A stretch of DNA of 64,000 bases from a virus. The DNA is taken from positions 42,180 through 106,179 of the IMG/VR virus record IMGVR_UViG_3300027714_000001; one strand, 5' to 3'. The translations under genes and the position numbers were made by a program. The notes below the pieces were generated by a model. The model searched no databases. It was not told the origin of the DNA and saw only the letters and a list, made by a program, of their open reading frames with translations. How positions within the stretch are numbered: position 1 is the first letter of the stretch; each line of letters starts with the position of its first letter. Positions 1 to 64,000 of this stretch are shown one piece after another.

Positions 1-2
1 AA

Positions 3-221
3 GTAAGTGGCACAATCGTACATGATACTCCTAAACTTGTGGTTTTTATGATGAAACACCTTAACCCACCTGCTTACTCTCACAGACTAGTTAGGTACGA
101 GGAACTAAGAGATCATTATATTTTTAAAGTAGAATCCGAACTATTTGAGCTAAGAGAAGATGTTCCTATGTACCTAGTATATTTTAACGTAAACGGGGTT
201 GTTTCCGTAGAAATTGTTTGA
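3..221 (+). CDS. Hypothetical protein, start outside or near window edge
   Basis: The frame is open from the left edge and ends with TGA at 219-221. Internal GTG (39) and ATG (48, 51) codons lack a convincing ribosome-binding site, so the true start is probably upstream of the window. The visible part is hydrophilic and ends in a beta-rich tail. I do not recognise a family. Its stop codon lies inside the -35 box of the next promoter. Confidence 0.55.
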   Translation, partial: VSGTIVHDTPKLVVFMMKHLNPPAYSHRLVRYEELRDHYIFKVESELFELREDVPMYLVYFNVNGVVSVEIV

Positions 222-246
222 CAGATTGCCCAAATAAGCGTATAAT
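218..246 (+). promoter_or_regulatory. Cassette promoter
   Basis: -35 TTGACA (218-223), 17-bp spacer, -10 TATAAT (241-246), then a leader resembling the repeated TTTCTGGAATTGAGAAA leader. The upstream stop codon overlaps the -35. Confidence 0.8.
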
Positions 247-277
247 AGCTTTATTGAATTGATAAAAGGCTAATAAA

Positions 278-637
278 TTGAGTACGACACTAGAACAAGA
301 CTGGCGGGCATACAATAAAAAAATGCGTCGTCAATGTATGCACCAAGCGCAGTTTAATACTCTTAGAGAGTACGAAAAGTACCGAAATGGTACGCTTAAG
401 TATACTAAAGAATTTACGGAGCTAGAGAAAAAAGATATAATATATCGTAGAAATGCTGCTCCCTCCCCTAAAACATTAAAGCAACATCCACTACCTAACA
501 AAAACCCAACTGCAAAGATTAAATCCCCTGAGTACACAGGCACACTAATCAAAGGCATTAGCACAATGCACAAAAGTAACGCAGTTCCGGTTATTAATAC
601 CCAAGAAATGATTGACCACGCAAATATGCGGAGATAG
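278..637 (+). CDS. Hypothetical protein (119 aa)
   Basis: Starts at a TTG (278) with AAAGG upstream, just after the cassette promoter. An internal ATG at 323 is the alternative start. The protein is very basic and hydrophilic, rich in Lys, Asn and Pro in its second half, which would suit nucleic-acid binding, but no known domain is visible. It is followed directly by another promoter, so it is a single-gene transcription unit. Confidence 0.6.
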   Translation: MSTTLEQDWRAYNKKMRRQCMHQAQFNTLREYEKYRNGTLKYTKEFTELEKKDIIYRRNAAPSPKTLKQHPLPNKNPTAKIKSPEYTGTLIKGISTMHKSNAVPVINTQEMIDHANMRR

Positions 638-649
638 TAAATTTATTTC

Positions 650-678
650 TTGACAAAATACTTAAATTCTAGTATAGT
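650..678 (+). promoter_or_regulatory. Sigma70-type promoter ahead of tRNA
   Basis: -35 TTGACA (650-655), 17-bp spacer, -10 TATAGT (673-678). It lies 23 bp before a tRNA-Met gene and probably drives it and the following genes. Confidence 0.75.
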
Positions 679-701
679 ATATTTAGTGGTTCAAAAACAC
701 T

Positions 702-779
702 GGAGTCGTAGCTAAAGTGGCACAGCACCCGCTTCATATGCGGAAGAATATCCGATTTCGATTATCGGCGACTCTACCA
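702..779 (+). tRNA. tRNA-Met (CAT)
   Basis: Acceptor GGAGTCG pairs with CGACTCT at 769-775. The anticodon loop TTCATAT gives CAT, the T-arm has loop TTCGATT, the discriminator is A and CCA is encoded. A CAT anticodon can also be tRNA-Ile2 if lysidinylated; sequence alone cannot decide this. Confidence 0.9.
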
Positions 780-794
780 AACAAGGTAAGCCTC

Positions 795-1157
795 ATGAAC
801 ATTTATTTAGATGATGAAAGAGTTCCCAAAACAGAAAAAGACTGGGTAATTATCAGAGACGCAAACTCTCTAATAAATTTAATTATACATTTAGGAACCT
901 TACCAGATCATATATCTTTTGACCATGATTTAGGGGAAAATGTAAAAACTGGGTACGATGTTGTTAAATCTATAGAGTATCATTTACTGTCTGATTTAAT
1001 AAACTGGAATCCTAGATTTACTTTTACAGTACACTCAGCTAACCCCGTAGGAGCAAAAAACATACAAAGTCATTTGGACAACTTAATTAACCACATGAAC
1101 CATACACAGGGAAAAAGTAATGGCGAAATTACTGTTAGTAAAGGACTACCTATTTGA
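795..1157 (+). CDS. Cyclic-phosphate-processing receiver-domain-like protein
   Basis: 120 aa. It resembles the small receiver-fold family called cyclic-phosphate processing receiver domain (cREC). Visible motifs are LDDERVP at the N-terminus, SFDHDLG near residue 36, then GYDVV and TVHSANPVGAKNI. Acidic residues replace a phosphotransfer site, and family members are proposed to act on cyclic-phosphate nucleotide or RNA ends. The start is ATG 795 with AAGG upstream; earlier in-frame codons lie inside the tRNA. Its 3' end overlaps the next gene by 38 bp, indicating an operon. The family call is fairly firm; the substrate is unknown. Confidence 0.75.
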   Translation: MNIYLDDERVPKTEKDWVIIRDANSLINLIIHLGTLPDHISFDHDLGENVKTGYDVVKSIEYHLLSDLINWNPRFTFTVHSANPVGAKNIQSHLDNLINHMNHTQGKSNGEITVSKGLPI

Positions 1158-1425
1158 AATAGACAGTCATAAGATAACCATACCTTCAGGGTACACTTGG
1201 GACGGAGCAAATATACCACTAATTTTTCAGCCTATTGTAGGTAAAAGATTCGCAGTCATAAATATGCTGCCTTCCCTAGTACACGATTACCTAATAGAAA
1301 TTAATTGGGACGTAAAAGAAAGAGATTTAAAATTCTACTCAGTTTTATTAGAAACTGGTAGAAACAAAAAAATAGCCTATATGATGTATCTAGCTGTTTG
1401 CTTATATAGTTTTATTTACTTTTAA
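1120..1425 (+). CDS. DUF1353 family protein
   Basis: 101 aa. It matches the phage family DUF1353: PSGYTWDGANIP near residues 23-34 and a VHDYL motif near residue 54, with a hydrophobic C-terminal segment that could associate with membrane. Biochemical function is unknown; members are often near lysis or tail genes. The start lies within the preceding gene. It ends two bases before a tRNA-Ser gene. Confidence 0.75.
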   Translation: MAKLLLVKDYLFEIDSHKITIPSGYTWDGANIPLIFQPIVGKRFAVINMLPSLVHDYLIEINWDVKERDLKFYSVLLETGRNKKIAYMMYLAVCLYSFIYF

Positions 1426-1426
1426 A

Positions 1427-1515
1427 GGAAGATGTAGTCACCGTTGGGTGTGTCCCTGGTCTTGAAAACCAGTGAGTCCAAAAGGGCAGGGGTTCGACTC
1501 CTCCTTCTTCCGCCA
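1427..1515 (+). tRNA. tRNA-Ser (TGA)
   Basis: 89 nt. The anticodon loop CTTGAAA gives TGA, the variable arm is long as expected for a class II tRNA, the T-arm is AGGGG-TTCGACT-CCTCC, the discriminator is G and CCA is encoded. The 7-66 acceptor pair is a T-T mismatch. Confidence 0.85.
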
Positions 1516-1557
1516 AATTATTATACTCTTAGAGTAAAAAATAGCACCGGGGGAACT

Positions 1558-1824
1558 TTGTGTTATATACATTTCAAAGAAGAAATATCTACAATTAGAG
1601 GTTACAGCTACACAGCCTCTTATAAAAACAGGGATAAGCCCATATTTTCTTGCACTATACATTATATCTCAGATACCGAGGTATATTTGGGGGGTGCTAT
1701 TGGCGTATGGGGAACAAAAGTATTTAGAAAGTTGGCCACGGGTCTATCCCTTAGAGGCATAAAGCTAATAAGGTATGAACGAAACAAAGAATTAAAAGAA
1801 ATAAATATAACTCGTTACGAGTAA
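1558..1824 (+). CDS. Hypothetical protein (about 88 aa)
   Basis: The frame is open from inside the tRNA-Ser, so the real start must be later. The best candidate is the TTG at 1558 with GGGGG just upstream. The product has two hydrophobic beta-like stretches and a basic C-terminus. There is no recognised family, and the start is uncertain. Confidence 0.5.
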   Translation: MCYIHFKEEISTIRGYSYTASYKNRDKPIFSCTIHYISDTEVYLGGAIGVWGTKVFRKLATGLSLRGIKLIRYERNKELKEINITRYE

Positions 1825-1837
1825 AAAGGAAAATAAA

Positions 1838-2134
1838 ATGATTAGTGAAATTAATTTAAGTACACCTAAAACTACAGGAATAGTTGTGCCTACCTCAGCA
1901 GATTTCGTATTGCTACATACCTCAAAAACTAGAAGGTACTTAGAAGTAATAAATAACTCTGAGCAGGTAGTAGAGTTTGCCATAGGACAAAATTCACCTG
2001 CAAACGAAGACTATATAAAAGTAGGAGAGAATGGGCATTGGGCAGCAACACACACGGAATTCTTTTCTTCTATAACTAGTATTAAACTGTGGTTAAAAGC
2101 ACCAGAAACTGCTAGTATCGTAATTATAAGCTAA
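1838..2134 (+). CDS. Hypothetical protein upstream of fibre-like gene
   Basis: 98 aa, start ATG with AAGGAAA upstream. It is beta-rich and Thr/Ser-rich. The pattern TRRYLEVINNSEQ followed by VEFAIGQN is seen in phage head or tail decoration-type proteins, but I cannot name a family. Its stop overlaps the start of the fibre-like gene, so the pair is translationally coupled. Confidence 0.6.
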   Translation: MISEINLSTPKTTGIVVPTSADFVLLHTSKTRRYLEVINNSEQVVEFAIGQNSPANEDYIKVGENGHWAATHTEFFSSITSIKLWLKAPETASIVIIS

Positions 2135-3180
2135 TGGCTTATAGTTACTCTGGGCTACTTAAAAAAAGCTTTTCTTTCAATGAAATAAGTCTCCTATTTC
2201 CCCTGAGTTCAGAAGTTGTAACTGATATTATTAAAAGGTTCTTTACGCCACTTCTAGGCTCAGGTGTGCAACATTATACCCATAACACCATTACTATGAG
2301 TGCAGATTTTGAAATAGAAATAGATTATAAATTATATAATCTAACAACCGACAATGCATTAATCGGAGATACGGACGCACTCAGCGGGGATATTTGGAAA
2401 ATTAACAAAGATAACAACAGTATGCTTATAAGAATCGGAGGCACTACTTACACGACTACAGGCTCATACACGGAAGATTTAAAACTAAATACAGCTAAAA
2501 TGACAAGAGTTGGCACCACAGTTAAGGTTTTCAGGAATGATGTAGAAATATACTCCGACACGATAGCCCTTGCTGATTTTACTATTGATATGGTTGGTAC
2601 TAGACAGAATGGGGCTTATGATTCATTTAGCGGGATACTTGCTAATTATAAAGTAACTAATATTGCATCTTTGGTTATGGACGCGCCACTTGACAAGCAG
2701 TACACAGCATCAGCGCCTACAGTTATAAATAAAGCCGATGCAAATAACAATCTGACAGCCGTTAACCTTGATAATGCTGGGTCTGAGTTTACTGCTAGTG
2801 ATACGTATGGGTGGTTAGGTGAGAATAATGTCGGAGCACCAACTCGTATTTCCGATGACTGGACTAATAATGGAGATGGGAGTTACACGATAGATACACC
2901 TGACGGAAATTATGGCGACTGTGAACTTCAATTTGGAGTTAGCGAGGTGGGTTTCACGTATTTTGTTGAAATAACTATGAATGAGCCAACTGGAAATTCT
3001 AACCTTAGAATGAGGAGCTCCTACCCAAATATTGATTTTACTACAGCGGGTGATTATTCAAAGTTGGTAACAGCTCTCTCTTCTGCATGTCCAAAATTTA
3101 ATAGGCGTGGAGGCGCTCATGCTTTTGCTCAAACTCTTTCTAATCTATCTAACAGACAGGTATTGGAGGTTGCATCGTAA
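2134..3180 (+). CDS. Putative tail fibre or receptor-binding protein with lectin-like domain
   Basis: 348 aa. Residues about 55-200 look like a concanavalin/LamG-type beta sandwich: FEIEIDYKLYN, then a FRNDVEIY turn and YDSFSGILANYKVTN. Residues about 225-340 form a second all-beta domain typical of carbohydrate-binding modules. This is the usual build of phage adhesins, so a host-surface-binding role is inferred. It sits far from the main tail module, with a small upstream partner and a downstream 148-aa gene whose ATG overlaps its stop. Confidence 0.55.
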   Translation: MAYSYSGLLKKSFSFNEISLLFPLSSEVVTDIIKRFFTPLLGSGVQHYTHNTITMSADFEIEIDYKLYNLTTDNALIGDTDALSGDIWKINKDNNSMLIRIGGTTYTTTGSYTEDLKLNTAKMTRVGTTVKVFRNDVEIYSDTIALADFTIDMVGTRQNGAYDSFSGILANYKVTNIASLVMDAPLDKQYTASAPTVINKADANNNLTAVNLDNAGSEFTASDTYGWLGENNVGAPTRISDDWTNNGDGSYTIDTPDGNYGDCELQFGVSEVGFTYFVEITMNEPTGNSNLRMRSSYPNIDFTTAGDYSKLVTALSSACPKFNRRGGAHAFAQTLSNLSNRQVLEVAS

Positions 3181-3626
3181 TGAAAAAATGGAGCATGATA
3201 AGCGAACAGACAGAATTAACAAATCCCGCACTAAAATGGTTTAAACAGTGGGCGTCTATGATTGGCGTATCCCATGACACAGTAAACCGTATACATTGCC
3301 ATTGCCCACCCGAGGATTTATTAGTTGGAGTCGAAGAAGTGTTAATTTTTAACTCTGAACTTGCTGAAACTGATAGACCAGCAGCACTACTCCAATCAAT
3401 AATACAAGCCGCTAAGTTTATGCTTTCAAACTCTGCCAATATTTTAACGGGTGATGCTTGGCTATTCGATGAAATGTATAAAACAAATTACCATAGAATT
3501 TGGTGTGAGAGGCACAATACAACGGAGTCTTTTGAGGCTGACTATCTAGCCGTATTTGGACAAGCAGCAGGGACAACAACACAAGAACAAGCAAGCAGAT
3601 TAATTAAACAGTACTTCGGAGGTTAG
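3180..3626 (+). CDS. Hypothetical protein, possible fibre partner
   Basis: 148 aa, mostly alpha-helical with several Trp and Cys residues (for example the HCHCPPE stretch near residue 40). The start overlaps the stop of the fibre-like gene, so it is probably co-translated. An accessory or assembly role for that fibre is inferred only from position. No domain is recognised. Confidence 0.6.
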   Translation: MKKWSMISEQTELTNPALKWFKQWASMIGVSHDTVNRIHCHCPPEDLLVGVEEVLIFNSELAETDRPAALLQSIIQAAKFMLSNSANILTGDAWLFDEMYKTNYHRIWCERHNTTESFEADYLAVFGQAAGTTTQEQASRLIKQYFGG

Positions 3627-3704
3627 ATGAGTTTAAATGATACAGAAGTTCAATTCCTTGTGAATGACTTAGGGGTTCCCCAAGGAAATACTGTATTATA
3701 TTAG
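3627..3704 (+). CDS. Very small ORF after fibre group (25 aa)
   Basis: ATG immediately follows the previous stop (TAG-ATG), with GGAGG upstream. The opening MSLNDTEVQFLV resembles the start of small proteins that follow fibre genes in other phages. It may be a truncated remnant. Low confidence as a functional gene. Confidence 0.4.
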   Translation: MSLNDTEVQFLVNDLGVPQGNTVLY

Positions 3705-3721
3705 TTAATTTAAAAAACTTG

Positions 3722-3750
3722 TTGCGTAGTAGCTTATTGTTTGCTATAAT
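3722..3750 (+). promoter_or_regulatory. Cassette promoter
   Basis: -35 TTGCGT (3722-3727), 17-bp spacer, -10 TATAAT (3745-3750), followed by leader hairpin TTTCT/AGAAA (3754-3770). Confidence 0.8.
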
Positions 3751-3783
3751 ATGTTTCTGGAATTGAGAAAAGGCAATTATATT

Positions 3784-4191
3784 ATGACTTCACAAGAACT
3801 ACAAGATTATCTAACTGAGGATGCAGCCGTGGGCGAACGATTTTATAGACAACAAGCAGAACGTGGTCGCAAAGGCTTACCTACAGGCTCAAGCACTTGT
3901 AGCGACCCTTATGCTACTTTTCCGAAAGGCGAAGGCAAAAAAACTGTTGCAAAAGCACCACGTAAATTAAAAGCAGATTATGTGTCAGAAATTGGCGTAG
4001 CTGGTATTGACAAGCTTACTTTAGTAGACTTGCAAGTGCTTGCTGCTCTAGTCACTGACATTAAACTTGTTATGCCTACTGGCAGACTCAAGTCGCCTTA
4101 CATCGACCAGTGCAGTTTGCTATGTCCCGAAGTTAAGTTCGACAAGCTTACTATTGCTACTCTCAAGTTACTTATAGGTAAGTATTCATGA
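3784..4191 (+). CDS. Hypothetical protein, paralogue of the 21343-21684 product
   Basis: 135 aa. The start is ATG 3784; the in-frame ATG at 3751 lies between the -10 box and the expected transcription start and cannot be used. The C-terminal half repeats the pattern of the protein at 21343-21684: two short Leu-rich helices (LTLVDLQVL and LTIATLKLLI) flanking a KSPYID motif and a PEVKFDKL turn. The N-terminal half is Gly/Lys-rich and possibly flexible. Function unknown. Confidence 0.65.
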   Translation: MTSQELQDYLTEDAAVGERFYRQQAERGRKGLPTGSSTCSDPYATFPKGEGKKTVAKAPRKLKADYVSEIGVAGIDKLTLVDLQVLAALVTDIKLVMPTGRLKSPYIDQCSLLCPEVKFDKLTIATLKLLIGKYS

Positions 4192-4370
4192 GAGTAATAG
4201 TTATAGCAAGTGTATCTCCAACTAGCCTAGAGTATGACATAAACTATGCTTTGAGTGATGTTAAAAATTCGGAAGTAGTTTCAGATATAAAGTACGTAAA
4301 TACTAGTGGTTCTTACAGTCAGTACGTAACAGCTATAATACACGTAGAACCAAAAGCAGAAACAATTTAA
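4188..4370 (+). CDS. Cse60-like small protein
   Basis: 60 aa, overlapping the previous stop by 4 bp. The layout MRVIVIAS, a helix with LEYDINYAL, then DIKYVN and a closing beta strand resembles the small Cse60/phage family (PF10957). Function unknown. The assignment is moderate. Confidence 0.55.
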   Translation: MRVIVIASVSPTSLEYDINYALSDVKNSEVVSDIKYVNTSGSYSQYVTAIIHVEPKAETI

Positions 4371-4374
4371 TTAA

Positions 4375-4452
4375 GTCCCCATAGCTCAGTCTGTGTAGAG
4401 CGTTCGACTCATAATCGAAGGGTCACTGGTTCGAATCCAGTTGGGGACACCA
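4375..4452 (+). tRNA. tRNA-Met (CAT)
   Basis: Perfect acceptor GTCCCCA/TGGGGAC. Anticodon loop CTCATAA gives CAT. T-arm CTGG-TTCGAAT-CCAG. Discriminator A, CCA encoded. Could be elongator Met or Ile2. Confidence 0.9.
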
Positions 4453-4469
4453 AATTCTTAAAAAACTTA

Positions 4470-4498
4470 TTGACAAGAATATTAAATCTTGCTATAAT
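4470..4498 (+). promoter_or_regulatory. Cassette promoter
   Basis: -35 TTGACA (4470-4475), 17-bp spacer, -10 TATAAT (4493-4498); leader TATCTGGAATCGAGAAAGG. It transcribes a stretch without a gene. Confidence 0.85.
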
Positions 4499-4790
4499 AG
4501 TTATCTGGAATCGAGAAAGGAAACGAAAAATAACCGAGTCACTATAAGTGATCCCGATTTATTGCCGTAGGATAGGTAGTACGTAACCGAAGCAATACGA
4601 CCCTGGAGTGTCAAGCTACAAACACTGGGCGTTATACCTGAAAAAACAAACCAAGAGCATGGCCGTATCAGTTCGAAACAACTGGGTCTTCGTGAAAGCC
4701 GAAGCAATTTAATAAAAGACTTTGAAGATAGATTGCTTCTATCCTAAAATACTTGTACAGACAGGCATATCTACTCAAAGTCTTTTCTTA
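4499..4790 (+). ncRNA. Candidate structured non-coding RNA A
   Basis: About 290 nt after a strong promoter with no plausible gene. Hairpins seen include TCACT/AGTGA (4549-4561), TATTGC/GCAATA, AGTGT/ACACT, CAGTT/AACTG and CTTCG/CGAAG. A 12-bp closing stem pairs 4714-4725 with 4775-4786, enclosing GATAGA/TCTATC. It runs into tRNA-Arg and could be a leader processed away with the tRNAs. The function is unknown. Confidence 0.45.
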
Positions 4791-4794
4791 AATT

Positions 4795-4870
4795 GGGGAC
4801 ATAGTGAAACTGGAGATCACACGATTCTTCTAAATTCGTATTCGGGGTTCGAGTCCTCGTGTCCCTACCA
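4795..4870 (+). tRNA. tRNA-Arg (TCT)
   Basis: Acceptor GGGGACA/TGTCCCT. Anticodon loop CTTCTAA gives TCT, with one T-T mismatch in the anticodon stem. T-loop TTCGAGT, CCA encoded. Confidence 0.85.
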
Positions 4871-4871
4871 A

Positions 4872-4962
4872 GCATGTGTAGACCAGTAAGGATCTGGGGC
4901 GGCCTGTAAAGTCGTCGTTGCCGAGAGGAGCCGTGTAGGATCGTTACCTACCACATGTACCA
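4872..4962 (+). tRNA. tRNA-Tyr (GTA)
   Basis: 91 nt with a long variable arm. Acceptor GCATGTG/CACATGT. Anticodon loop CTGTAAA gives GTA. The T-loop is ATCGTTA, with A54 and T58 swapped relative to the usual T54/A58. CCA encoded; one base from the preceding tRNA. Confidence 0.85.
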
Positions 4963-4988
4963 CATTACTACTAGTATCGGAGAATGCT

Positions 4989-5030
4989 ATGAGAGACAAA
5001 AATAGTTGGATTGAAGGCACAGATGTTTAA
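4989..5030 (+). CDS. Possible 13-aa peptide
   Basis: ATG preceded by CGGAGAA; ends at TAA 5028-5030 and overlaps the next small ORF. It may only serve as a coupled leader. Weak. Confidence 0.25.
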   Translation: MRDKNSWIEGTDV

Positions 5031-5115
5031 TAGTGAAACTCAGGGATTTATTAAAGTAGGAGTGTGGGATGGTGAATACCATAGAATCTCACAAGACGAC
5101 TGGCCAGGTGTTTAA
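5023..5115 (+). CDS. Small protein (30 aa) between tRNAs
   Basis: ATG 5023 overlaps the stop of the preceding mini-ORF, with GAAGG further upstream. The acidic, Trp-containing product resembles no family I know. Codon use is natural and the frame fills the gap between tRNA-Tyr and tRNA-Asn, which supports coding, but only weakly. Confidence 0.35.
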   Translation: MFNSETQGFIKVGVWDGEYHRISQDDWPGV

Positions 5116-5142
5116 TTCAAAGGAACTAGTATAACAAATTTA

Positions 5143-5219
5143 GGGTGAGAAGCTTAAGTGGCATAAGCGACTGGCTGTTAACCAGAAGATAGAAGGTTCG
5201 AGTCCTTCCTCTCCCGCCA
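5143..5219 (+). tRNA. tRNA-Asn (GTT)
   Basis: Acceptor GGGTGAG/CTCTCCC with one T-T mismatch. Anticodon stem CTGG/CCAG, loop CTGTTAA gives GTT. T-arm GAAGG-TTCGAGT-CCTTC. Discriminator G, CCA encoded. Confidence 0.85.
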
Positions 5220-5225
5220 CATTAT

Positions 5226-5300
5226 AAGGACGAGCATAAGGTATGCGTCGGGTCTCCAAAATCTTGAAAAGACAGAGTTCGATTCTCTGCGTCTTTGCCA
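5226..5300 (+). tRNA. tRNA-Trp (CCA)
   Basis: Acceptor AAGGACG/CGTCTTT (one G-T pair). Loop CTCCAAA gives anticodon CCA. T-arm CAGAG-TTCGATT-CTCTG. Discriminator G, CCA encoded. The anticodon stem is weak. Confidence 0.8.
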
Positions 5301-5338
5301 AATCCTCTACCTTAGGATAGCACATTAGATTGTGTACT

Positions 5339-5360
5339 AGCCCACTTCGGTGGGCTTTTT
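5339..5360 (+). terminator. Rho-independent terminator after tRNA run
   Basis: AGCCCAC, TTCG loop, GTGGGCT, then TTTTT. It ends the tRNA-Arg to tRNA-Trp unit. Confidence 0.9.
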
Positions 5361-5388
5361 ATCCTTCTAAAATAACTTATAAATGTTC

Positions 5389-5417
5389 TTGCTTAAACGC
5401 TAATTGTTTGCTATAAT
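5389..5417 (+). promoter_or_regulatory. Cassette promoter
   Basis: -35 TTGCTT, 17-bp spacer, -10 TATAAT (5412-5417), leader TTTCTGGAATCAAGAAAGG. Drives the lipoprotein gene. Confidence 0.8.
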
Positions 5418-5497
5418 ATGTTTCTGGAATCAAGAAAGGCTTTAGAAAATTTTGAACTTTATAAATGTTAACTCTCTCATCTTAGGAAAATAAATTA

Positions 5498-5818
5498 ATG
5501 AAGAAAATATTATTAGCAGTAACATTAGCCACGATGTTAGTATCGTGTGCAGACAACAAAGTATTACCCCATTATGGAGAAGTAAAAACTTATGGACTAG
5601 TTGATGCAAGTGCAGTAAAACTTCCTTGTGTTAATTATGAAGTAGCTATTGGAAACGTAATCTGGTCAGCTATTTTTGCCCCGACAGTAGCAGTCCCTAT
5701 ATACATGGTAGGCTTTAGTATTATGGAACCGACAAGTGTTGACGAGCTTTGTATGATAAAGACATTTGATGAAACCGAAGTCGGCAACTTGTTTAGAGAA
5801 TACGAAAAAACTTTGTAA
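5498..5818 (+). CDS. Lipoprotein (106 aa)
   Basis: It has a type II signal peptide: MKKILLAVTLATM followed by lipobox LVSC with the lipidated Cys at residue 17. A second hydrophobic segment spans about residues 50-75, so it may be membrane-embedded as well as lipid-anchored. It could be a surface-exclusion or envelope-modifying protein, inferred from location only. It is alone between two cassette promoters. The start follows GGAAAA. Confidence 0.75.
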   Translation: MKKILLAVTLATMLVSCADNKVLPHYGEVKTYGLVDASAVKLPCVNYEVAIGNVIWSAIFAPTVAVPIYMVGFSIMEPTSVDELCMIKTFDETEVGNLFREYEKTL

Positions 5819-5824
5819 AACTTC

Positions 5825-5853
5825 TTGACTAATAGCCAATAACTCGGTATAAT
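5825..5853 (+). promoter_or_regulatory. Cassette promoter
   Basis: -35 TTGACT, 17-bp spacer, -10 TATAAT (5848-5853), leader TCTAGAAATTGAGAATAAAGG. No gene follows. Confidence 0.8.
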
Positions 5854-6180
5854 AGTTCTAGAAATTGAGAATAAAGGCTAAAGCAATTTAGTCTAGCCAT
5901 ACGCTTGAGGCTTAAGATAGCGGGGTCACTTTCAAGACCTATACTATGAAACAGATTCTATAGTCTGTAAAACTCTGGGGTCTAGTAGTTATGTGTCTCC
6001 TTAACAATACTACCGATTCAGTCACACTTCGTATTCAGGGTGATAGTTGGCTACTTAATGCTAGACGCGGGTACTTAGTCTATAAAATATAGTATCAGGG
6101 GATTAACTGGCCACTTTACTTAGCAGTTCGGGAGATCGTCACAGGAATAATGAGCCTGTAAATAAGTGGTGCAAGAGCGT
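5854..6180 (+). ncRNA. Candidate structured non-coding RNA B
   Basis: Geneless 330-nt stretch after a cassette promoter. Local stems include GGCTA/TAGCC just after the leader, ACAGA/TCTGT, and CCACTT (6111-6116) with AAGTGG (6164-6169) enclosing ACAGG/CCTGT. No tRNA fold was found. Function unknown. Confidence 0.4.
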
Positions 6181-6240
6181 AGAAGTTATAATAACGTGTC
6201 CACTCTAATCAACAACTTAGAAAATAACTTAAAAAACAAC

Positions 6241-6269
6241 TTGCATAACGACTTAAAAATCGGTATAAT
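6241..6269 (+). promoter_or_regulatory. Cassette promoter
   Basis: -35 TTGCAT (6241-6246), 17-bp spacer, -10 TATAAT (6264-6269). Confidence 0.75.
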
Positions 6270-6480
6270 AGTTTTAGAAATTGAGAAAAGAGAGAAAAAC
6301 TTCTCCTTGAAAAAGCGGTACTTCACATCTTTTCTCAAATTTCTAATGTAAGAATCACTGGTAGACAATTCTGCCGTTGACTATGCTTCTTCAGGGGGTG
6401 TCTTCTCTAGTAACAACTTAGGTTGGAGAGTGATTCTTACATTAGAAATTAAAATAACGCAGCAGACCTCTTGTAGGATT
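6270..6480 (+). ncRNA. Candidate structured non-coding RNA C with competing stems
   Basis: The leader 6275-6290 (TAGAAATTGAGAAAAG) is complementary to 6329-6345 apart from one bulged A. A second, perfect 22-bp stem pairs 6338-6359 with 6429-6450. The two stems share 6338-6345, so they exclude each other at the junction. No gene is present. This layout suits a folded regulatory or stable RNA. Confidence 0.55.
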
Positions 6481-6509
6481 GATGAAGCGGAAATAAATTT
6501 TTAAAAGAC

Positions 6510-6538
6510 TTGCATAACGGCTTCAAATCCGGTATAAT
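6510..6538 (+). promoter_or_regulatory. Cassette promoter
   Basis: -35 TTGCAT, 17-bp spacer, -10 TATAAT (6533-6538). Near copy of the promoter at 6241. Confidence 0.75.
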
Positions 6539-7237
6539 AGTTTTAGAAATTGAGAAAAGAAAAAGAAACGAGTAGCGTGCGAAAGTGATGTTTTTTCTTT
6601 TCTGAAAGTTAGGGTAACGCTCGTGCACTGAGTGAAGGTTCAACTCCTTCTAGTAAATTTCTATTATGCAGGGTACAGTAACCTGACGATGAAAAATACT
6701 GAAACCTTTTAATATCCTAGTAATAAAGTAAAAAGATTCTAGGTAATCCTTCTGGCGATTCAAGTCTTAGATAGGCGGTGAGAAGTGTATTATACAGATG
6801 CGTCCGCGACCAACCAACTAACACAAAGAATGATACGTAGCCATTACGTTAGACTGCAAACCGTTAAGGGCAGGCCAAGCTCCTAAGAAAACAATCTTGG
6901 AAGGCTTATACATATATTGCTTAGCACTTTGCTCCCTAAGTCTAGTGTGGAATCTATACAGAGGCAAATGCCTCTTTCAGGTCGAAATACCTAGACACAC
7001 GAAATTGCTAGTCAGCGCAATTAAAGATTAACTGATATACAAAGGTGTGACTCCTTTGTCCTTATTAAAGCGTATCTTGAAAGAGGAATAAGAACCTTAC
7101 GCTGTGATAGCATCCTGCGGTAGTACGCTTTAATAAGGAAAGTTGTTCAACGGCAGCTCAAAGCGGCATAAAAGATTAATGCAAGGTAAATATTGTTTTC
7201 CTTGCGCTTTCCTTAACTACTCAACAAAGGAACAAAA
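6539..7237 (+). ncRNA. Candidate large structured non-coding RNA D
   Basis: About 700 nt without a gene. The leader again pairs downstream: GAAAAGAAAAA near 6555 with TTTTTTCTTTTC near 6591. Near the 3' end a GCAAGG/CCTTGC hairpin precedes the next gene. A TTCAACT T-loop-like arm near 6625 and a CTGCAAA loop near 6870 recall tRNA parts, but no complete tRNA fits. Confidence 0.45.
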
Positions 7238-7591
7238 ATGGAATACACAATAAAGTGTGATACGCTAGACGTAAAAATGGTAGTTAAAGTTTTAAATAAG
7301 GAAAAGTTTGAAGCAGCCATGACAAAGACAAATAAGTTTTGGAGTGGAAGCGAAGGAAGAGCTCTGTGTTACGGGGGACATGTACTGGCAGGACTTAAAA
7401 TGTTTGCTCAAGAATGTCTTCAGCAAATCGCCTTTAATAACTTTCTTAATGGAGATTACTTAGAATATAAGTTTGATTGGAGCAAAGAAAACCAAGGTAT
7501 TGAAGGCTTTTATAATTTCGCTACAGCAGGACTGAAAGTACTGGAAATTAATTCTTGGTTTGTCTGTACTGATGAAATAGAAATAAAGTAA
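7238..7591 (+). CDS. DUF2528-like protein
   Basis: 117 aa, start ATG after AAAGGAAC. The NKFWSGSEGRAL motif near residue 31 followed by an alpha-helical segment and a GIEGFYNF stretch matches the small phage family DUF2528. Function of the family is unknown. It is the only convincing protein gene within about 3 kb of structured geneless DNA. Confidence 0.6.
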   Translation: MEYTIKCDTLDVKMVVKVLNKEKFEAAMTKTNKFWSGSEGRALCYGGHVLAGLKMFAQECLQQIAFNNFLNGDYLEYKFDWSKENQGIEGFYNFATAGLKVLEINSWFVCTDEIEIK

Positions 7592-7599
7592 AAAACTTC

Positions 7600-7628
7600 T
7601 TGACTAAATACTAGAATCCCCGTATAAT
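7600..7628 (+). promoter_or_regulatory. Cassette promoter
   Basis: -35 TTGACT, 17-bp spacer, -10 TATAAT (7623-7628). Confidence 0.8.
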
Positions 7629-8905
7629 AGATTCTAGAAAGTTAAGAAAAGAGATTAATACGAAGCAAGATTTACTCACTTGTTTTTATAAAGGGCGGTT
7701 TTATAGTATTGTAAACGTCTAAAGGAAGAAAGGGTACAGAGTTCTTCACTATAGTTTTAATTTCTTTTCTTAATTTTCTATGCACACTAGCTTCGGCCAC
7801 ATAGTGTAAGAAAGTTAAAACCCTTTCTGTCCAATAATCAACGTAAGTCCTGACCCAGGCATTGTAGGGAGAGAGGTGCAATTCCTACCATATCCACGAG
7901 TAACGGTCAGTTTACTGAACTAACTCTAGGGATAAGGTAGATTAAAGCAGGGCGGTTTAGCGTCCTTAAAATAACCCACTGAAAGGTGGAAAAGGTAACT
8001 TGTCAGGTTGCCGCTGTGTAGGCTCCGGTTTACAATAGTTTATCTAGACAAGCACAAGTTTCATTCCGTAAGAATGTCTTTGAGTCTAAAATCAGAGATA
8101 GCATTAAAAGGAACGAGCGTAGGTACTCCCGACAGGCGAGTATAGCGGCTAATAACCAAAAAGCCAAAATTAGACATGGGGACATATTTAAACCTGCAAT
8201 CCACTCTAGTACGAAATATGCAAAAACTAATGTGTAGTTGTTTCAGTCCGAGTAGTCATATAAGGGCAGGCAGCAGTAACAAAGAATTGTTTGTAAATAG
8301 ACAATCCTTAAAATACGGTGGAGTAGCGGGAACGCGAAAGACAATGTGGTGTGGAATATTTTGTAAGTCAAAAGCTTACGAACTCCTGACGGAACACATC
8401 GCAGACAACTAAATAACGCTATTGGTTAGCATTTGACTCTTAATCAAACTATCGGGTTCAATTCCCCATTAATCAAAAGTTTCCGTCGGTACGTTATCGA
8501 AAGATTGCTAATCCCTGACAATAATGAATCAGGGCATATAAAGGTCGAAAGCCTGCATATGTTTACAACGTAGATAAATTTAGTCTCTTAGCGGAGAGTA
8601 ACAGCCCTAAAGGTTGGAAGGAATCGAAATGTAGAGTAGATACGTATGACAGTCTTATATGCTTACAAGACTTTAAAGACAAGCGCAATCGGTGGGATAC
8701 TAGGGAGACCTAGTGGATACGCAGCTAACTCATATGGCTCGCAAAAGACCTGCTACTAGAAGCCTTAATCTCAGGCTGATATAAATTAACTCTTTAGAGA
8801 GTATTTATGGGGACACTTTAGCTTTACCTAAACGCGAATAAGGTATAAATTATAGTAAAGAAGTTGAAGACTAATGCATTAGTTGGATGGACTAAAATAT
8901 TATAA
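7629..8905 (+). ncRNA. Candidate giant structured non-coding RNA E
   Basis: About 1.28 kb without a convincing gene after a strong promoter. The leader 7635-7658 pairs with 7757-7780 along 24 positions including two G-T wobbles. Inside lies TATAAA/TTTTATA, and ACACTA/TAGTGT follows. Many further short hairpins are present up to 8900. A Lys-like CTCTTAA anticodon loop and a TTCAATT T-loop near 8440-8460 suggest a degenerate tRNA. Size, location beside phage tRNAs and density of stems resemble the GOLLD/ROOL class of giant phage RNAs; this is a resemblance, not an identification. Confidence 0.45.
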
Positions 8906-9139
8906 TTGCTAGAGTCCCACCATAAGTATTTTAAGAGCAAAAAAAAATTGTCAGCTACCCCTAGTTGGTCTGAGAGTACTGCAATAGGAGAGTTTTACTT
9001 TAATTGTCCTATAGGTTATCATGTAGATCATATAGTGCATTTACAAGGGCTGATAGTTTGTGGCTTGCATGTGTTAGATAACTTACAGTATCTAACAGAA
9101 GAAGAAAATTTAACAAAAAGTAACGCCTTTATCGTATAG
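8906..9139 (+). CDS. HNH endonuclease, short form
   Basis: About 77 aa with an uncertain start (TTG 8906 or TTG 8948; no ATG). Core motif VDHIVHLQG near residue 41, then GLHVLDNLQYL and an EEN...KSN end: the standard phage HNH nuclease fold. It lacks the N-terminal zinc half seen in longer relatives, so it may be truncated. The C-terminus matches the HNH at 16622-16885. Its last 15 bp overlap tRNA-Thr, as expected for a free-standing homing nuclease beside a conserved target. Confidence 0.65.
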   Translation: MLESHHKYFKSKKKLSATPSWSESTAIGEFYFNCPIGYHVDHIVHLQGLIVCGLHVLDNLQYLTEEENLTKSNAFIV

Positions 9140-9202
9140 TCCGGTCAATTACGCTGGTTTTGTAATCCAGTTACGTAGGTTCGAATCCTGCTAGAGGCAC
9201 CA
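9125..9202 (+). tRNA. tRNA-Thr (TGT)
   Basis: Acceptor GCCTTTA/TAGAGGC. Anticodon loop TTTGTAA gives TGT. T-loop TTCGAAT. CCA encoded. The 5' end overlaps the HNH gene. Confidence 0.85.
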
Positions 9203-9522
9203 AATTACATTTGACGTAATGAAACACTAAGTTCTTGCTAAAATACTAGTGTTCCACCGTAACAAGTAGTCTCCTCAACAGGATGAAAGCGACAACGGAA
9301 CTAAGCAAACAAATACATATAAGGTTCGATCCCTTTTCTCTGGTGAGTATATGTATGAACAATAGAATTACTGTTCATCTTACATGTAGAATGGTTCATA
9401 GCCAGCTATTTTGTACAATGAATAACATACCGTAGAGCAAGTCGCACTTGCTAAATATCTAAAGATATGATTTAACAGGTTTCTTTAGACATTACCTCAA
9501 ATTTAATTTAACAGGAAAGACA
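9203..9522 (+). other. Geneless stretch with hairpins
   Basis: 320 bp before the lipoprotein gene with no ORF of note. TACATATA (9314-9321) pairs with TATATGTA (9348-9355) around a TTCGATC loop, and ATGAAC pairs with GTTCAT (9355-9378). It may be a structured leader of the following mRNA. Confidence 0.4.
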
Positions 9523-9840
9523 ATGAAGAAAATAGCAATAACAGCCCTTACATTAGGAATGTTAGCTTGTAGTTCTTCGAAGTCTACATTAATTAACGAA
9601 GATCATACAAGACTAAACATGGAAATAAAAGTTCATGTTTTTAAAAACAAGAAGCTATTAAATAGCGCACTAAAAAAAGAGTTTCCTCGCGAAATAAGAA
9701 CTGTAGAAGGTTTTGCAGTATGGTATAACACAGTAGAAGATTACTGCGAAATATATGTTACTAAACCAGACTCTAAGTTTGACATTAACACTTGGGGACA
9801 TGAGCTAGCACATTGTGTGTATGGCAGTTGGCACGACTAA
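9523..9840 (+). CDS. Lipoprotein with zinc-metallopeptidase motif
   Basis: 105 aa. Signal peptide with lipobox MLAC (Cys 16). Near the C-terminus HELAHCVYGSWHD supplies an HExxH zinc site and a further His seven residues on, one residue longer than the metzincin spacing. A small secreted, lipid-anchored protease is the simplest reading, though it is short for a peptidase. The role during infection is unknown. Start follows ACAGGAAAG. Confidence 0.65.
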   Translation: MKKIAITALTLGMLACSSSKSTLINEDHTRLNMEIKVHVFKNKKLLNSALKKEFPREIRTVEGFAVWYNTVEDYCEIYVTKPDSKFDINTWGHELAHCVYGSWHD

Positions 9841-9855
9841 ACAGAGAAAAAACAA

Positions 9856-9972
9856 ATGGTATTTACAATTTTATTAGTATTAGCAGTCTTTGCTGGAGCA
9901 TCGTTCCACAAAGAAATCACAGTAGCAAAACACGTAGTCATAGGGCTAGTAAAAGGTGTCGTACAAAAGTAA
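9856..9972 (+). CDS. Small membrane protein (38 aa)
   Basis: ATG 9856, closely spaced after the lipoprotein gene. One hydrophobic helix covers about residues 2-18, then a basic tail. The stop TAA shares a base with the next start. No family recognised. Confidence 0.5.
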   Translation: MVFTILLVLAVFAGASFHKEITVAKHVVIGLVKGVVQK

Positions 9973-10067
9973 TGATTGAAGGAGTTGCATTAATAGCAGT
10001 AGTATTCTTAGGACTTTATATAGGTGATGTAGAAAATTATTTACGTGCCTTAGTAAAGAGGAAATAA
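9972..10067 (+). CDS. Small membrane protein (31 aa)
   Basis: ATG overlaps the previous stop (TAATG). One hydrophobic helix (VALIAVVFLGLYIG) and a basic C-terminus. It pairs with the preceding membrane peptide; the two could act together in the membrane. Function unknown. Confidence 0.5.
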   Translation: MIEGVALIAVVFLGLYIGDVENYLRALVKRK

Positions 10068-10072
10068 ACAGC

Positions 10073-10151
10073 GCGGCGGTATGCTAATCTCGGTAACGCA
10101 ATGAGACTTAAAATCTTATGATTGAGGGTTCGACCCCCTCTCGCCGTACCA
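10073..10151 (+). tRNA. tRNA-Leu (TAA), short variable arm
   Basis: Acceptor GCGGCGG/TCGCCGT with two G-T pairs. Anticodon stem TGAGA/TCTTA, loop CTTAAAA gives TAA. T-arm GAGGG-TTCGACC-CCCTC. Only about five bases separate the anticodon stem and T-stem, so the long arm of normal bacterial tRNA-Leu is missing. Discriminator A, CCA encoded. Confidence 0.75.
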
Positions 10152-10166
10152 AATTAAGGAGCAGTA

Positions 10167-10412
10167 ATGCTTAGACGTAAAGAAGTAATTGTAGTTCCAG
10201 AAGGTGAATTAAAAGAAAAGCTCTTAGCTCTTATAGCCGAGGATCAAAAAGCTCCGACAGTTTTGACAGCCAGAAAGTTGTGGCGATATTTAAGAAAAGA
10301 AATATGTTCTAAAGAATCAATACACTATCGCTACCATAACAGAACAGAGTTACTAGAGATATGTGAAGGTTCTTCTAAAGACTTCTGGATGAAGTATACT
10401 TGGAATGTGTGA
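10167..10412 (+). CDS. Hypothetical protein (81 aa)
   Basis: ATG with AAGGAGCA upstream, 15 bp after a tRNA. Charged, mostly helical protein with many Lys and Arg; no domain recognised. Its end overlaps the following HTH-like ORF by 8 bp, so the two are coupled. Confidence 0.6.
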   Translation: MLRRKEVIVVPEGELKEKLLALIAEDQKAPTVLTARKLWRYLRKEICSKESIHYRYHNRTELLEICEGSSKDFWMKYTWNV

Positions 10413-10560
10413 GAAATGTCTTTATGTATCTTGGATAAGAGGATATAAACTAAAACAGATTAGAGAACATTTCCCTAATCAAACTAGTATGTTATCAGAT
10501 AGAGATATTCAAGACTCATTTAAAGTAATGATAACTAAAAAACTATGCGTGGGTGGCTAA
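10405..10560 (+). CDS. Small HTH-like protein (51 aa)
   Basis: The region WIRGYKLKQIREHF followed by LSDRDIQDSFKV looks like a helix-turn-helix of the kind used in small regulators. ATG 10405 overlaps the preceding gene, and the last codons run into the acceptor stem of tRNA-Leu(TAG). A Cys-x-x-Cys pair sits at the N-terminus. Function unknown. Confidence 0.5.
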   Translation: MCEKCLYVSWIRGYKLKQIREHFPNQTSMLSDRDIQDSFKVMITKKLCVGG

Positions 10561-10629
10561 TACAAATTGGCACAGTTACTGGGTTTAGAACCCAGGCCTT
10601 TGAGGGTTCGAGTCCCTCTCCGCGTACCA
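10547..10629 (+). tRNA. tRNA-Leu (TAG), short variable arm
   Basis: Acceptor GCGTGGG/TCCGCGT (wobbles at both ends). Anticodon stem CTGGG/CCCAG, loop TTTAGAA gives TAG. T-arm GAGGG-TTCGAGT-CCCTC. The variable region is about six bases, again without a long arm. The 5' end lies inside the coding end of the upstream gene. Confidence 0.75.
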
Positions 10630-10634
10630 AATAT

Positions 10635-10709
10635 AGTCGATTAGCTCAAAGGCAGAGCAGTGGTGTTACATACCAAAGGTTGGGATCTCGGAACTCCCAT
10701 CGACTACCA
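10635..10709 (+). tRNA. tRNA-Val (TAC)
   Basis: Perfect acceptor AGTCGAT/ATCGACT, D-stem GCTC/GAGC. Anticodon loop GTTACAT gives TAC. The T-loop CTCGGAA departs from the usual TTCGANN. CCA encoded. Confidence 0.75.
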
Positions 10710-10711
10710 AG

Positions 10712-10750
10712 TATTTATTCACATCAAGTTGACAAATGTGAATAAATATT
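10712..10750 (+). terminator. Hairpin terminator after tRNA-Val
   Basis: TATTTATTCACAT (10712-10724) pairs with ATGTGAATAAATA (10736-10748), 13 bp, followed by a short T-run. Confidence 0.65.
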
Positions 10751-10770
10751 TTAACTAAAGGAGAGTACAC

Positions 10771-10926
10771 ATGAAATTAGAAACATTTAATATTTTAATG
10801 TTCTTAGTAGAAAAAGTAGAATCGGTAGTGTCAGACATTTCTGTAGCTACAGGTGGCATGTCATTCCAAGAATGGAAAGACGCAGGAGAGCCTAGCTTTA
10901 ATAGCTCTAAAACCGAGGAAGATTAA
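10771..10926 (+). CDS. Hypothetical small protein (51 aa)
   Basis: Strong ribosome site AAAGGAGAG before ATG 10771. N-terminal amphipathic helix (LETFNILMFLVEKVES), acidic C-terminus. Stop overlaps the next start (TAATG). No family recognised. Confidence 0.6.
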   Translation: MKLETFNILMFLVEKVESVVSDISVATGGMSFQEWKDAGEPSFNSSKTEED

Positions 10927-11138
10927 TGGCCACTGAAGCAAAAGTTACCACAGACTATTACTTATGGCCCGATGGAGACTCGTTCCCCTGTGAAGAAGGT
11001 GAGCTGTCTTGGAAGTCTGACGATTATGTCATAGTAGAGATACCTTCTTCTTACGAAGGATGCCATGAAGACTACCTAGAAGGTATGCACATGGAAATCA
11101 ACTTAGGTCAAATGTGCGAGCGCAAGACTATTGTATAA
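10926..11138 (+). CDS. Hypothetical acidic protein (70 aa)
   Basis: Coupled to the preceding gene by stop-start overlap. Rich in Asp, Glu, Tyr and Trp; no recognised domain. Its stop overlaps the TTG start of the next gene. Confidence 0.6.
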   Translation: MATEAKVTTDYYLWPDGDSFPCEEGELSWKSDDYVIVEIPSSYEGCHEDYLEGMHMEINLGQMCERKTIV

Positions 11139-11418
11139 GAAATTAAAGAAAGCGAATAACAAACATTGGAAATATTTGTTTGGGCTGCTTAGCGGTAAAC
11201 ATGATGTAGTTATAAAAAGCACATGGGAATCAAAAGCTACAGGCAAAGAAGAATACGACTTTGGAAAAGGTTGGAATAGATACTACAGCTTTAATATATT
11301 GCTGCCTGATTTAAATGACCTAATATTTGACGACACTATTTTAGGTGAAGAAATAACAGGGTTTGACGTAGACCCTGTACAAAAGTTTGATGAAGTAGAT
11401 CGTTTATCAAACAAGTAA
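11131..11418 (+). CDS. Hypothetical protein (95 aa)
   Basis: Begins at TTG 11131 inside the end of the upstream gene, so translation is probably coupled. Basic N-terminus, then beta strands and an acidic C-terminus. No family recognised. A tRNA-Phe starts 7 bp after its stop. Confidence 0.55.
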   Translation: MYKKLKKANNKHWKYLFGLLSGKHDVVIKSTWESKATGKEEYDFGKGWNRYYSFNILLPDLNDLIFDDTILGEEITGFDVDPVQKFDEVDRLSNK

Positions 11419-11424
11419 AAGCAT

Positions 11425-11499
11425 AGGAAAGTAGCTGAGATGGATTAGCGCGGGTGTGAAGTACCCGAGACGGCAGATCGTTACTGCCCTTTCCTACCA
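11425..11499 (+). tRNA. tRNA-Phe (GAA)
   Basis: Perfect acceptor AGGAAAG/CTTTCCT. Anticodon stem CGGGT/ACCCG, loop GTGAAGT gives GAA. T-loop ATCGTTA (A54/T58). CCA encoded. Confidence 0.85.
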
Positions 11500-11517
11500 A
11501 ATTTATTAAAAAACATG

Positions 11518-11546
11518 TTGCACAATAACCGATAATTCGGTATAAT
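11518..11546 (+). promoter_or_regulatory. Cassette promoter
   Basis: -35 TTGCAC, 17-bp spacer, -10 TATAAT (11541-11546), leader TTTCTGGAATTGAGAAA. Confidence 0.85.
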
Positions 11547-11579
11547 ATGTTTCTGGAATTGAGAAATAGCGAGAAAAAT

Positions 11580-12080
11580 ATGGATTACTTTATTGGTGAT
11601 ACCCACTTTGGACACCAAAATATCTTAGAGTTTGGCAGGCCAGGGTATAAAGACATTGAAGATCACAACGAGACTTTAGTGTCAAACTGGAACTCAGTAG
11701 TAACTCATAAGAACGACAGAGTTTACTTAATGGGTGACGTAGCTTTCTCTAGTCAGTACCAGTATTTAGCTAGACTTAACGGTAAGCTAACTATTGTGTT
11801 AGGAAACCACGACTACCACAGCAAAATAAAGATTATTCAGGACATTAGACCTGACGTTAGATTGTGTGGAGCTGTAGCATACGACAAGAGTTTTATCTTA
11901 ACACACATTCCTGTACATCCTAGTCAGCTAGAGCACAGGTACAGCCACAACATTCATGGTCACTTGCACAGTTTCAAGATTGACGACCCTCGTTACATTA
12001 ACGTTAGTTGTGAACAGATCAATTCTACTCCGATTTCAATTGAAGAAATTAGAAAAAACATATTGACAGACAGCCAATAA
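11580..12080 (+). CDS. Calcineurin-like metallophosphoesterase
   Basis: 166 aa. Complete set of metallophosphoesterase motifs in order: GDTH (residue 6), GDVA (52), GNHD (75), THIPVH (109) and NIHGHLH (124), giving a two-metal phosphoesterase site. Substrate not predictable; small phage members act on nucleotide or RNA phosphoesters. Start is ATG 11580; an earlier in-frame ATG precedes the expected transcription start. The gene end forms the -35 and spacer of the next promoter, with TAA at 12078-12080. Confidence 0.85.
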   Translation: MDYFIGDTHFGHQNILEFGRPGYKDIEDHNETLVSNWNSVVTHKNDRVYLMGDVAFSSQYQYLARLNGKLTIVLGNHDYHSKIKIIQDIRPDVRLCGAVAYDKSFILTHIPVHPSQLEHRYSHNIHGHLHSFKIDDPRYINVSCEQINSTPISIEEIRKNILTDSQ

Positions 12081-12091
12081 TTCGGTATAAT
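12063..12091 (+). promoter_or_regulatory. Cassette promoter inside gene end
   Basis: -35 TTGACA (12063-12068) within the phosphoesterase gene, stop codon in the spacer, -10 TATAAT (12086-12091). Confidence 0.85.
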
Positions 12092-12120
12092 ATGTTTCTG
12101 GAATCGAGAAAGGAAACAAA

Positions 12121-12246
12121 ATGTATAGATTATTGTATAAAGGCGTAATTCATGATGTTCATTGTGATTGGTTTATTTTGCACTCAAAAATGTGTAAAAA
12201 TATTAAACACCACAGCTGGAATGTTGATTTCTGTGAGATAGTATAA
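12121..12246 (+). CDS. Small His/Cys-rich protein (41 aa)
   Basis: ATG right after leader ending GAAAGGAAAC. Five His and three Cys residues in 41 suggest metal binding. Stop overlaps the next start. No family recognised. Confidence 0.5.
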   Translation: MYRLLYKGVIHDVHCDWFILHSKMCKNIKHHSWNVDFCEIV

Positions 12247-12341
12247 TGAAAAAGTTTATGACTAAGTTATTTACTTTCCTGTACTACACCATTCAGTTTG
12301 TAATACTTTATGGTATATTACGTCCCCTAGTAGGAGTATGA
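12246..12341 (+). CDS. Small membrane protein (31 aa)
   Basis: Start overlaps previous stop (TAATG). Basic N-terminus followed by one hydrophobic helix (LFTFLYYTIQFVILYGIL). First of three consecutive membrane peptides. Confidence 0.5.
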   Translation: MKKFMTKLFTFLYYTIQFVILYGILRPLVGV

Positions 12342-12343
12342 AA

Positions 12344-12457
12344 ATGGATAAAACTGATATATTATTTATTATATTAATAGTATTTTTTATAGGATTAACT
12401 GCGGTTAGTGTAAACACTGTTATAAACACTCCGCAAGAAAAGGTACAGTGTGAATGA
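12344..12457 (+). CDS. Small membrane protein (37 aa)
   Basis: One hydrophobic helix (ILFIILIVFFIGLTAV) with an exposed polar C-terminus. Ends overlapping the next ATG. Function unknown. Confidence 0.5.
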   Translation: MDKTDILFIILIVFFIGLTAVSVNTVINTPQEKVQCE

Positions 12458-12549
12458 AAAATAATGTAATACTTCCCATACTAAAAGTAGTGTCAGCAAT
12501 ACTAGTAATGGTTTTAATATGTGTAGTTGCCCTAAGTATAAATACTTAA
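12454..12549 (+). CDS. Small membrane protein (31 aa)
   Basis: ATGA overlap with the previous gene. One hydrophobic helix (VVSAILVMVLICVVALSI). Ends 7 bp before tRNA-Gly. Function unknown. Confidence 0.5.
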   Translation: MKNNVILPILKVVSAILVMVLICVVALSINT

Positions 12550-12556
12550 AAACAAT

Positions 12557-12631
12557 GCGGGCTTGGTGTTAATGGTAGCACGTTGTCCTTCCAAGTCAAA
12601 TGTGCAGGTTCGAATCCTGTAGCCCGTTCCA
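12557..12631 (+). tRNA. tRNA-Gly (TCC)
   Basis: Acceptor GCGGGCT/AGCCCGT. Anticodon loop CTTCCAA gives TCC. T-arm GCAGG-TTCGAAT-CCTGT. Discriminator T, CCA encoded. Confidence 0.9.
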
Positions 12632-12639
12632 AATTATAG

Positions 12640-12716
12640 CAGAATAGCTTATGTCAGGACAAAGCGTATCCTTCGGGGTAAGAATTCGGTTCGAATCCGA
12701 TGTATGCGATCAAACA
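12640..12716 (+). pseudogene. tRNA-like relic
   Basis: A D-arm (AGCTT...AAGC with GG in the loop) and a T-arm (TCGG-TTCGAAT-CCGA) are present, but the acceptor strands pair poorly, the anticodon region is a TTCG tetraloop hairpin and the end is ATCA rather than CCA. Read as a decayed tRNA. Confidence 0.4.
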
Positions 12717-12718
12717 AA

Positions 12719-12794
12719 TACGTGATAGTTTAAATATGAAAAATACAGGCCATTGCGGCTAGAGATGCTAGTGCAAGTCTGGCTCACGTAACCA
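12719..12794 (+). tRNA. tRNA-like molecule of uncertain identity
   Basis: Exactly 76 nt with a perfect acceptor TACGTGA/TCACGTA, discriminator A, CCA and a good T-arm (GCTAG-TGCAAGT-CTGGC). The D-arm lacks GG and the anticodon arm does not pair in the normal register, so no anticodon can be assigned. It could be a degenerate tRNA or a tRNA mimic. Confidence 0.45.
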
Positions 12795-12970
12795 AATTAT
12801 TATAGTAAACTGGTTAATCCACTAATCAAAAATGTAAGCTGCATACCAAAAATTTGCAGGTCAGCGTTGGTTCGCTGAGTAGGATTGATTACCCTATTAC
12901 TTAATTGTGTATATTTGAGTCCCAAGAGGTCTTATGCAACAAATAATTGACTAGTTTACTATAATAATTT
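12794..12970 (+). ncRNA. Candidate structured RNA enclosed by an 18-bp stem
   Basis: 12794-12811 is a perfect reverse complement of 12953-12970. The 5' arm includes the last base of the preceding CCA. There is no gene inside. The transcript probably comes from upstream, since no matching -35 precedes the TATAAT in the 3' arm. Confidence 0.45.
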
Positions 12971-13009
12971 CATAAAGAGATAAAAATGATCAAAGTAATT
13001 GGTAACAAC

Positions 13010-13083
13010 TTTCCCTTAGTTTAATGGTAGAACTATACCCTTTCAAGGTATCAGCGCGAGATCGATACTCGCAGGGAAAACCA
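13010..13083 (+). tRNA. tRNA-Glu (TTC)
   Basis: Perfect acceptor TTTCCCT/AGGGAAA. Anticodon stem ATACC/GGTAT, loop CTTTCAA gives TTC. T-loop ATCGATA (A54). CCA encoded. Confidence 0.85.
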
Positions 13084-13112
13084 AATTCAAGAGTAGAAAA
13101 AGGAAATACATT

Positions 13113-13175
13113 ATGTGGGTAGAAGTAGAAGTAACAACAACAAAAACACATTTAGTAGAAGTAGACAAGCTATGA
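13113..13175 (+). CDS. Leader peptide (20 aa) before methyltransferase-like gene
   Basis: ATG 13113 has AAAAAGGAAA upstream. It encodes a Val/Glu/Thr-rich 20-residue peptide whose TGA overlaps the ATG of the next gene (ATGA). It probably delivers ribosomes to the downstream gene. Confidence 0.45.
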   Translation: MWVEVEVTTTKTHLVEVDKL

Positions 13176-13879
13176 AAACCGCTCTGTTCCTATTCGACTA
13201 CACAGGCATTATGGCAATGCCTTGGGCTGAGGCGGGATATAGCTGTCTTTGCATAGATTCGCAACATCCCAAAGGCAACACCCCATCTAAAGTGCATAAA
13301 AATATAATCTTTGTAGGTCTAGAGATTAATGTTGATATGCCCATATTTCAGATTAGAAAGCTAACAAGTCACATACCTGACTTTATATTTGGATTCCCTC
13401 CTTGTACAGACCTAGCAGTCTCAGGAGCAGCACACTTTAAAAAGAAAGCGGCAGTAAATCCAAACTTTCAGAAAGATGCAATAGCATTATGTAGAACAGT
13501 AGAAACCTTGGGCAATCACTTTGACAGGCCCTGGGCATTAGAAAACCCCGTATCAGTATTAGCTACGCAATGGCGTAAACCTAACTTCTACTTTCACCCT
13601 TACGAGTTTGGTGGATATTTACCAGAAGACGATAAGCACCCTTTTTACCCTGAGTACCTACCTCCTAGAGATTGTTACAGTAAAAAGACAGGTATTTGGC
13701 ACAATGATAAATTCATAGTTCCAACTAAGTTACCTGTAGAGCTTATGACAAAAACTGGAGAATACTCAGCAATGTACTCTAAACTAGGGGGTAAGTCTAT
13801 TAGAACGAAGAACATTCGTTCAGCAACTCCTAGAGGTTTTGCAAATTCTGTATTTGAAGCTAATAAACTTGTTGACTAA
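13172..13879 (+). CDS. DNA cytosine methyltransferase-like protein
   Basis: 235 aa. Features of C5-cytosine methyltransferases in shortened form: N-terminal SAM-type start LFDYTGIMAMPWAEAGY, the FGFPPC catalytic-loop motif at residues 73-78 with SGA following, and ENP at 124-126; C-terminal ATPRGFANSV. Full-size enzymes are longer, so the target-recognition domain is small or absent. Likely modifies phage DNA against restriction; activity unproven. The final VD codons and TAA are part of the next promoter. Confidence 0.7.
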   Translation: MKTALFLFDYTGIMAMPWAEAGYSCLCIDSQHPKGNTPSKVHKNIIFVGLEINVDMPIFQIRKLTSHIPDFIFGFPPCTDLAVSGAAHFKKKAAVNPNFQKDAIALCRTVETLGNHFDRPWALENPVSVLATQWRKPNFYFHPYEFGGYLPEDDKHPFYPEYLPPRDCYSKKTGIWHNDKFIVPTKLPVELMTKTGEYSAMYSKLGGKSIRTKNIRSATPRGFANSVFEANKLVD

Positions 13880-13900
13880 CAGCGCATTGTTTGCTATAAT
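13872..13900 (+). promoter_or_regulatory. Cassette promoter inside gene end
   Basis: -35 TTGACT overlaps the last codons of the preceding gene; -10 TATAAT (13895-13900); leader TTTCTGGAATTGAGAAAAGG. Confidence 0.85.
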
Positions 13901-13931
13901 ATGTTTCTGGAATTGAGAAAAGGAACAAAAA

Positions 13932-14252
13932 ATGTTTGTAAAAGTAATAACCGAAGGTGATTGTGAGGGAAGAACTACTAAAACAGTAGCTATCTTTCAA
14001 TGTGATAATGAAAGACAAGTAGCCTCTTACCTGCTAGCTAATAAAATCAAACCTTATTACCATTTTACGTTTACTCAAGTTCGTAACCCTTTAGAAGATA
14101 TTAGAAATTACGAAGTACCTGCAAATCTAGTTTTAAGCACAGATAACTATGGCAGAGCTAATATCTCTACTGGAGAGACAGAACAAGAACTGTTTATGAA
14201 AACATTAAACGCAGAACAGTTAAGAAAGTATAAAAAACTTATTGCAAAGTAA
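13932..14252 (+). CDS. Hypothetical protein (106 aa)
   Basis: ATG after the cassette leader (AAAAGG). Mixed alpha/beta sequence; no recognised family. A single-gene unit between two cassette promoters; its last codons supply the next -35 box. Confidence 0.6.
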   Translation: MFVKVITEGDCEGRTTKTVAIFQCDNERQVASYLLANKIKPYYHFTFTQVRNPLEDIRNYEVPANLVLSTDNYGRANISTGETEQELFMKTLNAEQLRKYKKLIAK

Positions 14253-14270
14253 CCAAATCTTTGCTATAAT
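14242..14270 (+). promoter_or_regulatory. Cassette promoter inside gene end
   Basis: -35 TTGCAA (14242-14247), stop codon in spacer, -10 TATAAT (14265-14270). Confidence 0.8.
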
Positions 14271-14306
14271 ATGTTTCTGGAATTGAGAAACAAACGATTA
14301 TTTAAA

Positions 14307-14383
14307 CTGGGTGTGGTGACAATTGGACGTCTACTTGCTTTGGAAGCAAGGTCATGTGGGTTCGAACCCCACCTCCCAGACCA
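14307..14383 (+). tRNA. tRNA-Pro (TGG)
   Basis: Acceptor CTGGGTG/CTCCCAG with one mismatch. Anticodon stem CTTGC/GCAAG, loop TTTGGAA gives TGG. T-arm GTGGG-TTCGAAC-CCCAC. CCA encoded. Confidence 0.85.
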
Positions 14384-14397
14384 AATTTAAAAACTTC

Positions 14398-14426
14398 TTG
14401 ACTAATAACCAATAATTCGGTATAAT
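14398..14426 (+). promoter_or_regulatory. Cassette promoter
   Basis: -35 TTGACT, 17-bp spacer, -10 TATAAT (14421-14426), leader TGTAGAAATTAAGAAAAACC. Confidence 0.8.
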
Positions 14427-14588
14427 AGTTGTAGAAATTAAGAAAAACCTACCCACTATACAATACACCAATAAGGGTACGCCCTCGCCTTAATGCAAGG
14501 TATAAGACAGAGTAAGTTATAGGGCGGCAAAGAAGTTGCGACAGATACTTCAAAAATCATCTACCTAGTAGGTGTCTAATCTTTAACT
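14427..14588 (+). ncRNA. Structured leader before tRNA-Asp
   Basis: 160 nt without a gene between a cassette promoter and tRNA-Asp. CCCACTATA near 14453 can pair with TTATAGGG near 14517, and CTTAATGCAAGG-type short stems lie between. Same layout as the leader-plus-RNA units at 4499 and 6270. Confidence 0.4.
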
Positions 14589-14663
14589 GGTGGTATAGTA
14601 TAACGGCAATTATGACGCGTTGTCTGCGCGAAGATCGGGGTTCGATTCCCCGTACCACCGCCA
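14589..14663 (+). tRNA. tRNA-Asp (GTC)
   Basis: Perfect acceptor GGTGGTA/TACCACC. Anticodon loop TTGTCTG gives GTC. T-arm GGGG-TTCGATT-CCCC. Discriminator G, CCA encoded. Confidence 0.9.
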
Positions 14664-14677
14664 CTTTAGGAAATACA

Positions 14678-14959
14678 ATGTTTGAAATGATTAAACAATC
14701 ACCAGACTACTTTCAGATTAATACAAAAACAGGGAAATCAGTCGGTGAGATATACAAAGAATGTGATGGTCTTTATGTGTTCTCATTCACAGATACACCT
14801 AGAGGTTGTTTTGCAGGACATTTCTTTAACTTTGTAGGTACTAGACTTAAAGAGCTAAATGCAGAGTTTTTAGCAGAGACAGAAGAATACTTCGAGGAAC
14901 AAATGAGAAAGCAACTTGCTAAGTCTTTTCATAACCCCTTTTGGCCTGTATATAAGTAA
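14678..14959 (+). CDS. Hypothetical protein (93 aa)
   Basis: ATG 14678 with TTAGGAAA upstream; earlier in-frame codons lie in the tRNA. Beta-rich first half and a long charged helix in the second half (LNAEFLAETEEYFEEQM). No recognised family. Located between tRNA-Asp and tRNA-His. Confidence 0.6.
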   Translation: MFEMIKQSPDYFQINTKTGKSVGEIYKECDGLYVFSFTDTPRGCFAGHFFNFVGTRLKELNAEFLAETEEYFEEQMRKQLAKSFHNPFWPVYK

Positions 14960-14967
14960 TTATTGGT

Positions 14968-15043
14968 GTGAGCGTGGCAGAATGGATGATGTCCTTGATT
15001 GTGATTCAAGATCATGCGGGTTCGAGTCCCGTCGCTCACCCCA
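14968..15043 (+). tRNA. tRNA-His (GTG)
   Basis: Perfect acceptor GTGAGCG/CGCTCAC, discriminator C as in tRNA-His. Anticodon stem CTTGA/TCAAG, loop TTGTGAT gives GTG. The base at -1 is T rather than the encoded G normally found in bacteria. Confidence 0.85.
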
Positions 15044-15054
15044 ATAACTATTTC

Positions 15055-15132
15055 GCGTCGCTAACTCAAATGGTCTAGAGTATCCGGCTTTTAACCGGAA
15101 GGTTCCCAGTTCGAGTCTGGGGCGACGCACCA
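15055..15132 (+). tRNA. tRNA-Lys (TTT)
   Basis: Perfect acceptor GCGTCGC/GCGACGC. Anticodon stem TCCGG/CCGGA, loop CTTTTAA gives TTT. T-arm CCCAG-TTCGAGT-CTGGG. CCA encoded. Confidence 0.9.
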
Positions 15133-15253
15133 ATTTGGCAACTAAATAGCGTAAGGAAATCCATTGCGAGCGCTACAAAAGTTTTAGTTGCAAGTCTTTC
15201 GATAAACTTAGTCCAATATGGATAAGGAAGTTGAAAGGCGGATCTATTTCAAT
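15133..15253 (+). other. Hairpin-rich spacer between tRNAs
   Basis: GCAACTAAA pairs with TTTAGTTGC around an inner TAGCG/CGCTA stem (about 15138-15191), followed by CTTTC/GAAAG (about 15195-15236). No gene. It may be a small structured RNA or a processing spacer. Confidence 0.4.
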
Positions 15254-15330
15254 TGCGAGTTAGAGTTCTGTTGAACTTATCGGTCTCATAAGCCGAATGA
15301 AGGTTGGTTAGATTCCAGCACTCGCTACCA
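15254..15330 (+). tRNA. tRNA with CAT anticodon, atypical
   Basis: Anticodon stem TCGGT/GCCGA, loop CTCATAA gives CAT. T-arm GTTGG-TTAGATT-CCAGC has A in place of the invariant C56. The first acceptor pair is a T-T mismatch and the D-arm is a tight AGTTC/GAACT hairpin without GG. CCA encoded. Possibly Met or Ile2, or a decayed copy. Confidence 0.55.
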
Positions 15331-15336
15331 ATCAAC

Positions 15337-15411
15337 ACTCCTGTAGCTTAACGGCAAAGCGCAGGCTTCTAAACCCTAGAAATGGGAGTTCAACTCTCCC
15401 CAGGAGTACCA
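15337..15411 (+). tRNA. tRNA with CTA (amber suppressor) or TCT (Arg) anticodon
   Basis: Perfect acceptor ACTCCTG/CAGGAGT, D-stem GC/GC, T-arm GGGAG-TTCAACT-CTCCC. With standard arm lengths the anticodon loop is TTCTAAA, giving CTA, with a central AGG/CCT stem. The alternative register CTTCTAA gives TCT but leaves the stem largely unpaired. Confidence 0.6.
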
Positions 15412-15544
15412 AATCAATAAGTATTAGCCGACTGGCTATAAAAATGGAGACGGATATGCGTTCTAACTAGATACCCCCTTGACGACTTTATATTACTAGT
15501 AGTACAACCAAACAGAAAACAACTATTATATAAAGGAATCAAAA

Positions 15545-15868
15545 ATGAACTTAGTAAAATTAAAAATTAAAGTAAAACACCTTGCCCTAGAGCCATCCAT
15601 TATTCGCCATGAAGAACGCAAAGTTAGTGGGATGAACAAATGGGATTTACAGCATCACAGAAAATGGAATGTGCGTAACGAAGCTAGGGCAACACAGTTA
15701 GCGATAGCCTTCTTGAAGGGTAAGCCTTACAAAAGCGTTGAACCTAAACTTAGGGACAAAAATGCAGGACAGCACAACTTGGTATTTCATAGAGTTCTAA
15801 GAATGGCTCAAAAGTATGGTAAGCCAAAAACAACTGCGGTAACTATAACTAACTGGAGGAACGCATAA
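15545..15868 (+). CDS. Conserved phage hypothetical protein (107 aa)
   Basis: Very basic. The opening VKLKIKVKHLALEPSIIRHEE followed by a His/Arg-rich LQHHRKWNVRNEARATQLA helix resembles a protein common in large phages with no assigned function. The charge suggests nucleic-acid or ribosome contact. ATG follows AAAGGAATC; the stop overlaps the next gene. Confidence 0.65.
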   Translation: MNLVKLKIKVKHLALEPSIIRHEERKVSGMNKWDLQHHRKWNVRNEARATQLAIAFLKGKPYKSVEPKLRDKNAGQHNLVFHRVLRMAQKYGKPKTTAVTITNWRNA

Positions 15869-16110
15869 TGGCTAATCACGAACAGAGCTTAAAAGACGCT
15901 AAAGAGCGTGTATGTGACTTGAGATTGTCAATTGAGAAAGCAATAACCGCTTTAGAAGAACTAGAGGGAGCTATATGCGATATTGATAGCTTAGATAACG
16001 TCTCTCTTAGATGGGGGGGACTCGATGTTCAGCCTTATATAAATAACATGATAAATAGCATAGCACTTAGTAGTGCTAAGTTTACTTACGAATTTGAAGA
16101 AAATCTGTAA
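15868..16110 (+). CDS. Hypothetical helical protein (80 aa)
   Basis: Stop-start overlap with the previous gene. Residues 5-40 form a probable coiled coil (AKERVCDLRLSIEKAITALEEL). No family recognised. A cassette promoter begins 8 bp after its stop. Confidence 0.6.
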   Translation: MANHEQSLKDAKERVCDLRLSIEKAITALEELEGAICDIDSLDNVSLRWGGLDVQPYINNMINSIALSSAKFTYEFEENL

Positions 16111-16117
16111 AAACTTA

Positions 16118-16146
16118 TTGACGAATAACCTAAATGTTGCTATAAT
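16118..16146 (+). promoter_or_regulatory. Cassette promoter
   Basis: -35 TTGACG, 17-bp spacer, -10 TATAAT (16141-16146). Confidence 0.8.
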
Positions 16147-16180
16147 AGCTTTTCAAATTGAGAAATAAAGGAAAACTTTT

Positions 16181-16345
16181 ATGGCAAATGTTTATCAAAA
16201 AAATAATTTTAAAGACCGCGCTGACTACTTAGCGTGTTTAGCCGATGATAATGGCGTAGATGTTGTTTTAGTATTAATAGCCGCAGATTTACTTGGGCAA
16301 GAAGAAGACTTTGATGGATTAGTTTCCATGATACAAGATTTATAG
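16181..16345 (+). CDS. Hypothetical small protein (54 aa)
   Basis: ATG 16181 after AAAGGAAAAC, directly downstream of a cassette promoter. Acidic, helical C-terminal half (DVVLVLIAADLLGQEEDF). Its TAG stop overlaps the first bases of tRNA-Gln. No family recognised. Confidence 0.6.
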   Translation: MANVYQKNNFKDRADYLACLADDNGVDVVLVLIAADLLGQEEDFDGLVSMIQDL

Positions 16346-16418
16346 GAGTATGGTCTAATGGTTATGACCTCGGACTTTGACTCCGATAGTGCTGGTTCGA
16401 CTCCAGCTATTCCTTCCA
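16344..16418 (+). tRNA. tRNA-Gln (TTG)
   Basis: Acceptor AGGAGTA/TATTCCT. Anticodon stem TCGGA/TCCGA, loop CTTTGAC gives TTG. T-arm GCTGG-TTCGACT-CCAGC. Discriminator T, CCA encoded. Confidence 0.85.
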
Positions 16419-16424
16419 AACACT

Positions 16425-16499
16425 AGTTTCTTAGTATACTGGCTATTACGCTCGGCTGATAACCGAAAGAAACAGGATCGTAACCTGTAGAAACTACCA
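16425..16499 (+). tRNA. tRNA-Ile (GAT)
   Basis: Perfect acceptor AGTTTCT/AGAAACT. Anticodon stem TCGG/CCGA, loop CTGATAA gives GAT. T-loop ATCGTAA (A54/T58). CCA encoded. Confidence 0.85.
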
Positions 16500-16554
16500 A
16501 TTACGGGGAATCCCTATGGGATGGACGTTCGGGTTGCACCCTTAAAAGAGTAAC

Positions 16555-16665
16555 ATGGAAAAACAAATATGTAAAAAGCTTAACGTTGACCCAAATACTC
16601 TGGCTAGGAAGAGCATTACCTATGAGCAGTTTACTAGACGGTATATGTATTTCTTGTGCATCTAA
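16555..16665 (+). CDS. Possible small ORF overlapping HNH gene (36 aa)
   Basis: ATG 16555 after AAAGAG. Basic, helix-forming sequence that ends inside the HNH gene in another frame. It may be a coupled leader or a remnant of the N-terminal half of the HNH protein. Weak. Confidence 0.3.
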   Translation: MEKQICKKLNVDPNTLARKSITYEQFTRRYMYFLCI

Positions 16666-16885
16666 AAGTGCTAAGTACCGCGCAAGGCTATATAATAGAA
16701 TACCTAGTTGGGCTAACATAGAACAAATAAATGAGTTTTATAGTAATGCTAATGGCTATGAAGTAGATCACATTATTCCATTACACGGAAAATTAGTAAG
16801 GGGACTTCATGTATTAAATAACTTGCAGTATTTAACTAAAGAAGAAAATCAGGAAAAAAGCAATAAATTTATTGTAAACAAATAA
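16622..16885 (+). CDS. HNH endonuclease
   Basis: 87 aa from ATG 16622 (AGGAAG upstream). CISC zinc pair near residue 9, PSWANIEQINEFY, then the HNH core VDHIIPLHG, GLHVLNNLQYL and EEN..KSN. C-terminal three quarters match the HNH at 8906-9139. It sits between tRNA-Ile and tRNA-Ala as a probable free-standing homing endonuclease. Only one of the usual two Cys pairs is present. Confidence 0.75.
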   Translation: MSSLLDGICISCASKSAKYRARLYNRIPSWANIEQINEFYSNANGYEVDHIIPLHGKLVRGLHVLNNLQYLTKEENQEKSNKFIVNK

Positions 16886-16886
16886 T

Positions 16887-16962
16887 GGGGATGTAGTTGT
16901 AATCGGTAAAACGACGCGCTTGCACCGCGTAGTACGGGGATCGTAACCCCGCTTCTCCACCA
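16887..16962 (+). tRNA. tRNA-Ala (TGC)
   Basis: Acceptor GGGGATG/CTTCTCC with one mismatch. Anticodon stem ACGCG/CGCGT, loop CTTGCAC gives TGC. T-loop ATCGTAA (A54/T58). CCA encoded. Confidence 0.85.
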
Positions 16963-16968
16963 AACAAC

Positions 16969-17044
16969 GCAGGCGTAGTCAAAAGGATTGGCACTGGATT
17001 ACGAATCCAGATTAATGTAGGTTCGAGTCCTACCGTCTGTACCA
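16969..17044 (+). tRNA. tRNA-Arg (ACG)
   Basis: Acceptor GCAGGCG/CGTCTGT with two G-T pairs. Anticodon stem CTGGA/TCCAG, loop TTACGAA gives ACG (needs A34 deamination to read all CGN). T-loop TTCGAGT. CCA encoded. Confidence 0.85.
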
Positions 17045-17074
17045 AATTTTAAATAACTACAGGAAATTAAACAA

Positions 17075-17596
17075 TTGGAAACTTTACTAGCATTTGGATT
17101 AGGTCTTTTAACATCTTACTGGGTTTTAGGGGCATTTATACTGTTTGCCATTTGGGTAGAGTCTAATGACTGTCACGGATGGTCAGCAACCTTTACTATA
17201 TTAGGTCTAGTATCCGCATACTTCATATTTAGTCTATCACCTTTACTGCTATTAGCTTACATTCCTGTTGGAATATTGTGGTCCGTCTGGAGATGGAAAG
17301 TCTATTGTAAAGACTGCCTTAAAAGAGCAAAAGCAGGAAATTTATATACAGGCAGTTGGAACGAAGTAGGCTCAAAAGAAAACAAAGAAGCCTCTAGGAG
17401 AGCACTTGAGTCCGCAACAAAACTGAGTGGCAACGTAGACAAAATTGTTGCTTGGATTATATGTTTCCCTGCTAGTATGATAGAAAGACTAGCGTCTGAC
17501 TTAATAGACTTCATAAGAATTGTAGTTACAGACTGGTGTGCCAAATTGTACACAGGCATTTCTGCCAATACATTAAAAGACTTCGACAAGGATTAA
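17075..17596 (+). CDS. Membrane protein (173 aa)
   Basis: TTG start at 17075 with CAGGAAAT upstream. Two or three hydrophobic helices at about residues 3-28 and 38-72, then a basic stretch with a YCKDC motif and an amphipathic C-terminal half. No recognised family. It precedes the lysis genes and may be an envelope protein. Confidence 0.65.
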   Translation: METLLAFGLGLLTSYWVLGAFILFAIWVESNDCHGWSATFTILGLVSAYFIFSLSPLLLLAYIPVGILWSVWRWKVYCKDCLKRAKAGNLYTGSWNEVGSKENKEASRRALESATKLSGNVDKIVAWIICFPASMIERLASDLIDFIRIVVTDWCAKLYTGISANTLKDFDKD

Positions 17597-17598
17597 TT

Positions 17599-17766
17599 AT
17601 GTTTCAACTACCTATATCATTTACTGCATACAACAAAGAGCACAAAAGAAACTTTCTAATTAAGTTTACTAATGTGCAAGGGGACTTCATTGATGAAACT
17701 GGTGTAGTACATAAATTAAAGTTTCTGACAGAAGAAGCTGCCGAGAAACCTCGGTTAAAAATATAA
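17599..17766 (+). CDS. Hypothetical protein (55 aa)
   Basis: ATG 17599, two bases after the preceding stop. Beta-strand-rich, basic C-terminus. Followed by a terminator, so it ends the unit. Confidence 0.55.
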   Translation: MFQLPISFTAYNKEHKRNFLIKFTNVQGDFIDETGVVHKLKFLTEEAAEKPRLKI

Positions 17767-17772
17767 TACAGA

Positions 17773-17806
17773 GGGGGCGGGCTTATTTTTAAGTTCGCCC
17801 TTTTTT
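17773..17806 (+). terminator. Rho-independent terminator
   Basis: GGGCG (17775-17779) pairs with CGCCC (17796-17800), inner CTT/AAG, then TTTTTT. Confidence 0.85.
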
Positions 17807-17829
17807 GTGTGAAAATAAGGAATTAAGTT

Positions 17830-18147
17830 ATGCACTGGATTGATAGTTTTAGAATATTTCCTCGGATAGTATTAGTTCTGTACATTGCAGCACTTTGGGT
17901 TTGCCTAAACTGGTACTTAGACTTTGATATAATATACCAAAAAGAGTGTGACCCTAGTACTCTAACTTTGTTACTAGATAGGAACATTCCATTAAAAGAT
18001 TCACGAGACATAGCCTGTACTACCACAGCAGCAGTGGGCAGACCTCACGGATATACCGCACTAATGTCAGTACTTGTAACCGCTGGAGCAGGTATATTTG
18101 GACTATACGTTAACTCGGGCAGAACGTCCCGTAAGGAGAAAGAATGA
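17830..18147 (+). CDS. Candidate holin (two-TM membrane protein)
   Basis: 105 aa. Hydrophobic helices at about residues 11-31 and 77-96 with a polar loop containing Cys between them, and a basic C-terminal tail. Size, two membrane helices, and position directly before Rz/Rz1-like genes fit a class II holin. It overlaps the Rz-like gene by 4 bp. Function inferred from context. Confidence 0.55.
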   Translation: MHWIDSFRIFPRIVLVLYIAALWVCLNWYLDFDIIYQKECDPSTLTLLLDRNIPLKDSRDIACTTTAAVGRPHGYTALMSVLVTAGAGIFGLYVNSGRTSRKEKE

Positions 18148-18521
18148 TACAGAAATATTTAATTATAGGGGCAGTTGTTGCTGCCCTAGCAGGTGGTGGA
18201 GCATACGGATTTAAGTTATACCTAGATGAAAAAGTCTCTCATGGATTAACTAAACAATCTTTGTCTCAAGTTACAGGACAACTCGTACAGTACGAAGAAG
18301 ATTTAGCTAATCTTAGAGGGAAGCAGGTTACTCTAGAAACAAAAAACAAAGACATTTCACTAGAACAAAGTGAGTATGTAAGAGAGCTAAACGGACACAG
18401 AAACAGAGAAGATGTGATTCTAAAGAAGAAGTCACGTATAACAATAAGAATTAACAAAGCGTACCAAAAAAGACAGAGAAAATTAGCTTGTGTTACAGGG
18501 GACTTTGCATTATGCGAATAG
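18144..18521 (+). CDS. Rz: Inner-membrane spanin (Rz-like)
   Basis: 125 aa. One N-terminal membrane anchor (residues 4-24) followed by a long coiled-coil periplasmic domain with basic C-terminal part, the standard i-spanin build. The o-spanin-like lipoprotein gene begins inside its 3' end, the classical Rz/Rz1 arrangement. Together they would fuse inner and outer membranes at lysis. Confidence 0.75.
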   Translation: MIQKYLIIGAVVAALAGGGAYGFKLYLDEKVSHGLTKQSLSQVTGQLVQYEEDLANLRGKQVTLETKNKDISLEQSEYVRELNGHRNREDVILKKKSRITIRINKAYQKRQRKLACVTGDFALCE

Positions 18522-18829
18522 TAATACTAGCGGTATTTATGTTAGGATGTACCAGCACACCACTTCCTCCTGTGGTAGTGTCAAAGGCACCTACTTATCA
18601 TCCAGGCTTTCCCGCACCGTACTCTATGTGTGACGTTACATGGAAAGTTTTGGAAGATGCAGGAAAACCTATAGTATCGTTATCTTATAACGATAACTTA
18701 ACAGCAGCTATATGTGATAGAGACAAGGATCGATATATACAACAGTTGCTACAACTAACATGTTACTATCGTTTAGATATTTCTGAACGAATTTGTACTA
18801 AGGAAACTAATGTCAACAAAAATAAATAA
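18512..18829 (+). CDS. Rz1: Outer-membrane spanin lipoprotein (Rz1-like)
   Basis: 105 aa from ATG 18512. Signal peptide MRIVILAVF with lipobox MLGC (Cys 13), then a Pro-rich stretch TPLPPVVV typical of Rz1. It is longer than many Rz1 proteins, with a Cys-containing C-terminal domain. It overlaps Rz by 10 bp and the ClpP-like gene by 20 bp. Confidence 0.7.
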   Translation: MRIVILAVFMLGCTSTPLPPVVVSKAPTYHPGFPAPYSMCDVTWKVLEDAGKPIVSLSYNDNLTAAICDRDKDRYIQQLLQLTCYYRLDISERICTKETNVNKNK

Positions 18830-19454
18830 AATTTACGCAAAGCCCGTAATAAGCAGTGTTTCATACATTTACATCTCAGGAGCAATAGGCGATCCCGGAG
18901 AATACATAGAAGAAATACAAACTCTCAAGGAAGCAGAGCAGGGAGACGAAGTAAACTTATTTATTAATACGGAGGGAGGAAGTGTACACACAGCAGTACA
19001 AATAATTACAGCAATAACTAACTGTAAGGCCAATGTGGTAGGACACATTGAAGGAATATGCCACTCAGCGGGTACGTATTTATTCTTATCTTGTGACGAG
19101 TGGGTAGTAAATCCACATTGCATGATGATGATACATAACTATAGCGGCGGATCTTATGGAAAAGGCGAGGAGCTAGTAGATGGGGTTCTAGGAACACATC
19201 TTTGGATAACAGAGATGATGCACAACATATATGAAACTTTCTTAACTCCAAAAGAGATTAAACAAGTAATAAAGGGTAAAGACATATACTTAACGTCTAG
19301 CCAAATACTAGAAAGACTTCCTAGACTACTGGAAGCAAGAGAGTTAGAAGATGAAATAGCCCAAGAAGAAGCTATGAAACTACTAGCTAAGCAATTAAAA
19401 CAAACATTAGCGGAAGACGATAATGAAGGAAAGAATCTTAGAGGAATTTCGTAA
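18810..19454 (+). CDS. ClpP-like serine protease
   Basis: 214 aa. ClpP/crotonase fold: LFINTEGGSV near residue 50, catalytic Ser 86 in HSAG, His 109 in MIHN and a likely Asp 158. Length matches ClpP subunits. In many phages ClpP-like enzymes process the prohead, but here the capsid gene has its own fused protease, so this copy may act on host or phage proteins. It overlaps Rz1 upstream and the RNase H-like gene downstream. Confidence 0.8.
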   Translation: MSTKINKIYAKPVISSVSYIYISGAIGDPGEYIEEIQTLKEAEQGDEVNLFINTEGGSVHTAVQIITAITNCKANVVGHIEGICHSAGTYLFLSCDEWVVNPHCMMMIHNYSGGSYGKGEELVDGVLGTHLWITEMMHNIYETFLTPKEIKQVIKGKDIYLTSSQILERLPRLLEARELEDEIAQEEAMKLLAKQLKQTLAEDDNEGKNLRGIS

Positions 19455-19878
19455 AGCCCCTGCAAACAGCAAGCTTTATCTTGGAGCAGATAGCGTCCGT
19501 TTTATTAAAGACGGACAAGCGTTTGCTAGAATCTCGGTAGTAGCAGTTATTCACTTAGCTGCTAGCAAAGGTTGTAAAGTTATAGGAGACAATTTTGTCA
19601 AACGAGTATATGACAGCAACCTAGGCAAACCACAACATAGAATGATGTTAGAGGTTTACGAAGTTTGTAAACTTTATCTAGAATTGGTAGAGCATCTTAG
19701 TGAGATAGATATTGAAGTGCACTTGGACATTAGCGAAGATAGTCAATACGGGTCGTCATGTGCAGCTAAGCAAGCAGCAGGATACATTTTAGGTATGTGT
19801 AATGTACGCCCCATTATGAAGCCAAACGCTTGGGCAGCTTCTACTTGTGCAGACTTATTTAATAAAAAATTAGCTTGA
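19423..19878 (+). CDS. RNase H-like protein of the DUF458/YkuK family
   Basis: 151 aa. LYLGADSVRF near residue 18 supplies the first acidic active-site residue, followed by VHLDIS in the middle and the KPNAWAASTCADLF signature near the C-terminus, as in YkuK. A nuclease on structured or hybrid RNA is possible; activity is not established for the family. Start ATG 19423 overlaps the ClpP-like gene. Its TGA forms part of the next -35 box. Confidence 0.7.
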   Translation: MKERILEEFRKAPANSKLYLGADSVRFIKDGQAFARISVVAVIHLAASKGCKVIGDNFVKRVYDSNLGKPQHRMMLEVYEVCKLYLELVEHLSEIDIEVHLDISEDSQYGSSCAAKQAAGYILGMCNVRPIMKPNAWAASTCADLFNKKLA

Positions 19879-19903
19879 CGTATTGGTTAGCTTTTGCTAT
19901 AAT
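19875..19903 (+). promoter_or_regulatory. Cassette promoter at gene end
   Basis: -35 TTGACG includes the upstream stop codon; -10 TATAAT (19898-19903); leader TTTCTGGAATTGAGAAA. Confidence 0.8.
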
Positions 19904-19955
19904 ATGTTTCTGGAATTGAGAAACAGATAAGCAAATAAATAAAACATAAATTGGT

Positions 19956-19984
19956 TTGACCAATAGCCAAATATTTGCTATAAT
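19956..19984 (+). promoter_or_regulatory. Second tandem cassette promoter
   Basis: -35 TTGACC, 17-bp spacer, -10 TATAAT (19979-19984), leader TTTTAGAAATTGAGGAAAC. Two cassettes in tandem suggest strong expression of the next gene. Confidence 0.8.
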
Positions 19985-20010
19985 AGTTTTAGAAATTGAG
20001 GAAACAGACA

Positions 20011-20877
20011 ATGAATAAAGAAATATTGTTAGACAGGTTAGAGAATATGTCTAATCGAGAGCTAAAAGAATTTTATCTGAAGTATCTGCCGCTCTTGGCA
20101 GATTCTATTAAAATTCAGTACGACGACCAAGGTATGGAACACGAAGCTTACGGATATAAACGCTTACTTGACGAGTTTAGAACATCTAAAGGTTGGGGTG
20201 GAGAAAGAAGCGGAAGTAATTGGCATAGAAGATGCCAAGCTTGGAGCATGTCAGCCTTGCAGCACACTCAGTCTGGTGTCTGGCTAGCAGCAGGATCTAC
20301 TTGGAAAGCTGGGTCTATACCTATATTTTTAAGCAAAGCAGTAAATTGCGTGACAAAGTCTGCTACAGACACAGAGGGCTACAACTATAAGAAGTTAGTA
20401 GAAAATAGTCTACCAACTGCCGCAGCAATGACAGGACAAGCTACAACTAGTGGCAGAATACAAACAAAAACAACTAATAAATCAAACACTCCAAAGGGAT
20501 CACCAATGAAAAACACACTAAATAAAATGCTAGAGACTAATAAAGAAGCCGCACACATAGCAGCAAAGCTAAGTGCAGGTAAAGTCAGCAACAACTTTGT
20601 GTTAGGTAAGCTAATGTCTGCTATGCCTTGGTATACCAAGCTTTTCTCTAAGAAAAGAGACTTAGTAGAAAACCCAATCGCCAAGTTAGTTACTGCACAA
20701 ACAGCAGCAGCAGCTATTGCTCAGTTTGCTCCTACTAACAAAAAGTTAGAATACCTAGCAGATGCTATGGTTCAGGATGCCATGCTAGATGTTACCTACA
20801 ACTCAGGCTTGCTAGAAGATTTAGTCAAAGAGTTAGAAAATTTGGTTAAGCTACCAGATAGTCTTGGCAAAGAATGA
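20011..20877 (+). CDS. Hypothetical protein (288 aa), possibly two-part
   Basis: ATG 20011 after the tandem promoters. Residues 1-75 are helical and charged, 75-165 are Ser/Thr/Ala-rich with low complexity, and the last 120 residues form an Ala-rich helical domain (HIAAKLSAGKVSNNFVL, then AIAQFAPTNKKLEYL) seen alone in other phages. An internal ATG at 20508 with AAGGG upstream could start that domain separately. Function unknown. Confidence 0.6.
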   Translation: MNKEILLDRLENMSNRELKEFYLKYLPLLADSIKIQYDDQGMEHEAYGYKRLLDEFRTSKGWGGERSGSNWHRRCQAWSMSALQHTQSGVWLAAGSTWKAGSIPIFLSKAVNCVTKSATDTEGYNYKKLVENSLPTAAAMTGQATTSGRIQTKTTNKSNTPKGSPMKNTLNKMLETNKEAAHIAAKLSAGKVSNNFVLGKLMSAMPWYTKLFSKKRDLVENPIAKLVTAQTAAAAIAQFAPTNKKLEYLADAMVQDAMLDVTYNSGLLEDLVKELENLVKLPDSLGKE

Positions 20878-21338
20878 ATCTGCAACAAAAGCTAAGCGAA
20901 AACTTTAGACTTGGTGAGCTTACTAAGTCTAATACCGCAATCCGCTTAGGTATCGACAATACTCCGACATTCGAAGAACTAGAAAACCTAAGATCGTTAG
21001 CCTGTATAGTTTTACAGCCTGTACGAGAACACTTTGGTATCACACTAATAAGTTCAGGTTTTCGTTGTCAAAAACTTAACGCAGCATTAGGCTCTAGTGA
21101 CCGCAGTCAGCACCTTACAGGCAACGCTGTTGACATAGAAGTTCCAGGGCTAGACAATTACGTACTAGCAACTTGGATACGAGATAATTTAGAGTTTGAC
21201 CAGCTCATCCTAGAATTTTATGACGGCATAGACCCTGCATCAGGTTGGGTTCATGTATCCTATAAAGACTTAGGCAACCGAGGGCAATGTCTTACTATAA
21301 ACAAAGGCACTGTAAAACGTGGCTTAGTAAAGGAGTAA
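20874..21338 (+). CDS. Endolysin, peptidase M15 family
   Basis: 154 aa. M15_3-type zinc peptidase: SSGFRC near residue 60, SQHLTGNAVDIE (His 80, Asp 87) and WVHVS (His 127) supply the three metal ligands. Cleaves peptide cross-links of peptidoglycan. No signal peptide, so it needs the holin. Located 2 kb after the holin/spanin genes; overlaps the previous stop (ATGA). Confidence 0.85.
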   Translation: MNLQQKLSENFRLGELTKSNTAIRLGIDNTPTFEELENLRSLACIVLQPVREHFGITLISSGFRCQKLNAALGSSDRSQHLTGNAVDIEVPGLDNYVLATWIRDNLEFDQLILEFYDGIDPASGWVHVSYKDLGNRGQCLTINKGTVKRGLVKE

Positions 21339-21342
21339 CTAT

Positions 21343-21684
21343 TTGGAAGAAAAACCAGTAAACATAGCGTCTTTAGGTATAGGTAACTGGAGTAGTGGGG
21401 TAAAATCGACAAAGTCAAAGATAGAACTTATTAGAGACATTTGCAGTATTACAGGCAGTAAAAGCTTAGATATTGCTGCCCTCACTATAAAAGATATAAA
21501 AAGCATACTAAAATCAATAAAAGCAGGAAACACTATAACTGACAGTATACTACCACAAGCTAGGACTAAAGCTCCTTACTTAGATATACTAAAGCCTATG
21601 TTTCCTTCTGTTACTCTAACCAAATTATCTGTTTCTTCACTAAAAGAACTTATACAGGCAGTTACTTATGAAACCCAGAACTAA
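21343..21684 (+). CDS. Hypothetical protein, paralogue of the 3784-4191 product
   Basis: 113 aa from TTG 21343 with AAGGAG upstream. Shares the pattern LTIKDIKSILKSI, KAPYLD, PSVTLTKL and LKELI with the protein at 3784-4191: two helical Leu repeats around a K(S/A)PY(I/L)D centre. This could be a small protein-protein or SAP-like DNA-binding motif, but no family is certain. Confidence 0.6.
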   Translation: MEEKPVNIASLGIGNWSSGVKSTKSKIELIRDICSITGSKSLDIAALTIKDIKSILKSIKAGNTITDSILPQARTKAPYLDILKPMFPSVTLTKLSVSSLKELIQAVTYETQN

Positions 21685-21859
21685 AAATGTACTCATATTA
21701 TTTATTATCATAGTAGGTATTATGTGTATTGTTGCTCCCCTAGTATTAGGAAGTGCAGCACTTATAGTCTATCTTACAACACTCTCTTTAACTGACGTAC
21801 TGCTAAGTCTAATCTCAGTAATACTAATGACCATAGCAATAGGAATATATAACAAATGA
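21668..21859 (+). CDS. Membrane protein (63 aa)
   Basis: Two hydrophobic helices fill most of the protein (about 8-30 and 33-58) after a basic N-terminus. Overlaps both neighbours. Function unknown. Confidence 0.6.
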   Translation: MKPRTKNVLILFIIIVGIMCIVAPLVLGSAALIVYLTTLSLTDVLLSLISVILMTIAIGIYNK

Positions 21860-22089
21860 CAAAAACAGACTACCAAGAAACTATCGGGACATTGTTATGC
21901 CTAGACCGCAACATGACTAAAGACTTAGGCAACCTAAGCATCGAAACCCTATCAAAAATGTATGTTAATTACATACAAAATGCCAAAGACTACAATAACA
22001 AGCTAGAGCGAGTTATGGAGGCAGCTTACAAAAAAGGTGCAGAAAAGCATAGTAAGTCAGATGTAGCTAAGGCAGCTCACCGTGCTTGA
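21856..22089 (+). CDS. Hypothetical helical protein (77 aa)
   Basis: ATGA overlap with previous gene. Helical, basic C-terminus (KKGAEKHSKSDVAKAAHRA). No family recognised. Confidence 0.6.
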   Translation: MTKTDYQETIGTLLCLDRNMTKDLGNLSIETLSKMYVNYIQNAKDYNNKLERVMEAAYKKGAEKHSKSDVAKAAHRA

Positions 22090-22142
22090 TGAATGTATTC
22101 TTCTTTCCACACTAACCCCCACACTTAACCTAGGAGTCATAT

Positions 22143-22496
22143 ATGCCTATTACAAGCTCAGAATTAATGAATTTTTGCAGCACTATAGATAAAAGAGTAG
22201 TTCAAGAGGAATTTATAGCGTTAGATGGGCAATTCGATCCTGCCTATTGTAAACAAATCCTAGAAGATAGAACAATGACCAAGGGCAAGATTAACACATT
22301 AGTTCAGTCTGCCTTTGGGCAAATCATATTCTTTCAAGTAGACGTAGAAAACGAAGTCACACCAGAACTATTTAAGAAGCATTATAGGTTTGGTAAGTAT
22401 CGCAATGTCCGACAATGGATTACCTTTTTCTATTTACGTTACCAGTTACTTCTTACACGAGAAACTCTGTTTAAGTACGTTACGTCCCAGGGGTAA
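22143..22496 (+). CDS. Hypothetical protein (117 aa)
   Basis: ATG after CTAGGAGTC. Mixed fold with aromatic and basic C-terminal half (FGKYRNVRQWITFFYLRY). No family recognised; part of the overlapping operon leading to the NAD genes. Confidence 0.6.
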   Translation: MPITSSELMNFCSTIDKRVVQEEFIALDGQFDPAYCKQILEDRTMTKGKINTLVQSAFGQIIFFQVDVENEVTPELFKKHYRFGKYRNVRQWITFFYLRYQLLLTRETLFKYVTSQG

Positions 22497-22499
22497 ATA

Positions 22500-22748
22500 A
22501 TGTTATTTGTATGTCAAGTATTAATGATACTCTATATCTTGTTTACTACAGCAAAAATTATAGAGTACATTGTTGATCCCACAGATTTCTACGCAAAGCC
22601 TTATGATTCTCTAAGGTATTTTGTAAAAGTTTGTGTGCTAGGGTATATAGGTTGGGCTGTCGGGCTAGTTGTTCCCGTACTCCTTTTAGCCTTTATAAAC
22701 CTATTCATTAAAGAGCAACTACAAAACAGGTGTAAAAACGATGATTAA
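22500..22748 (+). CDS. Membrane protein (82 aa)
   Basis: Two hydrophobic helices at about residues 1-22 and 43-68. Its end overlaps the Prs-like gene by 8 bp. Function unknown. Confidence 0.6.
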   Translation: MLFVCQVLMILYILFTTAKIIEYIVDPTDFYAKPYDSLRYFVKVCVLGYIGWAVGLVVPVLLLAFINLFIKEQLQNRCKNDD

Positions 22749-23535
22749 CTTTAGAATTAATGGCTACCTATATACTCCTCAGTTCAGCACATTTCCTGGG
22801 GGCGAAGAACACGTTAATATTCGTACTAAGAACAGACTACCTGTGTGCCCTGATTGGAATGTTATCATAAAAGCGAAGCTTAGGTCTAGCTCTGACATTA
22901 TGAGATTGCTTTTGGTAGTAGATGCCTTACGCAATCAACAAGGCCACACAGTAGAACATATAGACCTGCACATGCCTTACGTACCCTACGCACGTCAAGA
23001 CAGAATCTGTAAAGAAGGGGAATCGTTCTCTCTAAAAGTATTTGCTGATTTAATCAACGACTTACAGTTTGATAATGTTTACGTAGAAGATGCTCACAGT
23101 AATGTAGCTTTAGATTTGTTAGAGAACTGCGTTAACCTTACACAAGTAGGATTACTTAGCACCACAGACTTGGGAGACACTATACAGAATGCGGACTACA
23201 TAGTTGCACCAGATGCGGGGGCAATGAAGAAAGCAGAGGCACTAGGAAAGTTCTACCAGAAGCCTGTACTGCAATGTGCTAAGTTTAGAGTAAGCAGAGA
23301 TGTTATTAGGGTAGACTTGCTTAACGCACCAGCAGATATAAAAGATTCTGTGTTAGTAGTTGTTGACGACATATGTGACGGAGGAGGAACTTTTAACGCA
23401 CTAGCATTGTCTCCGGAAATAGCAGAGGCCAAGGAGCTACACTTAATTGTAACACACGGCATCTTTTCTAAAGGCAAAGACGAGTTACTTTGGAAGTACG
23501 AAACAGTGGAGGCAGTAAATGACTGGACTAAATAA
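22741..23535 (+). CDS. prs: Ribose-phosphate pyrophosphokinase-like enzyme
   Basis: 264 aa. Prs fold: PYVPYARQDR near residue 80, DAHS near 118, APDAGAMKKA near 158 and the PRPP-binding loop VVDDICDGGGTF near 208. Classical role: ATP plus ribose 5-phosphate to PRPP. It is shorter than cellular Prs (about 315 aa). Next to a Nampt-like gene it would supply PRPP for NAD+ salvage. Alternatively, it may be the related ADP-ribose pyrophosphate synthetase of the phage NARP1 pathway. Confidence 0.85.
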   Translation: MINFRINGYLYTPQFSTFPGGEEHVNIRTKNRLPVCPDWNVIIKAKLRSSSDIMRLLLVVDALRNQQGHTVEHIDLHMPYVPYARQDRICKEGESFSLKVFADLINDLQFDNVYVEDAHSNVALDLLENCVNLTQVGLLSTTDLGDTIQNADYIVAPDAGAMKKAEALGKFYQKPVLQCAKFRVSRDVIRVDLLNAPADIKDSVLVVVDDICDGGGTFNALALSPEIAEAKELHLIVTHGIFSKGKDELLWKYETVEAVNDWTK

Positions 23536-23947
23536 TTATACAAACAGGGACGGTGTTCTAAATCGTCTAAAGAGAGAATACCTAGAACATGGAAAGATTA
23601 TCATAGCATTTGACTTTGATAATACTATATACGACTATCACAACCATGACCTAGACTTGGAAGCTACAATTTGTGCATTACGTAAAGCATACAAACTAGG
23701 TATGGAGCTGTTTTGCTTTACCGCTAACTCTAACCATCAGTTAATTACAGATGTGGTAGAGCACTTGTTAGGGATTCCTTACCAAGACCAAAAGATTAAT
23801 TGTTGTAGCTTAGATCATTTGTTTAAAGGCAGAAAGCCTTTCTACTCAATATTATTAGACGACAGAGCAGGTCTTGACTCAACCTTAAGAACTTTACACC
23901 AATTTATGTTTTTTGTTGAAGAAACATCTAGACAAAACGCCCAATAA
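23519..23947 (+). CDS. HAD-superfamily phosphatase
   Basis: 142 aa. HAD motif I FDFDNTIYD near residue 30, motif II FTAN near 68, motif IV LLDDRAGL near 119. Small member without a large cap domain. Sits between the Prs-like and Nampt-like genes, overlapping the former by 17 bp, so a role in nucleotide or NAD metabolism is likely but its substrate is unknown. Confidence 0.75.
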   Translation: MTGLNNYTNRDGVLNRLKREYLEHGKIIIAFDFDNTIYDYHNHDLDLEATICALRKAYKLGMELFCFTANSNHQLITDVVEHLLGIPYQDQKINCCSLDHLFKGRKPFYSILLDDRAGLDSTLRTLHQFMFFVEETSRQNAQ

Positions 23948-23957
23948 TCGGTATAAT
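23929..23957 (+). promoter_or_regulatory. Cassette promoter inside gene end
   Basis: -35 TAGACA (23929-23934) in the HAD gene end, stop in spacer, -10 TATAAT (23952-23957), leader TTTAGAAATTAACAAAAGG. Confidence 0.75.
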
Positions 23958-23987
23958 AGCTTTAGAAATTAACAAAAGGAACAACCC

Positions 23988-25763
23988 ATGAATAGCACAA
24001 TTAACGCAGTAGACTTCTATAAAACAGGCCACGGTCCACAGTACCCCTCTGGTACTGAGTATGTATATTCTAACCTAACCCCCCGATCAGTAAAATACGC
24101 GTCTACCGACCGCATTACAGTGTTTGGCATTCAGTCATTCATTGCAAAACGCCTTATCAAAGAATTTAACGACACATTCTTTAATCAACCATTAAATACA
24201 GTAATACAAAAGTATCAGCGCAGAATGGATAATGCCCTAGGTAAAGGCACAGTTACAACTAAACATTTAAAAGACCTACATAATTTAGGTTTCCTACCTA
24301 TGCACATTAAAGCATTACCTGAAGGTGTGTCTGTAAAGCCACTAATTCCTGTAATGACAATGATCAACACCTTACCAGAGTTTTTCTGGCTAACTAACTA
24401 CCTTGAGACAGTTTGTAGCTGCGATGTTTGGCAACCAATGACCAATATGTCTGTAGCTAGAGAGTATTTCTCCTTACTTACAGGTTTTGCAGAAGATACT
24501 GGTGTAGACCCTGAATTTGTCAAAGTACAGGCACATGATTTCTCAATGCGTGGAATGGCAGGAGTAGAAGCAGCAGCGGCCTCTGGAGCGGCTCATTTAG
24601 CAGCGGGTTTTACAGGAACTGACTGTGTTCCTGCGATTGACTACTTAGAGGATTGGTATTTCGCTGATTCGGACAAAGAAATGGTAGGATGCTCCGTTCC
24701 TGCTACAGAACACAGCGTTATGTGTATGGGAACAAAAGAAGACGAGCAAGCTACGTTTGAACGTATCTTAGACCTATATCCTCAAGGTATTAAGTCCATC
24801 GTGTCAGATACTTGGAACTTGTGGCAGGTCATTACAGAATATGCACCAAATCTTAGAGATAAGATTAACGCCGCAAAAGATATTATGAGTTACGAAGCTT
24901 ACGATTACCAAGAACCTTGTGCAGGTGAGCTACAGTTAGCGTACCAGAAGGGTTTTAAAGTTGTGAAAGTAGCAGACAAGGAATACCGCGCAATAAATAC
25001 TGATTTGCAGGGTACCGTATTTTTAGGTACAGAAATAGAAGCACCTGTGCTGATAGTCCCTGGCAAGACGGTTTTCCGTCCAGACTCGGGCTGCCCTGTT
25101 AAGATTCTTACGGGCTACAAGGCACTAACTAAATATGTTTTTGACAGCGTAGAAGAAGCAATAAGCCACGCTTGCGATTACCCTCAAGATACTTATGATT
25201 TTGAAGTATTTGAAGTAGTAGGAAAAGTTTTTGTTAGACTAAGTGACTATAAACTGGTAAGCGAGCACGAAGTTAAAGGTGTTGTAGAGTTACTGTGGGA
25301 ACAATTTCCTGGACTAGTAAACGCCAAGGGCTATAAAGAGCTAACTAAAGTAGGAGCAATCTATGGAGATTCTATCACACTAGAGCGTGCAGAGCAGATT
25401 ATGCAACGTCTTAAAGATAAAGGTTTTGCTAGCAGCAACGTTGTATTAGGTATTGGTTCGTTTACATACCAATATAACACTCGTGACACCTACGGTATGG
25501 CTGTTAAAGCTACGTGGGGTATGGTAGACGGCGTTCCTAGAGAAATTTTTAAAGACCCTATTACAGACGACGGAACAAAGAAGTCTGCAACTGGGTTGCT
25601 GCGTGTAGAGCTAGAACGTGCAGGCAACAAATTAGTTCCTGAGTATGTTTTATACGACAGACAAACTAAGTATGAAGAAGGCTGCGGAGAGCTAAGAACA
25701 GTATTCTTAGACGGCATTCACATGAATCAACAAACATTAGAAGAAATTAGAGGAACAAGATAA
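23988..25763 (+). CDS. nadV: Nicotinamide phosphoribosyltransferase-like enzyme
   Basis: 591 aa. Nampt/NadV features: N-terminal DFYKTGHGPQYP and YSNLTPRS, FSMRGMAG in the middle, the catalytic-His motif VPATEHSV near residue 243 and FRPDSGCPVKI near 363. Joins nicotinamide to PRPP giving NMN. It is longer than the usual 470-500 aa, with extra sequence in the C-terminal half. It has its own promoter after the Prs-like/HAD pair. If the upstream enzyme makes ADPR-PP, this one would be a Namat of the NARP1 route. Confidence 0.88.
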   Translation: MNSTINAVDFYKTGHGPQYPSGTEYVYSNLTPRSVKYASTDRITVFGIQSFIAKRLIKEFNDTFFNQPLNTVIQKYQRRMDNALGKGTVTTKHLKDLHNLGFLPMHIKALPEGVSVKPLIPVMTMINTLPEFFWLTNYLETVCSCDVWQPMTNMSVAREYFSLLTGFAEDTGVDPEFVKVQAHDFSMRGMAGVEAAAASGAAHLAAGFTGTDCVPAIDYLEDWYFADSDKEMVGCSVPATEHSVMCMGTKEDEQATFERILDLYPQGIKSIVSDTWNLWQVITEYAPNLRDKINAAKDIMSYEAYDYQEPCAGELQLAYQKGFKVVKVADKEYRAINTDLQGTVFLGTEIEAPVLIVPGKTVFRPDSGCPVKILTGYKALTKYVFDSVEEAISHACDYPQDTYDFEVFEVVGKVFVRLSDYKLVSEHEVKGVVELLWEQFPGLVNAKGYKELTKVGAIYGDSITLERAEQIMQRLKDKGFASSNVVLGIGSFTYQYNTRDTYGMAVKATWGMVDGVPREIFKDPITDDGTKKSATGLLRVELERAGNKLVPEYVLYDRQTKYEEGCGELRTVFLDGIHMNQQTLEEIRGTR

Positions 25764-26056
25764 TGAGCTATATTAAAGAAAACGGCAGATTTGTAGAAGT
25801 AACAGTATTGACAGCTTTTCACAATCTGTCAGACCCCGAACTAGTAATTGTAGCAGACACCGAAGGCACATTGAAGATTGTAAATATCAACATTATCTAT
25901 GACAAACTGCCCGCAGCAGAAGATCAAGAAGAAGTAGAGTTACTACACAAAACTGTAGAACGTCTAACAGCAGAACTGGATCGAATGAAAGCACAGGCTA
26001 AACAAGCTGCACCTGACCTAGTTAAATTCCTAGAGAATATGCTAAAACAAAAGTAA
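25763..26056 (+). CDS. Hypothetical protein with coiled coil (97 aa)
   Basis: Overlaps the Nampt stop by one base. Beta-rich first half and a C-terminal coiled coil (ELLHKTVERLTAELDRMKAQ). Probably co-expressed with the NAD gene. Function unknown. Confidence 0.6.
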   Translation: MSYIKENGRFVEVTVLTAFHNLSDPELVIVADTEGTLKIVNINIIYDKLPAAEDQEEVELLHKTVERLTAELDRMKAQAKQAAPDLVKFLENMLKQK

Positions 26057-26064
26057 AATTTATC

Positions 26065-26093
26065 TGGACACATTGCTCATTGTTTGCTATAAT
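26065..26093 (+). promoter_or_regulatory. Cassette promoter
   Basis: -35 TGGACA, 17-bp spacer, -10 TATAAT (26088-26093), leader TTTCAGAAATTAAGAAAAG. Confidence 0.75.
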
Positions 26094-26127
26094 AGTTTCA
26101 GAAATTAAGAAAAGAAAGGAAAAAATT

Positions 26128-26340
26128 ATGGCAACCTGTCCTTGGATAATGTGTACCAGCTTACTTCCAGAGTTCTGGTTAGAAGTGGAAATATGCACCG
26201 TAGATAAACAAATTTATCGTGCTTGTTTGATCCCTAAAAGTTACAAATGGAAAAATGCTTTTGGCAATACCTTCTATAAAGATGAAGTAACTGACTGGAA
26301 AGTTTTAACCGAAACCCCCTTACCTGAGAGATTTTTATAA
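26128..26340 (+). CDS. DUF551-like small protein
   Basis: 70 aa from ATG 26128 (AAGGAAAA upstream). Beta-rich with a VTDWKVLTETPLPERF ending that resembles the VTHWMPLPEPP end of DUF551 proteins. Function unknown. Stop overlaps the next gene. Confidence 0.5.
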   Translation: MATCPWIMCTSLLPEFWLEVEICTVDKQIYRACLIPKSYKWKNAFGNTFYKDEVTDWKVLTETPLPERFL

Positions 26341-26534
26341 TGGAAGAATTAGAAGATGAACTAGACCAAGTATGTACGTGGCATATAATGCACCTTATAA
26401 TTACTGTTTTTACAGGTGGGTTCTGGGCAGTAGCATGGATAGCATGTGGTCTAAGAAACAATCAAGTACGCACTAAGCTGACAGAAAGGATTAATCGAAT
26501 ACAACGGAGACGTAATGCGGCACAAAAGAATTAA
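26340..26534 (+). CDS. Membrane protein, possible Imm-like superinfection factor
   Basis: 64 aa. HLIITVFTGGFWAVAWIACGLRN (described here by its 16-38 span) resembles the GG-W-W membrane hairpin of superinfection-immunity (Imm-like, PF14373) proteins; the rest is basic. Those proteins block DNA entry of related phages. The match is by pattern only. Confidence 0.5.
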   Translation: MEELEDELDQVCTWHIMHLIITVFTGGFWAVAWIACGLRNNQVRTKLTERINRIQRRRNAAQKN

Positions 26535-26643
26535 ACTGTTTTTAGTAGGACTAGGTATACTAGCAACAGTATCAGTATGCTACAACCAAAGTATTAAGAG
26601 TACAGACTTTGGGTACAATCAATCTATTGGGAGTAAAGTGTGA
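26515..26643 (+). CDS. Small exported or membrane protein (42 aa)
   Basis: ATG 26515 inside the preceding gene. Basic N-terminus and one hydrophobic helix (LFLVGLGILATVSV), then a polar tail containing two YNQSI repeats. Stop overlaps the next GTG start. Confidence 0.5.
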   Translation: MRHKRIKLFLVGLGILATVSVCYNQSIKSTDFGYNQSIGSKV

Positions 26644-26981
26644 AAGATTTTAAAGCTCAAGTTAATAAAGCAATTGACAAGCTAGAGAAGCAAGGTCACT
26701 TCTCCAAAGACTCAAACGGTGCGTGCTACTACCAGAACGCCAACAACTGTTGCATTATAGGGCATATGATACCTAATTTTAGACTAAGACAAAAAGCAGA
26801 CAATGCTGGAGATAGTGGTATATGTGAGCTTATAGATAGCAATGTTATACCAGAGTTTACAGACCAATTTATTCAAAGCGAAAGAGGAGTATTACGAGCC
26901 TTACAAGCCTTACATGATTTATGGGCAGGCACTTTTAAGGACTCAATACGAGCTATGCGAGGATTGTCTAGTGTCCTCTGA
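26640..26981 (+). CDS. Hypothetical protein (113 aa)
   Basis: GTG start overlapping the previous stop (GTGA). Contains CYYQNANNCCIIGHMI near residue 29, a Cys-rich core seen in some phage proteins of unknown role. Its end overlaps the next gene. Confidence 0.6.
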   Translation: MKDFKAQVNKAIDKLEKQGHFSKDSNGACYYQNANNCCIIGHMIPNFRLRQKADNAGDSGICELIDSNVIPEFTDQFIQSERGVLRALQALHDLWAGTFKDSIRAMRGLSSVL

Positions 26982-27195
26982 TGCAGTATTAGGATTTAAC
27001 TTATTTATGTTAGAGGTTATTGCAGGTATGATTATTTGTATCCTAGGCGTATCCCAGTTCAACGTCAGCTACGAAAACAAAGCACAGAGCCTAACAACCT
27101 TTGCAGCTATATGTGCTAGTGTAAATAGCACCCCCAAACCTTTTGACATAAACACTGTGCTATGCACAAATGGAGCAGAAATAAAATATGATTGA
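26971..27195 (+). CDS. Membrane or exported protein (about 74 aa)
   Basis: Proposed GTG start at 26971 with GAGGA upstream; the open frame extends further back but would overlap the previous gene by 140 bp. One hydrophobic helix (residues about 10-28) and a polar, Cys-containing C-terminus. Overlaps dut by 8 bp. Start uncertain. Confidence 0.5.
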   Translation: MSSDAVLGFNLFMLEVIAGMIICILGVSQFNVSYENKAQSLTTFAAICASVNSTPKPFDINTVLCTNGAEIKYD

Positions 27196-27619
27196 AATAG
27201 TAAAAATACACCCTGATGCTAAACTACCTTTTAGAGGCTCAGCATCCGCAGCAGGTCTAGACCTGTACTCTATTACTTCCGCAGTTATACCTCCAGGTAC
27301 TAGAGCATTACTACATACTGGAATTACTATGGCAATGCCCGAAGGCTTTGTAGGTCTTATCTGGCCACGTAGTAAGTTAGCAAATACTTACGGAGCTACA
27401 GTGTTAGCAGGAGTTGTAGACTCAGACTACCGTGGGGAAGTTATGATTTCTTTACTTAATACAGGTAAAGATGAAATGGAAGTAAACGTAGGTGATAAAG
27501 TAGCCCAGATGATAATGCAACAACACTTCTCTGACATGAAGATAGTAGAAGTAGGAAATTTATCAGAGACAGTACGTGGAGTTGACGGCATTAACTCTTT
27601 TGATATGAGGCTACGATGA
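27188..27619 (+). CDS. dut: dUTPase
   Basis: 143 aa, the normal trimeric dUTPase length. Motifs in order: AGLDLY (22-27), PRSKLA (60-65), GVVDSDYRGE (75-84), GDKVAQMI (102-109) and RGVDGINSFD (130-139; the usual RGxxGFGSTG is altered to GINSFD). Hydrolyses dUTP to dUMP, keeping uracil out of phage DNA and supplying dTMP precursor. Confidence 0.93.
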   Translation: MIEIVKIHPDAKLPFRGSASAAGLDLYSITSAVIPPGTRALLHTGITMAMPEGFVGLIWPRSKLANTYGATVLAGVVDSDYRGEVMISLLNTGKDEMEVNVGDKVAQMIMQQHFSDMKIVEVGNLSETVRGVDGINSFDMRLR

Positions 27620-27861
27620 TGAATACCAGAGATTTTTTAGAGTGCTCTGATTGCCTAAAAAACTTAGAAGAGTTCATTGAGCTAGACGGCACGTATCATT
27701 TAGACGCTATTCAAGCTCTAGAGAACTACACCTTGTTCCTAGAAATGAAGCGCTTAAAATCTTATCAACATACAGTTAAACTTCCTGAAAGTTTAAGAGA
27801 TACCCAACACACATTTATAACTACACCTAACCCCTTTAACACTTCAAAAATAACCTGCTAA
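27616..27861 (+). CDS. Hypothetical protein (81 aa)
   Basis: ATGATG start overlapping dut. Acidic helical N-terminal half with a Cys-x-x-Cys pair (ECSDC). The stop codon lies in the loop of the terminator that follows. No family recognised. Confidence 0.6.
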   Translation: MMNTRDFLECSDCLKNLEEFIELDGTYHLDAIQALENYTLFLEMKRLKSYQHTVKLPESLRDTQHTFITTPNPFNTSKITC

Positions 27862-27873
27862 CGCGGGTTTTTT
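27852..27873 (+). terminator. Rho-independent terminator overlapping gene end
   Basis: AACCTGC (27852-27858) pairs with GCGGGTT (27863-27869), followed by a T-run. Loop holds the TAA of the upstream gene. Confidence 0.85.
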
Positions 27874-27888
27874 GTTTTATAAAACTTG

Positions 27889-27917
27889 TAGACAAGAAGC
27901 CAAATAATCGGTATAAT
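27889..27917 (+). promoter_or_regulatory. Cassette promoter
   Basis: -35 TAGACA, 17-bp spacer, -10 TATAAT (27912-27917), leader TTTAGAAATTGAGAAAAGG. Confidence 0.75.
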
Positions 27918-27947
27918 AGCTTTAGAAATTGAGAAAAGGAACGAATT

Positions 27948-28307
27948 ATGAATTTAAAGCGCAGAAAAGATTTAGAGCAACGTAACACCATACAAATCAT
28001 AGTAAAAGCAGACTGCAACGACGGAGATTATGTTACATCAACAACTACAATGCCCACTGCCGAGTTTACAGCTCCTGCATTTACTGGGGGTTGGACTGTA
28101 GAAGAGTATGTAGATATTCTTAGACGTTCTGCTATTGCCGGACGGGAATGGGTTAAATTTTGTCAGGATGCCACAGAAGATAAAGCTATTGGAGATTACT
28201 TGAGCGGTTTAGTTCCGTACAGCATTCACGATGGTATGGAAGTTGCTATATCTTCTATTACAGTTTTGTTTAACAACACCGAAGGGTGTATTTACGAGGT
28301 ATTATAA
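27948..28307 (+). CDS. Hypothetical protein (119 aa)
   Basis: ATG after the cassette leader. N-terminal basic helix, beta-rich centre and a WTVEEYVDILRRSAIAG helix. No family recognised. Stop overlaps the next start. Confidence 0.6.
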   Translation: MNLKRRKDLEQRNTIQIIVKADCNDGDYVTSTTTMPTAEFTAPAFTGGWTVEEYVDILRRSAIAGREWVKFCQDATEDKAIGDYLSGLVPYSIHDGMEVAISSITVLFNNTEGCIYEVL

Positions 28308-28474
28308 TGAAAGAACTACAAGGAACTCCAAACTATATAGAAGTTCCTTTCACCGTAGGTGATCCCTCCTTCTACGCAAGTAGACACGGTTTTACCACAT
28401 ATAAGTATAACGAGAGATACTTCCGCAGCAATATAGAAATTACAGAGGATGAAGCTAATGATAACACCCAGTAA
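28307..28474 (+). CDS. Hypothetical protein (55 aa)
   Basis: Starts at ATG 28307 overlapping the upstream stop (TAATG). Polar with several aromatic residues. Overlaps the phosphatase-like gene by 26 bp. Function unknown. Confidence 0.55.
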   Translation: MKELQGTPNYIEVPFTVGDPSFYASRHGFTTYKYNERYFRSNIEITEDEANDNTQ

Positions 28475-28844
28475 CAGAAACCAGATGGGCAACGCAATGA
28501 ACCCCTACCAAGGTAAGACAAAAAGAATCCTGTGTGTATGTAGCGCAGGATTACTCCGCAGCCCCACAATCGCTAAGTATCTCACAGGTAAAGGCTTTAA
28601 CACGCGCGCCTGTGGTACATCACAAGACTTCGCGCTGATTCCTATTAGCCAAGCATTAGTTATGTGGGCTGACGAGATTCACGTAGTAAAAGAACAAGAG
28701 CATGTTATATTAGATATTCTAATAGCTGGTAATCTTCGCCCTAAAGTTGTTGTACTAGACATTCCTGACAATTATGGTACATTTGACCCAGAGCTTACAT
28801 TAATAATTAAAGATTTCTACGAACGTTTTGCGGAGTACAGCTAA
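28449..28844 (+). CDS. Low-molecular-weight tyrosine phosphatase-like protein
   Basis: 131 aa. P-loop CSAGLLRS (Cys 31 to Arg 37, the C-x5-R phosphatase loop) after the strand RILCVC, and DIPDNY near residue 104 with a possible general-acid Asp 107. Related phage proteins are annotated as tyrosine phosphatases. It may dephosphorylate host proteins or arsenate-like substrates; activity untested. Confidence 0.7.
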   Translation: MKLMITPSNRNQMGNAMNPYQGKTKRILCVCSAGLLRSPTIAKYLTGKGFNTRACGTSQDFALIPISQALVMWADEIHVVKEQEHVILDILIAGNLRPKVVVLDIPDNYGTFDPELTLIIKDFYERFAEYS

Positions 28845-29083
28845 TGATAATTGAAAGAATAACTGCTCGTATAGCTTGGATTGTAGAACCTGAACCTGGA
28901 GAGGAAGAAAAAACAAGAATTGTGGACTGGAGTGTTGTTACCAAAGTAAGAGTCTACGGTTACGAGATTTTAATAAACGAGCACTGGTTTAGTTGTGTTT
29001 GCAACCAAACTGCCGTAAAAGTCTATGAAGAAATAAAAACCCTGTGGAAAGACTACCTAATCTCGGAAGACCATAAAATATGA
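28844..29083 (+). CDS. Hypothetical protein (79 aa), tandem-pair member 1
   Basis: Overlaps upstream stop. Beta strands followed by a helix ending TLWKDYLISE. The next gene has the same ending pattern (ILWESYLEQE) and length, so the two look like a tandem duplication. Function unknown. Confidence 0.6.
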   Translation: MIIERITARIAWIVEPEPGEEEKTRIVDWSVVTKVRVYGYEILINEHWFSCVCNQTAVKVYEEIKTLWKDYLISEDHKI

Positions 29084-29322
29084 TACTAAAGAAAGTTAGT
29101 GACAAATATGCTACTCTTAGTACATTTAACTCAAGTACCGTAACTACAGCAGTAAACGTAATCAAATGGGGCAAGGTAGGAAGTATTTGTGTGTCTTTAA
29201 AATTTGTGTCTATAGGGACTTTAGAGGTAGAAACAAATTCTATTACAGACGCTAATGCCCTACACAAAGAAGCAGTAATACTTTGGGAATCCTACCTAGA
29301 ACAAGAGGGTAGTACAATATGA
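29080..29322 (+). CDS. Hypothetical protein (80 aa), tandem-pair member 2
   Basis: ATGA overlap with member 1 and similar secondary structure: beta-rich body with a final helix ending LWESYLEQE. Probable paralogue of its neighbour. Function unknown. Confidence 0.6.
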   Translation: MILKKVSDKYATLSTFNSSTVTTAVNVIKWGKVGSICVSLKFVSIGTLEVETNSITDANALHKEAVILWESYLEQEGSTI

Positions 29323-29480
29323 GGACCATAAGAGAATTGAAAGCTAAAGTTGAATCTTTGGAGGCTCAACTAAGAATAAAAGAAGAAATGATTGAAACGC
29401 TAAAAACTGCAAGATGTTACGAGGTTGCAGATTTTAAACGAATTATTGCTAACCTAGAGGAAAGACTAAATAATGTTTGA
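29319..29480 (+). CDS. Coiled-coil small protein (53 aa)
   Basis: ATG 29319 overlaps the preceding stop. Nearly the whole protein is a heptad-patterned coiled coil (LKAKVESLEAQLRIKEEMI). Probably dimerises. Overlaps the next gene. Confidence 0.6.
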   Translation: MRTIRELKAKVESLEAQLRIKEEMIETLKTARCYEVADFKRIIANLEERLNNV

Positions 29481-29748
29481 TGCCAATATGAGACACTTGC
29501 CCAAGGGTACTAAGTTCTTTGCTAAAGTATACGCTACAGGCAACCTAATGTTTGTTACGCCCAACAAAATGTATATGTGTGAGATGCTAGAAGATGACCA
29601 CGAGAATCCTGCTGTAGATTTTGGCTTCGCCGTTTTACGTAGCCAGGACTGTGATGAGTCTTTCTTAGTATTTGAGGGCAGACAATCTCTAGCGGGATTT
29701 ATCAGCAAAGAATCTTTAGCTCAAGCTAAAAAGATGCTTGACAAATAG
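29473..29748 (+). CDS. Hypothetical protein (91 aa)
   Basis: ATG overlaps the previous gene. Beta-rich with acidic centre. Final LDK codons and TAG stop are part of the following promoter. No family recognised. Confidence 0.6.
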   Translation: MFDANMRHLPKGTKFFAKVYATGNLMFVTPNKMYMCEMLEDDHENPAVDFGFAVLRSQDCDESFLVFEGRQSLAGFISKESLAQAKKMLDK

Positions 29749-29766
29749 CCTAATGTTTGGTATAAT
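29738..29766 (+). promoter_or_regulatory. Cassette promoter inside gene end
   Basis: -35 TTGACA (29738-29743), stop in spacer, -10 TATAAT (29761-29766), leader TTTCTGGAATTGAGAAAAGG. Last cassette in this series. Confidence 0.85.
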
Positions 29767-29797
29767 ATGTTTCTGGAATTGAGAAAAGGTACACAAA

Positions 29798-30178
29798 ATG
29801 TTTTACAAAGCAATATGCGGGGATTACGTAGCCCACATTATCAGAGTACAAGCTGTATGTTCAGAACCTAAGCCTATTATTATATCATACAAGTTTCGCC
29901 CCCGACCTCCGCATTATCACTGGGATAGGGAAACGCAGGAACAACAGATAGAGCACTTAGAAACACTATTCATAAATCGAACGCTAAAAGCTATACCTAC
30001 GTTACCTAAAACCATTAGTATAGCTACCGCGCAACAAGAATATGCGCAGTACGCAGTATGGAAGCTTGACAAAGAACTAGCAGAGTGGCGAAAGAAAGTA
30101 ACAAAACAATGGAAAGTCTGGCTACCAGACGGCACTACAGCAATACTAAACGAAAACCCCCTACAGGAAAACATATAA
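29798..30178 (+). CDS. Hypothetical protein (126 aa)
   Basis: ATG after the cassette leader. N-terminal beta region, Pro-rich linker (KFRPRPPHYHW) and a long C-terminal helix. No family recognised. Stop overlaps the next start. Confidence 0.6.
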   Translation: MFYKAICGDYVAHIIRVQAVCSEPKPIIISYKFRPRPPHYHWDRETQEQQIEHLETLFINRTLKAIPTLPKTISIATAQQEYAQYAVWKLDKELAEWRKKVTKQWKVWLPDGTTAILNENPLQENI

Positions 30179-31068
30179 TGGGAATTACTACACTAGAACA
30201 AAATTATGCAAACTTTACCAATACTTCTAAGACTCTTGGTTCACAACTTGCAGAAAGCGTTAATATGTTACAGCTAGATAGTGTCAACTCTGCGGTAGCC
30301 GAGGCAGTCTTACAAATGGAAAGTATGGTAAGTAAAAGTCCAAGCAAAATGGCGTCTATCCCTTTCATTGGCAAATACCTTAGCAAAGCTAAGACAGACT
30401 TAGCTGAAAAAGAAATCAAATCGAGTAAGATGGTTGATGTTGTTGACAGACTATTTACATCATTAAGCACCAAGAAAGACAACATGATGAATGTTATGGA
30501 AACATTGTTCAACATCAAAGAGCTTCTAGTCAAAGAAGTTGCATTTATGATAGAGCAGGAGAGCTTGGCTAGAGAAATATCAATGGAAGGCAAAGGTATC
30601 GAAGTCACCAAGGCTAAAAACTTGTTAGTTCAAGTTTCACAGTCTATCGTTAAATCACGTGACCGTATTTCTGTTATCGACACCACATGCAAAGCCGCAG
30701 AAGCTACGACTATGGCAGTATCACAGTTGCTACCTTCACTACAGGGAGAGCTTATTACAGAAATGGCTATCCAAGGCGGACTACAAGAGCTTAAAGACTT
30801 TAAGACAATCTTTGACAATACGCTAGAGATTGTAAACAACCTTAGCCAAGAAAACAACAGTAGCATGATTAAAGTTCTAGAAGATGTTGTTGACCTGTCT
30901 GTTACACGTCCTACAGACATTGCCCGTCTAGAAGAAACCGCTATGTCCCGAAATGCTGTGCAAGAGAGGCTTAAGAAAAAGCTTATGGCTGCACAAGTTC
31001 AGCAAGACAAAGACATTAAGACGCTTACGGAGATTCGCTCCGAGCAACAATTATTGAGGTTACTATAA
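30178..31068 (+). CDS. Long helical protein, weakly TelA-like
   Basis: 296 aa from ATG 30178; upstream in-frame codons overlap the previous gene. Entirely helical, with ASIPFIGKYLSKA near residue 56 and a C-terminal LLPSLQGELITEMA...LKDFKTIFDNTLEIVNNL pattern reminiscent of TelA/KlaA (toxic anion resistance) proteins. TelA-like proteins occur in stress operons of unknown mechanism. The match is by helix pattern and not certain. Confidence 0.5.
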   Translation: MGITTLEQNYANFTNTSKTLGSQLAESVNMLQLDSVNSAVAEAVLQMESMVSKSPSKMASIPFIGKYLSKAKTDLAEKEIKSSKMVDVVDRLFTSLSTKKDNMMNVMETLFNIKELLVKEVAFMIEQESLAREISMEGKGIEVTKAKNLLVQVSQSIVKSRDRISVIDTTCKAAEATTMAVSQLLPSLQGELITEMAIQGGLQELKDFKTIFDNTLEIVNNLSQENNSSMIKVLEDVVDLSVTRPTDIARLEETAMSRNAVQERLKKKLMAAQVQQDKDIKTLTEIRSEQQLLRLL

Positions 31069-31472
31069 TGAATCACATTGTTACAGATAACGGCAACATT
31101 ATTCCTATGTCTAGTGTCATTTATATGTCAGAGAAAGATCGTGTAGTTACCTTGCACCTTATCGGCAATAAGACTACACAGATATGTAATAAGACTATGT
31201 CACAGTTACTTATGCTTAATGTTCCAGCAGACCTTACTCCTGTAATAGAGACTATACTACAGAAAATGGATAGCATGGAAGATATGATTACAGCACGGGC
31301 TGCTAATATCCATGATGTGACTCAGATTGCATTACACAGTCTCAAAGAGAGCAACAACAAACTCACTAAAGCAGCTAACAGTGTAAACAGAAGCAAAGGT
31401 GAGTTATTTACAGCCTCAGGCAAACTAAGAGAGATTGTACAAGAACTAGAGAGATCGGTAGGTGTAGAATGA
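31068..31472 (+). CDS. Hypothetical protein (134 aa)
   Basis: One-base overlap with the TelA-like gene. Beta-rich N-terminal 45 residues, then a long helical region with coiled-coil potential. Likely works with the upstream helical protein; function unknown. Confidence 0.6.
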   Translation: MNHIVTDNGNIIPMSSVIYMSEKDRVVTLHLIGNKTTQICNKTMSQLLMLNVPADLTPVIETILQKMDSMEDMITARAANIHDVTQIALHSLKESNNKLTKAANSVNRSKGELFTASGKLREIVQELERSVGVE

Positions 31473-31846
31473 TGTTATTTATACGCAGAAGTAGGGTTAA
31501 GAAATTACTAGCAGCCTACGAGAAATGTTACAGGCAAGACATACCAATGAAATCTATTGGCTATCAGGAACTATGGGAACTGCGCAATCTTAACCTAGAA
31601 GAAATTGCTACTGCGTATGACTTGCTTGACGGCTTCAAGCACTTCCCAGACATGCCCTGTCCCGCTATGTCCCGAGAGTGGGCAGAGAGTATAGCCCAAA
31701 TAATCTGCACCAACAAAATAACTAGACTTAGACGACAATTAAAGCATAAGCAATTTGTTGATAGGGACATATTTAGAGAGCACGCCAAATTTAACGAGAA
31801 CCTACAACTAGTAAACCAGACAGGAAATTTATGGAAGACTTCATAA
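31469..31846 (+). CDS. Hypothetical basic protein (125 aa)
   Basis: ATGATG start overlapping the previous gene. Helical and basic (RRQLKHKQFVDRDIFREHAK near the C-terminus). No family recognised. Confidence 0.6.
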   Translation: MMLFIRRSRVKKLLAAYEKCYRQDIPMKSIGYQELWELRNLNLEEIATAYDLLDGFKHFPDMPCPAMSREWAESIAQIICTNKITRLRRQLKHKQFVDRDIFREHAKFNENLQLVNQTGNLWKTS

Positions 31847-32175
31847 GAATAGATAGCGAAACGCTAGTAGCAAAACAACACATTGTTGCTATAACTAAAG
31901 GGCAAACTAATTCCATAGACCTGCCTAGACTGGTAGTAGTAAGCCAAAGATGCTCTAGTGAATCTACCCTAAGGAGGGAGTACAAACTGCATCCAATTAC
32001 TCATTCCTCTAAGGTAGTTAGCGCATGTAACGAGATAGAAAGAAACAAGTACAGTACCTCCAAAGAAGCTTGGGACAGACTCAATGTAAAGACACCTTTT
32101 TGGACAGTTCTAGTAGTTACAGGAAACACATACAAAACTAACAAAAATCCTGCGGAGAACTATGCGGTTATATGA
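31831..32175 (+). CDS. Hypothetical protein (114 aa)
   Basis: ATG 31831 with AGGAAA upstream, inside the previous gene. Beta-rich, basic centre. No family recognised. A 43-bp gap follows, then a gene with its own GGAG site. Confidence 0.6.
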   Translation: MEDFIRIDSETLVAKQHIVAITKGQTNSIDLPRLVVVSQRCSSESTLRREYKLHPITHSSKVVSACNEIERNKYSTSKEAWDRLNVKTPFWTVLVVTGNTYKTNKNPAENYAVI

Positions 32176-32218
32176 TATTGATTCCACGTTACAAATCAAC
32201 CTAAACTAGGAGATCTAG

Positions 32219-32425
32219 ATGACAGCATATAGTGATGTTGTATCAATTAACAGAGACAATGTACTGTTTGTCAAACAAAGCTTTGACGTACACTTTGATG
32301 GTGTAACTGTAAGAAACCACCCAACAAATCCTCTTGAGCCTAAAAGCTTAGAGGATTTAATCGCACATCTGGACGACGCAGAATTGTGCCAACTACAACG
32401 AATTATAGAGCTGAGACAAATATGA
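32219..32425 (+). CDS. Hypothetical protein (68 aa)
   Basis: ATG with CTAGGAGATC upstream. The C-terminal helix LIAHLDDAELCQLQRIIELRQ is acidic and may dimerise. Overlaps the next start. Function unknown. Confidence 0.6.
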   Translation: MTAYSDVVSINRDNVLFVKQSFDVHFDGVTVRNHPTNPLEPKSLEDLIAHLDDAELCQLQRIIELRQI

Positions 32426-32568
32426 GCAATTTCCAAAAGTATTACCTAGAAATGCAAGCGAACCAACAGAAAGTTGACAATGCAGAAGTTATAAGACTAG
32501 CACTAGCATTGCCAGACAAAGAAAAGAAGGAACTACTTGCTGCACTATTAAAGGAGACACAGATATGA
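32422..32568 (+). CDS. Hypothetical small helical protein (48 aa)
   Basis: Starts at ATG 32422 overlapping the previous stop (ATGA). All-helical; ends LPDKEKKELLAALLKE. Overlaps the next gene by 4 bp. Confidence 0.55.
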   Translation: MSNFQKYYLEMQANQQKVDNAEVIRLALALPDKEKKELLAALLKETQI

Positions 32569-32789
32569 CAGAAGAACAGAAGCAACAAATATGGAACGCT
32601 ATAGACGAGCAGACCGAATCACATAGGGAAAGGCCAAAAGAGGCAGCAGAAGCAATATCAGCTATGCTACAGGAAGCATTTGAGTTCGAGCAAATTGCTA
32701 GGCATTTAGCAAATAATGTACCAAACAAGTATGTACTAGAAGTAATCCGACTGTTAAGAAACAGAGTAGCAGAAGGACTAGGGATATGA
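32565..32789 (+). CDS. Hypothetical helical protein (74 aa)
   Basis: ATGA overlap with the upstream gene. Charged, helical, Ala/Glu-rich. Part of a chain of coupled genes ending in the 236-aa gene. Function unknown. Confidence 0.55.
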   Translation: MTEEQKQQIWNAIDEQTESHRERPKEAAEAISAMLQEAFEFEQIARHLANNVPNKYVLEVIRLLRNRVAEGLGI

Positions 32790-33496
32790 GCCAAGAAAGA
32801 GTAGAAGAAATTAAACGTATACAGGCAGAGCTGGAGCTAGAACTAGCCTCTTACACTCCTGTGTCAACCGAGATATTAACCCCCATCATTAATAGAAAAT
32901 ATGTTCTGAATAATAAGTGGAACTACGACTTACTGGAGAAAGATTTCCACAAGCTAAACGGTAGGTACATTCCACTAGATGCGATAAAGAAAATCACTAA
33001 ACGTTTACGTATCAATAGACTGCCGCAGCTAGACGTACCAATTAAAGAACTACAACTGCTAAATCCACTAGGACTAGAAGATGTATTTAAAACGATTAAA
33101 GGTTGCTGGTATTACAACACTGAAATTCCTGCTAGACAGTTAGCAATGCATTTGTTCTTAGGAAAAAAGAATGTTCTAGAAGAAGGACAATCATGTACTA
33201 GGTGGTTTCCAAAGAATACATTGAGAGAAGTTATAAATATTGATAGAGACCCGCTACCATTTTCTGATACAAACCTCAATATTAATGGGATGCCTGACCT
33301 AGATACTAGCTTTCCGTGCGAACCTACACAGGAATGTTTAGATATTTTAAAGACAGGACTAGGCAAGAGACACTTAGTAACAGCTTCAAACTATTACAAC
33401 TACGACCTCATACAATTAGAGCTTTTTATCCAAACGGGGATTAACTACAGGCCATCTGTCAAGGAGTTACAACCCAAACACTTGATCGGCATTTAA
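32786..33496 (+). CDS. Hypothetical protein (236 aa)
   Basis: ATGA overlap with the previous gene; last gene of the left-hand plus-strand block. Begins with a short coiled coil, then a mixed domain with scattered Trp, Cys and His. No family recognised despite its size. Confidence 0.65.
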   Translation: MSQERVEEIKRIQAELELELASYTPVSTEILTPIINRKYVLNNKWNYDLLEKDFHKLNGRYIPLDAIKKITKRLRINRLPQLDVPIKELQLLNPLGLEDVFKTIKGCWYYNTEIPARQLAMHLFLGKKNVLEEGQSCTRWFPKNTLREVINIDRDPLPFSDTNLNINGMPDLDTSFPCEPTQECLDILKTGLGKRHLVTASNYYNYDLIQLELFIQTGINYRPSVKELQPKHLIGI

Positions 33497-33504
33497 AAGA
33501 TTAT

Positions 33505-33533
33505 TTGACAGTAGGATTTTCCTATGCTATAAT
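33505..33533 (+). promoter_or_regulatory. Promoter of small RNA
   Basis: -35 TTGACA (33505-33510), 17-bp spacer, -10 TATAAT (33528-33533). It lacks the cassette leader. Confidence 0.85.
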
Positions 33534-33539
33534 TACAAG

Positions 33540-33656
33540 GTAATCTTAAGAGAGACTAGAGAGAATCTTTAGAATCTCTACTACCTCCGCAAGATTTGAC
33601 AGAGCTTAAGGTCTAGGATATACACCTCCCGATACCATACGGGAAGGGGGTGTTTA
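33540..33656 (+). ncRNA. Candidate free-standing small RNA (about 115 nt)
   Basis: Bounded by a strong promoter and a terminator hairpin with ACACC/GGTGT and CCCG/CGGG arms followed by TTTAT. There is no start codon-led ORF inside. An imperfect AGAGAATC/GAATCTCT hairpin lies near its centre. Confidence 0.6.
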
Positions 33657-33917
33657 TACGCAGACTAACTTTAGCTTCTTCAAATCTAAAACAAACAACA
33701 AATCATTAACAGCCACAGCTATATCTACCAACAAATATAACAACTAATATCTACACAAGAGGGGACTTTTAACGCTATAGAACCCACTCGAACGGTATGA
33801 ACAACCAATGTCGTATAGAGCTTCGAGAACCCCTTCACCATAATACTAGCCTACACTAGTCCACACCAGACTACACCAATATCGTCCTAGACCAGAGTAG
33901 AACAACACAAGACTACA
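33657..33917. other. Geneless C- and A-rich stretch
   Basis: No gene on either strand. The + strand is poor in G and contains repeated short words such as ACTACACCA, CACACCAGAC and AGACTACACCAG between 33840 and 33915. It could be an unstructured or single-stranded region near replication signals; function unknown. Confidence 0.4.
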
Positions 33918-33958
33918 CCAGCCCGCTAATGTCCCCAAGAGAGACTGCGGGCTTTTTT
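33918..33958 (+). terminator. Terminator containing a GGACATTAGCG motif
   Basis: AGCCCGC pairs with GCGGGCT then TTTTTT. The loop begins with CGCTAATGTCC, one copy of the operator-like motif. Confidence 0.75.
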
Positions 33959-33990
33959 GTGTCTAAAATTTAATACCTCTAGTCAAAACT

Positions 33991-34104
33991 GTCATAATTG
34001 TTCGCTAATGTCCAAAAGCAGTCAGAATTGCAGTCATAATTGTTCGCTAATGTCCAAAAGCAGTCAGAATTGCAGTCATAATTGTTCGCTAATGTCCAAA
34101 AGCA
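33991..34104 (+). repeat. 42-bp direct repeat, 2.7 copies
   Basis: Identical units start at 33991, 34033 and 34075 (third is partial). Each carries TTCGCTAATGTCC, the reverse complement of the motif arrayed at 43957-44205. Confidence 0.9.
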
Positions 34105-34168
34105 GGGGCCGACCCCATCGGAATAGACAACCCCGTCAGCTCAGAACGGGCTAGGGCGCAGGAGAGCT

Positions 34169-34182
34169 TCTAACGGGACATT
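34169..34182 (+). promoter_or_regulatory. Isolated GGACATTAGCG motif
   Basis: GGGACATTAGCGGTC in the opposite orientation to the nearby 42-bp repeats. Confidence 0.5.
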
Positions 34183-34247
34183 AGCGGTCTGCCCCGAGTC
34201 TAACACCAGATTAGCCGTGGTTACACCGAAATAAACTTTAAATAGCG

Positions 34248-34276
34248 TTGACAAACCGCTTGCGCTCATGTATAAT
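34248..34276 (+). promoter_or_regulatory. Promoter, no clear gene downstream
   Basis: -35 TTGACA (34248-34253), 17-bp spacer, -10 TATAAT (34271-34276). Transcript would cover 34283-34400, which has no convincing ORF. Confidence 0.75.
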
Positions 34277-34403
34277 AGTATGATAAAGTGGGAAAGCTTA
34301 TGCCAAAATTCGCCGCAGCGGGGGGTAACATTATCACTACCCGCACCTAGTCTGCACCTACCACACAGTCCCGCCCCGTCCCGCAGAAAAACTAAAAAAT
34401 CAC

Positions 34404-34433
34404 TTGACAAGCAACGTCTCGGTAAGGTATACT
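34404..34433 (+). promoter_or_regulatory. Promoter reading into 33-bp repeats
   Basis: -35 TTGACA (34404-34409), 18-bp spacer, -10 TATACT (34428-34433). The transcript would start at the repeat array and end at the hairpin near 34640. Confidence 0.7.
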
Positions 34434-34457
34434 AGGCGCGAGTCTAATATAAGTACT

Positions 34458-34622
34458 AACGTAACATAAGTACTACCTCGCGGGCGCAACAACGTAACAT
34501 AAGTACTACCTCGCGGGCGCAACAACGTAACATAAGTACTACCTCGCGGGCGCAACAACGTAACATAAGTACTACCTCGCGGGCGCAACAACGTAACATA
34601 AGTACTACCTCGCAGGCGCAAA
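34458..34622. repeat. 33-bp tandem repeat, five copies
   Basis: Units start at 34458, 34491, 34524, 34557 and 34590. Each contains AACGTAACATAAGTACTACC with the palindrome AGTACT, then CTCGCGGGCGC; the last copy differs by one base. No spacers, so not CRISPR. Iteron- or operator-like. Confidence 0.9.
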
Positions 34623-34623
34623 C

Positions 34624-34684
34624 AGGGGTGAACCCCTTTTGACCAATCTAAACTGATCAAAATTTGACTGGACCGACCAGTCAA
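34624..34684. terminator. Terminator hairpin and adjacent palindrome
   Basis: AGGGGT/ACCCCT followed by TTTT (34624-34640) would end transcription of the repeat array. TTTGACTGG/CCAGTCAAA (34662-34684) is a second perfect hairpin. Confidence 0.6.
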
Positions 34685-34746
34685 ATAAAGCTTGACACGA
34701 GAACGCTGCGCGCAGCTTCCATGCCACTTTGTCAAGCTTTTTATTT
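34683..34746. terminator. Bidirectional terminator with GC-rich palindrome
   Basis: AAATAAAGCTTGAC (34683-34696) pairs with GTCAAGCTTTTTATTT (34731-34746) around the palindrome GCTGCGCGCAGC. Lies between convergent transcripts. Confidence 0.7.
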
Positions 34747-34754
34747 AATTTTAA

Positions 34755-34785
34755 GCAAAAAAAAGCCATGCCAATGTGGCACAGC
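34755..34785 (-). terminator. Minus-strand terminator of GcrA-like gene
   Basis: TGCCA/TGGCA hairpin followed, on the minus strand, by eight T residues. Confidence 0.75.
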
Positions 34786-34797
34786 TTTTGCTAGAGC

Positions 34798-35160
34798 TTA
34801 CAGCTCAGTAGCGACTGACAAAGCAGCGAGAGCTTCGTTCAAGCGGTCTAGGTCAGCTTTGCTGGCCTTCTCTAAAGAATCCAACTCGCCTTCCTTAAGG
34901 CTAAGAAAAATTTCAGCAGCCCGCACTAGCGAGATTTTGCGAGTGCCAGTTTTTGAGGTTACAGAAACTTTGACGTTAGGCTCATACAAACCTTCGCTTA
35001 CTAGTTTACCGCGAACCATAGGAATGGTCTTGCCCAAACCTTTTGCGATGCTAGACAAGGCATCGTTTTCGCCTTTGTATTCGCTTTTAAGAGTAGCGAT
35101 TTGCGCAGGAGTCCAAGATACAGATTTTACAGCAGATTTTACAGTTTTTGCATTAGACAT
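34798..35160 (-). CDS. GcrA-like HTH DNA-binding protein (paralogue 1)
   Basis: 120 aa. Residues about 14-60 match a SANT/GcrA-type HTH: WTPAQIATLKSEY, then IAKGLGKTIPMVRGKLVSEGLY. A C-terminal helical domain (EKASKADLDRLNEALAAL) may dimerise. Close paralogue of the protein at 39670-39993, especially at GKTIP.VRGKLV.EG. Three promoters precede it, two of them in a duplicated 71-bp block, implying high expression. A regulator is likely; its target is unknown. Confidence 0.7.
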   Translation of the reverse strand: MSNAKTVKSAVKSVSWTPAQIATLKSEYKGENDALSSIAKGLGKTIPMVRGKLVSEGLYEPNVKVSVTSKTGTRKISLVRAAEIFLSLKEGELDSLEKASKADLDRLNEALAALSVATEL

Positions 35161-35199
35161 TTACGTCTCCTTTAGTAATGCGGATTTGGGATTATTCCC

Positions 35200-35357
35200 G
35201 ATTTCTTAAGACTATTATAACAATTTTTAGTCTTTGAGTCGAGCTTTTATTTAATTATTTTTTAAACTAAATTTCCAGCTTGTCCTGATTTCTTAAGACT
35301 ATTATAACAATTTTTAGTCTTTGAGTCAAGCCTTTATTTAATTATTTTTTAAACTAA
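35200..35357 (-). repeat. Duplicated 71-bp promoter block
   Basis: 35200-35270 and 35287-35357 are near-identical. Each carries a minus-strand promoter: -10 TATAAT at 35214-35219 and 35301-35306, -35 TCGACT at 35237-35242 and TTGACT at 35324-35329, 17-bp spacers. Confidence 0.85.
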
Positions 35358-35387
35358 TTTCACAAACCTTCCCAACTCAAGACAAGT

Positions 35388-35416
35388 ATTATCTCACAAT
35401 GTTAGCTTGCTGTCCA
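35388..35416 (-). promoter_or_regulatory. Minus-block promoter
   Basis: Extended -10 TGAGATAAT (hexamer 35388-35393), 17-bp spacer, -35 TGGACA (35411-35416). Confidence 0.7.
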
Positions 35417-35470
35417 GCTTTATTTCAAAATAAGGTGAAAATAAAGTTGGCACGGGTCTTGCTAGGAAAA

Positions 35471-35575
35471 TAGGGGGTTGACTTTTAAAAACTCCTTTAA
35501 AATCAATGACTTACGCCGCTTCGCCGCGCGCGGCTGCGACCCCCTTTTGTCAAGTTTTATTTTTCAAATTTTAAA
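35471..35575. other. GC-rich palindromic island 1
   Basis: CGCCGCGCGCGGC palindrome within GGGGGTTGAC...GACCCCC and followed by TTTTGTCAAG and a T-run. Same core as islands near 36536, 38194, 39393, 40543 and 43317. Likely terminator for the operon at 35590-36442. Confidence 0.6.
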
Positions 35576-35589
35576 TAATTTGCTCATAC

Positions 35590-35835
35590 TTAATCCCTAA
35601 CACTAGCCATAAAATCAGAGCAATCATCCGCGTTAAAATTTCCATCTTCGTCTATGTCTTCCGATTCAATCCAGCCTGAATCAGTTTGTAAAAGACCATG
35701 TGATTCTGCAAAATCCTGCTCGTATTTTTCCATCGCAATGTCTTCCGCTTGGTTCTCGTCTTCCGCTTCGACTTCGTAATGTTCACTGTACCCACACCAG
35801 TCTACAGCGTAAATTTCTACTATGAATTTTTTCAT
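35590..35835 (-). CDS. Hypothetical acidic protein (81 aa)
   Basis: Strongly acidic, with one beta strand followed by a helix carrying EAEDENQAEDIAMEKY, a layout common in small phage proteins that bind host factors. Overlaps the upstream gene by 4 bp. Function unknown. Confidence 0.6.
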   Translation of the reverse strand: MKKFIVEIYAVDWCGYSEHYEVEAEDENQAEDIAMEKYEQDFAESHGLLQTDSGWIESEDIDEDGNFNADDCSDFMASVRD

Positions 35836-36137
35836 CGGTTTAGCTCCTTAAACATTAATTGTCTTATTGTTTCGCACGTAGCGTCACTTGCTAAAATAGA
35901 AATATTTTTAAAAGTCTTACCATCCCTTCGAAGTTCTGCGCCTAGCTCCTTAGCTATATACTGAGAATCAGCAAACTTTAAAACAGGCATTGCCATACAA
36001 TGCAACGAACGTTGACGAAAAAGGCCGCCCCCTTTTGTTAGCGTGATCTCTCCGTCTTCCCAAATTTCTTGTACCATCCCAACATTTTCCATAGTTGGGG
36101 CGGCTTTAAATGCTTCGATTATTTTTAAAATGCTCAT
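35832..36137 (-). CDS. Hypothetical protein (101 aa)
   Basis: Middle gene of a three-gene minus operon with 4-bp overlaps on both sides. Beta-rich middle with a GGG turn; helical ends. No family recognised. Confidence 0.6.
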   Translation of the reverse strand: MSILKIIEAFKAAPTMENVGMVQEIWEDGEITLTKGGGLFRQRSLHCMAMPVLKFADSQYIAKELGAELRRDGKTFKNISILASDATCETIRQLMFKELNR

Positions 36138-36442
36138 TTTTGTAGTTCCTTAAGTAGGTCTTCTAGTTCTGAAATTTGGTCTTGTCTGTCTCCAAGCTCT
36201 GATACTATATTATCATATTCTTCATGACAATGCTCTATTTCTTTGATAAGTTTTGCTATTTTTAAGGCTCTTGCAGGGTCAAAATTTAAGTCTACTGTTT
36301 TTACTCGTAAAACAGTAACAGATTTATACGTATCTGGAATCTGTTCTAGGGTTTCAAAGTATTCTACTACTTCAATACACCCACCAGAGTAGTTGTCTCC
36401 AACTACTTTAGAACTTACTACCTTATAAAGTTTACTCATCAT
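36134..36442 (-). CDS. Hypothetical protein with coiled coil (102 aa)
   Basis: Starts at ATGATG after GGAAGAAAA, 27 bp from the minus-block promoter at 36470. Beta-rich N-terminal half, coiled-coil C-terminus (GDRQDQISELEDLLKELQ). First gene of the operon. Function unknown. Confidence 0.6.
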   Translation of the reverse strand: MMSKLYKVVSSKVVGDNYSGGCIEVVEYFETLEQIPDTYKSVTVLRVKTVDLNFDPARALKIAKLIKEIEHCHEEYDNIVSELGDRQDQISELEDLLKELQK

Positions 36443-36469
36443 TTTTCTTCCTAGTTATTCAATACAAGT

Positions 36470-36498
36470 ATTATCTCATAAATAAGCTACGTTGTCTA
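36470..36498 (-). promoter_or_regulatory. Minus-block promoter
   Basis: Extended -10 TGAGATAAT (36470-36475 hexamer), 17-bp spacer, -35 TAGACA (36493-36498). Followed by the shared 5' region ACTTGTATTGAATAACTAGG. Confidence 0.75.
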
Positions 36499-36535
36499 AT
36501 ACCGTTTTAGTATATGCTTATGCATTTTTAGTCTT

Positions 36536-36600
36536 GACAGGCGTTCCGCCGCGCGCGGCTGCGACCCCCTTTTGTCAAGTTTTATTTTTCAAATATTTTT
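36536..36600. other. GC-rich palindromic island 2
   Basis: TTGACAGGCG, CCGCGCGCGG core and TTGTCAAG ending with a T-run on the minus-leading side. Near copy of island 1. Confidence 0.6.
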
Positions 36601-36732
36601 TCATCCCCTTTTAAGTCCTTTTTTTTGTTTTTTAAAAATAATTACTGCTTGCTTTCTATAAAATTCCTTAGTCTCTGTGCAATTATTTTCATTATACCCT
36701 TCATCTACTAAGTTTTTAAAATTTCTTAACAT
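36601..36732 (-). CDS. Hypothetical small basic protein (43 aa)
   Basis: ATG overlaps the stop of the 52-aa gene. Lys-rich C-terminus. Ends at the edge of a GC-rich island. No family recognised. Confidence 0.5.
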   Translation of the reverse strand: MLRNFKNLVDEGYNENNCTETKEFYRKQAVIIFKKQKKGLKRG

Positions 36733-36884
36733 GCTTTTAATATTCTCCAATAGCTAAAATTAAATTCTTTTTTGTCGGTATATTTGTTTGACTTTTTGCA
36801 AAATTTCTTTGCTTCTTTTTCTGTCTCACAATAGCCGACAATATCCACAATTCCAAACTTATCTGTAATTTCTACAATATACAT
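36726..36884 (-). CDS. Hypothetical small protein (52 aa)
   Basis: ATG 36884 just after the membrane-protein gene. Beta strand then a Lys-rich helix (CETEKEAKKFCKKSNKY); similar layout to the small protein at 39183-39299. No family recognised. Confidence 0.5.
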   Translation of the reverse strand: MYIVEITDKFGIVDIVGYCETEKEAKKFCKKSNKYTDKKEFNFSYWRILKAC

Positions 36885-36890
36885 ATTATA

Positions 36891-37157
36891 TCACCATATA
36901 AAAAATAAAACAACTAAATTCGATGTAATGCCTATTATGCTAGAAACGATATGAAGTTTGCATTTTCTAGTAATTGCGTCAACTAAGTAACAACATAAAG
37001 CAGTTATTAACAAAACTATACTAGCTATAGGCATAGAAACACCTGTTTTTATTGAAACTATTACATTAGGAATATTCATCATTTGCATTAGGCCGAAGCC
37101 TACCCAAGGAATATAAGCAAGCATTGCTTGCTTATATTTATTAAATCTATTTTCCAT
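36891..37157 (-). CDS. Membrane protein (88 aa)
   Basis: Three hydrophobic helices (about residues 14-32, 38-58, 68-88). One-base overlap with the exonuclease gene upstream. Function unknown. Confidence 0.6.
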   Translation of the reverse strand: MENRFNKYKQAMLAYIPWVGFGLMQMMNIPNVIVSIKTGVSMPIASIVLLITALCCYLVDAITRKCKLHIVSSIIGITSNLVVLFFIW

Positions 37158-37912
37158 TATAAAAACTTTACCTCGTTCAAAGTTACATTTTTACCTAGAC
37201 GAATTTTGTCTTTGATTTTTTTTAATTTTTCTTCGTTTAAAATAATTTCTTCTTTGTCTTGGATAAGTCTCCAAGGGTGAGAAATAATACCGTAGTTAAT
37301 TTTCTTACCTAGACCAAGCAATCGGACTAAAAGCTCTTTTTCAATTAGTGCATCATCTAAAGCGGTATGCGACTCTTGAAATTCCCAATCCCCAATGCCG
37401 TATTTATAAGCAACTTCGGCATTAGTTTTATAGTTACCCGCAGGTGAAACATGACCCATTAACTTACACCACTTTTTAAAAGTACGTTGCTGTAGTAATG
37501 TCTCGCAAGATACACGCCACAAATCAAGTTGCTCTCTTTTGCCTATAGCCATAAAGCCACCATATTTACGACCTGTATTACTAATGACCCTAGAATCAAA
37601 AGCTAAATTATAAGCGCAAATAGTAGTGACACCATGATTTTTCATTAGCTTGTTTACGTCATGGCAAATTACAGCCCAGCTTTTTACGTCCATACGGTTG
37701 CATCGGATATTTGGCTTGTAAAAGCTATCGACTTTTTTAAAGTAAAAGGCTTTTTTCATCATCTGGACATTTTCAAAAACTTCCTTTATAATGGAATCAT
37801 ATCTTGCAAGCTCTTTGCCTTCTTTGTCACAAATTACCATACCAAAATCAAAAACTTCACCCGTCAAAGTTGCGGTTTCTGTGTCGATTACTGCGTATAT
37901 TCTTTTAGTCAT
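37157..37912 (-). CDS. DEDDh 3'-5' exonuclease
   Basis: 251 aa. Exo I VIDTET (Asp 10, Glu 12), Exo II AYNLAFDSR (Asp 106), Exo III ESHTALDDA (His 182, Asp 187), the DEDDh set of DnaQ/RNase T-type enzymes. Likely degrades DNA or RNA 3' ends during replication, repair or host nucleic-acid turnover. Two promoters (37942, 38030) precede it. Confidence 0.85.
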   Translation of the reverse strand: MTKRIYAVIDTETATLTGEVFDFGMVICDKEGKELARYDSIIKEVFENVQMMKKAFYFKKVDSFYKPNIRCNRMDVKSWAVICHDVNKLMKNHGVTTICAYNLAFDSRVISNTGRKYGGFMAIGKREQLDLWRVSCETLLQQRTFKKWCKLMGHVSPAGNYKTNAEVAYKYGIGDWEFQESHTALDDALIEKELLVRLLGLGKKINYGIISHPWRLIQDKEEIILNEEKLKKIKDKIRLGKNVTLNEVKFL

Positions 37913-37941
37913 TTTTTAATTCTCTATCTAAGTAAGTGCTA

Positions 37942-37970
37942 ATTATAGCTTTTTTGGTGGTTTGTGTCAA
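37942..37970 (-). promoter_or_regulatory. Minus-strand promoter of exonuclease gene
   Basis: -10 TATAAT (37942-37947), 17-bp spacer, -35 TTGACA (37965-37970). Confidence 0.8.
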
Positions 37971-38029
37971 GTGTTTATTTAAGCTATTTTATAAATAAAT
38001 TCTCTTTGCTCTCCCCATCCAACACAAGT

Positions 38030-38058
38030 ATTATCTCATACCCTTTCAACATTGTCAA
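38030..38058 (-). promoter_or_regulatory. Minus-block promoter
   Basis: Extended -10 TGAGATAAT (38030-38035), 17-bp spacer, -35 TTGACA (38053-38058). Confidence 0.75.
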
Positions 38059-38121
38059 CCCTTTATTTTATTTTGTTTTAAATTTAATTTAAAACTAACT
38101 CTGTACCGATTCAACACAAGT

Positions 38122-38150
38122 ATTATCTCATAAATACGTTGGGTTGTCAA
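38122..38150 (-). promoter_or_regulatory. Minus-block promoter
   Basis: Extended -10 TGAGATAAT (38122-38127), 17-bp spacer, -35 TTGACA (38145-38150). The -35 is in the arm of a long inverted repeat. Confidence 0.75.
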
Positions 38151-38200
38151 AGACCGTTTTGGTATAGCTTTGCTTGTTTTTATACCAAAACGGTCTTGAC
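38146..38200. repeat. Long inverted repeat upstream of promoter
   Basis: AGACCGTTTTGGTATA pairs with TATACCAAAACGGTCT around a short loop, extended outward by GTCAA/TTGAC. Located between the promoter at 38122 and GC-rich island 3. Confidence 0.8.
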
Positions 38201-38240
38201 AGGCGTTCCGCCGCGCGCGGCTCCTGCGGCCCTGTCAAGT
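38194..38240. other. GC-rich palindromic island 3
   Basis: CTTGACAG...CTGTCAAG stem around CCGCCGCGCGCGGC. Serves as a likely terminator for the minus genes to its right; the stop codon of the 54-aa gene lies in its arm. Confidence 0.65.
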
Positions 38241-38399
38241 TTTTATTAAAAATAAAATTCTTTCTAGTGTGTCTATTTCGCCCGCTATGTAAGCTAATCT
38301 GTACGCTTTTTGTCGGGTGTTTTCTCTCTCATTAGTTACTAGTTTATGCGTGTTTCTTGCGATTTTTAGCTCTTTTTCTATTATTTGTTTTGGCAACAT
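38235..38399 (-). CDS. Hypothetical small protein (54 aa)
   Basis: ATG 38399 inside the end of the 85-aa gene, with GGAGAAAAA upstream. Basic helical protein. Its TGA lies within the terminator arm. No family recognised. Confidence 0.5.
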   Translation of the reverse strand: MLPKQIIEKELKIARNTHKLVTNERENTRQKAYRLAYIAGEIDTLERILFLIKT

Positions 38400-38601
38400 C
38401 TTTTTTCTCCTTTTTGTGAAATTTTAAATAGCATTCGTATACGCTTAAATATTCTTCGGCTTCCTGATTTACATAGTTTTTACCTTCAAGATAGACGCAA
38501 ACGGATGCCTCTTGCTTGTATGTTTCCCAATAATTGGCAACGGCTTCAAGGCTAGTAAATACACCATGAACTTCTAGATACTCTAGTGCAACATAAATCA
38601 T
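38344..38601 (-). CDS. Hypothetical protein (85 aa)
   Basis: Two bases after the HAD gene, so co-transcribed. Acidic/aromatic body with a strongly basic tail (NNRKRAKNRKKHA) suited to nucleic-acid binding. Overlaps the next small gene. Function unknown. Confidence 0.6.
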   Translation of the reverse strand: MIYVALEYLEVHGVFTSLEAVANYWETYKQEASVCVYLEGKNYVNQEAEEYLSVYECYLKFHKKEKKDVAKTNNRKRAKNRKKHA

Positions 38602-38603
38602 TA

Positions 38604-39116
38604 TTAATGACCCTCAAAAGGTACGTTTATAGATTGCATACCGATTTTAATAACGGCTTTGCAGTTTGCTAAATTATCATCAATCAAAACCATTTTTTCC
38701 AATTGGCGAAAATCAAAACGGCTAATTAAGTGTGTAGTTTTTAAGTGGTAATCTCTGCGAGAATCATTTTCACCACATCGCGCCATAATTGATTTAGGCT
38801 TTACGTTATTATTAGCTAACCAAGCTTTTGTGTTATCACACATTACGCGAGCTGTACATATATGAAAATCAACTCCCGCTTCCTGTAGTAAGTGAATTGC
38901 CTTAATTAATGGTAAAGCTTTATCTTTTGATACATGTTCGGCGGTTGACATTTCGCGGTACTTGTCAAGGTTTAATGAACCGTCTTTGTTGCAAATCTGT
39001 CTATGACTTGCATCGGCAAAAACTCCGTCCATATCAAAAACAGGAACTTTTTTCGCCATGATTAGGGTAGCGGCTAATTGAGTTGCTGACTTTTTGTTAT
39101 TTTGTAGTGTAAACAT
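38604..39116 (-). CDS. HAD phosphatase resembling the 3'-phosphatase domain of PNKP
   Basis: 170 aa (ATG 39059 is an alternative start, giving MAKKVPVFDMD). HAD motif I FDMDGVFADASHR (Asp 28, Asp 30), motif II ICTAR, motif III MARCGENDSRRDYHLK and motif IV LIDDNLANC. The TAR...TKAWL and MAR...D.RRD...K pattern is that of T4 polynucleotide kinase-phosphatase, without the kinase half. It may remove 3' or cyclic phosphates from RNA or DNA, or be a nucleotidase. Confidence 0.7.
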   Translation of the reverse strand: MFTLQNNKKSATQLAATLIMAKKVPVFDMDGVFADASHRQICNKDGSLNLDKYREMSTAEHVSKDKALPLIKAIHLLQEAGVDFHICTARVMCDNTKAWLANNNVKPKSIMARCGENDSRRDYHLKTTHLISRFDFRQLEKMVLIDDNLANCKAVIKIGMQSINVPFEGH

Positions 39117-39149
39117 ATTTTTTATTCTCTTTATTAATTCAGTGTAAGT

Positions 39150-39178
39150 ATTATATCGCGTTTGGCGGGTGGAGTCAA
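39150..39178 (-). promoter_or_regulatory. Minus-strand promoter of HAD operon
   Basis: -10 TATAAT (39150-39155), 17-bp spacer, -35 TTGACT (39173-39178). Confidence 0.75.
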
Positions 39179-39182
39179 CCTT

Positions 39183-39299
39183 TTATTCAATAAAATTATC
39201 AATAAAATCATCGGCATCTTCTATGCTTTTAAAGTTAGCTATGACTTCGTCTTTTTCGTTTATAACTTCGTAGATTCCGTTGTTCAAAAATTTATACAT
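39183..39299 (-). CDS. Hypothetical small acidic protein (38 aa)
   Basis: ATG 39299 after GGAAAAC; own promoter at 39330. Beta hairpin followed by an acidic helix. No family recognised. Confidence 0.5.
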   Translation of the reverse strand: MYKFLNNGIYEVINEKDEVIANFKSIEDADDFIDNFIE

Positions 39300-39329
39300 T
39301 TAAAGTTTTCCTAGTTATTCAATACAAGT

Positions 39330-39358
39330 ATTATCTCATAAAAGTATCGTGTTGTCCA
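39330..39358 (-). promoter_or_regulatory. Minus-block promoter
   Basis: Extended -10 TGAGATAAT (39330-39335), 17-bp spacer, -35 TGGACA (39353-39358). TTTTAGTAT/ATACTAAAA hairpin lies just upstream. Confidence 0.7.
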
Positions 39359-39392
39359 CCGCTATTTTAGTATATGGCATACTAAAAAGTTA

Positions 39393-39445
39393 TTTGACAA
39401 AAACCGGAAAGCCGCGCGCAGCGTTGCCGCCCCTGTCAACCTTTA
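39393..39445. other. GC-rich island 4
   Basis: TTTGACA and TGTCAA flank AGCCGCGCGCAGCG, followed by a T-rich run on the minus-leading side. Confidence 0.55.
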
Positions 39446-39447
39446 TT

Positions 39448-39616
39448 TTAAATATATTCCCAGATATATTTAGACTCAAAATATTCTTCGGTTTCCACAC
39501 AATTTTTAGTATTGCAATAGTGGTCTGCATCTTGCCATTTTTCAAAAGTCAAGAACTCATTTTCTCGCTCAATTACTTCGTTGCGGCTTAAGGTTAATAA
39601 ACTTACCCGTACCATA
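39448..39616 (-). pseudogene. Small gene split by a one-base frameshift
   Basis: ATG 39616 with TTTGGAGAAT upstream reads only 15 codons. Skipping one T in the TTTT run at about 39599-39603 opens a 55-codon frame rich in acidic and aromatic residues ending at 39448. Either a recent indel, a sequencing error or a programmed +1 shift. Confidence 0.4.
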
Positions 39617-39635
39617 TTAAATTCTCCAAAAAAAA

Positions 39636-39663
39636 AAAAAAGCCCGAGGCGAACGCCCCGAGC
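39636..39663 (-). terminator. Minus-strand terminator of second GcrA-like gene
   Basis: GCTCGGGGCG/CGCCTCGGGC hairpin then a run of about 14 T on the minus strand. Confidence 0.9.
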
Positions 39664-39669
39664 ATATTA

Positions 39670-39993
39670 TTAAGCTTCTACCAGAGCCTGCACAGCATCT
39701 AGGATGGTTTCAAGATCAGATTTTGATGCCTTCTCAAAGCTGGTAACTTCTTCAACACCTAGCAAGTCAGAGATTGCTTGCACTAGGGTGATTTTACGAA
39801 CCGCCCTGCTAACGCTAGGGGATGCGCTTTTTGCTTTAGCAACATAAACACCTTCGGCAACAAGCTTGCCACGTACTTGCGGGATAGTCTTGCCCATGTC
39901 TTTAGCGATAGTTGCAATTGCAACGCCTTCCTGATACTTAGCAGTCATAGCGGCAACAGATTCGGTAGTATAAGCGGTAGATTTAGTAGTCAT
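39670..39993 (-). CDS. GcrA-like HTH DNA-binding protein (paralogue 2)
   Basis: 107 aa. HTH region YTTESVAAMTAKYQEGVAI followed by IAKDMGKTIPQVRGKLVAEGVY; C-terminal EKASKSDLETILDAVQAL helix. Same build as the protein at 34798-35160. Own promoter at 40029 and own strong terminator, so expressed as a single gene. Probable transcription or nucleoid regulator; target unknown. Confidence 0.7.
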   Translation of the reverse strand: MTTKSTAYTTESVAAMTAKYQEGVAIATIAKDMGKTIPQVRGKLVAEGVYVAKAKSASPSVSRAVRKITLVQAISDLLGVEEVTSFEKASKSDLETILDAVQALVEA

Positions 39994-40028
39994 ATTATTT
40001 TTACTCTCTTTAGTTATTTAGAACGTTT

Positions 40029-40057
40029 ATTATAATTCAATTCGGTTGTTAAGTCAA
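40029..40057 (-). promoter_or_regulatory. Minus-strand promoter of GcrA-like gene 2
   Basis: -10 TATAAT (40029-40034), 17-bp spacer, -35 TTGACT (40052-40057). Confidence 0.8.
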
Positions 40058-40119
40058 TCTTTATTTTAATTCTTTTTTGTAATCTTTTTAATTCGTTTCC
40101 CTGATTTCTTAAAGCTATT

Positions 40120-40449
40120 TTACCATGTTTTATTGGTAGCTGTCAAGTGCATTTCGTAACTTTCTTTAATTTCTTTTCTAGCGGCTTGCTTAGAAAAGAA
40201 AGCTCGTAAACAAACTATTGCAGAAAAGCTAGGAATAACCACAATACAAGATAATAATTGAAAAACAGTCATTTCTAATCCTTGTTTTAAGATATACATT
40301 ATATCACCATAAAGTCCTGTAGTCGAGTCTTTTAATAGATTAAAAATGCTTTTATGATAAATCGCCCTTGGCGAGTTTCCCTCTGGCGTAAAATTTGGGT
40401 TTAACAAAGCTTCGGCATATGCCTTATCTGTAAATTCTTTAAAAGTCAT
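40120..40449 (-). CDS. Membrane-associated protein (109 aa)
   Basis: ATG 40449, 30 bp after a minus-block promoter. Soluble N-terminal half and one hydrophobic helix at about residues 60-85 followed by a basic tail. No family recognised. Confidence 0.6.
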   Translation of the reverse strand: MTFKEFTDKAYAEALLNPNFTPEGNSPRAIYHKSIFNLLKDSTTGLYGDIMYILKQGLEMTVFQLLSCIVVIPSFSAIVCLRAFFSKQAARKEIKESYEMHLTATNKTW

Positions 40450-40478
40450 GGGGTTCTTCCTAGTTATTCAATACAAGT

Positions 40479-40507
40479 ATTATCTCATAAAAGTATTGTG
40501 TGGTCTA
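40479..40507 (-). promoter_or_regulatory. Minus-block promoter
   Basis: Extended -10 TGAGATAAT (40479-40484), 17-bp spacer, -35 TAGACC (40502-40507). Confidence 0.7.
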
Positions 40508-40542
40508 ATAACATTTTCGCATAAGCTTAGATCAAAATGATC

Positions 40543-40567
40543 TTGACAGCGGCGGCGAGCCGCGCGC
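40543..40567. other. GC-rich island 5
   Basis: TTGACAGCGGCGGCGAGCCGCGCGC, only the left half of the islands seen elsewhere; the right half is replaced by the 13-bp repeat array. Confidence 0.5.
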
Positions 40568-40632
40568 ACCTAATATTTGCACCTAATATTTGCACCTAAT
40601 ATTTGCACCTAATATTTGCACCTAATATTTGC
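40568..40632. repeat. 13-bp tandem repeat, five copies
   Basis: ACCTAATATTTGC repeated exactly five times. Contains the palindrome AATATT. Lies immediately 3' of the minus gene at 40635-40898. Confidence 0.95.
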
Positions 40633-40634
40633 AC

Positions 40635-40898
40635 CTATAAGTTTTGTACATAAGTAGTCCCAAACTCAAGAGGGATCTGCCCCGTCTTTTTGTTGATGAA
40701 ATTTTGAACGATTGGCTGAAAATCGAAATTCTTAGCAATGCTCTTATATACCCCCACATCGGTCAAATCTGCAAGCACGTTAGCCGCTACAAGCTCATTA
40801 AGTATTTTTAGACCCTTAGTTACACTATCAACCTTAAACGTCTTAGAAGGCATCCTAGAGCTTGATTCTGAAAAAACCCGAATTGCTATTGTTGACAT
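40635..40898 (-). CDS. Hypothetical protein (87 aa)
   Basis: ATG 40898 with AAAGGGTATAAC upstream. Basic N-terminal beta strand, helical middle. Ends at the edge of the 13-bp repeats. No family recognised. Confidence 0.6.
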   Translation of the reverse strand: MSTIAIRVFSESSSRMPSKTFKVDSVTKGLKILNELVAANVLADLTDVGVYKSIAKNFDFQPIVQNFINKKTGQIPLEFGTTYVQNL

Positions 40899-40948
40899 AT
40901 GTTATACCCTTTAGTTATATTAAATTCATGCCCATTGGCACAATAAAT

Positions 40949-40975
40949 CCTAAACGAGAATGGTTCTCGTTTAGG
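40949..40975 (-). terminator. Hairpin after minus gene 40990-41460
   Basis: Perfect 12-bp stem CCTAAACGAGAA/TTCTCGTTTAGG with a 3-base loop. Weak T-run on the minus side. Confidence 0.65.
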
Positions 40976-40989
40976 AGTGACCCACCTTT

Positions 40990-41460
40990 TTAGATACTTG
41001 TCAATAATTCATTTATCAATTTATTGATTCTATCAATGTCAAGGTCAATATTATTTAATTCAAATTTTTCTTGCTTTTTATTATATATCACTTGTAACGC
41101 TTTGTGTACCGTTTTTTCGTATTTGCCATTTATTTCTTCAAGTTTCTTCGTAAGTTCTTTACGAGCTTTTGAGCAGCTTTCTAGCGCGTATTTATCTGCC
41201 AGATTATTAAATTCAACATCATCCGTTATAACAAAAACAGTCACTAATGAGTCACTATCAACCAAAACGTTATAACGTCTTAGTGCTTGATATGGGTGAA
41301 AAGATTTACCCACTTTGCAAGCCCATTTTATGTTATTTTTGCCCAAAAAACTACCCACCGGCACTGAATATATGGTGTTAGCTAATTTGCCTATTTTGTG
41401 ATCAGATTGGTGATTTTTTAGGCTTTTTTGGATTGCTCGTATTTTCATCGTTTTTCTCAT
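40990..41460 (-). CDS. Hypothetical basic protein next to the origin (156 aa)
   Basis: Basic N-terminal 60 residues and a long coiled-coil middle (LTKKLEEINGKYEKTVHKAL), acidic C-terminus. It is the gene nearest to the DnaA-box cluster and reads away from it. An initiator-accessory role is possible by position only. Weak promoter TTGCAA (41506), 18 bp, TTATAT. Confidence 0.6.
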   Translation of the reverse strand: MRKTMKIRAIQKSLKNHQSDHKIGKLANTIYSVPVGSFLGKNNIKWACKVGKSFHPYQALRRYNVLVDSDSLVTVFVITDDVEFNNLADKYALESCSKARKELTKKLEEINGKYEKTVHKALQVIYNKKQEKFELNNIDLDIDRINKLINELLTSI

Positions 41461-41515
41461 TTAATTGATTAGGTATTACCTATATAATGCAACCTACGTG
41501 CCAAGTTGCAAAATA

Positions 41516-41544
41516 GGTAAGTCGTTGATTTATAAGGGTTTTTA
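41516..41544 (+). repeat. 29-bp direct repeat near origin, copy 1
   Basis: GGTAAGTCGTTGATTTATAA followed by GGGTTTTTA; identical to copy 2 at 41629-41657, 113 bp apart. Confidence 0.9.
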
Positions 41545-41628
41545 TATTCTAGCTAATTGAATAGTTGGCATGATGACATTTTATGCACCTGAATAGTGCA
41601 ATGATTCCTGATTATAGTGCACCACTTT

Positions 41629-41657
41629 GGTAAGTCGTTGATTTATAAGGGTTTTTA
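41629..41657 (+). repeat. 29-bp direct repeat near origin, copy 2
   Basis: Second identical copy of the repeat at 41516. Confidence 0.9.
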
Positions 41658-41930
41658 ACCTTTTTGAGATGCACCAAAAACTGACATACCAAAAACACAA
41701 AAAACGTGTTAAGTCTAATAACAAATTAATCAAAAAATAAACAAAAAAGTATTGGACATTTGAAAATCATAGCAAAAAACTTATCCACAGGTTATCCACA
41801 CACTTATACATCTGGGGATAAAAAGCGGCTTTTTAAAATGTCAACCTTTTATTTTAGCTCTCTCAGTGAGTTATACAGAACTTACCCACAGGGTTATCCA
41901 CAGGCTGTTGGGTTGTGGGTAACCTGTTAG

Positions 41931-42105
41931 CAACAAAAAACCTCCAATATAAACGCCCTGTACGGTCGCTGGTGGCATTATCTCTTAGCAGTCTTATTGA
42001 TACAAAGGGTAGGGCTAAACGCGCACACTAATCTAAATGATTACCATTCGCATTTGGCGGCGCGGGCGCGATGCGGGCTGTAGAGCATCGCTACAGCCCG
42101 CGCCC
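41931..42105. other. Spacer with strong GC-rich hairpin
   Basis: CGGGCTGTA/TACAGCCCG with flanking GGGC/GCCC (about 42062-42105) forms a stable hairpin between the origin and the small gene at 42106. No gene is seen in the rest. Confidence 0.5.
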
Positions 42106-42279
42106 TTAAAGGGCGGTAGACTGCCCCAACAGCTTATACGTTATTTTCTCAACCCTATCTTCATGTATACCATATTGATCTAAATAGCTCTTTTGAGCGT
42201 CTACAAGTGTGTTGCCTTCAGCCGTTGCAACGTGCATTCTGCCACCAATTAAATTTGTTGTGAATTGATAAACTTTCAT
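42106..42279 (-). CDS. Hypothetical protein (57 aa)
   Basis: ATG 42279 with AAAGGTAGC upstream. Beta strand, then a helix, ending at a TAA inside the palindrome GCCCTTTAAGGGC. No family recognised. Confidence 0.55.
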   Translation of the reverse strand: MKVYQFTTNLIGGRMHVATAEGNTLVDAQKSYLDQYGIHEDRVEKITYKLLGQSTAL

Positions 42280-42303
42280 ATTTTGCTACCTTTTAAAATT
42301 TTC

Positions 42304-42328
42304 TGGTTAAACCGAATTGTTTAACCAG
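42304..42328 (-). terminator. Hairpin between minus genes
   Basis: CTGGTTAAAC/GTTTAACCAG stem followed by AAAATTTT on the minus strand; probably attenuates transcription from 42356-42553. Confidence 0.6.
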
Positions 42329-42355
42329 ACCTATATCCTACAGCGCTCGGGTACC

Positions 42356-42553
42356 TTAGTCAAGTAAATGTTTAAAGTTATTTCCAGATATGTCTGCTTT
42401 AGTTCTTAGGTAAACATTTTTATTTGTGGTACTTTTACCTGCCTGTATATCTTTGCGGATATTTGACCAGTCAAATGCTACCACGTCAACGAAATATTCC
42501 GCCAATTCGATTTTTCCAGATTCTAGTATTAGGTAGTAATTAGTTGCTTTCAT
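42356..42553 (-). CDS. Hypothetical protein (65 aa)
   Basis: ATG 42553, after the shared 5' region CATCGAATAAATAAAG of the promoter at 42584. Basic, mixed structure. No family recognised. Confidence 0.55.
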   Translation of the reverse strand: MKATNYYLILESGKIELAEYFVDVVAFDWSNIRKDIQAGKSTTNKNVYLRTKADISGNNFKHLLD

Positions 42554-42583
42554 TTTCTTTACTCTTTATTTATTCGATGAGGT

Positions 42584-42612
42584 ATTATCTCAGGTTCTAA
42601 TCTATTGTGCAA
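42584..42612 (-). promoter_or_regulatory. Minus-block promoter
   Basis: Extended -10 TGAGATAAT (42584-42589), 17-bp spacer, -35 TTGCAC (42607-42612), inside the end of the upstream membrane-protein gene. Confidence 0.7.
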
Positions 42613-42736
42613 GTACAAATGTCAAAAAAGCGGATAAAAAACATAGTGTACTAAAAAAGTTTTGTTCGCCTTGTTTGTCCGAAGTAACACACATTATGCC
42701 AAAAACTATAGTAAATAATAAAGCAGTTATAAACAT
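42602..42736 (-). CDS. Small membrane protein (44 aa)
   Basis: ATG 42736. Two hydrophobic stretches (residues 1-17 and 29-44) around a polar loop. Last codons CTTGCACAATAG contain the -35 of the next promoter. Function unknown. Confidence 0.5.
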   Translation of the reverse strand: MFITALLFTIVFGIMCVTSDKQGEQNFFSTLCFLSAFLTFVLAQ

Positions 42737-42740
42737 AATT

Positions 42741-42938
42741 TTAACCTTTACAAAATGCGGCAGATGCCTTAAATGTCATGTCATAATTTACAACCATATC
42801 CATCTCGCAAACCGCTCTCTGGTGAACTTCGATTCCGGATTTTCCCAATCCTAGTGAAGTACCAAAAACGGCAGCTATATACATAACAGATAAAAGTACT
42901 ATGACCTGAGCGATTGACTTCATTATTAGTGTTTTCAT
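42741..42938 (-). CDS. Exported or membrane-anchored protein (65 aa)
   Basis: Basic start and hydrophobic helix (residues 8-30), then a polar domain with two Cys that could form a disulphide outside the membrane. Four bases before the 44-aa gene. No family recognised. Confidence 0.55.
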   Translation of the reverse strand: MKTLIMKSIAQVIVLLSVMYIAAVFGTSLGLGKSGIEVHQRAVCEMDMVVNYDMTFKASAAFCKG

Positions 42939-42968
42939 TTTCTTTACTCTTTATTTATTCGATGAGGT

Positions 42969-42997
42969 ATTATTGCATTCTAATGCTAGATTGTAAA
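42969..42997 (-). promoter_or_regulatory. Minus-block promoter
   Basis: -10 AATAAT (42969-42974), 17-bp spacer, -35 TTTACA (42992-42997). Confidence 0.6.
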
Positions 42998-43219
42998 GGG
43001 TATTTTTGAATTTTCTTCCCAATTATTATTAAGTTTTTTATTTTGGTTAAATCTATCAGAATCAAAATTAGCCGCAATGGTAATGTACTGGTGTTGGTGA
43101 AACGCGGTAGCAAAAAGACCCTTATCAAAACAGTCACGCAAAAACTCAAGACTTTCAAGTCTTGACAAATTACGGGTAGTGGTATTTTCGGTTTTTACTG
43201 CAAATTCGTTGTCATTCAT
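42986..43219 (-). CDS. Hypothetical protein (77 aa)
   Basis: First gene of the minus block. Polar, Asn-rich C-terminus. Its 3' end carries the promoter for the next gene. No family recognised. Confidence 0.6.
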   Translation of the reverse strand: MNDNEFAVKTENTTTRNLSRLESLEFLRDCFDKGLFATAFHQHQYITIAANFDSDRFNQNKKLNNNWEENSKIPFTI

Positions 43220-43249
43220 TTTCTTTACTCTTTATTTATTCGATGAGGT

Positions 43250-43279
43250 ATTATTGCACGAAAAGGGTACCTTTGTGAA
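43250..43279 (-). promoter_or_regulatory. Minus-block promoter (first)
   Basis: -10 AATAAT (43250-43255), 18-bp spacer, -35 TTCACA (43274-43279). Confidence 0.5.
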
Positions 43280-43316
43280 ATACCGAATTGGAATAAGCAC
43301 CTGCTTTTTAGTTATA

Positions 43317-43380
43317 AGCCGCGCGCAATGGGGGCTGCAGGGGTGCTCTGTAGGGCGGGCGCAATGGGGCCTGCAGAGCA
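43317..43380. repeat. GC-rich island 6 with short direct repeat
   Basis: AGCCGCGCGC core, then GCAATGGGGGCTGCAG (43325-43340) and GCAATGGGGCCTGCAG (43361-43376) as near-identical copies. Confidence 0.7.
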
Positions 43381-43402
43381 TGAAATTAAATGAAATAAAA
43401 GG

Positions 43403-43430
43403 TTGCTATTATCTGTCAATACTGTATTAT
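43403..43430 (+). promoter_or_regulatory. Plus-strand promoter
   Basis: -35 TTGCTA (43403-43408), 16-bp spacer, -10 TATTAT (43425-43430). Confidence 0.5.
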
Positions 43431-43464
43431 TACCTTACTGAAACAAAACGAACCGAGAAGAAAA

Positions 43465-43815
43465 ATGACCACATTCACTATCACAAGATTAACAGAGACA
43501 CAAGCACGAATCATGCCACAAGGCAATCATTTATATTTATGTGAGACCCTGACAAAACTTGGCATGAATTTTGATGGCACCAAGTTCGGAAAGTGTAAAG
43601 CGAAAAACGGCCTATGGGAGCGTCTACGCTCCCATAGTACCAACTGCCCATTTGGTCTAATCATAGTCCTGACGTTCACTACAGAGGCTGCTATGTGTGC
43701 CGCTGAGAGCGCCTGTAAGACTTCTCTACCAACCCTTGCTTGGAATAGCTCAGAACGAGAATATACTTCATTAACCCCTGAGAAGGCTTTACAAGCTCTA
43801 TTACGTAACATCTAA
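43465..43815 (+). CDS. Hypothetical protein (116 aa)
   Basis: ATG 43465 after GAGAAGAAAA. Single plus-strand gene between the minus block and the late operon, ending in a terminator. It has five Cys residues and a basic centre. No family recognised. Its isolated position and own promoter would suit a regulator. Confidence 0.55.
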   Translation: MTTFTITRLTETQARIMPQGNHLYLCETLTKLGMNFDGTKFGKCKAKNGLWERLRSHSTNCPFGLIIVLTFTTEAAMCAAESACKTSLPTLAWNSSEREYTSLTPEKALQALLRNI

Positions 43816-43822
43816 TAGGGGC

Positions 43823-43863
43823 GGGGGGGGTTAGGAGACTGGTCTGACCAGTCCGACCCCCCA
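43823..43863 (+). terminator. GC-rich hairpin after 116-aa gene
   Basis: GGGGGGT...ACCCCCC enclosing the palindrome ACTGGTCTGACCAGT. No T-run, so possibly a processing or pause site. Confidence 0.5.
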
Positions 43864-43941
43864 GACCCATTTCCAAACGCGATATAGGGTATTTTCAAAA
43901 AAGTGGAGAGGCGCGACAAATATCGGCTGAGGAGACCCTCA

Positions 43942-44205
43942 CTACGGTTCTCTGCGGGACATTAGCGAACGGGGTATACTATTTCTACTACGGTTCTCTG
44001 CGGGACATTAGCGAACGGGGTATACTATTTCTACTACGGTTCTCTGCGGGACATTAGCGAACGGGGTATACTATTTCTACTACGGTTCTTTGCGGGACAT
44101 TAGCGAACGGGGTATACTATTTCTACTACGGTTCTCTGTGGAACATTAGCGAACGGGGTATACTATTTCTACTTTGCAGTAGCCTGAGCCAGGACATTAG
44201 CGAAC
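43942..44205 (+). repeat. 46-bp tandem repeat array with GGACATTAGCGAAC motif
   Basis: Motif copies at 43957, 44003, 44049, 44095, 44141 (one substitution) and 44192. The first five lie in near-identical 46-bp units that also carry CTACGGTTCT and GGGGTATACTAT. Located 40 bp before the late promoter. No spacers of CRISPR type. Confidence 0.9.
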
Positions 44206-44242
44206 TGCAGGTAGTTTAACGAAGTTCGCTTAAAATTTTTAC

Positions 44243-44271
44243 TTGACAGGATATTTCTGGAGATGTATAAT
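44243..44271 (+). promoter_or_regulatory. Late-operon promoter
   Basis: -35 TTGACA (44243-44248), 17-bp spacer, -10 TATAAT (44266-44271), just downstream of the motif array; drives terminase and head genes. Confidence 0.85.
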
Positions 44272-44292
44272 GCAAGTATAGAGGAGAAATAC

Positions 44293-44757
44293 ATGGACAA
44301 CGAAATAACCGTGATAAGCCCCGAGGGGTTGGAGATAGCACACTGTTATCTGCAAAATAATAGTGACTCGGTTAAGACTGCCGAATTACTTAATATAGAC
44401 ATTACAGAAGTCGACAGATACTTGTGCAAGCGGGAAGTACGAGGATACATTGATAGACTATTTAACGAATCGGGCTTCCGAAATCGTGATAAGATGGCCA
44501 ATGTTTGGGACGCAATCCTAGCAGCCAAGTTGGAAGAAATGGACGATACAGGTATGGGCTCGTCAAAAGATATTGTAGAGATAATGGAGAAGATTCATAA
44601 ATTTAACCTAGACCAAATGAATATGCAACTAAAAATACTAGAACTGGAGAAATCCAAGGAGCCCGCAGTGGTGGTCAATACGCAGAACAACTACGGTGGG
44701 GCAAATTATAACAGTTTAATGGAAAAGATATTAGCAGGTAAAAATGGAGATAAGTAG
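44293..44757 (+). CDS. Terminase small subunit
   Basis: 154 aa from ATG 44293 with GAGGAG upstream. N-terminal HTH-like region (SVKTAELLNIDITEVDRYL) for pac/cos recognition and a helical oligomerisation part (IVEIMEKIHKFNLDQMNMQL). Overlaps the large-subunit gene by 14 bp. Family call rests on helix pattern and position. Confidence 0.75.
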   Translation: MDNEITVISPEGLEIAHCYLQNNSDSVKTAELLNIDITEVDRYLCKREVRGYIDRLFNESGFRNRDKMANVWDAILAAKLEEMDDTGMGSSKDIVEIMEKIHKFNLDQMNMQLKILELEKSKEPAVVVNTQNNYGGANYNSLMEKILAGKNGDK

Positions 44758-46036
44758 ACCGTACTTAAATTGTGAAAACATTATAGACTTCCCCGTAGCG
44801 GAGCGTTTTCTAAAGCTACCCGTTGAGAACTTCCTAGAACTAAAAGGCATAGAACCTATAGCGCCCCAGATTGGATTGATAAACGCTATAAACGACCCTA
44901 TACATAGATTTGTAGTCGCCTGTCTATCTCGTAGAACAGGTAAGACATTCATATCTAACACTCTAGCGTTCTTGAAAGCTATGGAACCAAAGTCAAAAGT
45001 ACTGATAGTATCGCCTAACTTCTCATTAACAAACATATCTTGGAATGAGCAGATAACTATGCTTAAAGATCACAACATTGAGATAGAGTCTAAGAACAAG
45101 GCCTTGCGTGAGATACACCTAACAAATGGTTCTATGATAAAGTTTGGGTCATACAATAATCCAGATTCATTAGTAGGACATTCGTACGACTTGATACTAG
45201 TGGACGAAGCAGCCCTAGAGAACAAAGGGGCAGATGTATTCAACGTACAGCTACAGCCTACTCTAGACAAAGCAAACTCTAAATGTATCTTCATAAGTAC
45301 ACCACGAGGTTTGAATTACTTTTATGACTTTTACATGCGAGGGTTTAGCGATGACTACCCTTCTTGGATAAGCATACATTCTACCTACCGTGACAACCCC
45401 AGAAGTGTTTCGAGTGTTATTGAAGAAGCTCGTAAGAGTATGAGTAAGGCTGAATTTAAGCAAGAGTACGAAGCAGACTTTGCAACGTTTGAAGGACAGA
45501 TATACGAAGGGTTTGACGAGGATAAGCATGTACGCGACCTTAGTGACATGGAGTTTCCTGAGCACAGATTTGAAGCTATAATGGGTATTGACCCCGGCTA
45601 CAAGGACGATACAGGGGCTGTAATATTCCAATACGATATGGATGAAGACAAATTTTACTTAATGTGGGATTACCAAGAAAAAGAACGAAATACAGAGCAG
45701 CACGCACTAGAATTTTATAACCGCATGGAAGGCTGGAATGTAGACATAGTGTTCTGCGACAGCGCGGCAGCCCAATTCAGGCAAGACTTAGCTTCCTTAT
45801 ACGACATTCCTAGCAACAAAGCTAACAAGAGTGTACTTGACGGACTAGGGTATGTACAAGCCTTGATAGACAACGACAAGCTAATAGTAGATATTAACTG
45901 TACTCATGTCATCATGATGCTCCTCAACTATCGTTGGGACCCTAACCCAATGCTTGCAAAACCCAAACCGAAGCACGATCAGTTCTCGCACGTTGCGGAT
46001 GCCCTGAGATATGCACTATACAGCTATACTCGTTAG
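44744..46036 (+). CDS. terL: Terminase large subunit
   Basis: 430 aa. ATPase: Walker A SRRTGKT (62-68), Walker B ILVDEA (151-156), coupling motif STPRG (185-189). RNase H-like nuclease: GIDPGYKD (281-), CDSA (338-341) and HVADALRYAL near the C-terminus. Packages DNA into the prohead and cuts it. Standard length. Confidence 0.95.
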   Translation: MEISRPYLNCENIIDFPVAERFLKLPVENFLELKGIEPIAPQIGLINAINDPIHRFVVACLSRRTGKTFISNTLAFLKAMEPKSKVLIVSPNFSLTNISWNEQITMLKDHNIEIESKNKALREIHLTNGSMIKFGSYNNPDSLVGHSYDLILVDEAALENKGADVFNVQLQPTLDKANSKCIFISTPRGLNYFYDFYMRGFSDDYPSWISIHSTYRDNPRSVSSVIEEARKSMSKAEFKQEYEADFATFEGQIYEGFDEDKHVRDLSDMEFPEHRFEAIMGIDPGYKDDTGAVIFQYDMDEDKFYLMWDYQEKERNTEQHALEFYNRMEGWNVDIVFCDSAAAQFRQDLASLYDIPSNKANKSVLDGLGYVQALIDNDKLIVDINCTHVIMMLLNYRWDPNPMLAKPKPKHDQFSHVADALRYALYSYTR

Positions 46037-46057
46037 AGTGCTAATATAATAAACCAC

Positions 46058-46086
46058 TTTACATTTATGAAATCAAATAGTATAAT
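46058..46086 (+). promoter_or_regulatory. Promoter before HNH and portal
   Basis: -35 TTTACA (46058-46063), 17-bp spacer, -10 TATAAT (46081-46086). Confidence 0.7.
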
Positions 46087-46147
46087 GTACATATGTTGAG
46101 TGGAAAGTTGATAGCTTTACACCCATACCAAGAAAGCGAGGATTTTA

Positions 46148-46609
46148 ATGGCCGCTAATACAAACAAAAGAGTAGCGACAAAGCACATTCGAGACGGAAT
46201 AAAGTCTAACTACAAAAAGAAGTGTGAATGTGAGATTTGTGGAACTGACTCTGAACTAGAGATACATCATTACACAACCGTGTCGTTACTACTGAAAAAA
46301 TATTGCATGGAAAACAAGATACTCATAGTTACAGACGAACAAGTTTTAGCTATGAGAGAAGATTTCTATACAGCACACTGGGACGAACTAGTTGAACAAA
46401 CAGTCACCCTTTGCGCTACGCACCACAAATTACTGCATAAGATATACGGGCGAGAGCCTACACTAGCTTCTGCTGAAAAACAGGTTACTTGGGTGTTAAA
46501 ATTGCATGGACGAACTCACGGCAAGGATGCTGTACCAACCCGATCAGATACTAGATTTGGAAGTCTCCTCGGAGAAACCTCAAACGATAGGTTTTCTAGA
46601 TTAAAATAA
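46148..46609 (+). CDS. HNH endonuclease of the packaging module
   Basis: 153 aa. Zinc Cys pairs CECEIC (26-31), EIHH (His 40, 41) and TLCATHHKLLH (Cys 89, His 92/93/97): a complete HNH/ββα-metal site. In siphophages an HNH protein next to terminase stimulates TerL cleavage, so a packaging role is likely. Distinct from the two tRNA-region HNH proteins. Confidence 0.8.
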   Translation: MAANTNKRVATKHIRDGIKSNYKKKCECEICGTDSELEIHHYTTVSLLLKKYCMENKILIVTDEQVLAMREDFYTAHWDELVEQTVTLCATHHKLLHKIYGREPTLASAEKQVTWVLKLHGRTHGKDAVPTRSDTRFGSLLGETSNDRFSRLK

Positions 46610-46619
46610 GGAGCAACGA

Positions 46620-47813
46620 ATGAAATTATGGGATGAAATACTTGAAAAACTAAATCCTGTACAAGATGAAATGGCTCGTGATGAAGGAACAAGTAAAAGC
46701 ACTACGCAAACTAAGTTACATACGATACAAAACGCGTATGAACAGATTGAAGTAGTAAACAGAGCCGTTAACTTACTAGTTGACAATGCTGCTCTGATTG
46801 ACTATGACGTCGGAGCTAGCCTTAATTTTACTGGTGTAACAACTAAAGTAAGAGGACCTAGACTGGCAGACTTACTAAATAGTCGCCCTAATCCTTACAT
46901 GGACATTAGCAGTTTTAGGAGACTTGTATTAATGGATTTTCTGATAGACGGAAACGCATTTATACACTTTGATGGAACCTCATTTTATCACGTACCTGCA
47001 AAAAATATGGAAGTGCTTCCTAGTGACAAAGGCTTTATTGCTCAATATCTCTATAACGGAACTCATCCTTTTAAATCTAATGAAATAATTTTTATAAGAG
47101 ACAACAGTACAGAATCAGTATTCAGAGGAGACTCTAGAATAAAAAGTGCTGTAGCTTCGCTACTGACCAGAGAGTCTATGATTAACTTTCAAAAGAGTTT
47201 CTTTGACAATGGCGCATCTATAGGTCTTATAGTAGAAACAGAACAAATCCTAAGCAAGAAACTAAAGGAAAGGCAAGAAAGGGAATGGGTACAGAAGTAT
47301 AACCCGAAACGGGGGAATGGACGTCCTTTAATTTTAGATGCAGGACTTAAAGCTAAATCCTTAGCAAGTTCCGACTTTAGAGAAATGGCATTCACAGAGT
47401 CTATCACTAACTTGGAAGACAAGGTCTGCTACGCCCTAGGAATACCTCCTTTACTACTTAACTCTGGAAATAACGCTAACATAAAACCCAACCTAGAGTT
47501 AATGTTCTACACTACGGTTATTCCTATGCTGCGTAAGTTTGAGTCAGCATTAGAGATGTTTTTTGCGTATGATATAGAACTAACTACACATAGAGTGCCC
47601 GCACTACTGCCTGACCTAAAAGCACAAGCAGATAGAATTACCGCACTAGTTAATAATGGGATTATAACAGGAAACGAAGGACGTGGTATGATGCGACTTC
47701 CTGATATAGACGACCCTCTTATGAATAAAATACGCATACCCGCTAACGTCGCAGGATCCGCTTCAGGCGTATCTGGGCAAGAAGGTGGTGCGCCAACAGG
47801 AGAAGATACATAA
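46620..47813 (+). CDS. Portal protein (HK97 type)
   Basis: 397 aa, standard for HK97-type portals. Features include the N-terminal VNLLVDNAALIDYDV, GNAFIHFDG, SFFDNGASIGLIV and ALGIPPLLL motifs. Forms the dodecameric vertex through which DNA enters and leaves. ATG after TAAGGAGCAAC; stop overlaps the next gene by one base. Confidence 0.9.
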   Translation: MKLWDEILEKLNPVQDEMARDEGTSKSTTQTKLHTIQNAYEQIEVVNRAVNLLVDNAALIDYDVGASLNFTGVTTKVRGPRLADLLNSRPNPYMDISSFRRLVLMDFLIDGNAFIHFDGTSFYHVPAKNMEVLPSDKGFIAQYLYNGTHPFKSNEIIFIRDNSTESVFRGDSRIKSAVASLLTRESMINFQKSFFDNGASIGLIVETEQILSKKLKERQEREWVQKYNPKRGNGRPLILDAGLKAKSLASSDFREMAFTESITNLEDKVCYALGIPPLLLNSGNNANIKPNLELMFYTTVIPMLRKFESALEMFFAYDIELTTHRVPALLPDLKAQADRITALVNNGIITGNEGRGMMRLPDIDDPLMNKIRIPANVAGSASGVSGQEGGAPTGEDT

Positions 47814-48061
47814 TGCAAAAGATTATAGAGCAAGTTTATGCAGTCTACGGTAATGAGTTACCTAGTAGAGTAGTATATAACGCTATGACTAATAAGCCCC
47901 TATCTGTTAGAAACATCATAAGAAAGTTTAAGAGATGGGAAAGATTTGAAGCAGCGTACAGAGAACATTGTATGGCTATTAGAAAATCAGAGGAAGCTGC
48001 TAAGGTAGTAACTAAACCTATTGTGGCTAAAGTAACTAAGCAGAAAAGTAATGAAATATAA
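47813..48061 (+). CDS. Hypothetical head-module protein (82 aa)
   Basis: Between portal and protease-capsid genes with overlaps on both sides. Basic and helical. No family recognised; a head-assembly or scaffold-related role is inferred from position. Confidence 0.6.
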   Translation: MQKIIEQVYAVYGNELPSRVVYNAMTNKPLSVRNIIRKFKRWERFEAAYREHCMAIRKSEEAAKVVTKPIVAKVTKQKSNEI

Positions 48062-50030
48062 TACTAAGTTATTAGCTAAATTACAAGTAGTTAAAGATCA
48101 TGAAGAAGATGAAGACGAGTTAGTTATCGAAGGATACGCTAATACCGTAACTAAAGATAGAGCAGGAGATGTTATACTACGCTCAGCGTGGGAAACAAAA
48201 ACCGCTATGTCTAACTTCTTAAAAAATCCTATTATACTAGGCTACCACGATCATTCAAACCCTATAGGGGTTATGTTAGGTTATGAAGTTGATGACCTAG
48301 GCCTTAAAATTAGGGCTAAGATTAGTAAGGGAGCAGGACGAGTATACGATCTAATAAAAGATAAGGTATTAACTACCTTTAGTGTTGGATTCAACATATT
48401 AGACGCAGAGTACGATGAAGTAAAAGACATATTCTTTATTAAGGATGTAGAACTACACGAAATATCTGTTGTATCGGTTCCTTGTAACCAAGACTCAACA
48501 TTTTCAGTAGCAAAAAGTATGGACGCTCAAGATTATGAGCAATTCAAAAAAATATTAGCGCCGGAATCAGGCGAAACAAAGGAAGAAAAAATGACACTCG
48601 AAGAAATTAAAGCATTGGCAGCCGAGCTAGCTAAAGCAAACACCCCAGTTAAAGCTGATCCCGTATTCGACGTAGTTGCAGAAGCTACTAAAGCAGCAGC
48701 AGCAGCTGTAGCACAAGCAGAAGCAGTTCGTGTAGCTAAAGAAGACGCAGCAGCAAAATCTGCTACAGACCTAGCTAACAGCAAAGCAGAAGCTAAAGCA
48801 AACGCTATGGAAGCAGCTAAAGATTTAGTTGCAGAATTAGAAACTAAGTTAAGCGCAAAAGATTCAGCATTTGCTGACCTTGTTAAAGCTAACAACGACC
48901 AGATCGTTTCTCTTAAAGAAGAAATTGCTCAAGTAGTTGCATCTCGCTCTAACAACGTAACAGCTATCGCAAAGGGCATTAACGGACCGTCGTATGACGC
49001 CAAAGCAATGGGCGATACTGCAGACAACCTAATGTTCTTAAGCACAATTAAGAAAGTAGATATGTTTGATACCGAATATGGTAAGAGCATCAAAGCTATC
49101 AACCAATCTTCTAGCATTGAAGTATCTGGTGAAGGTTATGAGACTACTTTCTCTACTAACTTATATCGTGACATTCAGGCATTGTTAGTTGTTGCACCCT
49201 TATTCAATGAAATGAATATGACTTCTGCACAAATGACATTCCCAATCAATCCAAATCGTAGCACAGCTACTTGGATTTCTGCAAGTAACATGGCAGACAA
49301 CACAGCTAAAGCCCGTACAGGTGAAGCATTAACTGTTGCGCTTACTGAGATTACACTTAAGACCTTTAAGCTAGCTGCTAAAGTATACTTAACTGAAGAA
49401 ACTCAAGAAGATGCTATCATGGCTCTTGTACCTATTTTACGTCAACACCTAGTAGAAGCTCATGCAGCATCAATCGACGCAGCATTCCTAGTTGGTGACG
49501 GCGCAAACAAGCCAAAAGGTCTTGTTACACAAGCCAAAGCAGCAGGCGGATTACAGTCTCTAGCGACAGCAGCAAACACTACTAACGTATTAGTAACTGC
49601 AGCAGGTATCTTAGAAGCTCGTAGAGGTTTAGGTCTATACGGAATTAACCTTTCAGAACTTTATGTTGTTATTTCACAAGACGCTTACTGGGATCTTATC
49701 CAAGATGCAGATTGGGCTGACGTACAGCAAGTTGGCGTTTCTAACGCAACTAAGCTAGTTGGTGAAGTAGGTAACATTTACGGAATGAGAGTTCTAGTAT
49801 CTAGCGGTTTTGCTGATAAAACATCTGGCGGAACTTACGCAATCCTACTTAACTCAAGCAACTTCGTTGTTCCACGTCAACGTGGCGTAACAGTACGTAG
49901 TGACTTTGAAGTAGAGCTAGACCGTACAGTATTCGTTGCAACACAGCGTCTAAACTTACAACCTTGGATCGAAGAAACTGCAGGCAGTGGTAACGGTAAA
50001 GGTGTAGTAGCAGTTAACTACGCAACATAA
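48051..50030 (+). CDS. Fused prohead protease and HK97-type major capsid protein
   Basis: 659 aa. Residues 1-160 form the U35/HK97 prohead protease: EGYAN, GYHDHSNPIG (His 66/68), TTFSVGF (Ser 111). Residues about 181-300 are a charged, Ala-rich coiled coil like the delta scaffold domain. About 330-659 is the HK97 capsid fold, ending in the P-domain/A-loop region. An internal ATG (48591, residue 181) with AAGGAAG upstream could start scaffold-capsid separately. Confidence 0.9.
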   Translation: MKYNTKLLAKLQVVKDHEEDEDELVIEGYANTVTKDRAGDVILRSAWETKTAMSNFLKNPIILGYHDHSNPIGVMLGYEVDDLGLKIRAKISKGAGRVYDLIKDKVLTTFSVGFNILDAEYDEVKDIFFIKDVELHEISVVSVPCNQDSTFSVAKSMDAQDYEQFKKILAPESGETKEEKMTLEEIKALAAELAKANTPVKADPVFDVVAEATKAAAAAVAQAEAVRVAKEDAAAKSATDLANSKAEAKANAMEAAKDLVAELETKLSAKDSAFADLVKANNDQIVSLKEEIAQVVASRSNNVTAIAKGINGPSYDAKAMGDTADNLMFLSTIKKVDMFDTEYGKSIKAINQSSSIEVSGEGYETTFSTNLYRDIQALLVVAPLFNEMNMTSAQMTFPINPNRSTATWISASNMADNTAKARTGEALTVALTEITLKTFKLAAKVYLTEETQEDAIMALVPILRQHLVEAHAASIDAAFLVGDGANKPKGLVTQAKAAGGLQSLATAANTTNVLVTAAGILEARRGLGLYGINLSELYVVISQDAYWDLIQDADWADVQQVGVSNATKLVGEVGNIYGMRVLVSSGFADKTSGGTYAILLNSSNFVVPRQRGVTVRSDFEVELDRTVFVATQRLNLQPWIEETAGSGNGKGVVAVNYAT

Positions 50031-50041
50031 TATAGCATAAT

Positions 50042-50076
50042 AAAAAGCCCTTCCCTTTTAGGGCGGGGCTTTTTTG
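50042..50076 (+). terminator. Terminator after capsid gene
   Basis: AAAAGCCC...GGGGCTTTTTT with an inner CCCTTTTAGGG hairpin; probably lowers expression of later genes. Confidence 0.8.
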
Positions 50077-50091
50077 TATAAGGAGAAATAA

Positions 50092-50613
50092 ATGGCGTTA
50101 ATTACTTTAGAAGGCTACAAAAGTTATAAAGATATAAAAAGCCCAAATAGTGACGCAGCCTTAGAACCTATAGTTGATTTTGTAAACACCTTTGTAGAGA
50201 CTTATTGTAACATAAAATTTAGTGTAGTTAATGTTGTAAACAAAAAACTAACTTGCTACGATGGACTAGAGATACTACTGCCTACGCCAGGGATAACCTC
50301 TTTAGATAGGATTTCTGTTTTAGGAGAAGACATATCTGCGGCAGATTATGAAGTAGACTTAGACATTGGCCTAGTAGAAGCTGTAGGCAGATTTCCTATG
50401 GGACGTAACAATATAGAGGTAGACTACACTTACGGGTATGAAAATTCGCCTGCGGACTTGGTAATTTCAGCTTATGAGCTTGTATCTTATTTTAAGAAAG
50501 GTAACTTTAGCACCTCAAAAACCTATAGTAACGGAGAGAGCAGTACTAGTGCAGAGCCTACGTTAATACCCCCACAAATACGTTTAATGCTAGATTTATA
50601 TAAGGTCTTATAA
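50092..50613 (+). CDS. Head-tail connector (adaptor) protein
   Basis: 173 aa. Pattern of gp6/Ad1-type adaptors: N-terminal helices, VNTFVETYCN, then beta segment LLPTPGITSL and ending helices. Position directly after capsid fits. Docks on the portal. ATG with AAGGAGAAA upstream. Confidence 0.75.
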   Translation: MALITLEGYKSYKDIKSPNSDAALEPIVDFVNTFVETYCNIKFSVVNVVNKKLTCYDGLEILLPTPGITSLDRISVLGEDISAADYEVDLDIGLVEAVGRFPMGRNNIEVDYTYGYENSPADLVISAYELVSYFKKGNFSTSKTYSNGESSTSAEPTLIPPQIRLMLDLYKVL

Positions 50614-51269
50614 TGGATTTTAAAACAATACTAGAACAAGCACTAGTAAACGTACAGGGAATAAAATTAGCTGCGGATGTACAAACAGACCTAACTCAAA
50701 AAGGTGGAAGTCTGTTTGGATCTTTTAAAGTTCGTATGGAAAAGGAAGGAGAATTAGCCGAAGGAGTAGAAAAAGCAGCATTTGATGCAGCAGTATTACG
50801 GCTAGAAGGACTATTAGACGCAAAACTTCTAGAAGATCCTTTAGGCAATAAGTTCTTTTCGGGCAATAAAAAGATAAAGAAAGCAACAAAGTCTAAAGTA
50901 CCTGTAAAACCTTTTGGGCTAAGAGACAGAGGAGGAAGAATGCTCTCCGAGCAATCTCTAGTAAGAATACTTAATGTTAGACTTTTTGAACAGATAAAAG
51001 AAAGGATGGACGCTCCTGCTCTAGTATTTAGGACTGGAAGATTTGCTAGCAGCGCCAAAGTATCTAGTTTTACTTTGTCGGATAATAGAAATCCTGCAAC
51101 CGCCTCTGTTTTCTTTAACTACATGCTTTATCCTTATCAAGTATTTGAGAAGCATCCAACAAGAGATCCTCGTATTATAATTAAAAATGCACTACTAGCA
51201 ACTTTGGAAAACTCTTTAAATGACGCTTCGTTTCAACAAACCATATTTAATATAGGAGGTCCTGCATGA
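50613..51269 (+). CDS. Putative neck or head-tail joining protein
   Basis: 218 aa. Helical N-terminus, basic linker (KKIKKATKSKVPVKP) and beta-rich C-terminus. Position between adaptor and tail terminator fits a head-closure or neck protein. The family is not certain. Coupled to both neighbours by overlaps. Confidence 0.6.
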   Translation: MDFKTILEQALVNVQGIKLAADVQTDLTQKGGSLFGSFKVRMEKEGELAEGVEKAAFDAAVLRLEGLLDAKLLEDPLGNKFFSGNKKIKKATKSKVPVKPFGLRDRGGRMLSEQSLVRILNVRLFEQIKERMDAPALVFRTGRFASSAKVSSFTLSDNRNPATASVFFNYMLYPYQVFEKHPTRDPRIIIKNALLATLENSLNDASFQQTIFNIGGPA

Positions 51270-51739
51270 GCGCAAGGTCTGGAATAGTAAAAGCAATATC
51301 TGAGAAAATAGCAGAGTTATTTATAGGGGACGGAGACTACATGAGTAACCTACACGGTAATGTTAGTAATAGGGTAAAACATTTTAGTGATGTAGAAGAC
51401 TTTCCCTTTATTAGTGTAACCCCTGGAGCGGAGATTAGAGAGGATTTACCTTCTGACTTTACTTGGGCTACTTTAACCGTCAACATAACACTATATGTTA
51501 AATCAGAAGAAAACTCACAGGAAGAATTAGAATCCTTAATAACGGATGTAGAAAATTTCCTTGACACACATTTACAATTACCGTATAATGTAAATACATC
51601 GGAAGGAGTAATTACTTCTAAAATCACAAATAGCACACTAGTTTCCATAAATACGGATGAAGGGATTCTTGATCCAATGGCACTAGGCCAATTAGTAGTA
51701 AACGTACAGTACGAGAAAGTACGCCGAACCAGAACATAA
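51266..51739 (+). CDS. Tail terminator protein
   Basis: 157 aa. Alpha/beta layout VKAISEKIAELF, FPFISVTPG, LTVNITLYVK and a final QLVVNVQYEK strand, as in gpU/HK97 gp10-type tail terminators that cap the tail tube. Position directly before the tube gene agrees. Confidence 0.7.
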   Translation: MSARSGIVKAISEKIAELFIGDGDYMSNLHGNVSNRVKHFSDVEDFPFISVTPGAEIREDLPSDFTWATLTVNITLYVKSEENSQEELESLITDVENFLDTHLQLPYNVNTSEGVITSKITNSTLVSINTDEGILDPMALGQLVVNVQYEKVRRTRT

Positions 51740-51756
51740 TTTAGGAGAATTATAAA

Positions 51757-52911
51757 ATGTCGATTAATTTATCACGTAATACCAGACTTTGGATTAGTAC
51801 AATAGATAAGGACGGTACACACACCGCTGCCAACACTTTTGAACTACCTGTACAAGAAGGGTATTCACTATCACAATCAGTTTCCACTGTAGACGTATCT
51901 GTTGAAGAAGCAGGCGTAGCACCTATACGTGGAAGTAAAAGATTTAACTCTGCACTGGACCCAGTAGACTGGAGCATTGCAACATACATTACGCCGTACC
52001 TCGACAGTAGCGATCACTTTACAGTAGATATGCTATTATGGCACGCACTAGCAAGCTCTAGAGATAACGAGCCAGACTTTGATAACACTGGAGGAGACTC
52101 TAAAGTTAAAGGAGATGCTGATAGCTTTACTGTAGATTTTAGTAACAACGCTGCTCACGTACTTACAGAGCTTTACTTATACTTTAAAATAGATAATCAG
52201 TTCTACTACATAAACAAATGTCAAGTTAGTCAAGCAGAAATCTCTATTGATATAACAGACATTGCTATGGTTAGTTGGTCTGGTCAAGGATTAAGCTACG
52301 CACCTATTAGTAACCCTAGCTTCTTTACTACGGGAACTGCCGCAGTCTACGACAGTGGTTCAGTAGACTCTGGGTACGTAAAAATACCTACTAACAAAGA
52401 TTACTTAGTAAATAAGCTTACTATTATGACAATGAAAGCTGATGTTGCTCCAGGGGGTTCTTCAAATAATTCGTATAACATACCTATTACTAGTGGAAGC
52501 ATTACTATCAACAACAACATTACCTACTTAACTCCAAATACACTAGCAGAAGTAGATTCCCCAATTGGTTCTTTTGCAGGTTCTTTTGAAGTTACGGGCA
52601 CTATTGAAGCATACCTTAAAGGTGTTACTGGGGGTAACGGAAACACTACCCCCTACGGAACAGCTGACTTACTAGATCATATGCTTGCAGATGTACAGGG
52701 TTCTGTTACTAACGCAGCAGAAATTGTATTTAAAGTTGGCGGAGCAACAGGCGCAAGAGCAGAATTTACTATACCTCTAGCTCACTTGTCTGTACCTGAT
52801 ATTTCTGTAGATGATGTAGTATCTACCTCTATTGAGTTTAAGGGCATGCCTAGTTCTGCTGACTTAGCTAGTGGTACTGAAATTTCTGTAATGATGAAAG
52901 CTAAGGCTTAA
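51757..52911 (+). CDS. Major tail tube protein
   Basis: 384 aa. Resembles long tube proteins of T5-like siphophages: N-terminal NLSRNTRLWIS, FTVDMLLWHAL, and repeated beta domains ending VSTSIEFKGM. Forms the tail tube. Larger than lambda gpV, consistent with an extra fused domain. ATG with TTAGGAGAA upstream. Confidence 0.85.
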   Translation: MSINLSRNTRLWISTIDKDGTHTAANTFELPVQEGYSLSQSVSTVDVSVEEAGVAPIRGSKRFNSALDPVDWSIATYITPYLDSSDHFTVDMLLWHALASSRDNEPDFDNTGGDSKVKGDADSFTVDFSNNAAHVLTELYLYFKIDNQFYYINKCQVSQAEISIDITDIAMVSWSGQGLSYAPISNPSFFTTGTAAVYDSGSVDSGYVKIPTNKDYLVNKLTIMTMKADVAPGGSSNNSYNIPITSGSITINNNITYLTPNTLAEVDSPIGSFAGSFEVTGTIEAYLKGVTGGNGNTTPYGTADLLDHMLADVQGSVTNAAEIVFKVGGATGARAEFTIPLAHLSVPDISVDDVVSTSIEFKGMPSSADLASGTEISVMMKAKA

Positions 52912-52917
52912 TAACTT

Positions 52918-53790
52918 ATGGGTATAGTCTTTAAACAAGGTTCTGTACTCTATATCGCAACGGATACCCACAAGTACAAGCTGCTTGTGGGAGAAGTTAG
53001 TGCTTCTCAGACATTTATAGGGAACACTCAAAGAGTAAAGACCATACAAAACACTGAGTTAGTAGACAGAACTTTTGTTAATGAAAAAGGTGCTGCTTCT
53101 CTTAATTTTACTTCGTATATAGGAAGACAATCTCCAGACACAGAGATAGTAAAATGGTTTGATATGCCAAAAATATCTGATAACAAATACCTTGTGTCTA
53201 CTAGTTTAACTATTCCTAGTAAAAGAAACATATACATAAAACATGGAAGCACTATATATAAGCTACCTGATATGTGTGGTACTAATTTATCTTTTGTACT
53301 ATCACACACAGAAGTACTTGCTGTTAGAGTAACATGTACTGGACCAGACCTAATTGACATTAGTGAAAATGAATCTGAGGTAGCTGACTTTAATGGATTG
53401 ATTGAAAATATTCAAGACCCTCAAGATTTTTCTACAAATAGTGTTAGGGTTACAAACTATAGTAATATTTTAGGATTGTCGCTAGAGCTTACTAGAGAAA
53501 TAAGTTGGCTAAAGCAAAAGTCTATGTTTGACTTAGGATCTATATATAAGGTAACAAACCCTATAATAACCTCTATGTCAATATCAGGCGCAATAACACA
53601 AACAAAATTAAATAATAATAATAATCAATACACCCCAAGCTCAGACGTACAAATAAAATATGGAGACACTTTTAAGGTAAACTTAAATGGGTGTAGCCTA
53701 ACAGAGCGATTTGACTTAGGAAACTTTCACAGAGTTGTAACAGATTACGCACTACTGCCTAATACTGACAACTCATACATACAATTCTAG
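52918..53790 (+). CDS. Minor tail protein
   Basis: 290 aa, all-beta, six bases after the tube gene. The internal pattern (IYIKHGSTIYKLPD) recalls tube-like or Ig-like folds. Possibly a tube-associated or tail-completion protein. The family is uncertain. Ends TAG at 53788-53790. Confidence 0.65.
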   Translation: MGIVFKQGSVLYIATDTHKYKLLVGEVSASQTFIGNTQRVKTIQNTELVDRTFVNEKGAASLNFTSYIGRQSPDTEIVKWFDMPKISDNKYLVSTSLTIPSKRNIYIKHGSTIYKLPDMCGTNLSFVLSHTEVLAVRVTCTGPDLIDISENESEVADFNGLIENIQDPQDFSTNSVRVTNYSNILGLSLELTREISWLKQKSMFDLGSIYKVTNPIITSMSISGAITQTKLNNNNNQYTPSSDVQIKYGDTFKVNLNGCSLTERFDLGNFHRVVTDYALLPNTDNSYIQF

Positions 53791-53803
53791 AGGAAACAGA
53801 ATT

Positions 53804-54208
53804 ATGAACTTAAAAGATATAATCTTAGAAACAAAAACAGTAAAAATACCCTTTGAAGGACTAGAAGGTTTTGAATTAGAAGTAGCAGCAGTATCCAGAG
53901 AGCTATCTAGAAAGATTAGATCAGACTCTGAGGTAACAAAAATTGACCCTAAGCTAAGAATGCCTACATTAGAGCTTGACCAAGATTTGTTTGTTCAGAA
54001 GTTTGCAGAAGCTGCTATTAAAGGGTGGACAGGACTTAAGTATAAATACTTAAATGAACTACTACTAGTAGACATGGGTAAGATAGAAGACCCAGAAGCT
54101 GAAGTAGAGTTTAACATGGAAAACGTAGTAGAGCTTATTAAGCACTCGCAAATATTTGACCAATGGGTGAATGAGCAGGTCTTTAGTCTTCACCGATTTC
54201 GAGACTAA
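53804..54208 (+). CDS. Tail assembly chaperone (G-like)
   Basis: 134 aa. N-terminal LKDIILETKTVKIPFEGLEGF and a helical, acidic C-terminus are typical of tail chaperones that coat the tape measure. Overlaps the next frame by 38 bp, as in lambda G/GT. Frameshift extension is possible. Confidence 0.75.
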   Translation: MNLKDIILETKTVKIPFEGLEGFELEVAAVSRELSRKIRSDSEVTKIDPKLRMPTLELDQDLFVQKFAEAAIKGWTGLKYKYLNELLLVDMGKIEDPEAEVEFNMENVVELIKHSQIFDQWVNEQVFSLHRFRD

Positions 54209-54593
54209 CCGAGCAGAAGCTACAATAGATTTTCTAAAACAGTATTTAGATAACGCTAGAATAGGCATTACTCCTGAAACGTATCTTAGGATGGAAGAAG
54301 AAATGGGCAGGGAGCCCGACTACTCTAATATACCCCCCGACTATGACAGTTTTCCTTCGTATGTTCATGTTGCAATAGATATTTTTAATTCTTTGCCCGA
54401 CATGTACAGTGGAGGAATGTCCAGCATATATGCTGGAAAGAATTACTCGTCCTTAGAAATCATCTTCTCTATGTACCTAGTAGATACAGAAGATAGAATG
54501 AAAGTATTTACAGTTCTACAATTCCTAGATTCTAGAGCTAAAACTTCAGCTATAAAAGAAGCAAACAAAGCAGCGAAAGGGGCGAAAAAGTAA
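54171..54593 (+). CDS. Second tail-chaperone frame (T-like)
   Basis: 140 aa in the +1 frame relative to the G-like gene; an in-frame TGA directly precedes ATG 54171, so any frameshift must occur within 54171-54208. Helical and acidic with a basic tail. Made either by reinitiation at ATG 54171 or by a +1/-2 shift from the upstream gene. Confidence 0.7.
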   Translation: MSRSLVFTDFETNRAEATIDFLKQYLDNARIGITPETYLRMEEEMGREPDYSNIPPDYDSFPSYVHVAIDIFNSLPDMYSGGMSSIYAGKNYSSLEIIFSMYLVDTEDRMKVFTVLQFLDSRAKTSAIKEANKAAKGAKK

Positions 54594-54628
54594 AGAATCC
54601 TCTAGGATAGAGCTTAGGCTCTAGACAG

Positions 54629-54661
54629 TCCCTTTATTAATTTTAATAAAGGGATTTTTTT
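54629..54661 (+). terminator. Terminator before tape measure
   Basis: CCCTTTATTAA/TTAATAAAGGG perfect hairpin followed by a T-run. Confidence 0.9.
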
Positions 54662-54684
54662 ATGTTCGTAAAGGAGAGAATATA

Positions 54685-57600
54685 ATGGCAAGAAGACAAC
54701 AAATTAGAGAAGTTATAATAAGAAGTAGAACAGAAGGAGCAGACGCTTCAAGAGCTGACCTTAATAATGTTAGGGAAGCACTTGAAGGTGTAAACAAAGA
54801 AATAGATATATTTGTAGAGAAAGGTAGAGTGCTAAATACTACTTTAACCAACCTAGCTACTATGTCAGGTAGGGCAGCTACACTAGGTACAAGTTTAACT
54901 ACTGTGGGAACAGCATTAAAATCTATAAATAGTGCTACCGCAGGAACAGCAGTACAGACTGCTAAGTTAGACGGATACATTACTAACTTAGAAATTTTAG
55001 GTTCTGTACTAAGAGATCTATCAAGAGACGCAGAAAGAGCTGAAGGGGCCCTAGACGGTATTAATGCTAGCGCAGGTATGAGAAGTTTAGTAGAAATTCT
55101 AGAACAAATAGCTACTAATACCGCAGCTATTGGCAGAAGGGCAGGAAGAACAGCGGCGTATCTTACTGACGTAGAACTAGCACTTACTCGGGCAGCCGAA
55201 GAAGCAGAAGACTTTAATAGAGAAATGCTTCAAGCTACCCGAACTACTAGTGGACTTGCAGCTTCTACCGAAGGATTAACTAACGCACAAAGAAGGCTAG
55301 GAGAAGGTGGGCGAGGAGCTGCCAGAAGTTTTAGCCAACTAGCTTTTGGGGCAAACCCGCTAGTAAGCGCTTACGCGTCTATAGCAGTTAACATATTTGC
55401 TGTTACAGCAGCATTTAGGTTGTTAAATGAAGCGGCATCTTTTGATCGACTACAGACTCAACTAACTAACTTTTCTTCTGAAGTATCTGGATTAGACGTT
55501 TCTAATTTAGCTACTCAATTAGAGAGAGCCTCTACAGGCGCACTATCTTTAAAAGAAAGTTTACAGTTTGCGACAAAAGGTGTAGCATTTAACTTTACAA
55601 CTAAGCAGTTAGAAGATTTAACTAAAGGAGCTAGAAAAGCATCTATTGCATTAGGCAGAGACTTTAATGATTCTATGGACAGAGTATTAAGAGGTATATC
55701 TAAGCAAGAAATAGAACTATTTGACGAATTAGGTATTGTTACTCGACTAACTCCTGCCTTTAAAGACTACGCTACCGAAGTAGGTAAGACAGTAGATGAG
55801 TTAACGGACTACGAAAGACAGCTAGCGTTGACTATTGAAGTTCAGTCTCAGTTAGACGAAAGATTTAGCGGTATTGATGCAGGAGCTACGGCTTTTGAAA
55901 CATTAGCTGTCAATACTAAGAACGCAACTGATAGCTTACTTGTATTTTTAAGTCAAGCTTTAACTCCTGTTATAGAACAACTTAATAACTTATCTGACAC
56001 TACGGTATCTCTTTCAGAACTGGCTAGTGTATTAGAAACAACTAGCACTCAAGCTGATATATTTATTAAAGCGTTTGAAAAAGGTAATTTAGAAGAAGCT
56101 GTAACATCTACAGGAGCACTTACAGGCAGAGTAGAAGACTTGAACAAGAGACTAAAAGAGTCTAAAGATAGAGCTTCAGAAATAACAATAGGAAGCACTT
56201 TGTTCAGTAAATCTCTAGATTTAGTAGGGCAGACTGCTCTAGTTGTTTTTGCAGACCTTACAGGACTTAGTTTTCTAGATAGGGATGGAGAAATTGAAAA
56301 AACTATTAGCACTATTACTAGTGGTAGTCAGAGAGTAAAAAATGAGCTAGAATTACAGGCAAAAATAGAGAGAGAAATAATAAAGCTTAATAAAGAGAAA
56401 GTTAAGCAAATAGGACACCTAGTAGACAAGTACAGCCTACTCCCTGGAGATGTAACTCCTGAACTTGGTAGCTCTTTTTCTTCTTTCTCGGATGGTCTTG
56501 ATGAGTCTACAAAAATAGTAGACGTATTTATAACAAAAAACACAGAAGCTCTGGGACCTCTTACTGCTTTGAGTAAGACCTTTTCTTCTATGGAGAACAT
56601 GGACTCAGCTTTAGATCCACTAAAAACTGCCGCTATACTATTACAGAGTAAGGCATTTAAGGGGCTAGAAAAGTCTTTAGAACTTGGAGATTCTATAGAT
56701 AATTTAGGTAAACTAATAGATAAAACTGATGAATTAAATCATATACTAGCAACTTTAGGACAAACAGAAGCATTAGAAAATGTTGCGACAGGTCGTAAGG
56801 GCGAAGCAGAGGAAGAAATAAACAACAAGATAACTCGTAGATTAGATATTCAGTCTAGGATGAACGCTTTAGGTAATGTTACTTCTGTAAAAGACAAGCA
56901 GAAAATAAAAGATGAGATAGAAATTCTAAAGGCTAAAAGAGATCAATTAGTTGTAGATAACAAGTTAAAAGACGCTCTACTGGAATCTTCTACTAATACA
57001 ACTATAGCCTTACAAAACCTAGCCCTAACTGTCTCATTTGAAAGTGAGAAAGTAGAACTCAAATTATATGAGCTACAACTACAAATATTACTTACTAGTT
57101 TAGCTAAAAAAGATACAACTGAATTACAAGCTCAACTAACAATAATGGAAAGTAAGTTAGCAGTACAAAAAAACATAGAGGCATCTCAGTTAGCAGCCAA
57201 CCAAAGAGAAAATGATAGAGAAAATCTGATAACAAGTAAAAACACTAATGGGTCTGCTGTGGCTGATGCCGCTTCTGATAGAAAACTATTAGAAAATAGA
57301 AAAGCAGGGTTAGATGATATAGAAGATGCTGTGGCGTTAGATAAAGAAAAATTAGCTATAGCACGAGAAGAAGCAGCATTAAAAAGAAGTGAGGCTTCTG
57401 CGCCCTTCAAGGATACCTCAAGCACTATGGGCTCTATAGGTCAACTAGACGGACTAGACGGGATTACAAAAACTGCTCTAGGTACGGGTCAACTCATAAC
57501 TGACACTTTTGCTTCCGCAGCAGACGCAGGTAAAGAAGGATTTAGTGGATTTGCGGAATACCTGCAAGGTAATATGGAAGCATTTAATGACTTTAGTATA

Positions 57601-58350
57601 GGTTTGGCTAACGCAGCAGGCTCTATATATGGTGCAATATCTGATGCTAAAATAGCTGGTATTGATAGAGAAATAGCTGCGGAAAAGAAGCGTGACGGTA
57701 AAAGTGTAGAAAGCTTAGCTAAGATCAAAAAGCTAGAGGCTAAAAAGATCAAAGAAAAAGCTAAGGCAGATAAAGCTGCTATTGCAATATCTACTGCTAC
57801 AGGTGTTATGCAAACGTTTGCTCAGATGGGATTCCCTGCAGGTGTTCCAATGGCAGCAGCCTTAGCAGCTATGGGACTGTACCAAATATCACAGGTAGAT
57901 AAAGCGGCTAACGGATCTATAGGAAATCTTTCTGGAGGCGGAGGTAGTAGCCTTAAGATAGAAAGCGGAAGCAGAGATAACAAAGTTGACGTTTCTAGTG
58001 CTGCAAGTGCTGGAGAGTACGCATTTGTTAAGGGGCAAGCTGGACAAGGCAACGCAGGGTCTTTTAGTACTCCTGGAAGATTAGGTGGTGGTAGTGCGGC
58101 TTCTGGAGCTAGTATTATGGTAGGTGAGCGTGGCCCAGAGGAAATTACTCCTACAATGCCAGTTAACGTTACACCTTCTGGAGGATCTGGAAAGTCTGGT
58201 TCTAGTCTAGTATTTAGTCCTACTTTCAACATAGAAGCTATAGATTCTGCAGGGTTTGAGGCAGTTACTAAAAGGTACAGTGAACAGTTGTTTAATAGTC
58301 TAGAAGGTGAGCTTAACGCGCGCAGTTTAACATTAAACAGTCTTGATTAA
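54685..58350 (+). CDS. Tape measure protein
   Basis: 1221 aa. Long alpha-helical protein with coiled coils, central hydrophobic helices near residues 225-245 and 1020-1070, and a C-terminal VGERGPEEITP motif common in tape measures. Sets tail length; the residue count suggests a long tail of the order of 180 nm (about 1.5 angstrom per residue). ATG with AAGGAGAG upstream. Confidence 0.95.
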   Translation: MARRQQIREVIIRSRTEGADASRADLNNVREALEGVNKEIDIFVEKGRVLNTTLTNLATMSGRAATLGTSLTTVGTALKSINSATAGTAVQTAKLDGYITNLEILGSVLRDLSRDAERAEGALDGINASAGMRSLVEILEQIATNTAAIGRRAGRTAAYLTDVELALTRAAEEAEDFNREMLQATRTTSGLAASTEGLTNAQRRLGEGGRGAARSFSQLAFGANPLVSAYASIAVNIFAVTAAFRLLNEAASFDRLQTQLTNFSSEVSGLDVSNLATQLERASTGALSLKESLQFATKGVAFNFTTKQLEDLTKGARKASIALGRDFNDSMDRVLRGISKQEIELFDELGIVTRLTPAFKDYATEVGKTVDELTDYERQLALTIEVQSQLDERFSGIDAGATAFETLAVNTKNATDSLLVFLSQALTPVIEQLNNLSDTTVSLSELASVLETTSTQADIFIKAFEKGNLEEAVTSTGALTGRVEDLNKRLKESKDRASEITIGSTLFSKSLDLVGQTALVVFADLTGLSFLDRDGEIEKTISTITSGSQRVKNELELQAKIEREIIKLNKEKVKQIGHLVDKYSLLPGDVTPELGSSFSSFSDGLDESTKIVDVFITKNTEALGPLTALSKTFSSMENMDSALDPLKTAAILLQSKAFKGLEKSLELGDSIDNLGKLIDKTDELNHILATLGQTEALENVATGRKGEAEEEINNKITRRLDIQSRMNALGNVTSVKDKQKIKDEIEILKAKRDQLVVDNKLKDALLESSTNTTIALQNLALTVSFESEKVELKLYELQLQILLTSLAKKDTTELQAQLTIMESKLAVQKNIEASQLAANQRENDRENLITSKNTNGSAVADAASDRKLLENRKAGLDDIEDAVALDKEKLAIAREEAALKRSEASAPFKDTSSTMGSIGQLDGLDGITKTALGTGQLITDTFASAADAGKEGFSGFAEYLQGNMEAFNDFSIGLANAAGSIYGAISDAKIAGIDREIAAEKKRDGKSVESLAKIKKLEAKKIKEKAKADKAAIAISTATGVMQTFAQMGFPAGVPMAAALAAMGLYQISQVDKAANGSIGNLSGGGGSSLKIESGSRDNKVDVSSAASAGEYAFVKGQAGQGNAGSFSTPGRLGGGSAASGASIMVGERGPEEITPTMPVNVTPSGGSGKSGSSLVFSPTFNIEAIDSAGFEAVTKRYSEQLFNSLEGELNARSLTLNSLD

Positions 58351-58357
58351 ACAATAT

Positions 58358-58380
58358 AAAAGGGCTTAGGCCCTTTTTTA
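58358..58380 (+). terminator. Terminator after tape measure
   Basis: AAAGGGC, short loop, GCCCTTTTTT. Confidence 0.9.
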
Positions 58381-58402
58381 TTGCCTAAATAAAAAATTTA
58401 TC

Positions 58403-58431
58403 TTGCAACTTCTTAAATATTATTGTATAAT
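58403..58431 (+). promoter_or_regulatory. Promoter for tail-tip genes
   Basis: -35 TTGCAA (58403-58408), 17-bp spacer, -10 TATAAT (58426-58431). Confidence 0.8.
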
Positions 58432-58456
58432 ATATTCTAAATGGAGGACACTTATT

Positions 58457-59110
58457 ATGGCATACGAAGCATTAACATATTTACCCACTCCCGACACTTT
58501 ACCTAAAGTAGGTCCGGGATTTAGCACACAAGCACTAACGCAAAATACCCCCGGGATGACTCACGAGCTTAACGACGGTAGCTCTATAGGGGTAGAGTTT
58601 AATGGTAGTTTTTGGACTATTAATATATCATACCCAGAATTTACAGAAGAGGAAGCGTTACCCCTAGAAGCTTTCTTTAACACTATAAGAGGAGCATTTA
58701 AAAGTTTTTACGTGTCTCTGCCAAGACGCACTTTTCCTTCTGCGGGGTTGTGGGCTAACAACATACTACAACTATCGGTTTCTGAGACAGATGACTCTAT
58801 ACTCCATATATCTAACTGGGGAGCACAGGCTTCTAGAGGTACTATAAGTATTAATGACTGTCTAAAGATAAATACAGGAAATAAAATATATGTGGTTTCA
58901 GATGTAACTTTAGATGGAGACGTCTTAAAAGTACAACTTAGCAGCCCTATAGTAAATAAAGCAACAGTTCCTGTATCTGCGTTACTAGCAGAAGAGAATA
59001 ATAATATAAAATTTAAAGTTAGATTAACTTCGGGAATGCCAGTGTTTACTTTGACCTCAGAAGGAGTATACAACGGTTTTTCAATTTCCATGAGAGAGAA
59101 TATTAGATGA
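58457..59110 (+). CDS. Distal tail or tail-tip protein
   Basis: 217 aa from ATG 58457 (TGGAGGAC upstream; earlier in-frame codons overlap the promoter). Beta-rich with FWTINISYPEFTEEEALPLEAFF near residue 50, a pattern of distal-tail/DUF2460-like proteins. Overlaps the hub gene by 4 bp. Confidence 0.7.
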   Translation: MAYEALTYLPTPDTLPKVGPGFSTQALTQNTPGMTHELNDGSSIGVEFNGSFWTINISYPEFTEEEALPLEAFFNTIRGAFKSFYVSLPRRTFPSAGLWANNILQLSVSETDDSILHISNWGAQASRGTISINDCLKINTGNKIYVVSDVTLDGDVLKVQLSSPIVNKATVPVSALLAEENNNIKFKVRLTSGMPVFTLTSEGVYNGFSISMRENIR

Positions 59111-62100
59111 GCAGAAACCTTAAACCTTCAGCATTAACATACCTAAAAACAACAGACTTTACCAGAATAGCTCATCTGATTAGGCTAGAGCTTTCTGATA
59201 GTGTGGAAGCTTCTAAAGTATACGAATATTTTACAGATTATCAATCAGACGTACTACTAGAAGGTAATACTTATGCAGCAGGAAAAGTATTAAAGGTAGG
59301 AGAAATTAGACAGACTCAAGGGATTACTAACTATAAATTAAGTATAGATATAGCTGGAGAATTTGAGGTAGAATTAAACAGAGGATTAGTGGAAAATACT
59401 AATACTTCTTATATAGGCAAAAGCATACAGGTACTTAGGGCTTACTTAGACTCTGCAGGTAATATAATACCTTTTGACTTAGATACTGAAGGGCCTATGG
59501 AGTACTTTACCGGTGACGTATCAGATATTAACATATCTGAAAGTGTTACTAAGGGCAGCTCTACAGTTACTTGGCAATGTGCGGGTAAATTTCAAGACTT
59601 TGAACTTGTTAACGGTAGAGTTACGGATGATGCCTCTCATAGAGGTTTAGCTGTAAATGCTGATGGAAATTTGGCTCCTTCTGACGCGGCTAAGAAAGAA
59701 TCACACAAAACAGATAAAGGCTTTCAACATGCTAACCAAACAATAAATGTAGTAACCAATTATACTAGCTCAGAAACTAGATACAAAGTTAAATCTAGCT
59801 GGCTAGGTTTTAGAACAAAAACAGTTAAGTATGAAGTACAAGTAGAAAACTCTCTAGAGCTGGGATTAGATTTATCTGCTAAGTTCTTGCCTAAGCTTTA
59901 CGGAGTTCGTAAAACATCGGGAATTCCTGTTTTCTTAGATACTTTAGTATCAGACCCAAGAAGGCTGTATGTAGTTTATGCCTTTTCTGAAGGTGAGATA
60001 GAGTCATTCTTAAACTTTTATATTAACAACTCTCCAATAATATGTTCTTCTGAGTCAGACCAAAATAATTCGGTGTGTTTAGGGAACCAAGCAAACGGAG
60101 ATACCCTATCGGCTTTTTCCGCATTAGAGAGCTCTAGTGCCTACGAAAATCTAATAGAAAATACATTCAATACTGGTAAGTTTGGCGACAGATCCGCAGA
60201 GTACGAGCCTATAATATTACAAATACCTCCAGTAGAAGCAGGAAGAAGCTCTACCGAAGGAACAAGAGATAGAGAAGAATTTAATATTATAAACCAAGAA
60301 CAGGGGGTTGCATGGGTACAAGTGTTTCATGGAAAGACAGACCAAGCAGCTTGCGAAACATTAAAGAACATAGCAGGTGCAGGAAATTTTAGACTACAAC
60401 AAGCTTGGCTAACAGAAAAGTATGGTACAAGAACAAAAACTACAGCAGAAAAACAAGAGTACTGGGATCAGCATTGCAAGCTACTAGATACGTCGTACAT
60501 TGTTATGGAAATAGCTATCACAGAAGATAACAGTGAAATCCCTGAAATAGAAGCTGTAATATCTGGTACTCTAGTAGATACTTATAGTAATACAGATAAC
60601 GGAACTACTCCTGTTCCGGGAACTACTCCTCCAGCATACAAAAGCTTAACTAAGACGGTATCTCTTAATCCCGCGTGGCAAGTGCTGGATTACGTTACTG
60701 ATAGTACTTGTGGGGGTAACCTAGACGTAGATAAACAAGAGTTAAATGTTAATTCATTTATAAAAGTTTCTCAGTCTTTAGATAAAATAAGTACTAGTTA
60801 TGAAGATAGTTTTGTAAATTATTGGAGATACCTAGGATGGAAAACTCCACCAGGAACTAACACAGTACAAATTAATGGGGCAAACCACGACACACAAAAA
60901 ACTGTAATGCAAACTAATGTTATGTTTAGAACAGAATCTGCCGTAACAAAAAATATTAAAAGTTTACTTAGTCAGTTTGATGGAACAATGAATATTCTGG
61001 GAGGAAAATATCATTTGTCTACGGAAAATAACGACGCTCCTATTGCTGATATCTATATTAGTGATGTTAAAGGTAGTGTTGCAACCAAAGATTTATCTAA
61101 TAAAAACAAATGGAACTCTATACAAGCATCTATACAAGACCCTACACAAAATTGGGGCACAACACAAATAAACTTTTTTAATTCAGACTACTTAGAAGAA
61201 GATAACGGCATATCTAAAAAAGGTAATGTAGTATTTAGTTATTTAACAAACTACTACACAGCTCGTGAATGGGCTCAAAGAGAGCTATCCAACAGCAGGT
61301 ATTCCAGAGAAATAAGATTTAGTACCTACCACAAATTTTTAGGTCTTTACCCTAATTGTAATGTAACTTTTACCTATGACAGGTTTGGTTACGACAAAAA
61401 AGTATTTAGAGTAACCTCAACAACTTTACTGGCAGATGGAGGAATGGCAGTAGTTTTAAATGACTTTGACCAAGCTCAGTTTACTGAGGGTTCGGATGAT
61501 AACTTAAGTGAGTACGAACAACCTACTACAGTTCCTAAACCTACCGGAGTCGAGTATGTAGCTCTTCCTTCCACTAGATTTAATACCGTAAAGATTCCTG
61601 GAGTGTACGGCTTATTAGTATGGGATGTAGTACCTGGAAATACCGTTTTACGTTACAAAGTAGCAGACTGGCTACAGTTAGCAGGAGAATCTACTGTCCC
61701 TGTAAGCACTATAATTACAGAAAATAACGGAACTGCTAGACACTTTATAGCAATAACAGGGTTAAGATCCTATCACACTCACCCACTAAAAGTCAGGTCA
61801 TTAAACCAGAAAGGAAATACTAGCCTTTATACTGCGAAATCTCTAACTATTCTACAATTGCCTGACCCCTCGAAGTTTTCCAACGTACAAAACTTTGTGT
61901 CAGACAACGATAACATAGATAACGAATATATAGGAAGTACTATATCGTTTAGTTGGGATGCGCATACTGACGCTAATGTTTTAGCTTATGATATTGAGTT
62001 TAGAGATACATCAAACGACCTAATAGGCATAAAAAATATAACAAGTGGAGAAACATACTCGTACACTCTGCCAATAAATATGGGCGATTACGCTTCTGTA

Positions 62101-62193
62101 AAGGGAGGAGTCGGAGCATATAGAGCAGTTAAGTGTAGGATTAGAGCTACTAATAATAACCTAATTACATCAGAATGGACAGATATAATATGA
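59107..62193 (+). CDS. Tail-tip hub or central tail protein (J/pb3-like)
   Basis: 1028 aa. N-terminal FEVELNRGL and GPMEYFTGDV regions match hub domains of siphophages. The middle YVVYAFSEGEIESF and the WNSIQASIQDP, YYTAREWAQREL and FRVTST segments match the phage-tail hub family. The C-terminal 250 residues carry fibronectin-type III-like beta domains. Contacts the host and closes the tail tube. Confidence 0.85.
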   Translation: MSRNLKPSALTYLKTTDFTRIAHLIRLELSDSVEASKVYEYFTDYQSDVLLEGNTYAAGKVLKVGEIRQTQGITNYKLSIDIAGEFEVELNRGLVENTNTSYIGKSIQVLRAYLDSAGNIIPFDLDTEGPMEYFTGDVSDINISESVTKGSSTVTWQCAGKFQDFELVNGRVTDDASHRGLAVNADGNLAPSDAAKKESHKTDKGFQHANQTINVVTNYTSSETRYKVKSSWLGFRTKTVKYEVQVENSLELGLDLSAKFLPKLYGVRKTSGIPVFLDTLVSDPRRLYVVYAFSEGEIESFLNFYINNSPIICSSESDQNNSVCLGNQANGDTLSAFSALESSSAYENLIENTFNTGKFGDRSAEYEPIILQIPPVEAGRSSTEGTRDREEFNIINQEQGVAWVQVFHGKTDQAACETLKNIAGAGNFRLQQAWLTEKYGTRTKTTAEKQEYWDQHCKLLDTSYIVMEIAITEDNSEIPEIEAVISGTLVDTYSNTDNGTTPVPGTTPPAYKSLTKTVSLNPAWQVLDYVTDSTCGGNLDVDKQELNVNSFIKVSQSLDKISTSYEDSFVNYWRYLGWKTPPGTNTVQINGANHDTQKTVMQTNVMFRTESAVTKNIKSLLSQFDGTMNILGGKYHLSTENNDAPIADIYISDVKGSVATKDLSNKNKWNSIQASIQDPTQNWGTTQINFFNSDYLEEDNGISKKGNVVFSYLTNYYTAREWAQRELSNSRYSREIRFSTYHKFLGLYPNCNVTFTYDRFGYDKKVFRVTSTTLLADGGMAVVLNDFDQAQFTEGSDDNLSEYEQPTTVPKPTGVEYVALPSTRFNTVKIPGVYGLLVWDVVPGNTVLRYKVADWLQLAGESTVPVSTIITENNGTARHFIAITGLRSYHTHPLKVRSLNQKGNTSLYTAKSLTILQLPDPSKFSNVQNFVSDNDNIDNEYIGSTISFSWDAHTDANVLAYDIEFRDTSNDLIGIKNITSGETYSYTLPINMGDYASVKGGVGAYRAVKCRIRATNNNLITSEWTDII

Positions 62194-64000
62194 CAAATAA
62201 GATTTTAAATAATGCACAGCCTGCAAAATTAGTTATTCTAGAATACGTTGCAGGATTTGATCGAATAGTTTTTAGACACAACACACCATTGGACGCAGAT
62301 GTGTCCAATGTTATTGCCTGGGTTAAAGAACATGGAACAGACAACTATACTGCTACAGAACAAATGGTAGCATATACTGGGGATAACTTCTTTACCTTAA
62401 CAGGACTTACTGAGGGTACCAGATATAGCGTACGTCTATCTTTTGTAGACCAATTTGTATCTAGCTCTCCTACACTTATATCAGCACAGTACTTAGAAGA
62501 AGAAACAGTATTATCCTTAAGTGATGAAGTTTCTATAACAATATCAGAAGTACCTGTTATAAGTTTCATCTCTGGAGGCCAAGATACTAGTATTATAGGG
62601 TCTATGGTTCCTATGGTGTTTGGTATAGAAAACACTAACCTAATAAGCTCTATTAATATAGAATCTTCTCTAGAAAGTGACCCTACCGTTTGGAGTTCTA
62701 TATATAGAGGGGAAGCTGCTACAGGAATACCTTTAACTATACGTGCAGACTCTTACTTCTTTAGAATTACAGGATACATAGGAAACATTGCATCAAGTGT
62801 AACAGTATTTGATACAGAAACCGCTACTATTATTACAGAAAATCCTGTAGCTAACGCAACCCGTTATTACATAAAGTATCCAGAAGGAGCAGTAATATCC
62901 GCCCCAGGAACTACTCTAAACTTTTACACACATAAAGTAGAAAATGGTGTGGATAGTGTAGTTACTTCAGGCACAAACCCTCAACTATATGTAAATGACT
63001 CTGCTAGAGGTATAGAAACTAGCTTTACTAATTCTACTCTTACTACAGCTTCCAAAGTAGAACTAAGAAATTCTAATGGAGACGTTTTAGATAGTCTTAG
63101 TGCTATTAATCTTACAGTATCTTCTAACGGCAACGACGCTATTGCAGGAACTGTAGATGTAACCGGCACATTAGCTTGGACAAAAGCTGCGAACAATGGG
63201 AATTGGAGCCCTGTAGCTACAACTACCGATTTAACCTTTAGCTTTTATCAGTCGGGTTCTCTACTAGCACAGTCTGACCCTATAACTGTTACTTTAAATC
63301 AGACAGATGGGTCTATTAGTACTTCTCAAAGCACTTATACTAAAGGCTCAGGAGTATCGCAAACTACTGTTACCGTTACAGGAAGAAACTCCCCAAACAT
63401 AACATTTTCCTCAGTACACGTAAATTCTGGAATAAAGGTACATGAAAGAATTATTACTAGTATTGGTGGGGCAAAAGGAGCGGACGGAGCGGACGGTAGA
63501 AGTATAGCTAACGTAACTAAGTCTGGAGAGACCGTAACAATCCAATATGATGATGGTTCTTCTGATGATACGTTCACAGTAGATAATGGAATCGATGCGG
63601 ATCCTTTAGAAGTAGATACGGTTACTAAAGCAGGATTGAACACTACTATAACGTTTACGGATGGTACGCAATTTGTTATAGGGGACGGACAGGCTGGAAG
63701 GGGTATAAATACCGTAAACAGAACTGGAGAAACCGTAACGGTTAGCTTTGACGATGGTTCAGTTGCTCAAACTTTTGAAGTAGCGGACGGAGCGGACGGA
63801 GCGGACGGTAGAAGTATAGCTAACGTAACTAAGTCTGGAGAGACCGTAACAATCCAATATGATGATGGTTCTTCTGATGATACGTTCACAGTAGATAATG
63901 GAATCGATGCGGATCCTTTAGAAGTAGATACGGTTACTAAAGCAGGATTGAACACTACTATAACGTTTACGGATGGTACGCAATTTGTTATAGGGGACGG
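62190..64000 (+). CDS. Tail fibre or side-tip protein, C-terminally cut by window
   Basis: At least 603 codons from ATG 62190 (overlapping the hub stop) with no stop before the window edge. N-terminal beta-sandwich domains (FN3-like: YSVRLSFVDQF), a short collagen-like GAKGADGADGR stretch near residue 430, then 104-residue repeats made of ETVTIQYDDGSS-type beta strands. Collagen-like linkers and beta repeats are typical of trimeric fibres that bind receptors. Confidence 0.85.
   Translation, partial: MTNKILNNAQPAKLVILEYVAGFDRIVFRHNTPLDADVSNVIAWVKEHGTDNYTATEQMVAYTGDNFFTLTGLTEGTRYSVRLSFVDQFVSSSPTLISAQYLEEETVLSLSDEVSITISEVPVISFISGGQDTSIIGSMVPMVFGIENTNLISSINIESSLESDPTVWSSIYRGEAATGIPLTIRADSYFFRITGYIGNIASSVTVFDTETATIITENPVANATRYYIKYPEGAVISAPGTTLNFYTHKVENGVDSVVTSGTNPQLYVNDSARGIETSFTNSTLTTASKVELRNSNGDVLDSLSAINLTVSSNGNDAIAGTVDVTGTLAWTKAANNGNWSPVATTTDLTFSFYQSGSLLAQSDPITVTLNQTDGSISTSQSTYTKGSGVSQTTVTVTGRNSPNITFSSVHVNSGIKVHERIITSIGGAKGADGADGRSIANVTKSGETVTIQYDDGSSDDTFTVDNGIDADPLEVDTVTKAGLNTTITFTDGTQFVIGDGQAGRGINTVNRTGETVTVSFDDGSVAQTFEVADGADGADGRSIANVTKSGETVTIQYDDGSSDDTFTVDNGIDADPLEVDTVTKAGLNTTITFTDGTQFVIGD
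63479..64000 (+). repeat. 312-bp near-identical repeat in fibre gene
   Basis: The segment beginning GGACGGTAGAAGTATAGC at 63491 recurs at 63803 and appears identical up to the window edge (about 200 bp). In-frame (104 codons). Confidence 0.9.

Follow-up and report, generated by a model that had tools for sequence, protein, structure and literature searches.

The locus at 22741-25763 raises the question of whether a virus that encodes a Prs-like and a Nampt-like enzyme side by side uses them for the NARP1 route to NAD+, as had been proposed from its letters, or for canonical nicotinamide salvage, and what the phosphatase gene lying between them contributes. The window (the whole stretch of DNA analyzed here) comprises 64,000 nucleotides, positions 42,180 to 106,179 of IMG/VR record IMGVR_UViG_3300027714_000001, which belongs to a T5-like phage. 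The trio was confirmed, with three same-strand ORFs covering the span exactly:

22741..23535, + strand: Adps, a Prs homologue (predicted to convert ADP-ribose to ADPR-pyrophosphate), 264 aa; assigned from ORF, family, and loop
23519..23947, + strand: capless (C0) HAD phosphatase, likely a third NARP1 component, 142 aa; assigned from HAD motifs, fold, and linkage
23988..25763, + strand: Namat, a Nampt homologue (predicted to convert ADPR-PP and nicotinamide [NAM] to NAD+), 591 aa; assigned from structure matches, residues, and tree
23929..23957, + strand: sigma-70-like promoter TAGACA-N17-TATAAT ahead of Namat, 11 of 12 consensus positions

The start of the HAD ORF overlaps the end of the Adps ORF by 17 nt, and the Adps gene ends 452 nt upstream of the Namat gene, with the HAD gene between. 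Promoter-like sites were no more common in the region than in shuffled sequences, and the Namat promoter is a consensus match only.

From the sequence comparisons, the locus very probably encodes a phage NARP1 module, i.e., an Adps and Namat pair with the predicted activities. Adps would use ATP to pyrophosphorylate the ADP-ribose (ADPR) left by host NADase defenses, yielding ADPR-PP, which Namat would couple to nicotinamide to form NAD+ in a single step. By this route the pair may rebuild NAD+ destroyed by bacterial defenses, with a presumed anti-defense effect.

The Namat-like ORF matched Pfam NAPRTase (3e-31) and PHROG 448 (5e-169). The best PDB matches of its product were the Namat structures of phage SPbetaL1, 9W5X/9W5W (phmmer, 432 bits), with which the window model also aligned closely (Foldseek E 1e-51, rmsd 2.2). 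In the crystallized SPbetaL1 protein, 20 residues contact NAD+ (residues from PMC12774641); by alignment, the window Namat retains 18 of them, and the two altered contacts, R40K (then Y) and A362S, are both common among phage Namats. The NAM/ribose/phosphate site and active-site His are kept (D9, Y11, F185, S186, R188, D212, A239, and H242), as are further site residues (R364, D366, G460, D461, G490, S491, R499, and D500). The selectivity clamp and two insertions were located as follows:

25455..25487, + strand: selectivity-clamp helix GSFTYQYNTRD, Namat residues 490-500, identical to SPbetaL1 Namat
24084..24098, + strand: selectivity-clamp loop RSVKY, Namat residues 33-37, with K36-Y37 where SPbetaL1 has Arg40
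24882..25061, + strand: Namat insertion 1, approximately residues 299-358, found only in the window protein among those aligned
25116..25271, + strand: Namat insertion 2, approximately residues 377-428, at a site with insertions in several phage Namats

The clamp helix fits the pattern GSX(phi)X(phi)X(phi)TRD (PMC12774641), its third and seventh residues being aromatic. The K36-Y37 of the clamp loop likewise agrees with the Namat alternatives of Arg, or of Lys/Tyr followed by a stacking residue, and a Bas63-type loop has Lys and then a stacking residue (PMC12774641). Insertion 1 was modeled with low confidence (pLDDT <50 at residues 301-310 and 339-354), and insertion 2 as a strand-helix-hairpin. 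A duplication between the two insertions found no support, with 363 of 500 shuffles being equally good.

Overall similarity was of little help in telling Namat from NadV. Haemophilus ducreyi NadV (HdNadV), which has been crystallized with NMN (PDB 9KE8/9KEO) and whose plasmid, pNAD1, carries no Adps gene, is 47.5% identical to the window Namat over the aligned part, nearly as similar as SPbetaL1 Namat (49.5%), so that overall identity alone is no proof of a Namat; identity or tree position alone was rejected as evidence. The clamp helix was more telling. Its equivalent in HdNadV, GAQTYQRNTRD, has neither clamp aromatic, and the phage Nampts PG07 and CBB, whose genes adjoin adenylyltransferase genes, are also without them. 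At these two positions the window protein has F and Y, versus G/Q, G/H, L/E, G/E, and Q/R in the Nampt/NadV controls. Both adenine-stacking aromatics are thus missing from every Nampt/NadV control examined, and the window protein falls outside the canonical Nampt/NadV pattern. A phylogeny, which the original prediction had named as a check, placed 75 Namats and 4 phage Nampts, HdNadV not being among the proteins included, on opposite sides of a split with support of 100/99. In an operon of the Acinetobacter type, the gene for a clamp-positive enzyme accompanies a NadM-type NMN adenylyltransferase (NMNAT)/Nudix gene, and the clamp therefore does not exclude an NMN route.

The Prs-like ORF matched Pfam Pribosyltran_N (4.5e-9) and the PHROG for ribose-phosphate pyrophosphokinase (5e-71). 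Its product shares 40-42% identity with the closest Adps-like proteins encoded next to Namat in other phages and 24% with Escherichia coli Prs. Its PRPP loop reads DDICDGGGTF versus DDMIDTGGT in Prs, departing from the canonical DDxxDT[GA]GT; by a criterion derived in this analysis and not taken from the literature (a loop that differs from the Prs DT[GA]GT), the Prs loop is missing from 168 of 172 Adps-like proteins. Of 61 dereplicated Namat loci, 60 also carried an Adps, and no structure of any Adps is known. Enzyme size, which had been said to fit either reading, is indeed non-diagnostic: the full-length Namats compared span ~490-597 aa and the Adps proteins ~264-304 aa, and lengths were dropped as evidence given these broad ranges.

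The original prediction had also pointed out that no NMNAT lies near the pair. This held across the 106,179-base record, in which PF01467 had no match at E<=1 (14 of 14 control genomes matched), the record being without a completeness estimate and possibly missing a piece. Searches of the same record for NadR, NadM, PncA, NadE, PnuC, macro-domain, and Nudix proteins were likewise empty. Since ADPR-PP and nicotinamide would give NAD+ in one step, the phage would need no NMNAT. Of the apparent NMNAT matches beside bacterial NARP1, the five checked all turned out to be Nudix regulators of the NrtR type and were rejected.

Canonical salvage, in which the short Prs would convert R5P to PRPP, a NadV would make NMN, and host NadD/NadR/NadM would finish NAD+, is very unlikely to be what this locus encodes. 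The enzyme families are homologous, database names read Prs and NadV-type, hosts can supply an NMNAT, and the window Namat is about as close to HdNadV as to SPbetaL1 Namat. Moreover, SPbetaL1 Namat itself converts PRPP to NMN in vitro (PMC12774641); the window Namat is therefore likely to have some NadV-like activity, and the host could complete that route. However, the window protein has both adenine-stacking aromatics, found in none of the Nampt/NadV controls, HdNadV included; the loop of its Prs-like partner is Adps-type; and no phage NMNAT was found in the 106,179-base record. The comparisons of Namat with Nampt/NadV and of Adps with Prs all favor NARP1, as had been proposed for the pair.

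The HAD ORF matched Pfam Hydrolase (0.003) and PHROG 1238 (7e-19). The superfamily motifs (D32xD34xT36, T68, K106, and D115) are kept across 38 relatives, to which the window protein is 24-35% identical. Its AF2 model (pLDDT 90) is Rossmann-like, with the HAD BT_0820 (Z 8.3) and the T4 Pnkp 3' phosphatase (Z 7.6) as nearest folds; matches to characterized HAD families were weak in both family and fold, and the fold comparison gave no substrate. IMG/VR scans with single window proteins found few relatives (two for Namat, none for Adps, and one doubtful for HAD), and viral relatives were gathered with alignment queries.

Genomic neighborhoods were more informative. HAD-only searches of three collections returned Adps/Namat neighborhoods: Adps or Namat occurred in 62 of 79 viral loci selected by HAD alone, with direct adjacency in 20 of 32 dereplicated loci, and at 50 of 55 strong bacterial HAD matches versus 2 of 23 weak ones. 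The association persists across several reshuffled gene orders, and bacterial HAD loci with Adps/Namat often adjoin the gene for NrtR, an ADPR-sensing regulator. A Paenibacillus cluster has the order NrtR-HAD-Adps-Namat-PnuC-NadR, and PncA-Adps-Namat-HAD-NadE cassettes were found among the HAD-selected loci. HAD is missing from the cassette in 49 of 61 Namat loci and thus is not essential; on the Namat tree its state changes at least six times. HAD and a macro gene never occurred together in the 61 Namat-selected cassettes, a tendency only, as strict exclusion was rejected on finding both in one HAD-selected locus (L193). That the HAD gene is a bystander was not borne out, its linkage in phages and bacteria making it a probable part of the module; it is probably an overlooked third NARP1 component, found across many unrelated phages and bacteria.

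As for its role, a phospho-ADPR species is the leading, though tentative, candidate substrate: HAD would dephosphorylate phosphorylated ADPR and return ADPR to Adps. Candidates are ADPR-1''-phosphate, which may arise from NAD+ phosphorolysis or from ADPR-PP decay, and 2'-phospho-ADPR; RES-type NAD+ phosphorylases are a source of the former. It is possible, though doubtful, that NARP1 is commonly a three-enzyme system in which HAD turns phosphorylated ADPR back to ADPR as an old part of bacterial NrtR-linked operons. If so, it would extend NAD+ rebuilding to defenses irreversible for the two-enzyme version, and HAD would guard NARP1 against its own unstable intermediate.

A somewhat unlikely alternative, but still to be weighed, is that HAD acts on NADP(H), as a phosphatase or 2'-phosphatase, and by forming NAD(H) tops up the NAD pool under either route. 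In a 735-kb giant phage, HAD lies beside PnuC and NadR with no Adps/Namat nearby, which speaks more for a role in NAD metabolism generally than for one specific to ADPR, and NAD+ is the product shared by this neighborhood and by the Paenibacillus and PncA/NadE arrangements above. Yet no close structural relative has such activity, the top folds being generic C0 HADs and T4 Pnkp. An RNA-end phosphatase from an RNA-repair set that merely neighbors NAD genes would suit the BT_0820 and Pnkp folds, the RNA ligases often placed nearby in phages, and the description of HAD with sirtuins in RNA repair (PMC9503650). This is quite unlikely, however, as the same family sits on bacterial chromosomes with Adps/Namat and NrtR and stays with Adps/Namat through reshuffled gene orders, and as the Z values of the fold matches are no higher than a shared general arrangement would give. 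That HAD is in the window by chance, as a hitch-hiker, might be suggested by the HAD-less majority of Namat cassettes and the 24-35% identity to relatives, but this is scarcely credible and largely refuted by the linkage counts from HAD-only searches of three collections.

The predicted pair would add a T5-like phage to those able to undo NAD+ depletion, and the clamp aromatics and Adps loop together provide a sequence test that tells NARP1 from NadV where overall identity fails. The conserved HAD points to a third activity common to phages and bacteria. Its substrate would reveal which species, of phosphorylated ADPR or of NADP, are important under NAD+-depleting defense, and would help explain why bacterial NARP1 is kept beside an ADPR-sensing regulator.

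Among known systems, the window pair appears to be an addition to the NARP1 pathway. NARP1 of phage SPbetaL1 (PMC12774641; 9W5W/9W5X) shares adjacent Adps and Namat genes, an identical clamp-helix motif, and the 18 of 20 NAD+ contacts; the window differs in its two Namat insertions (591 versus ~490 aa), its Lys-Tyr rather than Arg clamp loop, and the HAD gene between Adps and Namat. Bas63 NARP1, as described in PMC12774641, also has Lys at position 3 of the clamp loop, with the next residue stacking, whereas the felixounavirus wV8 Namat is just 41% identical and its cassette is without HAD. HdNadV (9KE8/9KEO, pNAD1) has the same fold at 47.5% identity, but neither clamp aromatics nor an Adps partner. 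A bacterial chromosomal NARP1 occurs in Paenibacillus foliorum (PMC12774641, the text of which makes no mention of HAD). Paenibacillus/Cohnella relatives share with the window a clamp-positive Namat, Adps, and the same HAD family, and differ in having the NrtR regulator next door, none being present in the phage record. The Vibrio phages Cody and VPT02 (Demerecviridae, T5-type) have the window's Adps-X-Namat layout, with X being HAD in VPT02, as in the window, and a macro-domain protein in Cody. Finally, RyDEP with NARP1 of mycobacteriophage DyoEdafos (PMC13232231) resembles the window in having an accessory enzyme able to feed ADPR to Adps/Namat; RyDEP is a cyclic ADPR glycosidase, and the window has a HAD phosphatase instead.

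The interval 22741-25763 is filled by three plus-strand genes, bearing out the adjacency that the original prediction had described; each was identified from its ORF and family matches.

22741-23535, + strand: Prs-like protein, 264 aa, first gene
23519-23947, + strand: HAD protein, 142 aa, middle gene, its start overlapping the last 17 nt of the Prs-like gene
23988-25763, + strand: Nampt-like protein, 591 aa, last gene

The window is the final 64 kb of a virus record of 106,179 bases. Because terminase, portal, major tail and tape-measure genes are present, along with 20 tRNA genes, and the tape measure is nearest to those of T5-like phages (e.g., DT571/2), the source is a T5-like siphophage, without a close sequenced relative. 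One of the tRNAs (window 15337-15411, anticodon CTA, called tRNA-Pyl by ARAGORN) is a possible amber suppressor. A ClpP-like protease gene (window 18810-19454; PHROG ATP-dependent protease, 3e-62) lies outside the head-gene cluster. Two similar promoter-like sites (TGGACA/TAGACA-17-TATAAT) precede the 26080 ORF (window 26065-26093) and the Nampt-like gene (23929-23957), and the leader sequences after both are similar. At window 28449-28844, the CxxxxxRS motif (CSAGLLRS) of a 131-aa protein resembles that of low-molecular-weight phosphatases, and the protein had no match in Pfam or PHROG; a similar gene lies near a HAD relative in L148 (680-1117; L-numbers denote individual relative loci, in local coordinates).

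Crystal structures of SPbetaL1 Namat provide a residue-level test for this enzyme (PMC12774641). Namat holds the adenine of ADPR-PP by a two-part clamp: the helix motif GSX(phi)X(phi)X(phi)TRD, aromatic at its positions 3 and 7, and a loop carrying Arg, or Lys/Tyr and then a stacking residue (PMC12774641). The window protein matched the SPbetaL1 helix in every letter (GSFTYQYNTRD), had Lys36-Tyr37 in the loop and, by alignment, retained 18 of the 20 NAD+-contacting residues; the two changes (Arg40 to Lys, Ala362 to Ser) are both common among phage Namats. SPbetaL1 structures were also its top PDB match by sequence and by fold. All Namats of the compared set had an aromatic at motif position 3, with Met, His or Cys now and then at position 7, and six (L066, L068, L076, L085, L095, L098) carried a seven-residue insertion within the clamp helix (GSFTYQGAVTPDAIITRD and similar). 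The clamp aromatics were absent from the phage Nampts of PG07 and CBB, both adjoining adenylyltransferase genes, and of PVA8 and KLB3. In a maximum-likelihood tree of 79 sequences, the window protein fell on the same side as SPbetaL1 Namat and 73 more, with four phage Nampts on the other side of the split (support 100/99).

The Namat of ICP1 2017_Dha_W (L013 3103-4422), annotated at 439 aa with its N-terminus missing, shows Cys in place of the phosphate-binding Arg399 (YTYQYVTCD) and is possibly degenerate in that isolate. In Lak-A1 (L025 3932-6892), about 1.3 kb with an endonuclease-like ORF, probably an intron, splits Namat at the clamp-helix motif. L007 (3084-6301), labelled Acinetobacter phage MD-2021a, has a row of Prs-like, clamp-positive NadV and NadM/Nudix genes amid bacterial genes; it is probably a host contig, and its "NadV" may be a Namat.

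The Prs-like protein shared 24% identity with E. coli Prs and 40-42% with the nearest Prs-like proteins adjoining Namat in phages. In Prs, the loop DDMIDTGGT binds the 5-phosphate of ribose. The window protein has DDICDGGGT at this place, and the Prs form occurred in just 4 of 172 Adps-like proteins collected; the change would suit a substrate bearing AMP on that phosphate. No Adps structure is known. Namat loci nearly always came with Adps: 60 of the 61 in the dereplicated set had the gene. A PF01467 search of the whole record, which is possibly incomplete, returned no NMN adenylyltransferase, while all 14 control genomes were positive; profile and sequence searches of the record found no NadM, NadR, PncA, NadE, PnuC or macro domains, and PF00293 no Nudix. 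Clamp motif, contacts, Adps-type loop and gene pairing agree on the NARP1 reading, as does the lack of an adenylyltransferase gene in the record; every NARP1 feature open to sequence testing was found, with enzyme roles remaining predicted.

The HAD gene had been noted as a neighbour; it is probably part of the module, as loci selected by HAD mostly carry Adps or Namat. Among the 61 dereplicated loci chosen by Namat alone, 12 had a HAD relative inside the cassette, a count possibly biased by profiles built on members adjoining Namat, in three orders (Adps-HAD-Namat, HAD-Namat-Adps, Namat-HAD-Adps). Its presence on the Namat tree required 7 changes, at least 6 of them forced by well-supported branches. 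For the HAD-selected counts, such bias could enter the selection of loci only through the seed alignment: in IMG/VR, 62 of 79 such loci had Adps or Namat and 57 had both, and after removal of near-copies (n = 32) the HAD was directly adjacent in 20, elsewhere in the locus in 8 and with neither in 4. Searching 50,697 phage records with the window HAD matched 28. HAD lay within the Adps/Namat cassette in all six annotated phages examined (cr126_1, DAC15, cr111_1, VPT02, PhAER-3, Phass-1), adjoined Adps in Lak-B2 and was about 100 kb from Namat in Lak-A1. In bacterial genomes, Adps or Namat occurred in the fetched 6-kb flanks of 50/55 strong HAD hits and just 2/23 weak ones, mainly in Paenibacillaceae and Bacteroidota, with Namat usually clamp-positive. 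NAD genes were absent from a Mu-like phage of Porphyromonas whose HAD relative is distant (E 5e-5), so the linkage belongs to the window HAD's subfamily. No mention of the HAD was found in the text of PMC12774641 or PMC9503650, and its inclusion in NARP1 loci is probably new.

The HAD retains all catalytic motifs in alignment and was modelled as a capless HAD (pLDDT 90); fold comparison gave generic relatives only (BT_0820, Z 8.3; T4 Pnkp phosphatase, Z 7.6). A DarG-like macro-domain gene occupied its slot in 6 of the 61 Namat-selected cassettes, and none of the 61 held both. Positions of the macro gene were:

Between Adps and Namat: L009 (3417-3893), L031, L048, L074, L075, L101
3' of Namat: L019, L072, L073, L082
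About 2 kb downstream of Namat: L027-L029, L032 and others

Because the macro gene takes the HAD's place, and RyDEP in another NARP1 phage converts cyclic ADPR to ADPR for Adps (PMC13232231), comparison suggests that this slot holds enzymes freeing ADPR from derivatives. On that reading the HAD may dephosphorylate ADPR-1''-phosphate or 2'-phospho-ADPR, natural candidates for a phosphatase. RES-family enzymes make the former from NAD+ (PMC9503650), and ADPR-PP breakdown could, by analogy with PRPP, be a second source.

The HAD's occurrence with PnuC/NadR and PncA/NadE sets points instead to a possible broader role in NAD metabolism, for instance as an NADP phosphatase. In the 735-kb phage LR756501 (L110 4794-8111), a HAD relative precedes PnuC, NadR and an isochorismatase-family gene, with no Adps or Namat found nearby. 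An extra neighbour in bacterial loci was, in 5/5 checked, of the type of NrtR, an established ADPR-sensing family (Nudix plus NrtR winged helix). The Paenibacillus psychroresistens chromosome (L198 5214-10405) clusters an NrtR-type gene (the family senses ADPR; PMC9503650), HAD, Adps, Namat, PnuC and NadR. Cassettes of PncA-type nicotinamidase, Adps, Namat and NadE, mostly with HAD, were found in:

L114 (Phass-1, 1890-6328), L129, L166, L176, L184; L143
Bacteria: L227, L252

From ADPR-PP and nicotinic acid, such a cassette would make NaAD, to be converted to NAD+; this could be a deamido version of NARP1 that works without NMNAT.

Against known enzymes, the window protein shared 49.5% identity with SPbetaL1 Namat and 47.5% with HdNadV of Haemophilus ducreyi, crystallised with NMN (9KE8), and these two shared 59.8%; as HdNadV is almost as close, overall similarity is insufficient to call a Namat. 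The HdNadV plasmid pNAD1 (5.6 kb) has no Adps gene, and the HdNadV clamp motif, GAQTYQRNTRD, is without either aromatic, whereas the window protein has both.

Follow-up and report, generated by a model that had tools for sequence, protein, structure and literature searches.

The 11-base word GGACATTAGCG is arrayed at both borders of a minus-strand block of about 10 kb in this phage genome, and we read these as putative protein-binding arrays that mark the two ends of a terminal repeat (TR) of the T5 type, most likely for packaging by terminase through its small subunit (TerS). This is the reading that we favour, tentatively and at a little under an even chance. The repeated word probably helps the phage to recognise where its genome is cut and packaged. 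The window, that is, the whole stretch of DNA analysed, comprised 64,000 nucleotides of the 106,179-bp viral record IMGVR_UViG_3300027714_000001, and all positions refer to it. The borders and the block contain the following features.

33924..33934, minus strand: motif copy overlapping the stem-loop of the plus-strand terminator that ends the early block; it pairs with 34175-34191 as a 17-bp inverted repeat
33991..34105, minus strand: left array, 2.7 copies of a 42-bp unit, with three motif copies at 34003, 34045 and 34087
34155..34162, plus strand: GGCGCAGG, a match to the T5 nick consensus R/GCGCRGG, in strand and place relative to the array like the T5 7.9% nick
34176..34186, plus strand: isolated inverted motif copy
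34248..34276, plus strand: promoter matching the sigma70 consensus at 12/12 positions, 61 bp past the isolated copy
34798..35160, minus strand: A2-family putative DNA-binding protein (PHROG 1725)
37157..37912, minus strand: DNA polymerase exonuclease-subunit-like protein of the pre-early block
38604..39116, minus strand: HAD phosphatase (PHROG 415, the family that includes T5 dmp)
39670..39993, minus strand: second A2-family protein (PHROG 1725)
43818..43866, plus strand: predicted terminus element, with a G-rich tract, GGTTAGGAGAC (43829-43839), 27 nt and the predicted TR end at 43866/43867
43941..44173, plus strand: right array, 5.1 copies of a 46-bp unit, with five motif copies, one of them mismatched; 75 bp outside the predicted terminus
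44192..44202, plus strand: last motif copy, in a context unlike the 46-bp units
44243..44271, plus strand: promoter before terS, matching the sigma70 consensus at 12/12 positions, 40 bp past the last right copy
44263..44757, plus strand: terminase small subunit, TerS (PHROG 3802), likely start ATG at 44293
44744..46036, plus strand: terminase large subunit, TerL, whose best named relatives are in T5-like Vibrio phages
46148..46609, plus strand: HNH-like protein (PHROG 3497, PHROG 8048), at the place of the T5 nicking endonuclease gene next to terL

The nearest named relatives of TerL belong to T5-like Vibrio phages, nearly all with genomes of 112-121 kb, at 53-56% identity, and TerS falls in PHROG 3802, as does T5 TerS. 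Downstream of terS and terL, the HNH-like gene is followed by portal, head and tail genes, which is the T5-type late order. On its terminase and late gene order, this phage is T5-like (Demerecviridae). Within the minus block, two proteins matched PHROG 1725, the T5 A2 family (E 1.7e-5 and 3.3e-6), and one matched PHROG 415, the T5 dmp family (E 8e-19). A1 (PHROG 1745) was not found in the record, while the same search was positive in 5/5 control T5-likes. The two A2-family proteins had been described in the earlier note as GcrA-like regulators, an identity that was rejected: one of them matched the Pfam GcrA family at E 0.087 with 13.6 bits against a curated cut-off of 26.9, the other had no match, and the A2 family fits both better. 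The structure model was of low confidence and had no significant PDB match. In T5, the terminal repeat (1-10139 and 111614-121752) holds the A2- and dmp-family genes, with terS and terL beyond it, and a corresponding layout was observed in VspSw_1, Bennett, Slocum, Stubb and My1. Given these T5-type genes and this layout, the minus block is best read as a T5-type TR (first-step-transfer DNA) with arrays at both its borders, an assignment that is strongly supported; its size, its genes and the conserved terminus element described below fit a TR of about 10 kb. The record holds one copy, presumably because assembly collapses such a repeat.

Next, the copies of the word were counted. There were 11 exact copies of GGACATTAGCG in the record, against a mean of 0 in dinucleotide shuffles, and 10 of them lay in two clusters, so both arrays proposed earlier are real. 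The left cluster (33.92-34.19 kb) contained five exact copies, at 33924(-), 34003(-), 34045(-), 34087(-) and 34176(+), and the right one (43.96-44.20 kb) also contained five, at 43957, 44003, 44049, 44095 and 44192, all on the plus strand. The earlier count of five and six copies was thus right for the left side, and on the right the sixth copy, at 44141(+), differs from GGACATTAGCG by one mismatch and reads GAACATTAGCG. Across the whole 106,179-bp record, the only exact copy beyond the clusters was found at 19725(+), within a coding frame and remote from the arrays. Tandem Repeats Finder (TRF) resolved the left array as a 42-bp unit repeated 2.7 times and the right array as a 46-bp unit repeated 5.1 times. 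The units inside the arrays were 97-100% identical; the copies within one array are recent tandem duplicates, and each array was therefore counted once as independent evidence. This left five independent contexts for the word, namely the two arrays, with their 42-bp and 46-bp units, and three other copies (33924, 34176 and 44192). The arrays have 14 bp in common, the core GGACATTAGCGAAC, which is inverted between them, in agreement with the opposite orientation already noted, and the outer left copies (33924 and 34176) form a 17-bp inverted repeat. The copy at 33924 does lie at the terminator, as had been said; it is not confined to the loop, since it also overlaps the stem. No palindrome and no hairpin were found in GGACATTAGCG. 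A hairpin or RNA-motif role was rejected, as the motif units folded no better than shuffles, the terminator copy excepted, and a search of Rfam gave nothing above threshold. Also discarded was the idea of a widespread site: the 14-mer occurred in about 90 viral contigs, which by a rough estimate is not above chance for the size of the collection, and three additional contigs with two close copies each (L112-L114) looked unrelated and carried the word in other tandem contexts.

The left border was then compared with those of T5-like phages. In T5, Stitch, Slocum and My1, the TR/early border has an array of GTGCAAATCCGAC that extends across the annotated TR end, and Bennett has one at the corresponding place. 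In T5, Stitch, Slocum and Bennett, this array adjoins RGCGCRGG, which has been published as the T5 nick consensus (PMC3517423). At 34155 the window carries GGCGCAGG, 13 bp and 57 bp away from the neighbouring motif copies and on the strand that corresponds to that of T5. Because this nick-site match lies beside the left array, as in those four phages, the left array is, by position, the counterpart of T5 repeat D, which lies inside a region described as the injection-stop signal (PMC13250531). The TR/early end of this phage would lie within about 33.7-34.16 kb, between approximately 33.7 kb and the nick site. TTGACAA precedes the annotated TR end by 16-22 nt in T5, Stitch, My1 and Slocum; a weak match resembling it, TTGACTAG at 33979-33986(-), was not significant as a marker of this border. 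In Stubb, the TR end given by PhageTerm coincides with a nick-site match, which may be an artefact. Collectively, the window resembles T5 in having an array at the TR/early border beside RGCGCRGG, pre-early genes of the A2 and dmp families, and terS and terL past the other border. It differs in that A1 was not found, and in the arrayed word: that of T5 is GTGCAAATCCGAC, which was not found at its TR/late border, whereas the window has one different word at both borders, inverted.

At the TR/late border, we found an element at a fixed distance from the genome end. Reading outwards from the repeat, it consists of a G-rich tract, GGTWANNAGAC and 27 nt (28 in T5) up to the recorded left end, and it was present at the recorded left ends of T5, Slocum, Stubb, My1, Stitch and SJ1 (n = 6), of which those of Slocum and Stubb are PhageTerm ends; convention may have set where some records begin. 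DT57C also showed the 27-nt distance, in a record whose start may have been chosen to match that of T5. This ruler was spotted by inspection and then checked; My1 and Stitch, added later, fitted it, and phiR2-01 did not, its record starting elsewhere and the GGTWANNAGAC element not lying at its first base. The window carries this left-terminus element, as defined in this study, with GGTTAGGAGAC at 43829-43839 and 27 nt to CCAGAC/CCATTT, and three metagenomic relatives (L004, L005 and L006) have it at the same place. The terminus of this phage is accordingly predicted at 43866/43867, so that the right array would begin 75 bp outside the TR, before terS.

Tandem arrays starting 66-141 nt outside this terminus were found in 5/9 lineages (the window, L004/L005, L006, Stubb and My1); the frequency in background tiles was 7.7%. 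None was found there in T5, Slocum, VspSw_1/SJ1 or Bennett, and since T5 and Slocum do without it, a T5-type terminus does not require such an array. The window thus shares with Stubb, My1 and L004-L006 the place of the array and differs from them in its units, which are unrelated between lineages. The earlier proposal to search relatives for the motif gave a divided answer: L004/L005 keep it as a single GGACATAGCAG, the only significant version among these phages (0/400 and 2/400 random segments scored as well), and L006 has GGATATAGCA twice, a match that was not significant. The sample of close relatives was small, and their contigs do not span the left border; searches for additional ones with the exonuclease, with the dmp-like protein, with an A2-like protein and with a gene close to the left border returned only L004 or nothing. 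One arrayed word at both borders was not found in T5, Slocum, Stubb, Bennett or VspSw_1. In Stitch, My1 and VspSw_1, the palindrome ATGAGA-N-TCTCAT is present at both borders, suggesting that several lineages have a protein that works at both borders. The differences in motif between phages were tracked by neither TerS nor A2 identity, and co-variation was uninformative.

From these data, we infer that a sequence-specific protein binds GGACATTAGCG at both borders, with TerS as the most likely candidate. TerS is preferred because terminase must act at both borders, because the right array adjoins terS outside the first-step-transfer DNA, and because the expected course of packaging is from the TR/early border to the left terminus. 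In tailed phages the end injected first is the end packaged last, and the left end of T5 enters first, hence the expectation that the left end is packaged last. TerS would bind the arrays in the manner of a pac or cosB site, and TerL would cut concatemers at each border, with the TR/early border packaged first and the TR/late terminus last; inverted arrays that point outwards would fit ends processed from opposite sides. Repeats bound by TerS are known, such as the lambda R sites and the P1 pac hexamers, and the arrays resemble these pac and cosB sites in being made of a short non-palindromic word close to a genome end and to terS. They differ in that two arrays lie 10 kb apart in opposite orientation, as the ends enclose a long terminal repeat, and TerS binding here is putative. 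Of the functions listed in the earlier note (an operator set for the late switch, a partition or replication site, a packaging signal), packaging fits best, with arrays at both TR borders and the right one between the predicted terminus and terS. Against it stand, besides the missing arrays of T5 and Slocum, the non-significant match in L006 and the motif differences that TerS and A2 do not track, two further observations: the 42- and 46-bp spacings are not both whole helical turns, and promoters adjoin both arrays, so a regulatory role is possible. The stronger proposition, that for this branch of T5-like phages GGACATTAGCG, arrayed in opposite orientation at the two TR borders, tells terminase where both ends lie, and that the word and the GGTWANNAGAC/27-nt ruler jointly give a sequence rule for cutting T5-type long TRs, is more doubtful, and we regard it as a possibility.

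The promoters are the basis of the first alternative, a transcription operator, in which the motif would bind a regulator encoded by the phage, either an A2 paralogue or D5-like, control the adjoining promoters and time the expression of terS and the late genes. As the earlier note had seen, the right array stops just before a promoter: this matches sigma70 at 12/12 positions, starts at 44243, 40 bp downstream of the last copy, and lies upstream of terS. A second 12/12 promoter, at 34248, lies 61 bp downstream of the last plus-strand copy on the left. Moreover, every 46-bp unit contains TATACT, and the A2-like proteins resemble DNA-binding proteins. However, 4/5 left copies have minus orientation, with no strong promoter on that strand nearby; they sit in a convergent intergenic region, where one overlaps a terminator. 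TATACT is also absent from the arrays of L004 and L006, and an operator would leave the location at the TR borders to coincidence. We consider an operator unlikely, although it is the best placed of the alternatives. A somewhat smaller probability was given to a signal that stops injection or governs the second-step transfer, where A2-family or host factors would bind the left array and stop DNA entry or set it going again, a role proposed for the repeat-rich signal of T5, the right array being secondary. The left array does occupy the place of the T5 injection-stop signal, repeat D and the major nick, and the minus block encodes two A2 paralogues. Nevertheless, this would explain the left array alone, since the right one is outside the predicted TR and thus off the first-step-transfer DNA, and A1, the partner of A2, is the protein missing from our search of the record.

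It is improbable that the arrays are tandem repeats, most of them neutral, in a non-coding border that evolves fast, with the word shared by duplication: the near identity of the units marks them as recent and neighbouring lineages carry unrelated units at the same place, but the core is present in five unrelated contexts, and L004/L005 have conserved it. Least probable of all is a replication or partition site, or a site for a host protein, as the direct repeats are iteron-like but no Rep, ParB-like or partition gene was found among the block proteins scanned (Pfam and PHROGs, larger ORFs), GGACATTAGCG is non-palindromic and without a hairpin, and the GC-skew turn at 33-34 kb follows gene direction. 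The origin that had been supposed between the arrays is unsupported.

We know of no defined DNA signal for the cutting of T5-type concatemers to the same repeat of about 10 kb at both ends. The comparison presented here supplies targets, namely the border arrays and a conserved element whose distance to the recorded left end is fixed at 27-28 nt in six T5-likes. With them, the ends of metagenomic T5-like phages become predictable from sequence, and the packaging, injection-stop and regulatory readings become separable by simple binding and deletion tests.

The left-terminus element was conserved across the T5 family, being found in the window and in the T5-like phage sequences L103, L107, L109, L117, L126, and L128. 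Fur-box-like ATGAGA-N-TCTCAT palindromes were located at one or both borders of the terminal repeat in several T5-like phages, and none was present within the 64-kb window. These features were as follows:

Window, 43829-43866: conserved left-terminus element, in which a G-rich tract is followed by GGTWANNAGAC and then by 27-28 nt up to the genome end
L101, 11953-12285 and 19129: ATGAGA-N-TCTCAT palindromes
L103, 9578-9613: ATGAGA-N-TCTCAT palindromes
L126, L128, L132, and L133: ATGAGA-N-TCTCAT palindromes

Near the left terminus, position 1 of contig L007 coincided precisely with the nick-type position within GGCGCAG (8268-8275 in L004, a metagenomic relative of the window phage). This start may stem from an actual strand break in the DNA that was sequenced, or it may be fortuitous.

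The pre-early block (34141-43219) contained two A2 paralogues and one exonuclease-like gene, and no A1 gene was detectable in it; L004 had two A2-like genes and two exonuclease-like genes. Inside the left border, at 34458-34621, a 33-bp unit, AACGTAACATAAGTACTACCTCGCGGGCGCAAC, was repeated five times in tandem with near identity. The terminal part of the early block (33505-33670) had a 12/12 sigma70 promoter followed by a hairpin-rich non-coding stretch, a layout that seems similar in Bennett, VspSw_1, and T5.

Elsewhere in the window, adjacent genes for ribose-phosphate pyrophosphokinase and nicotinamide phosphoribosyltransferase formed an NAD-salvage pair (22741-25763). At 48051-50030, a single 659-aa protein matched both the head maturation protease and the major head protein families, suggesting that it is a fusion.
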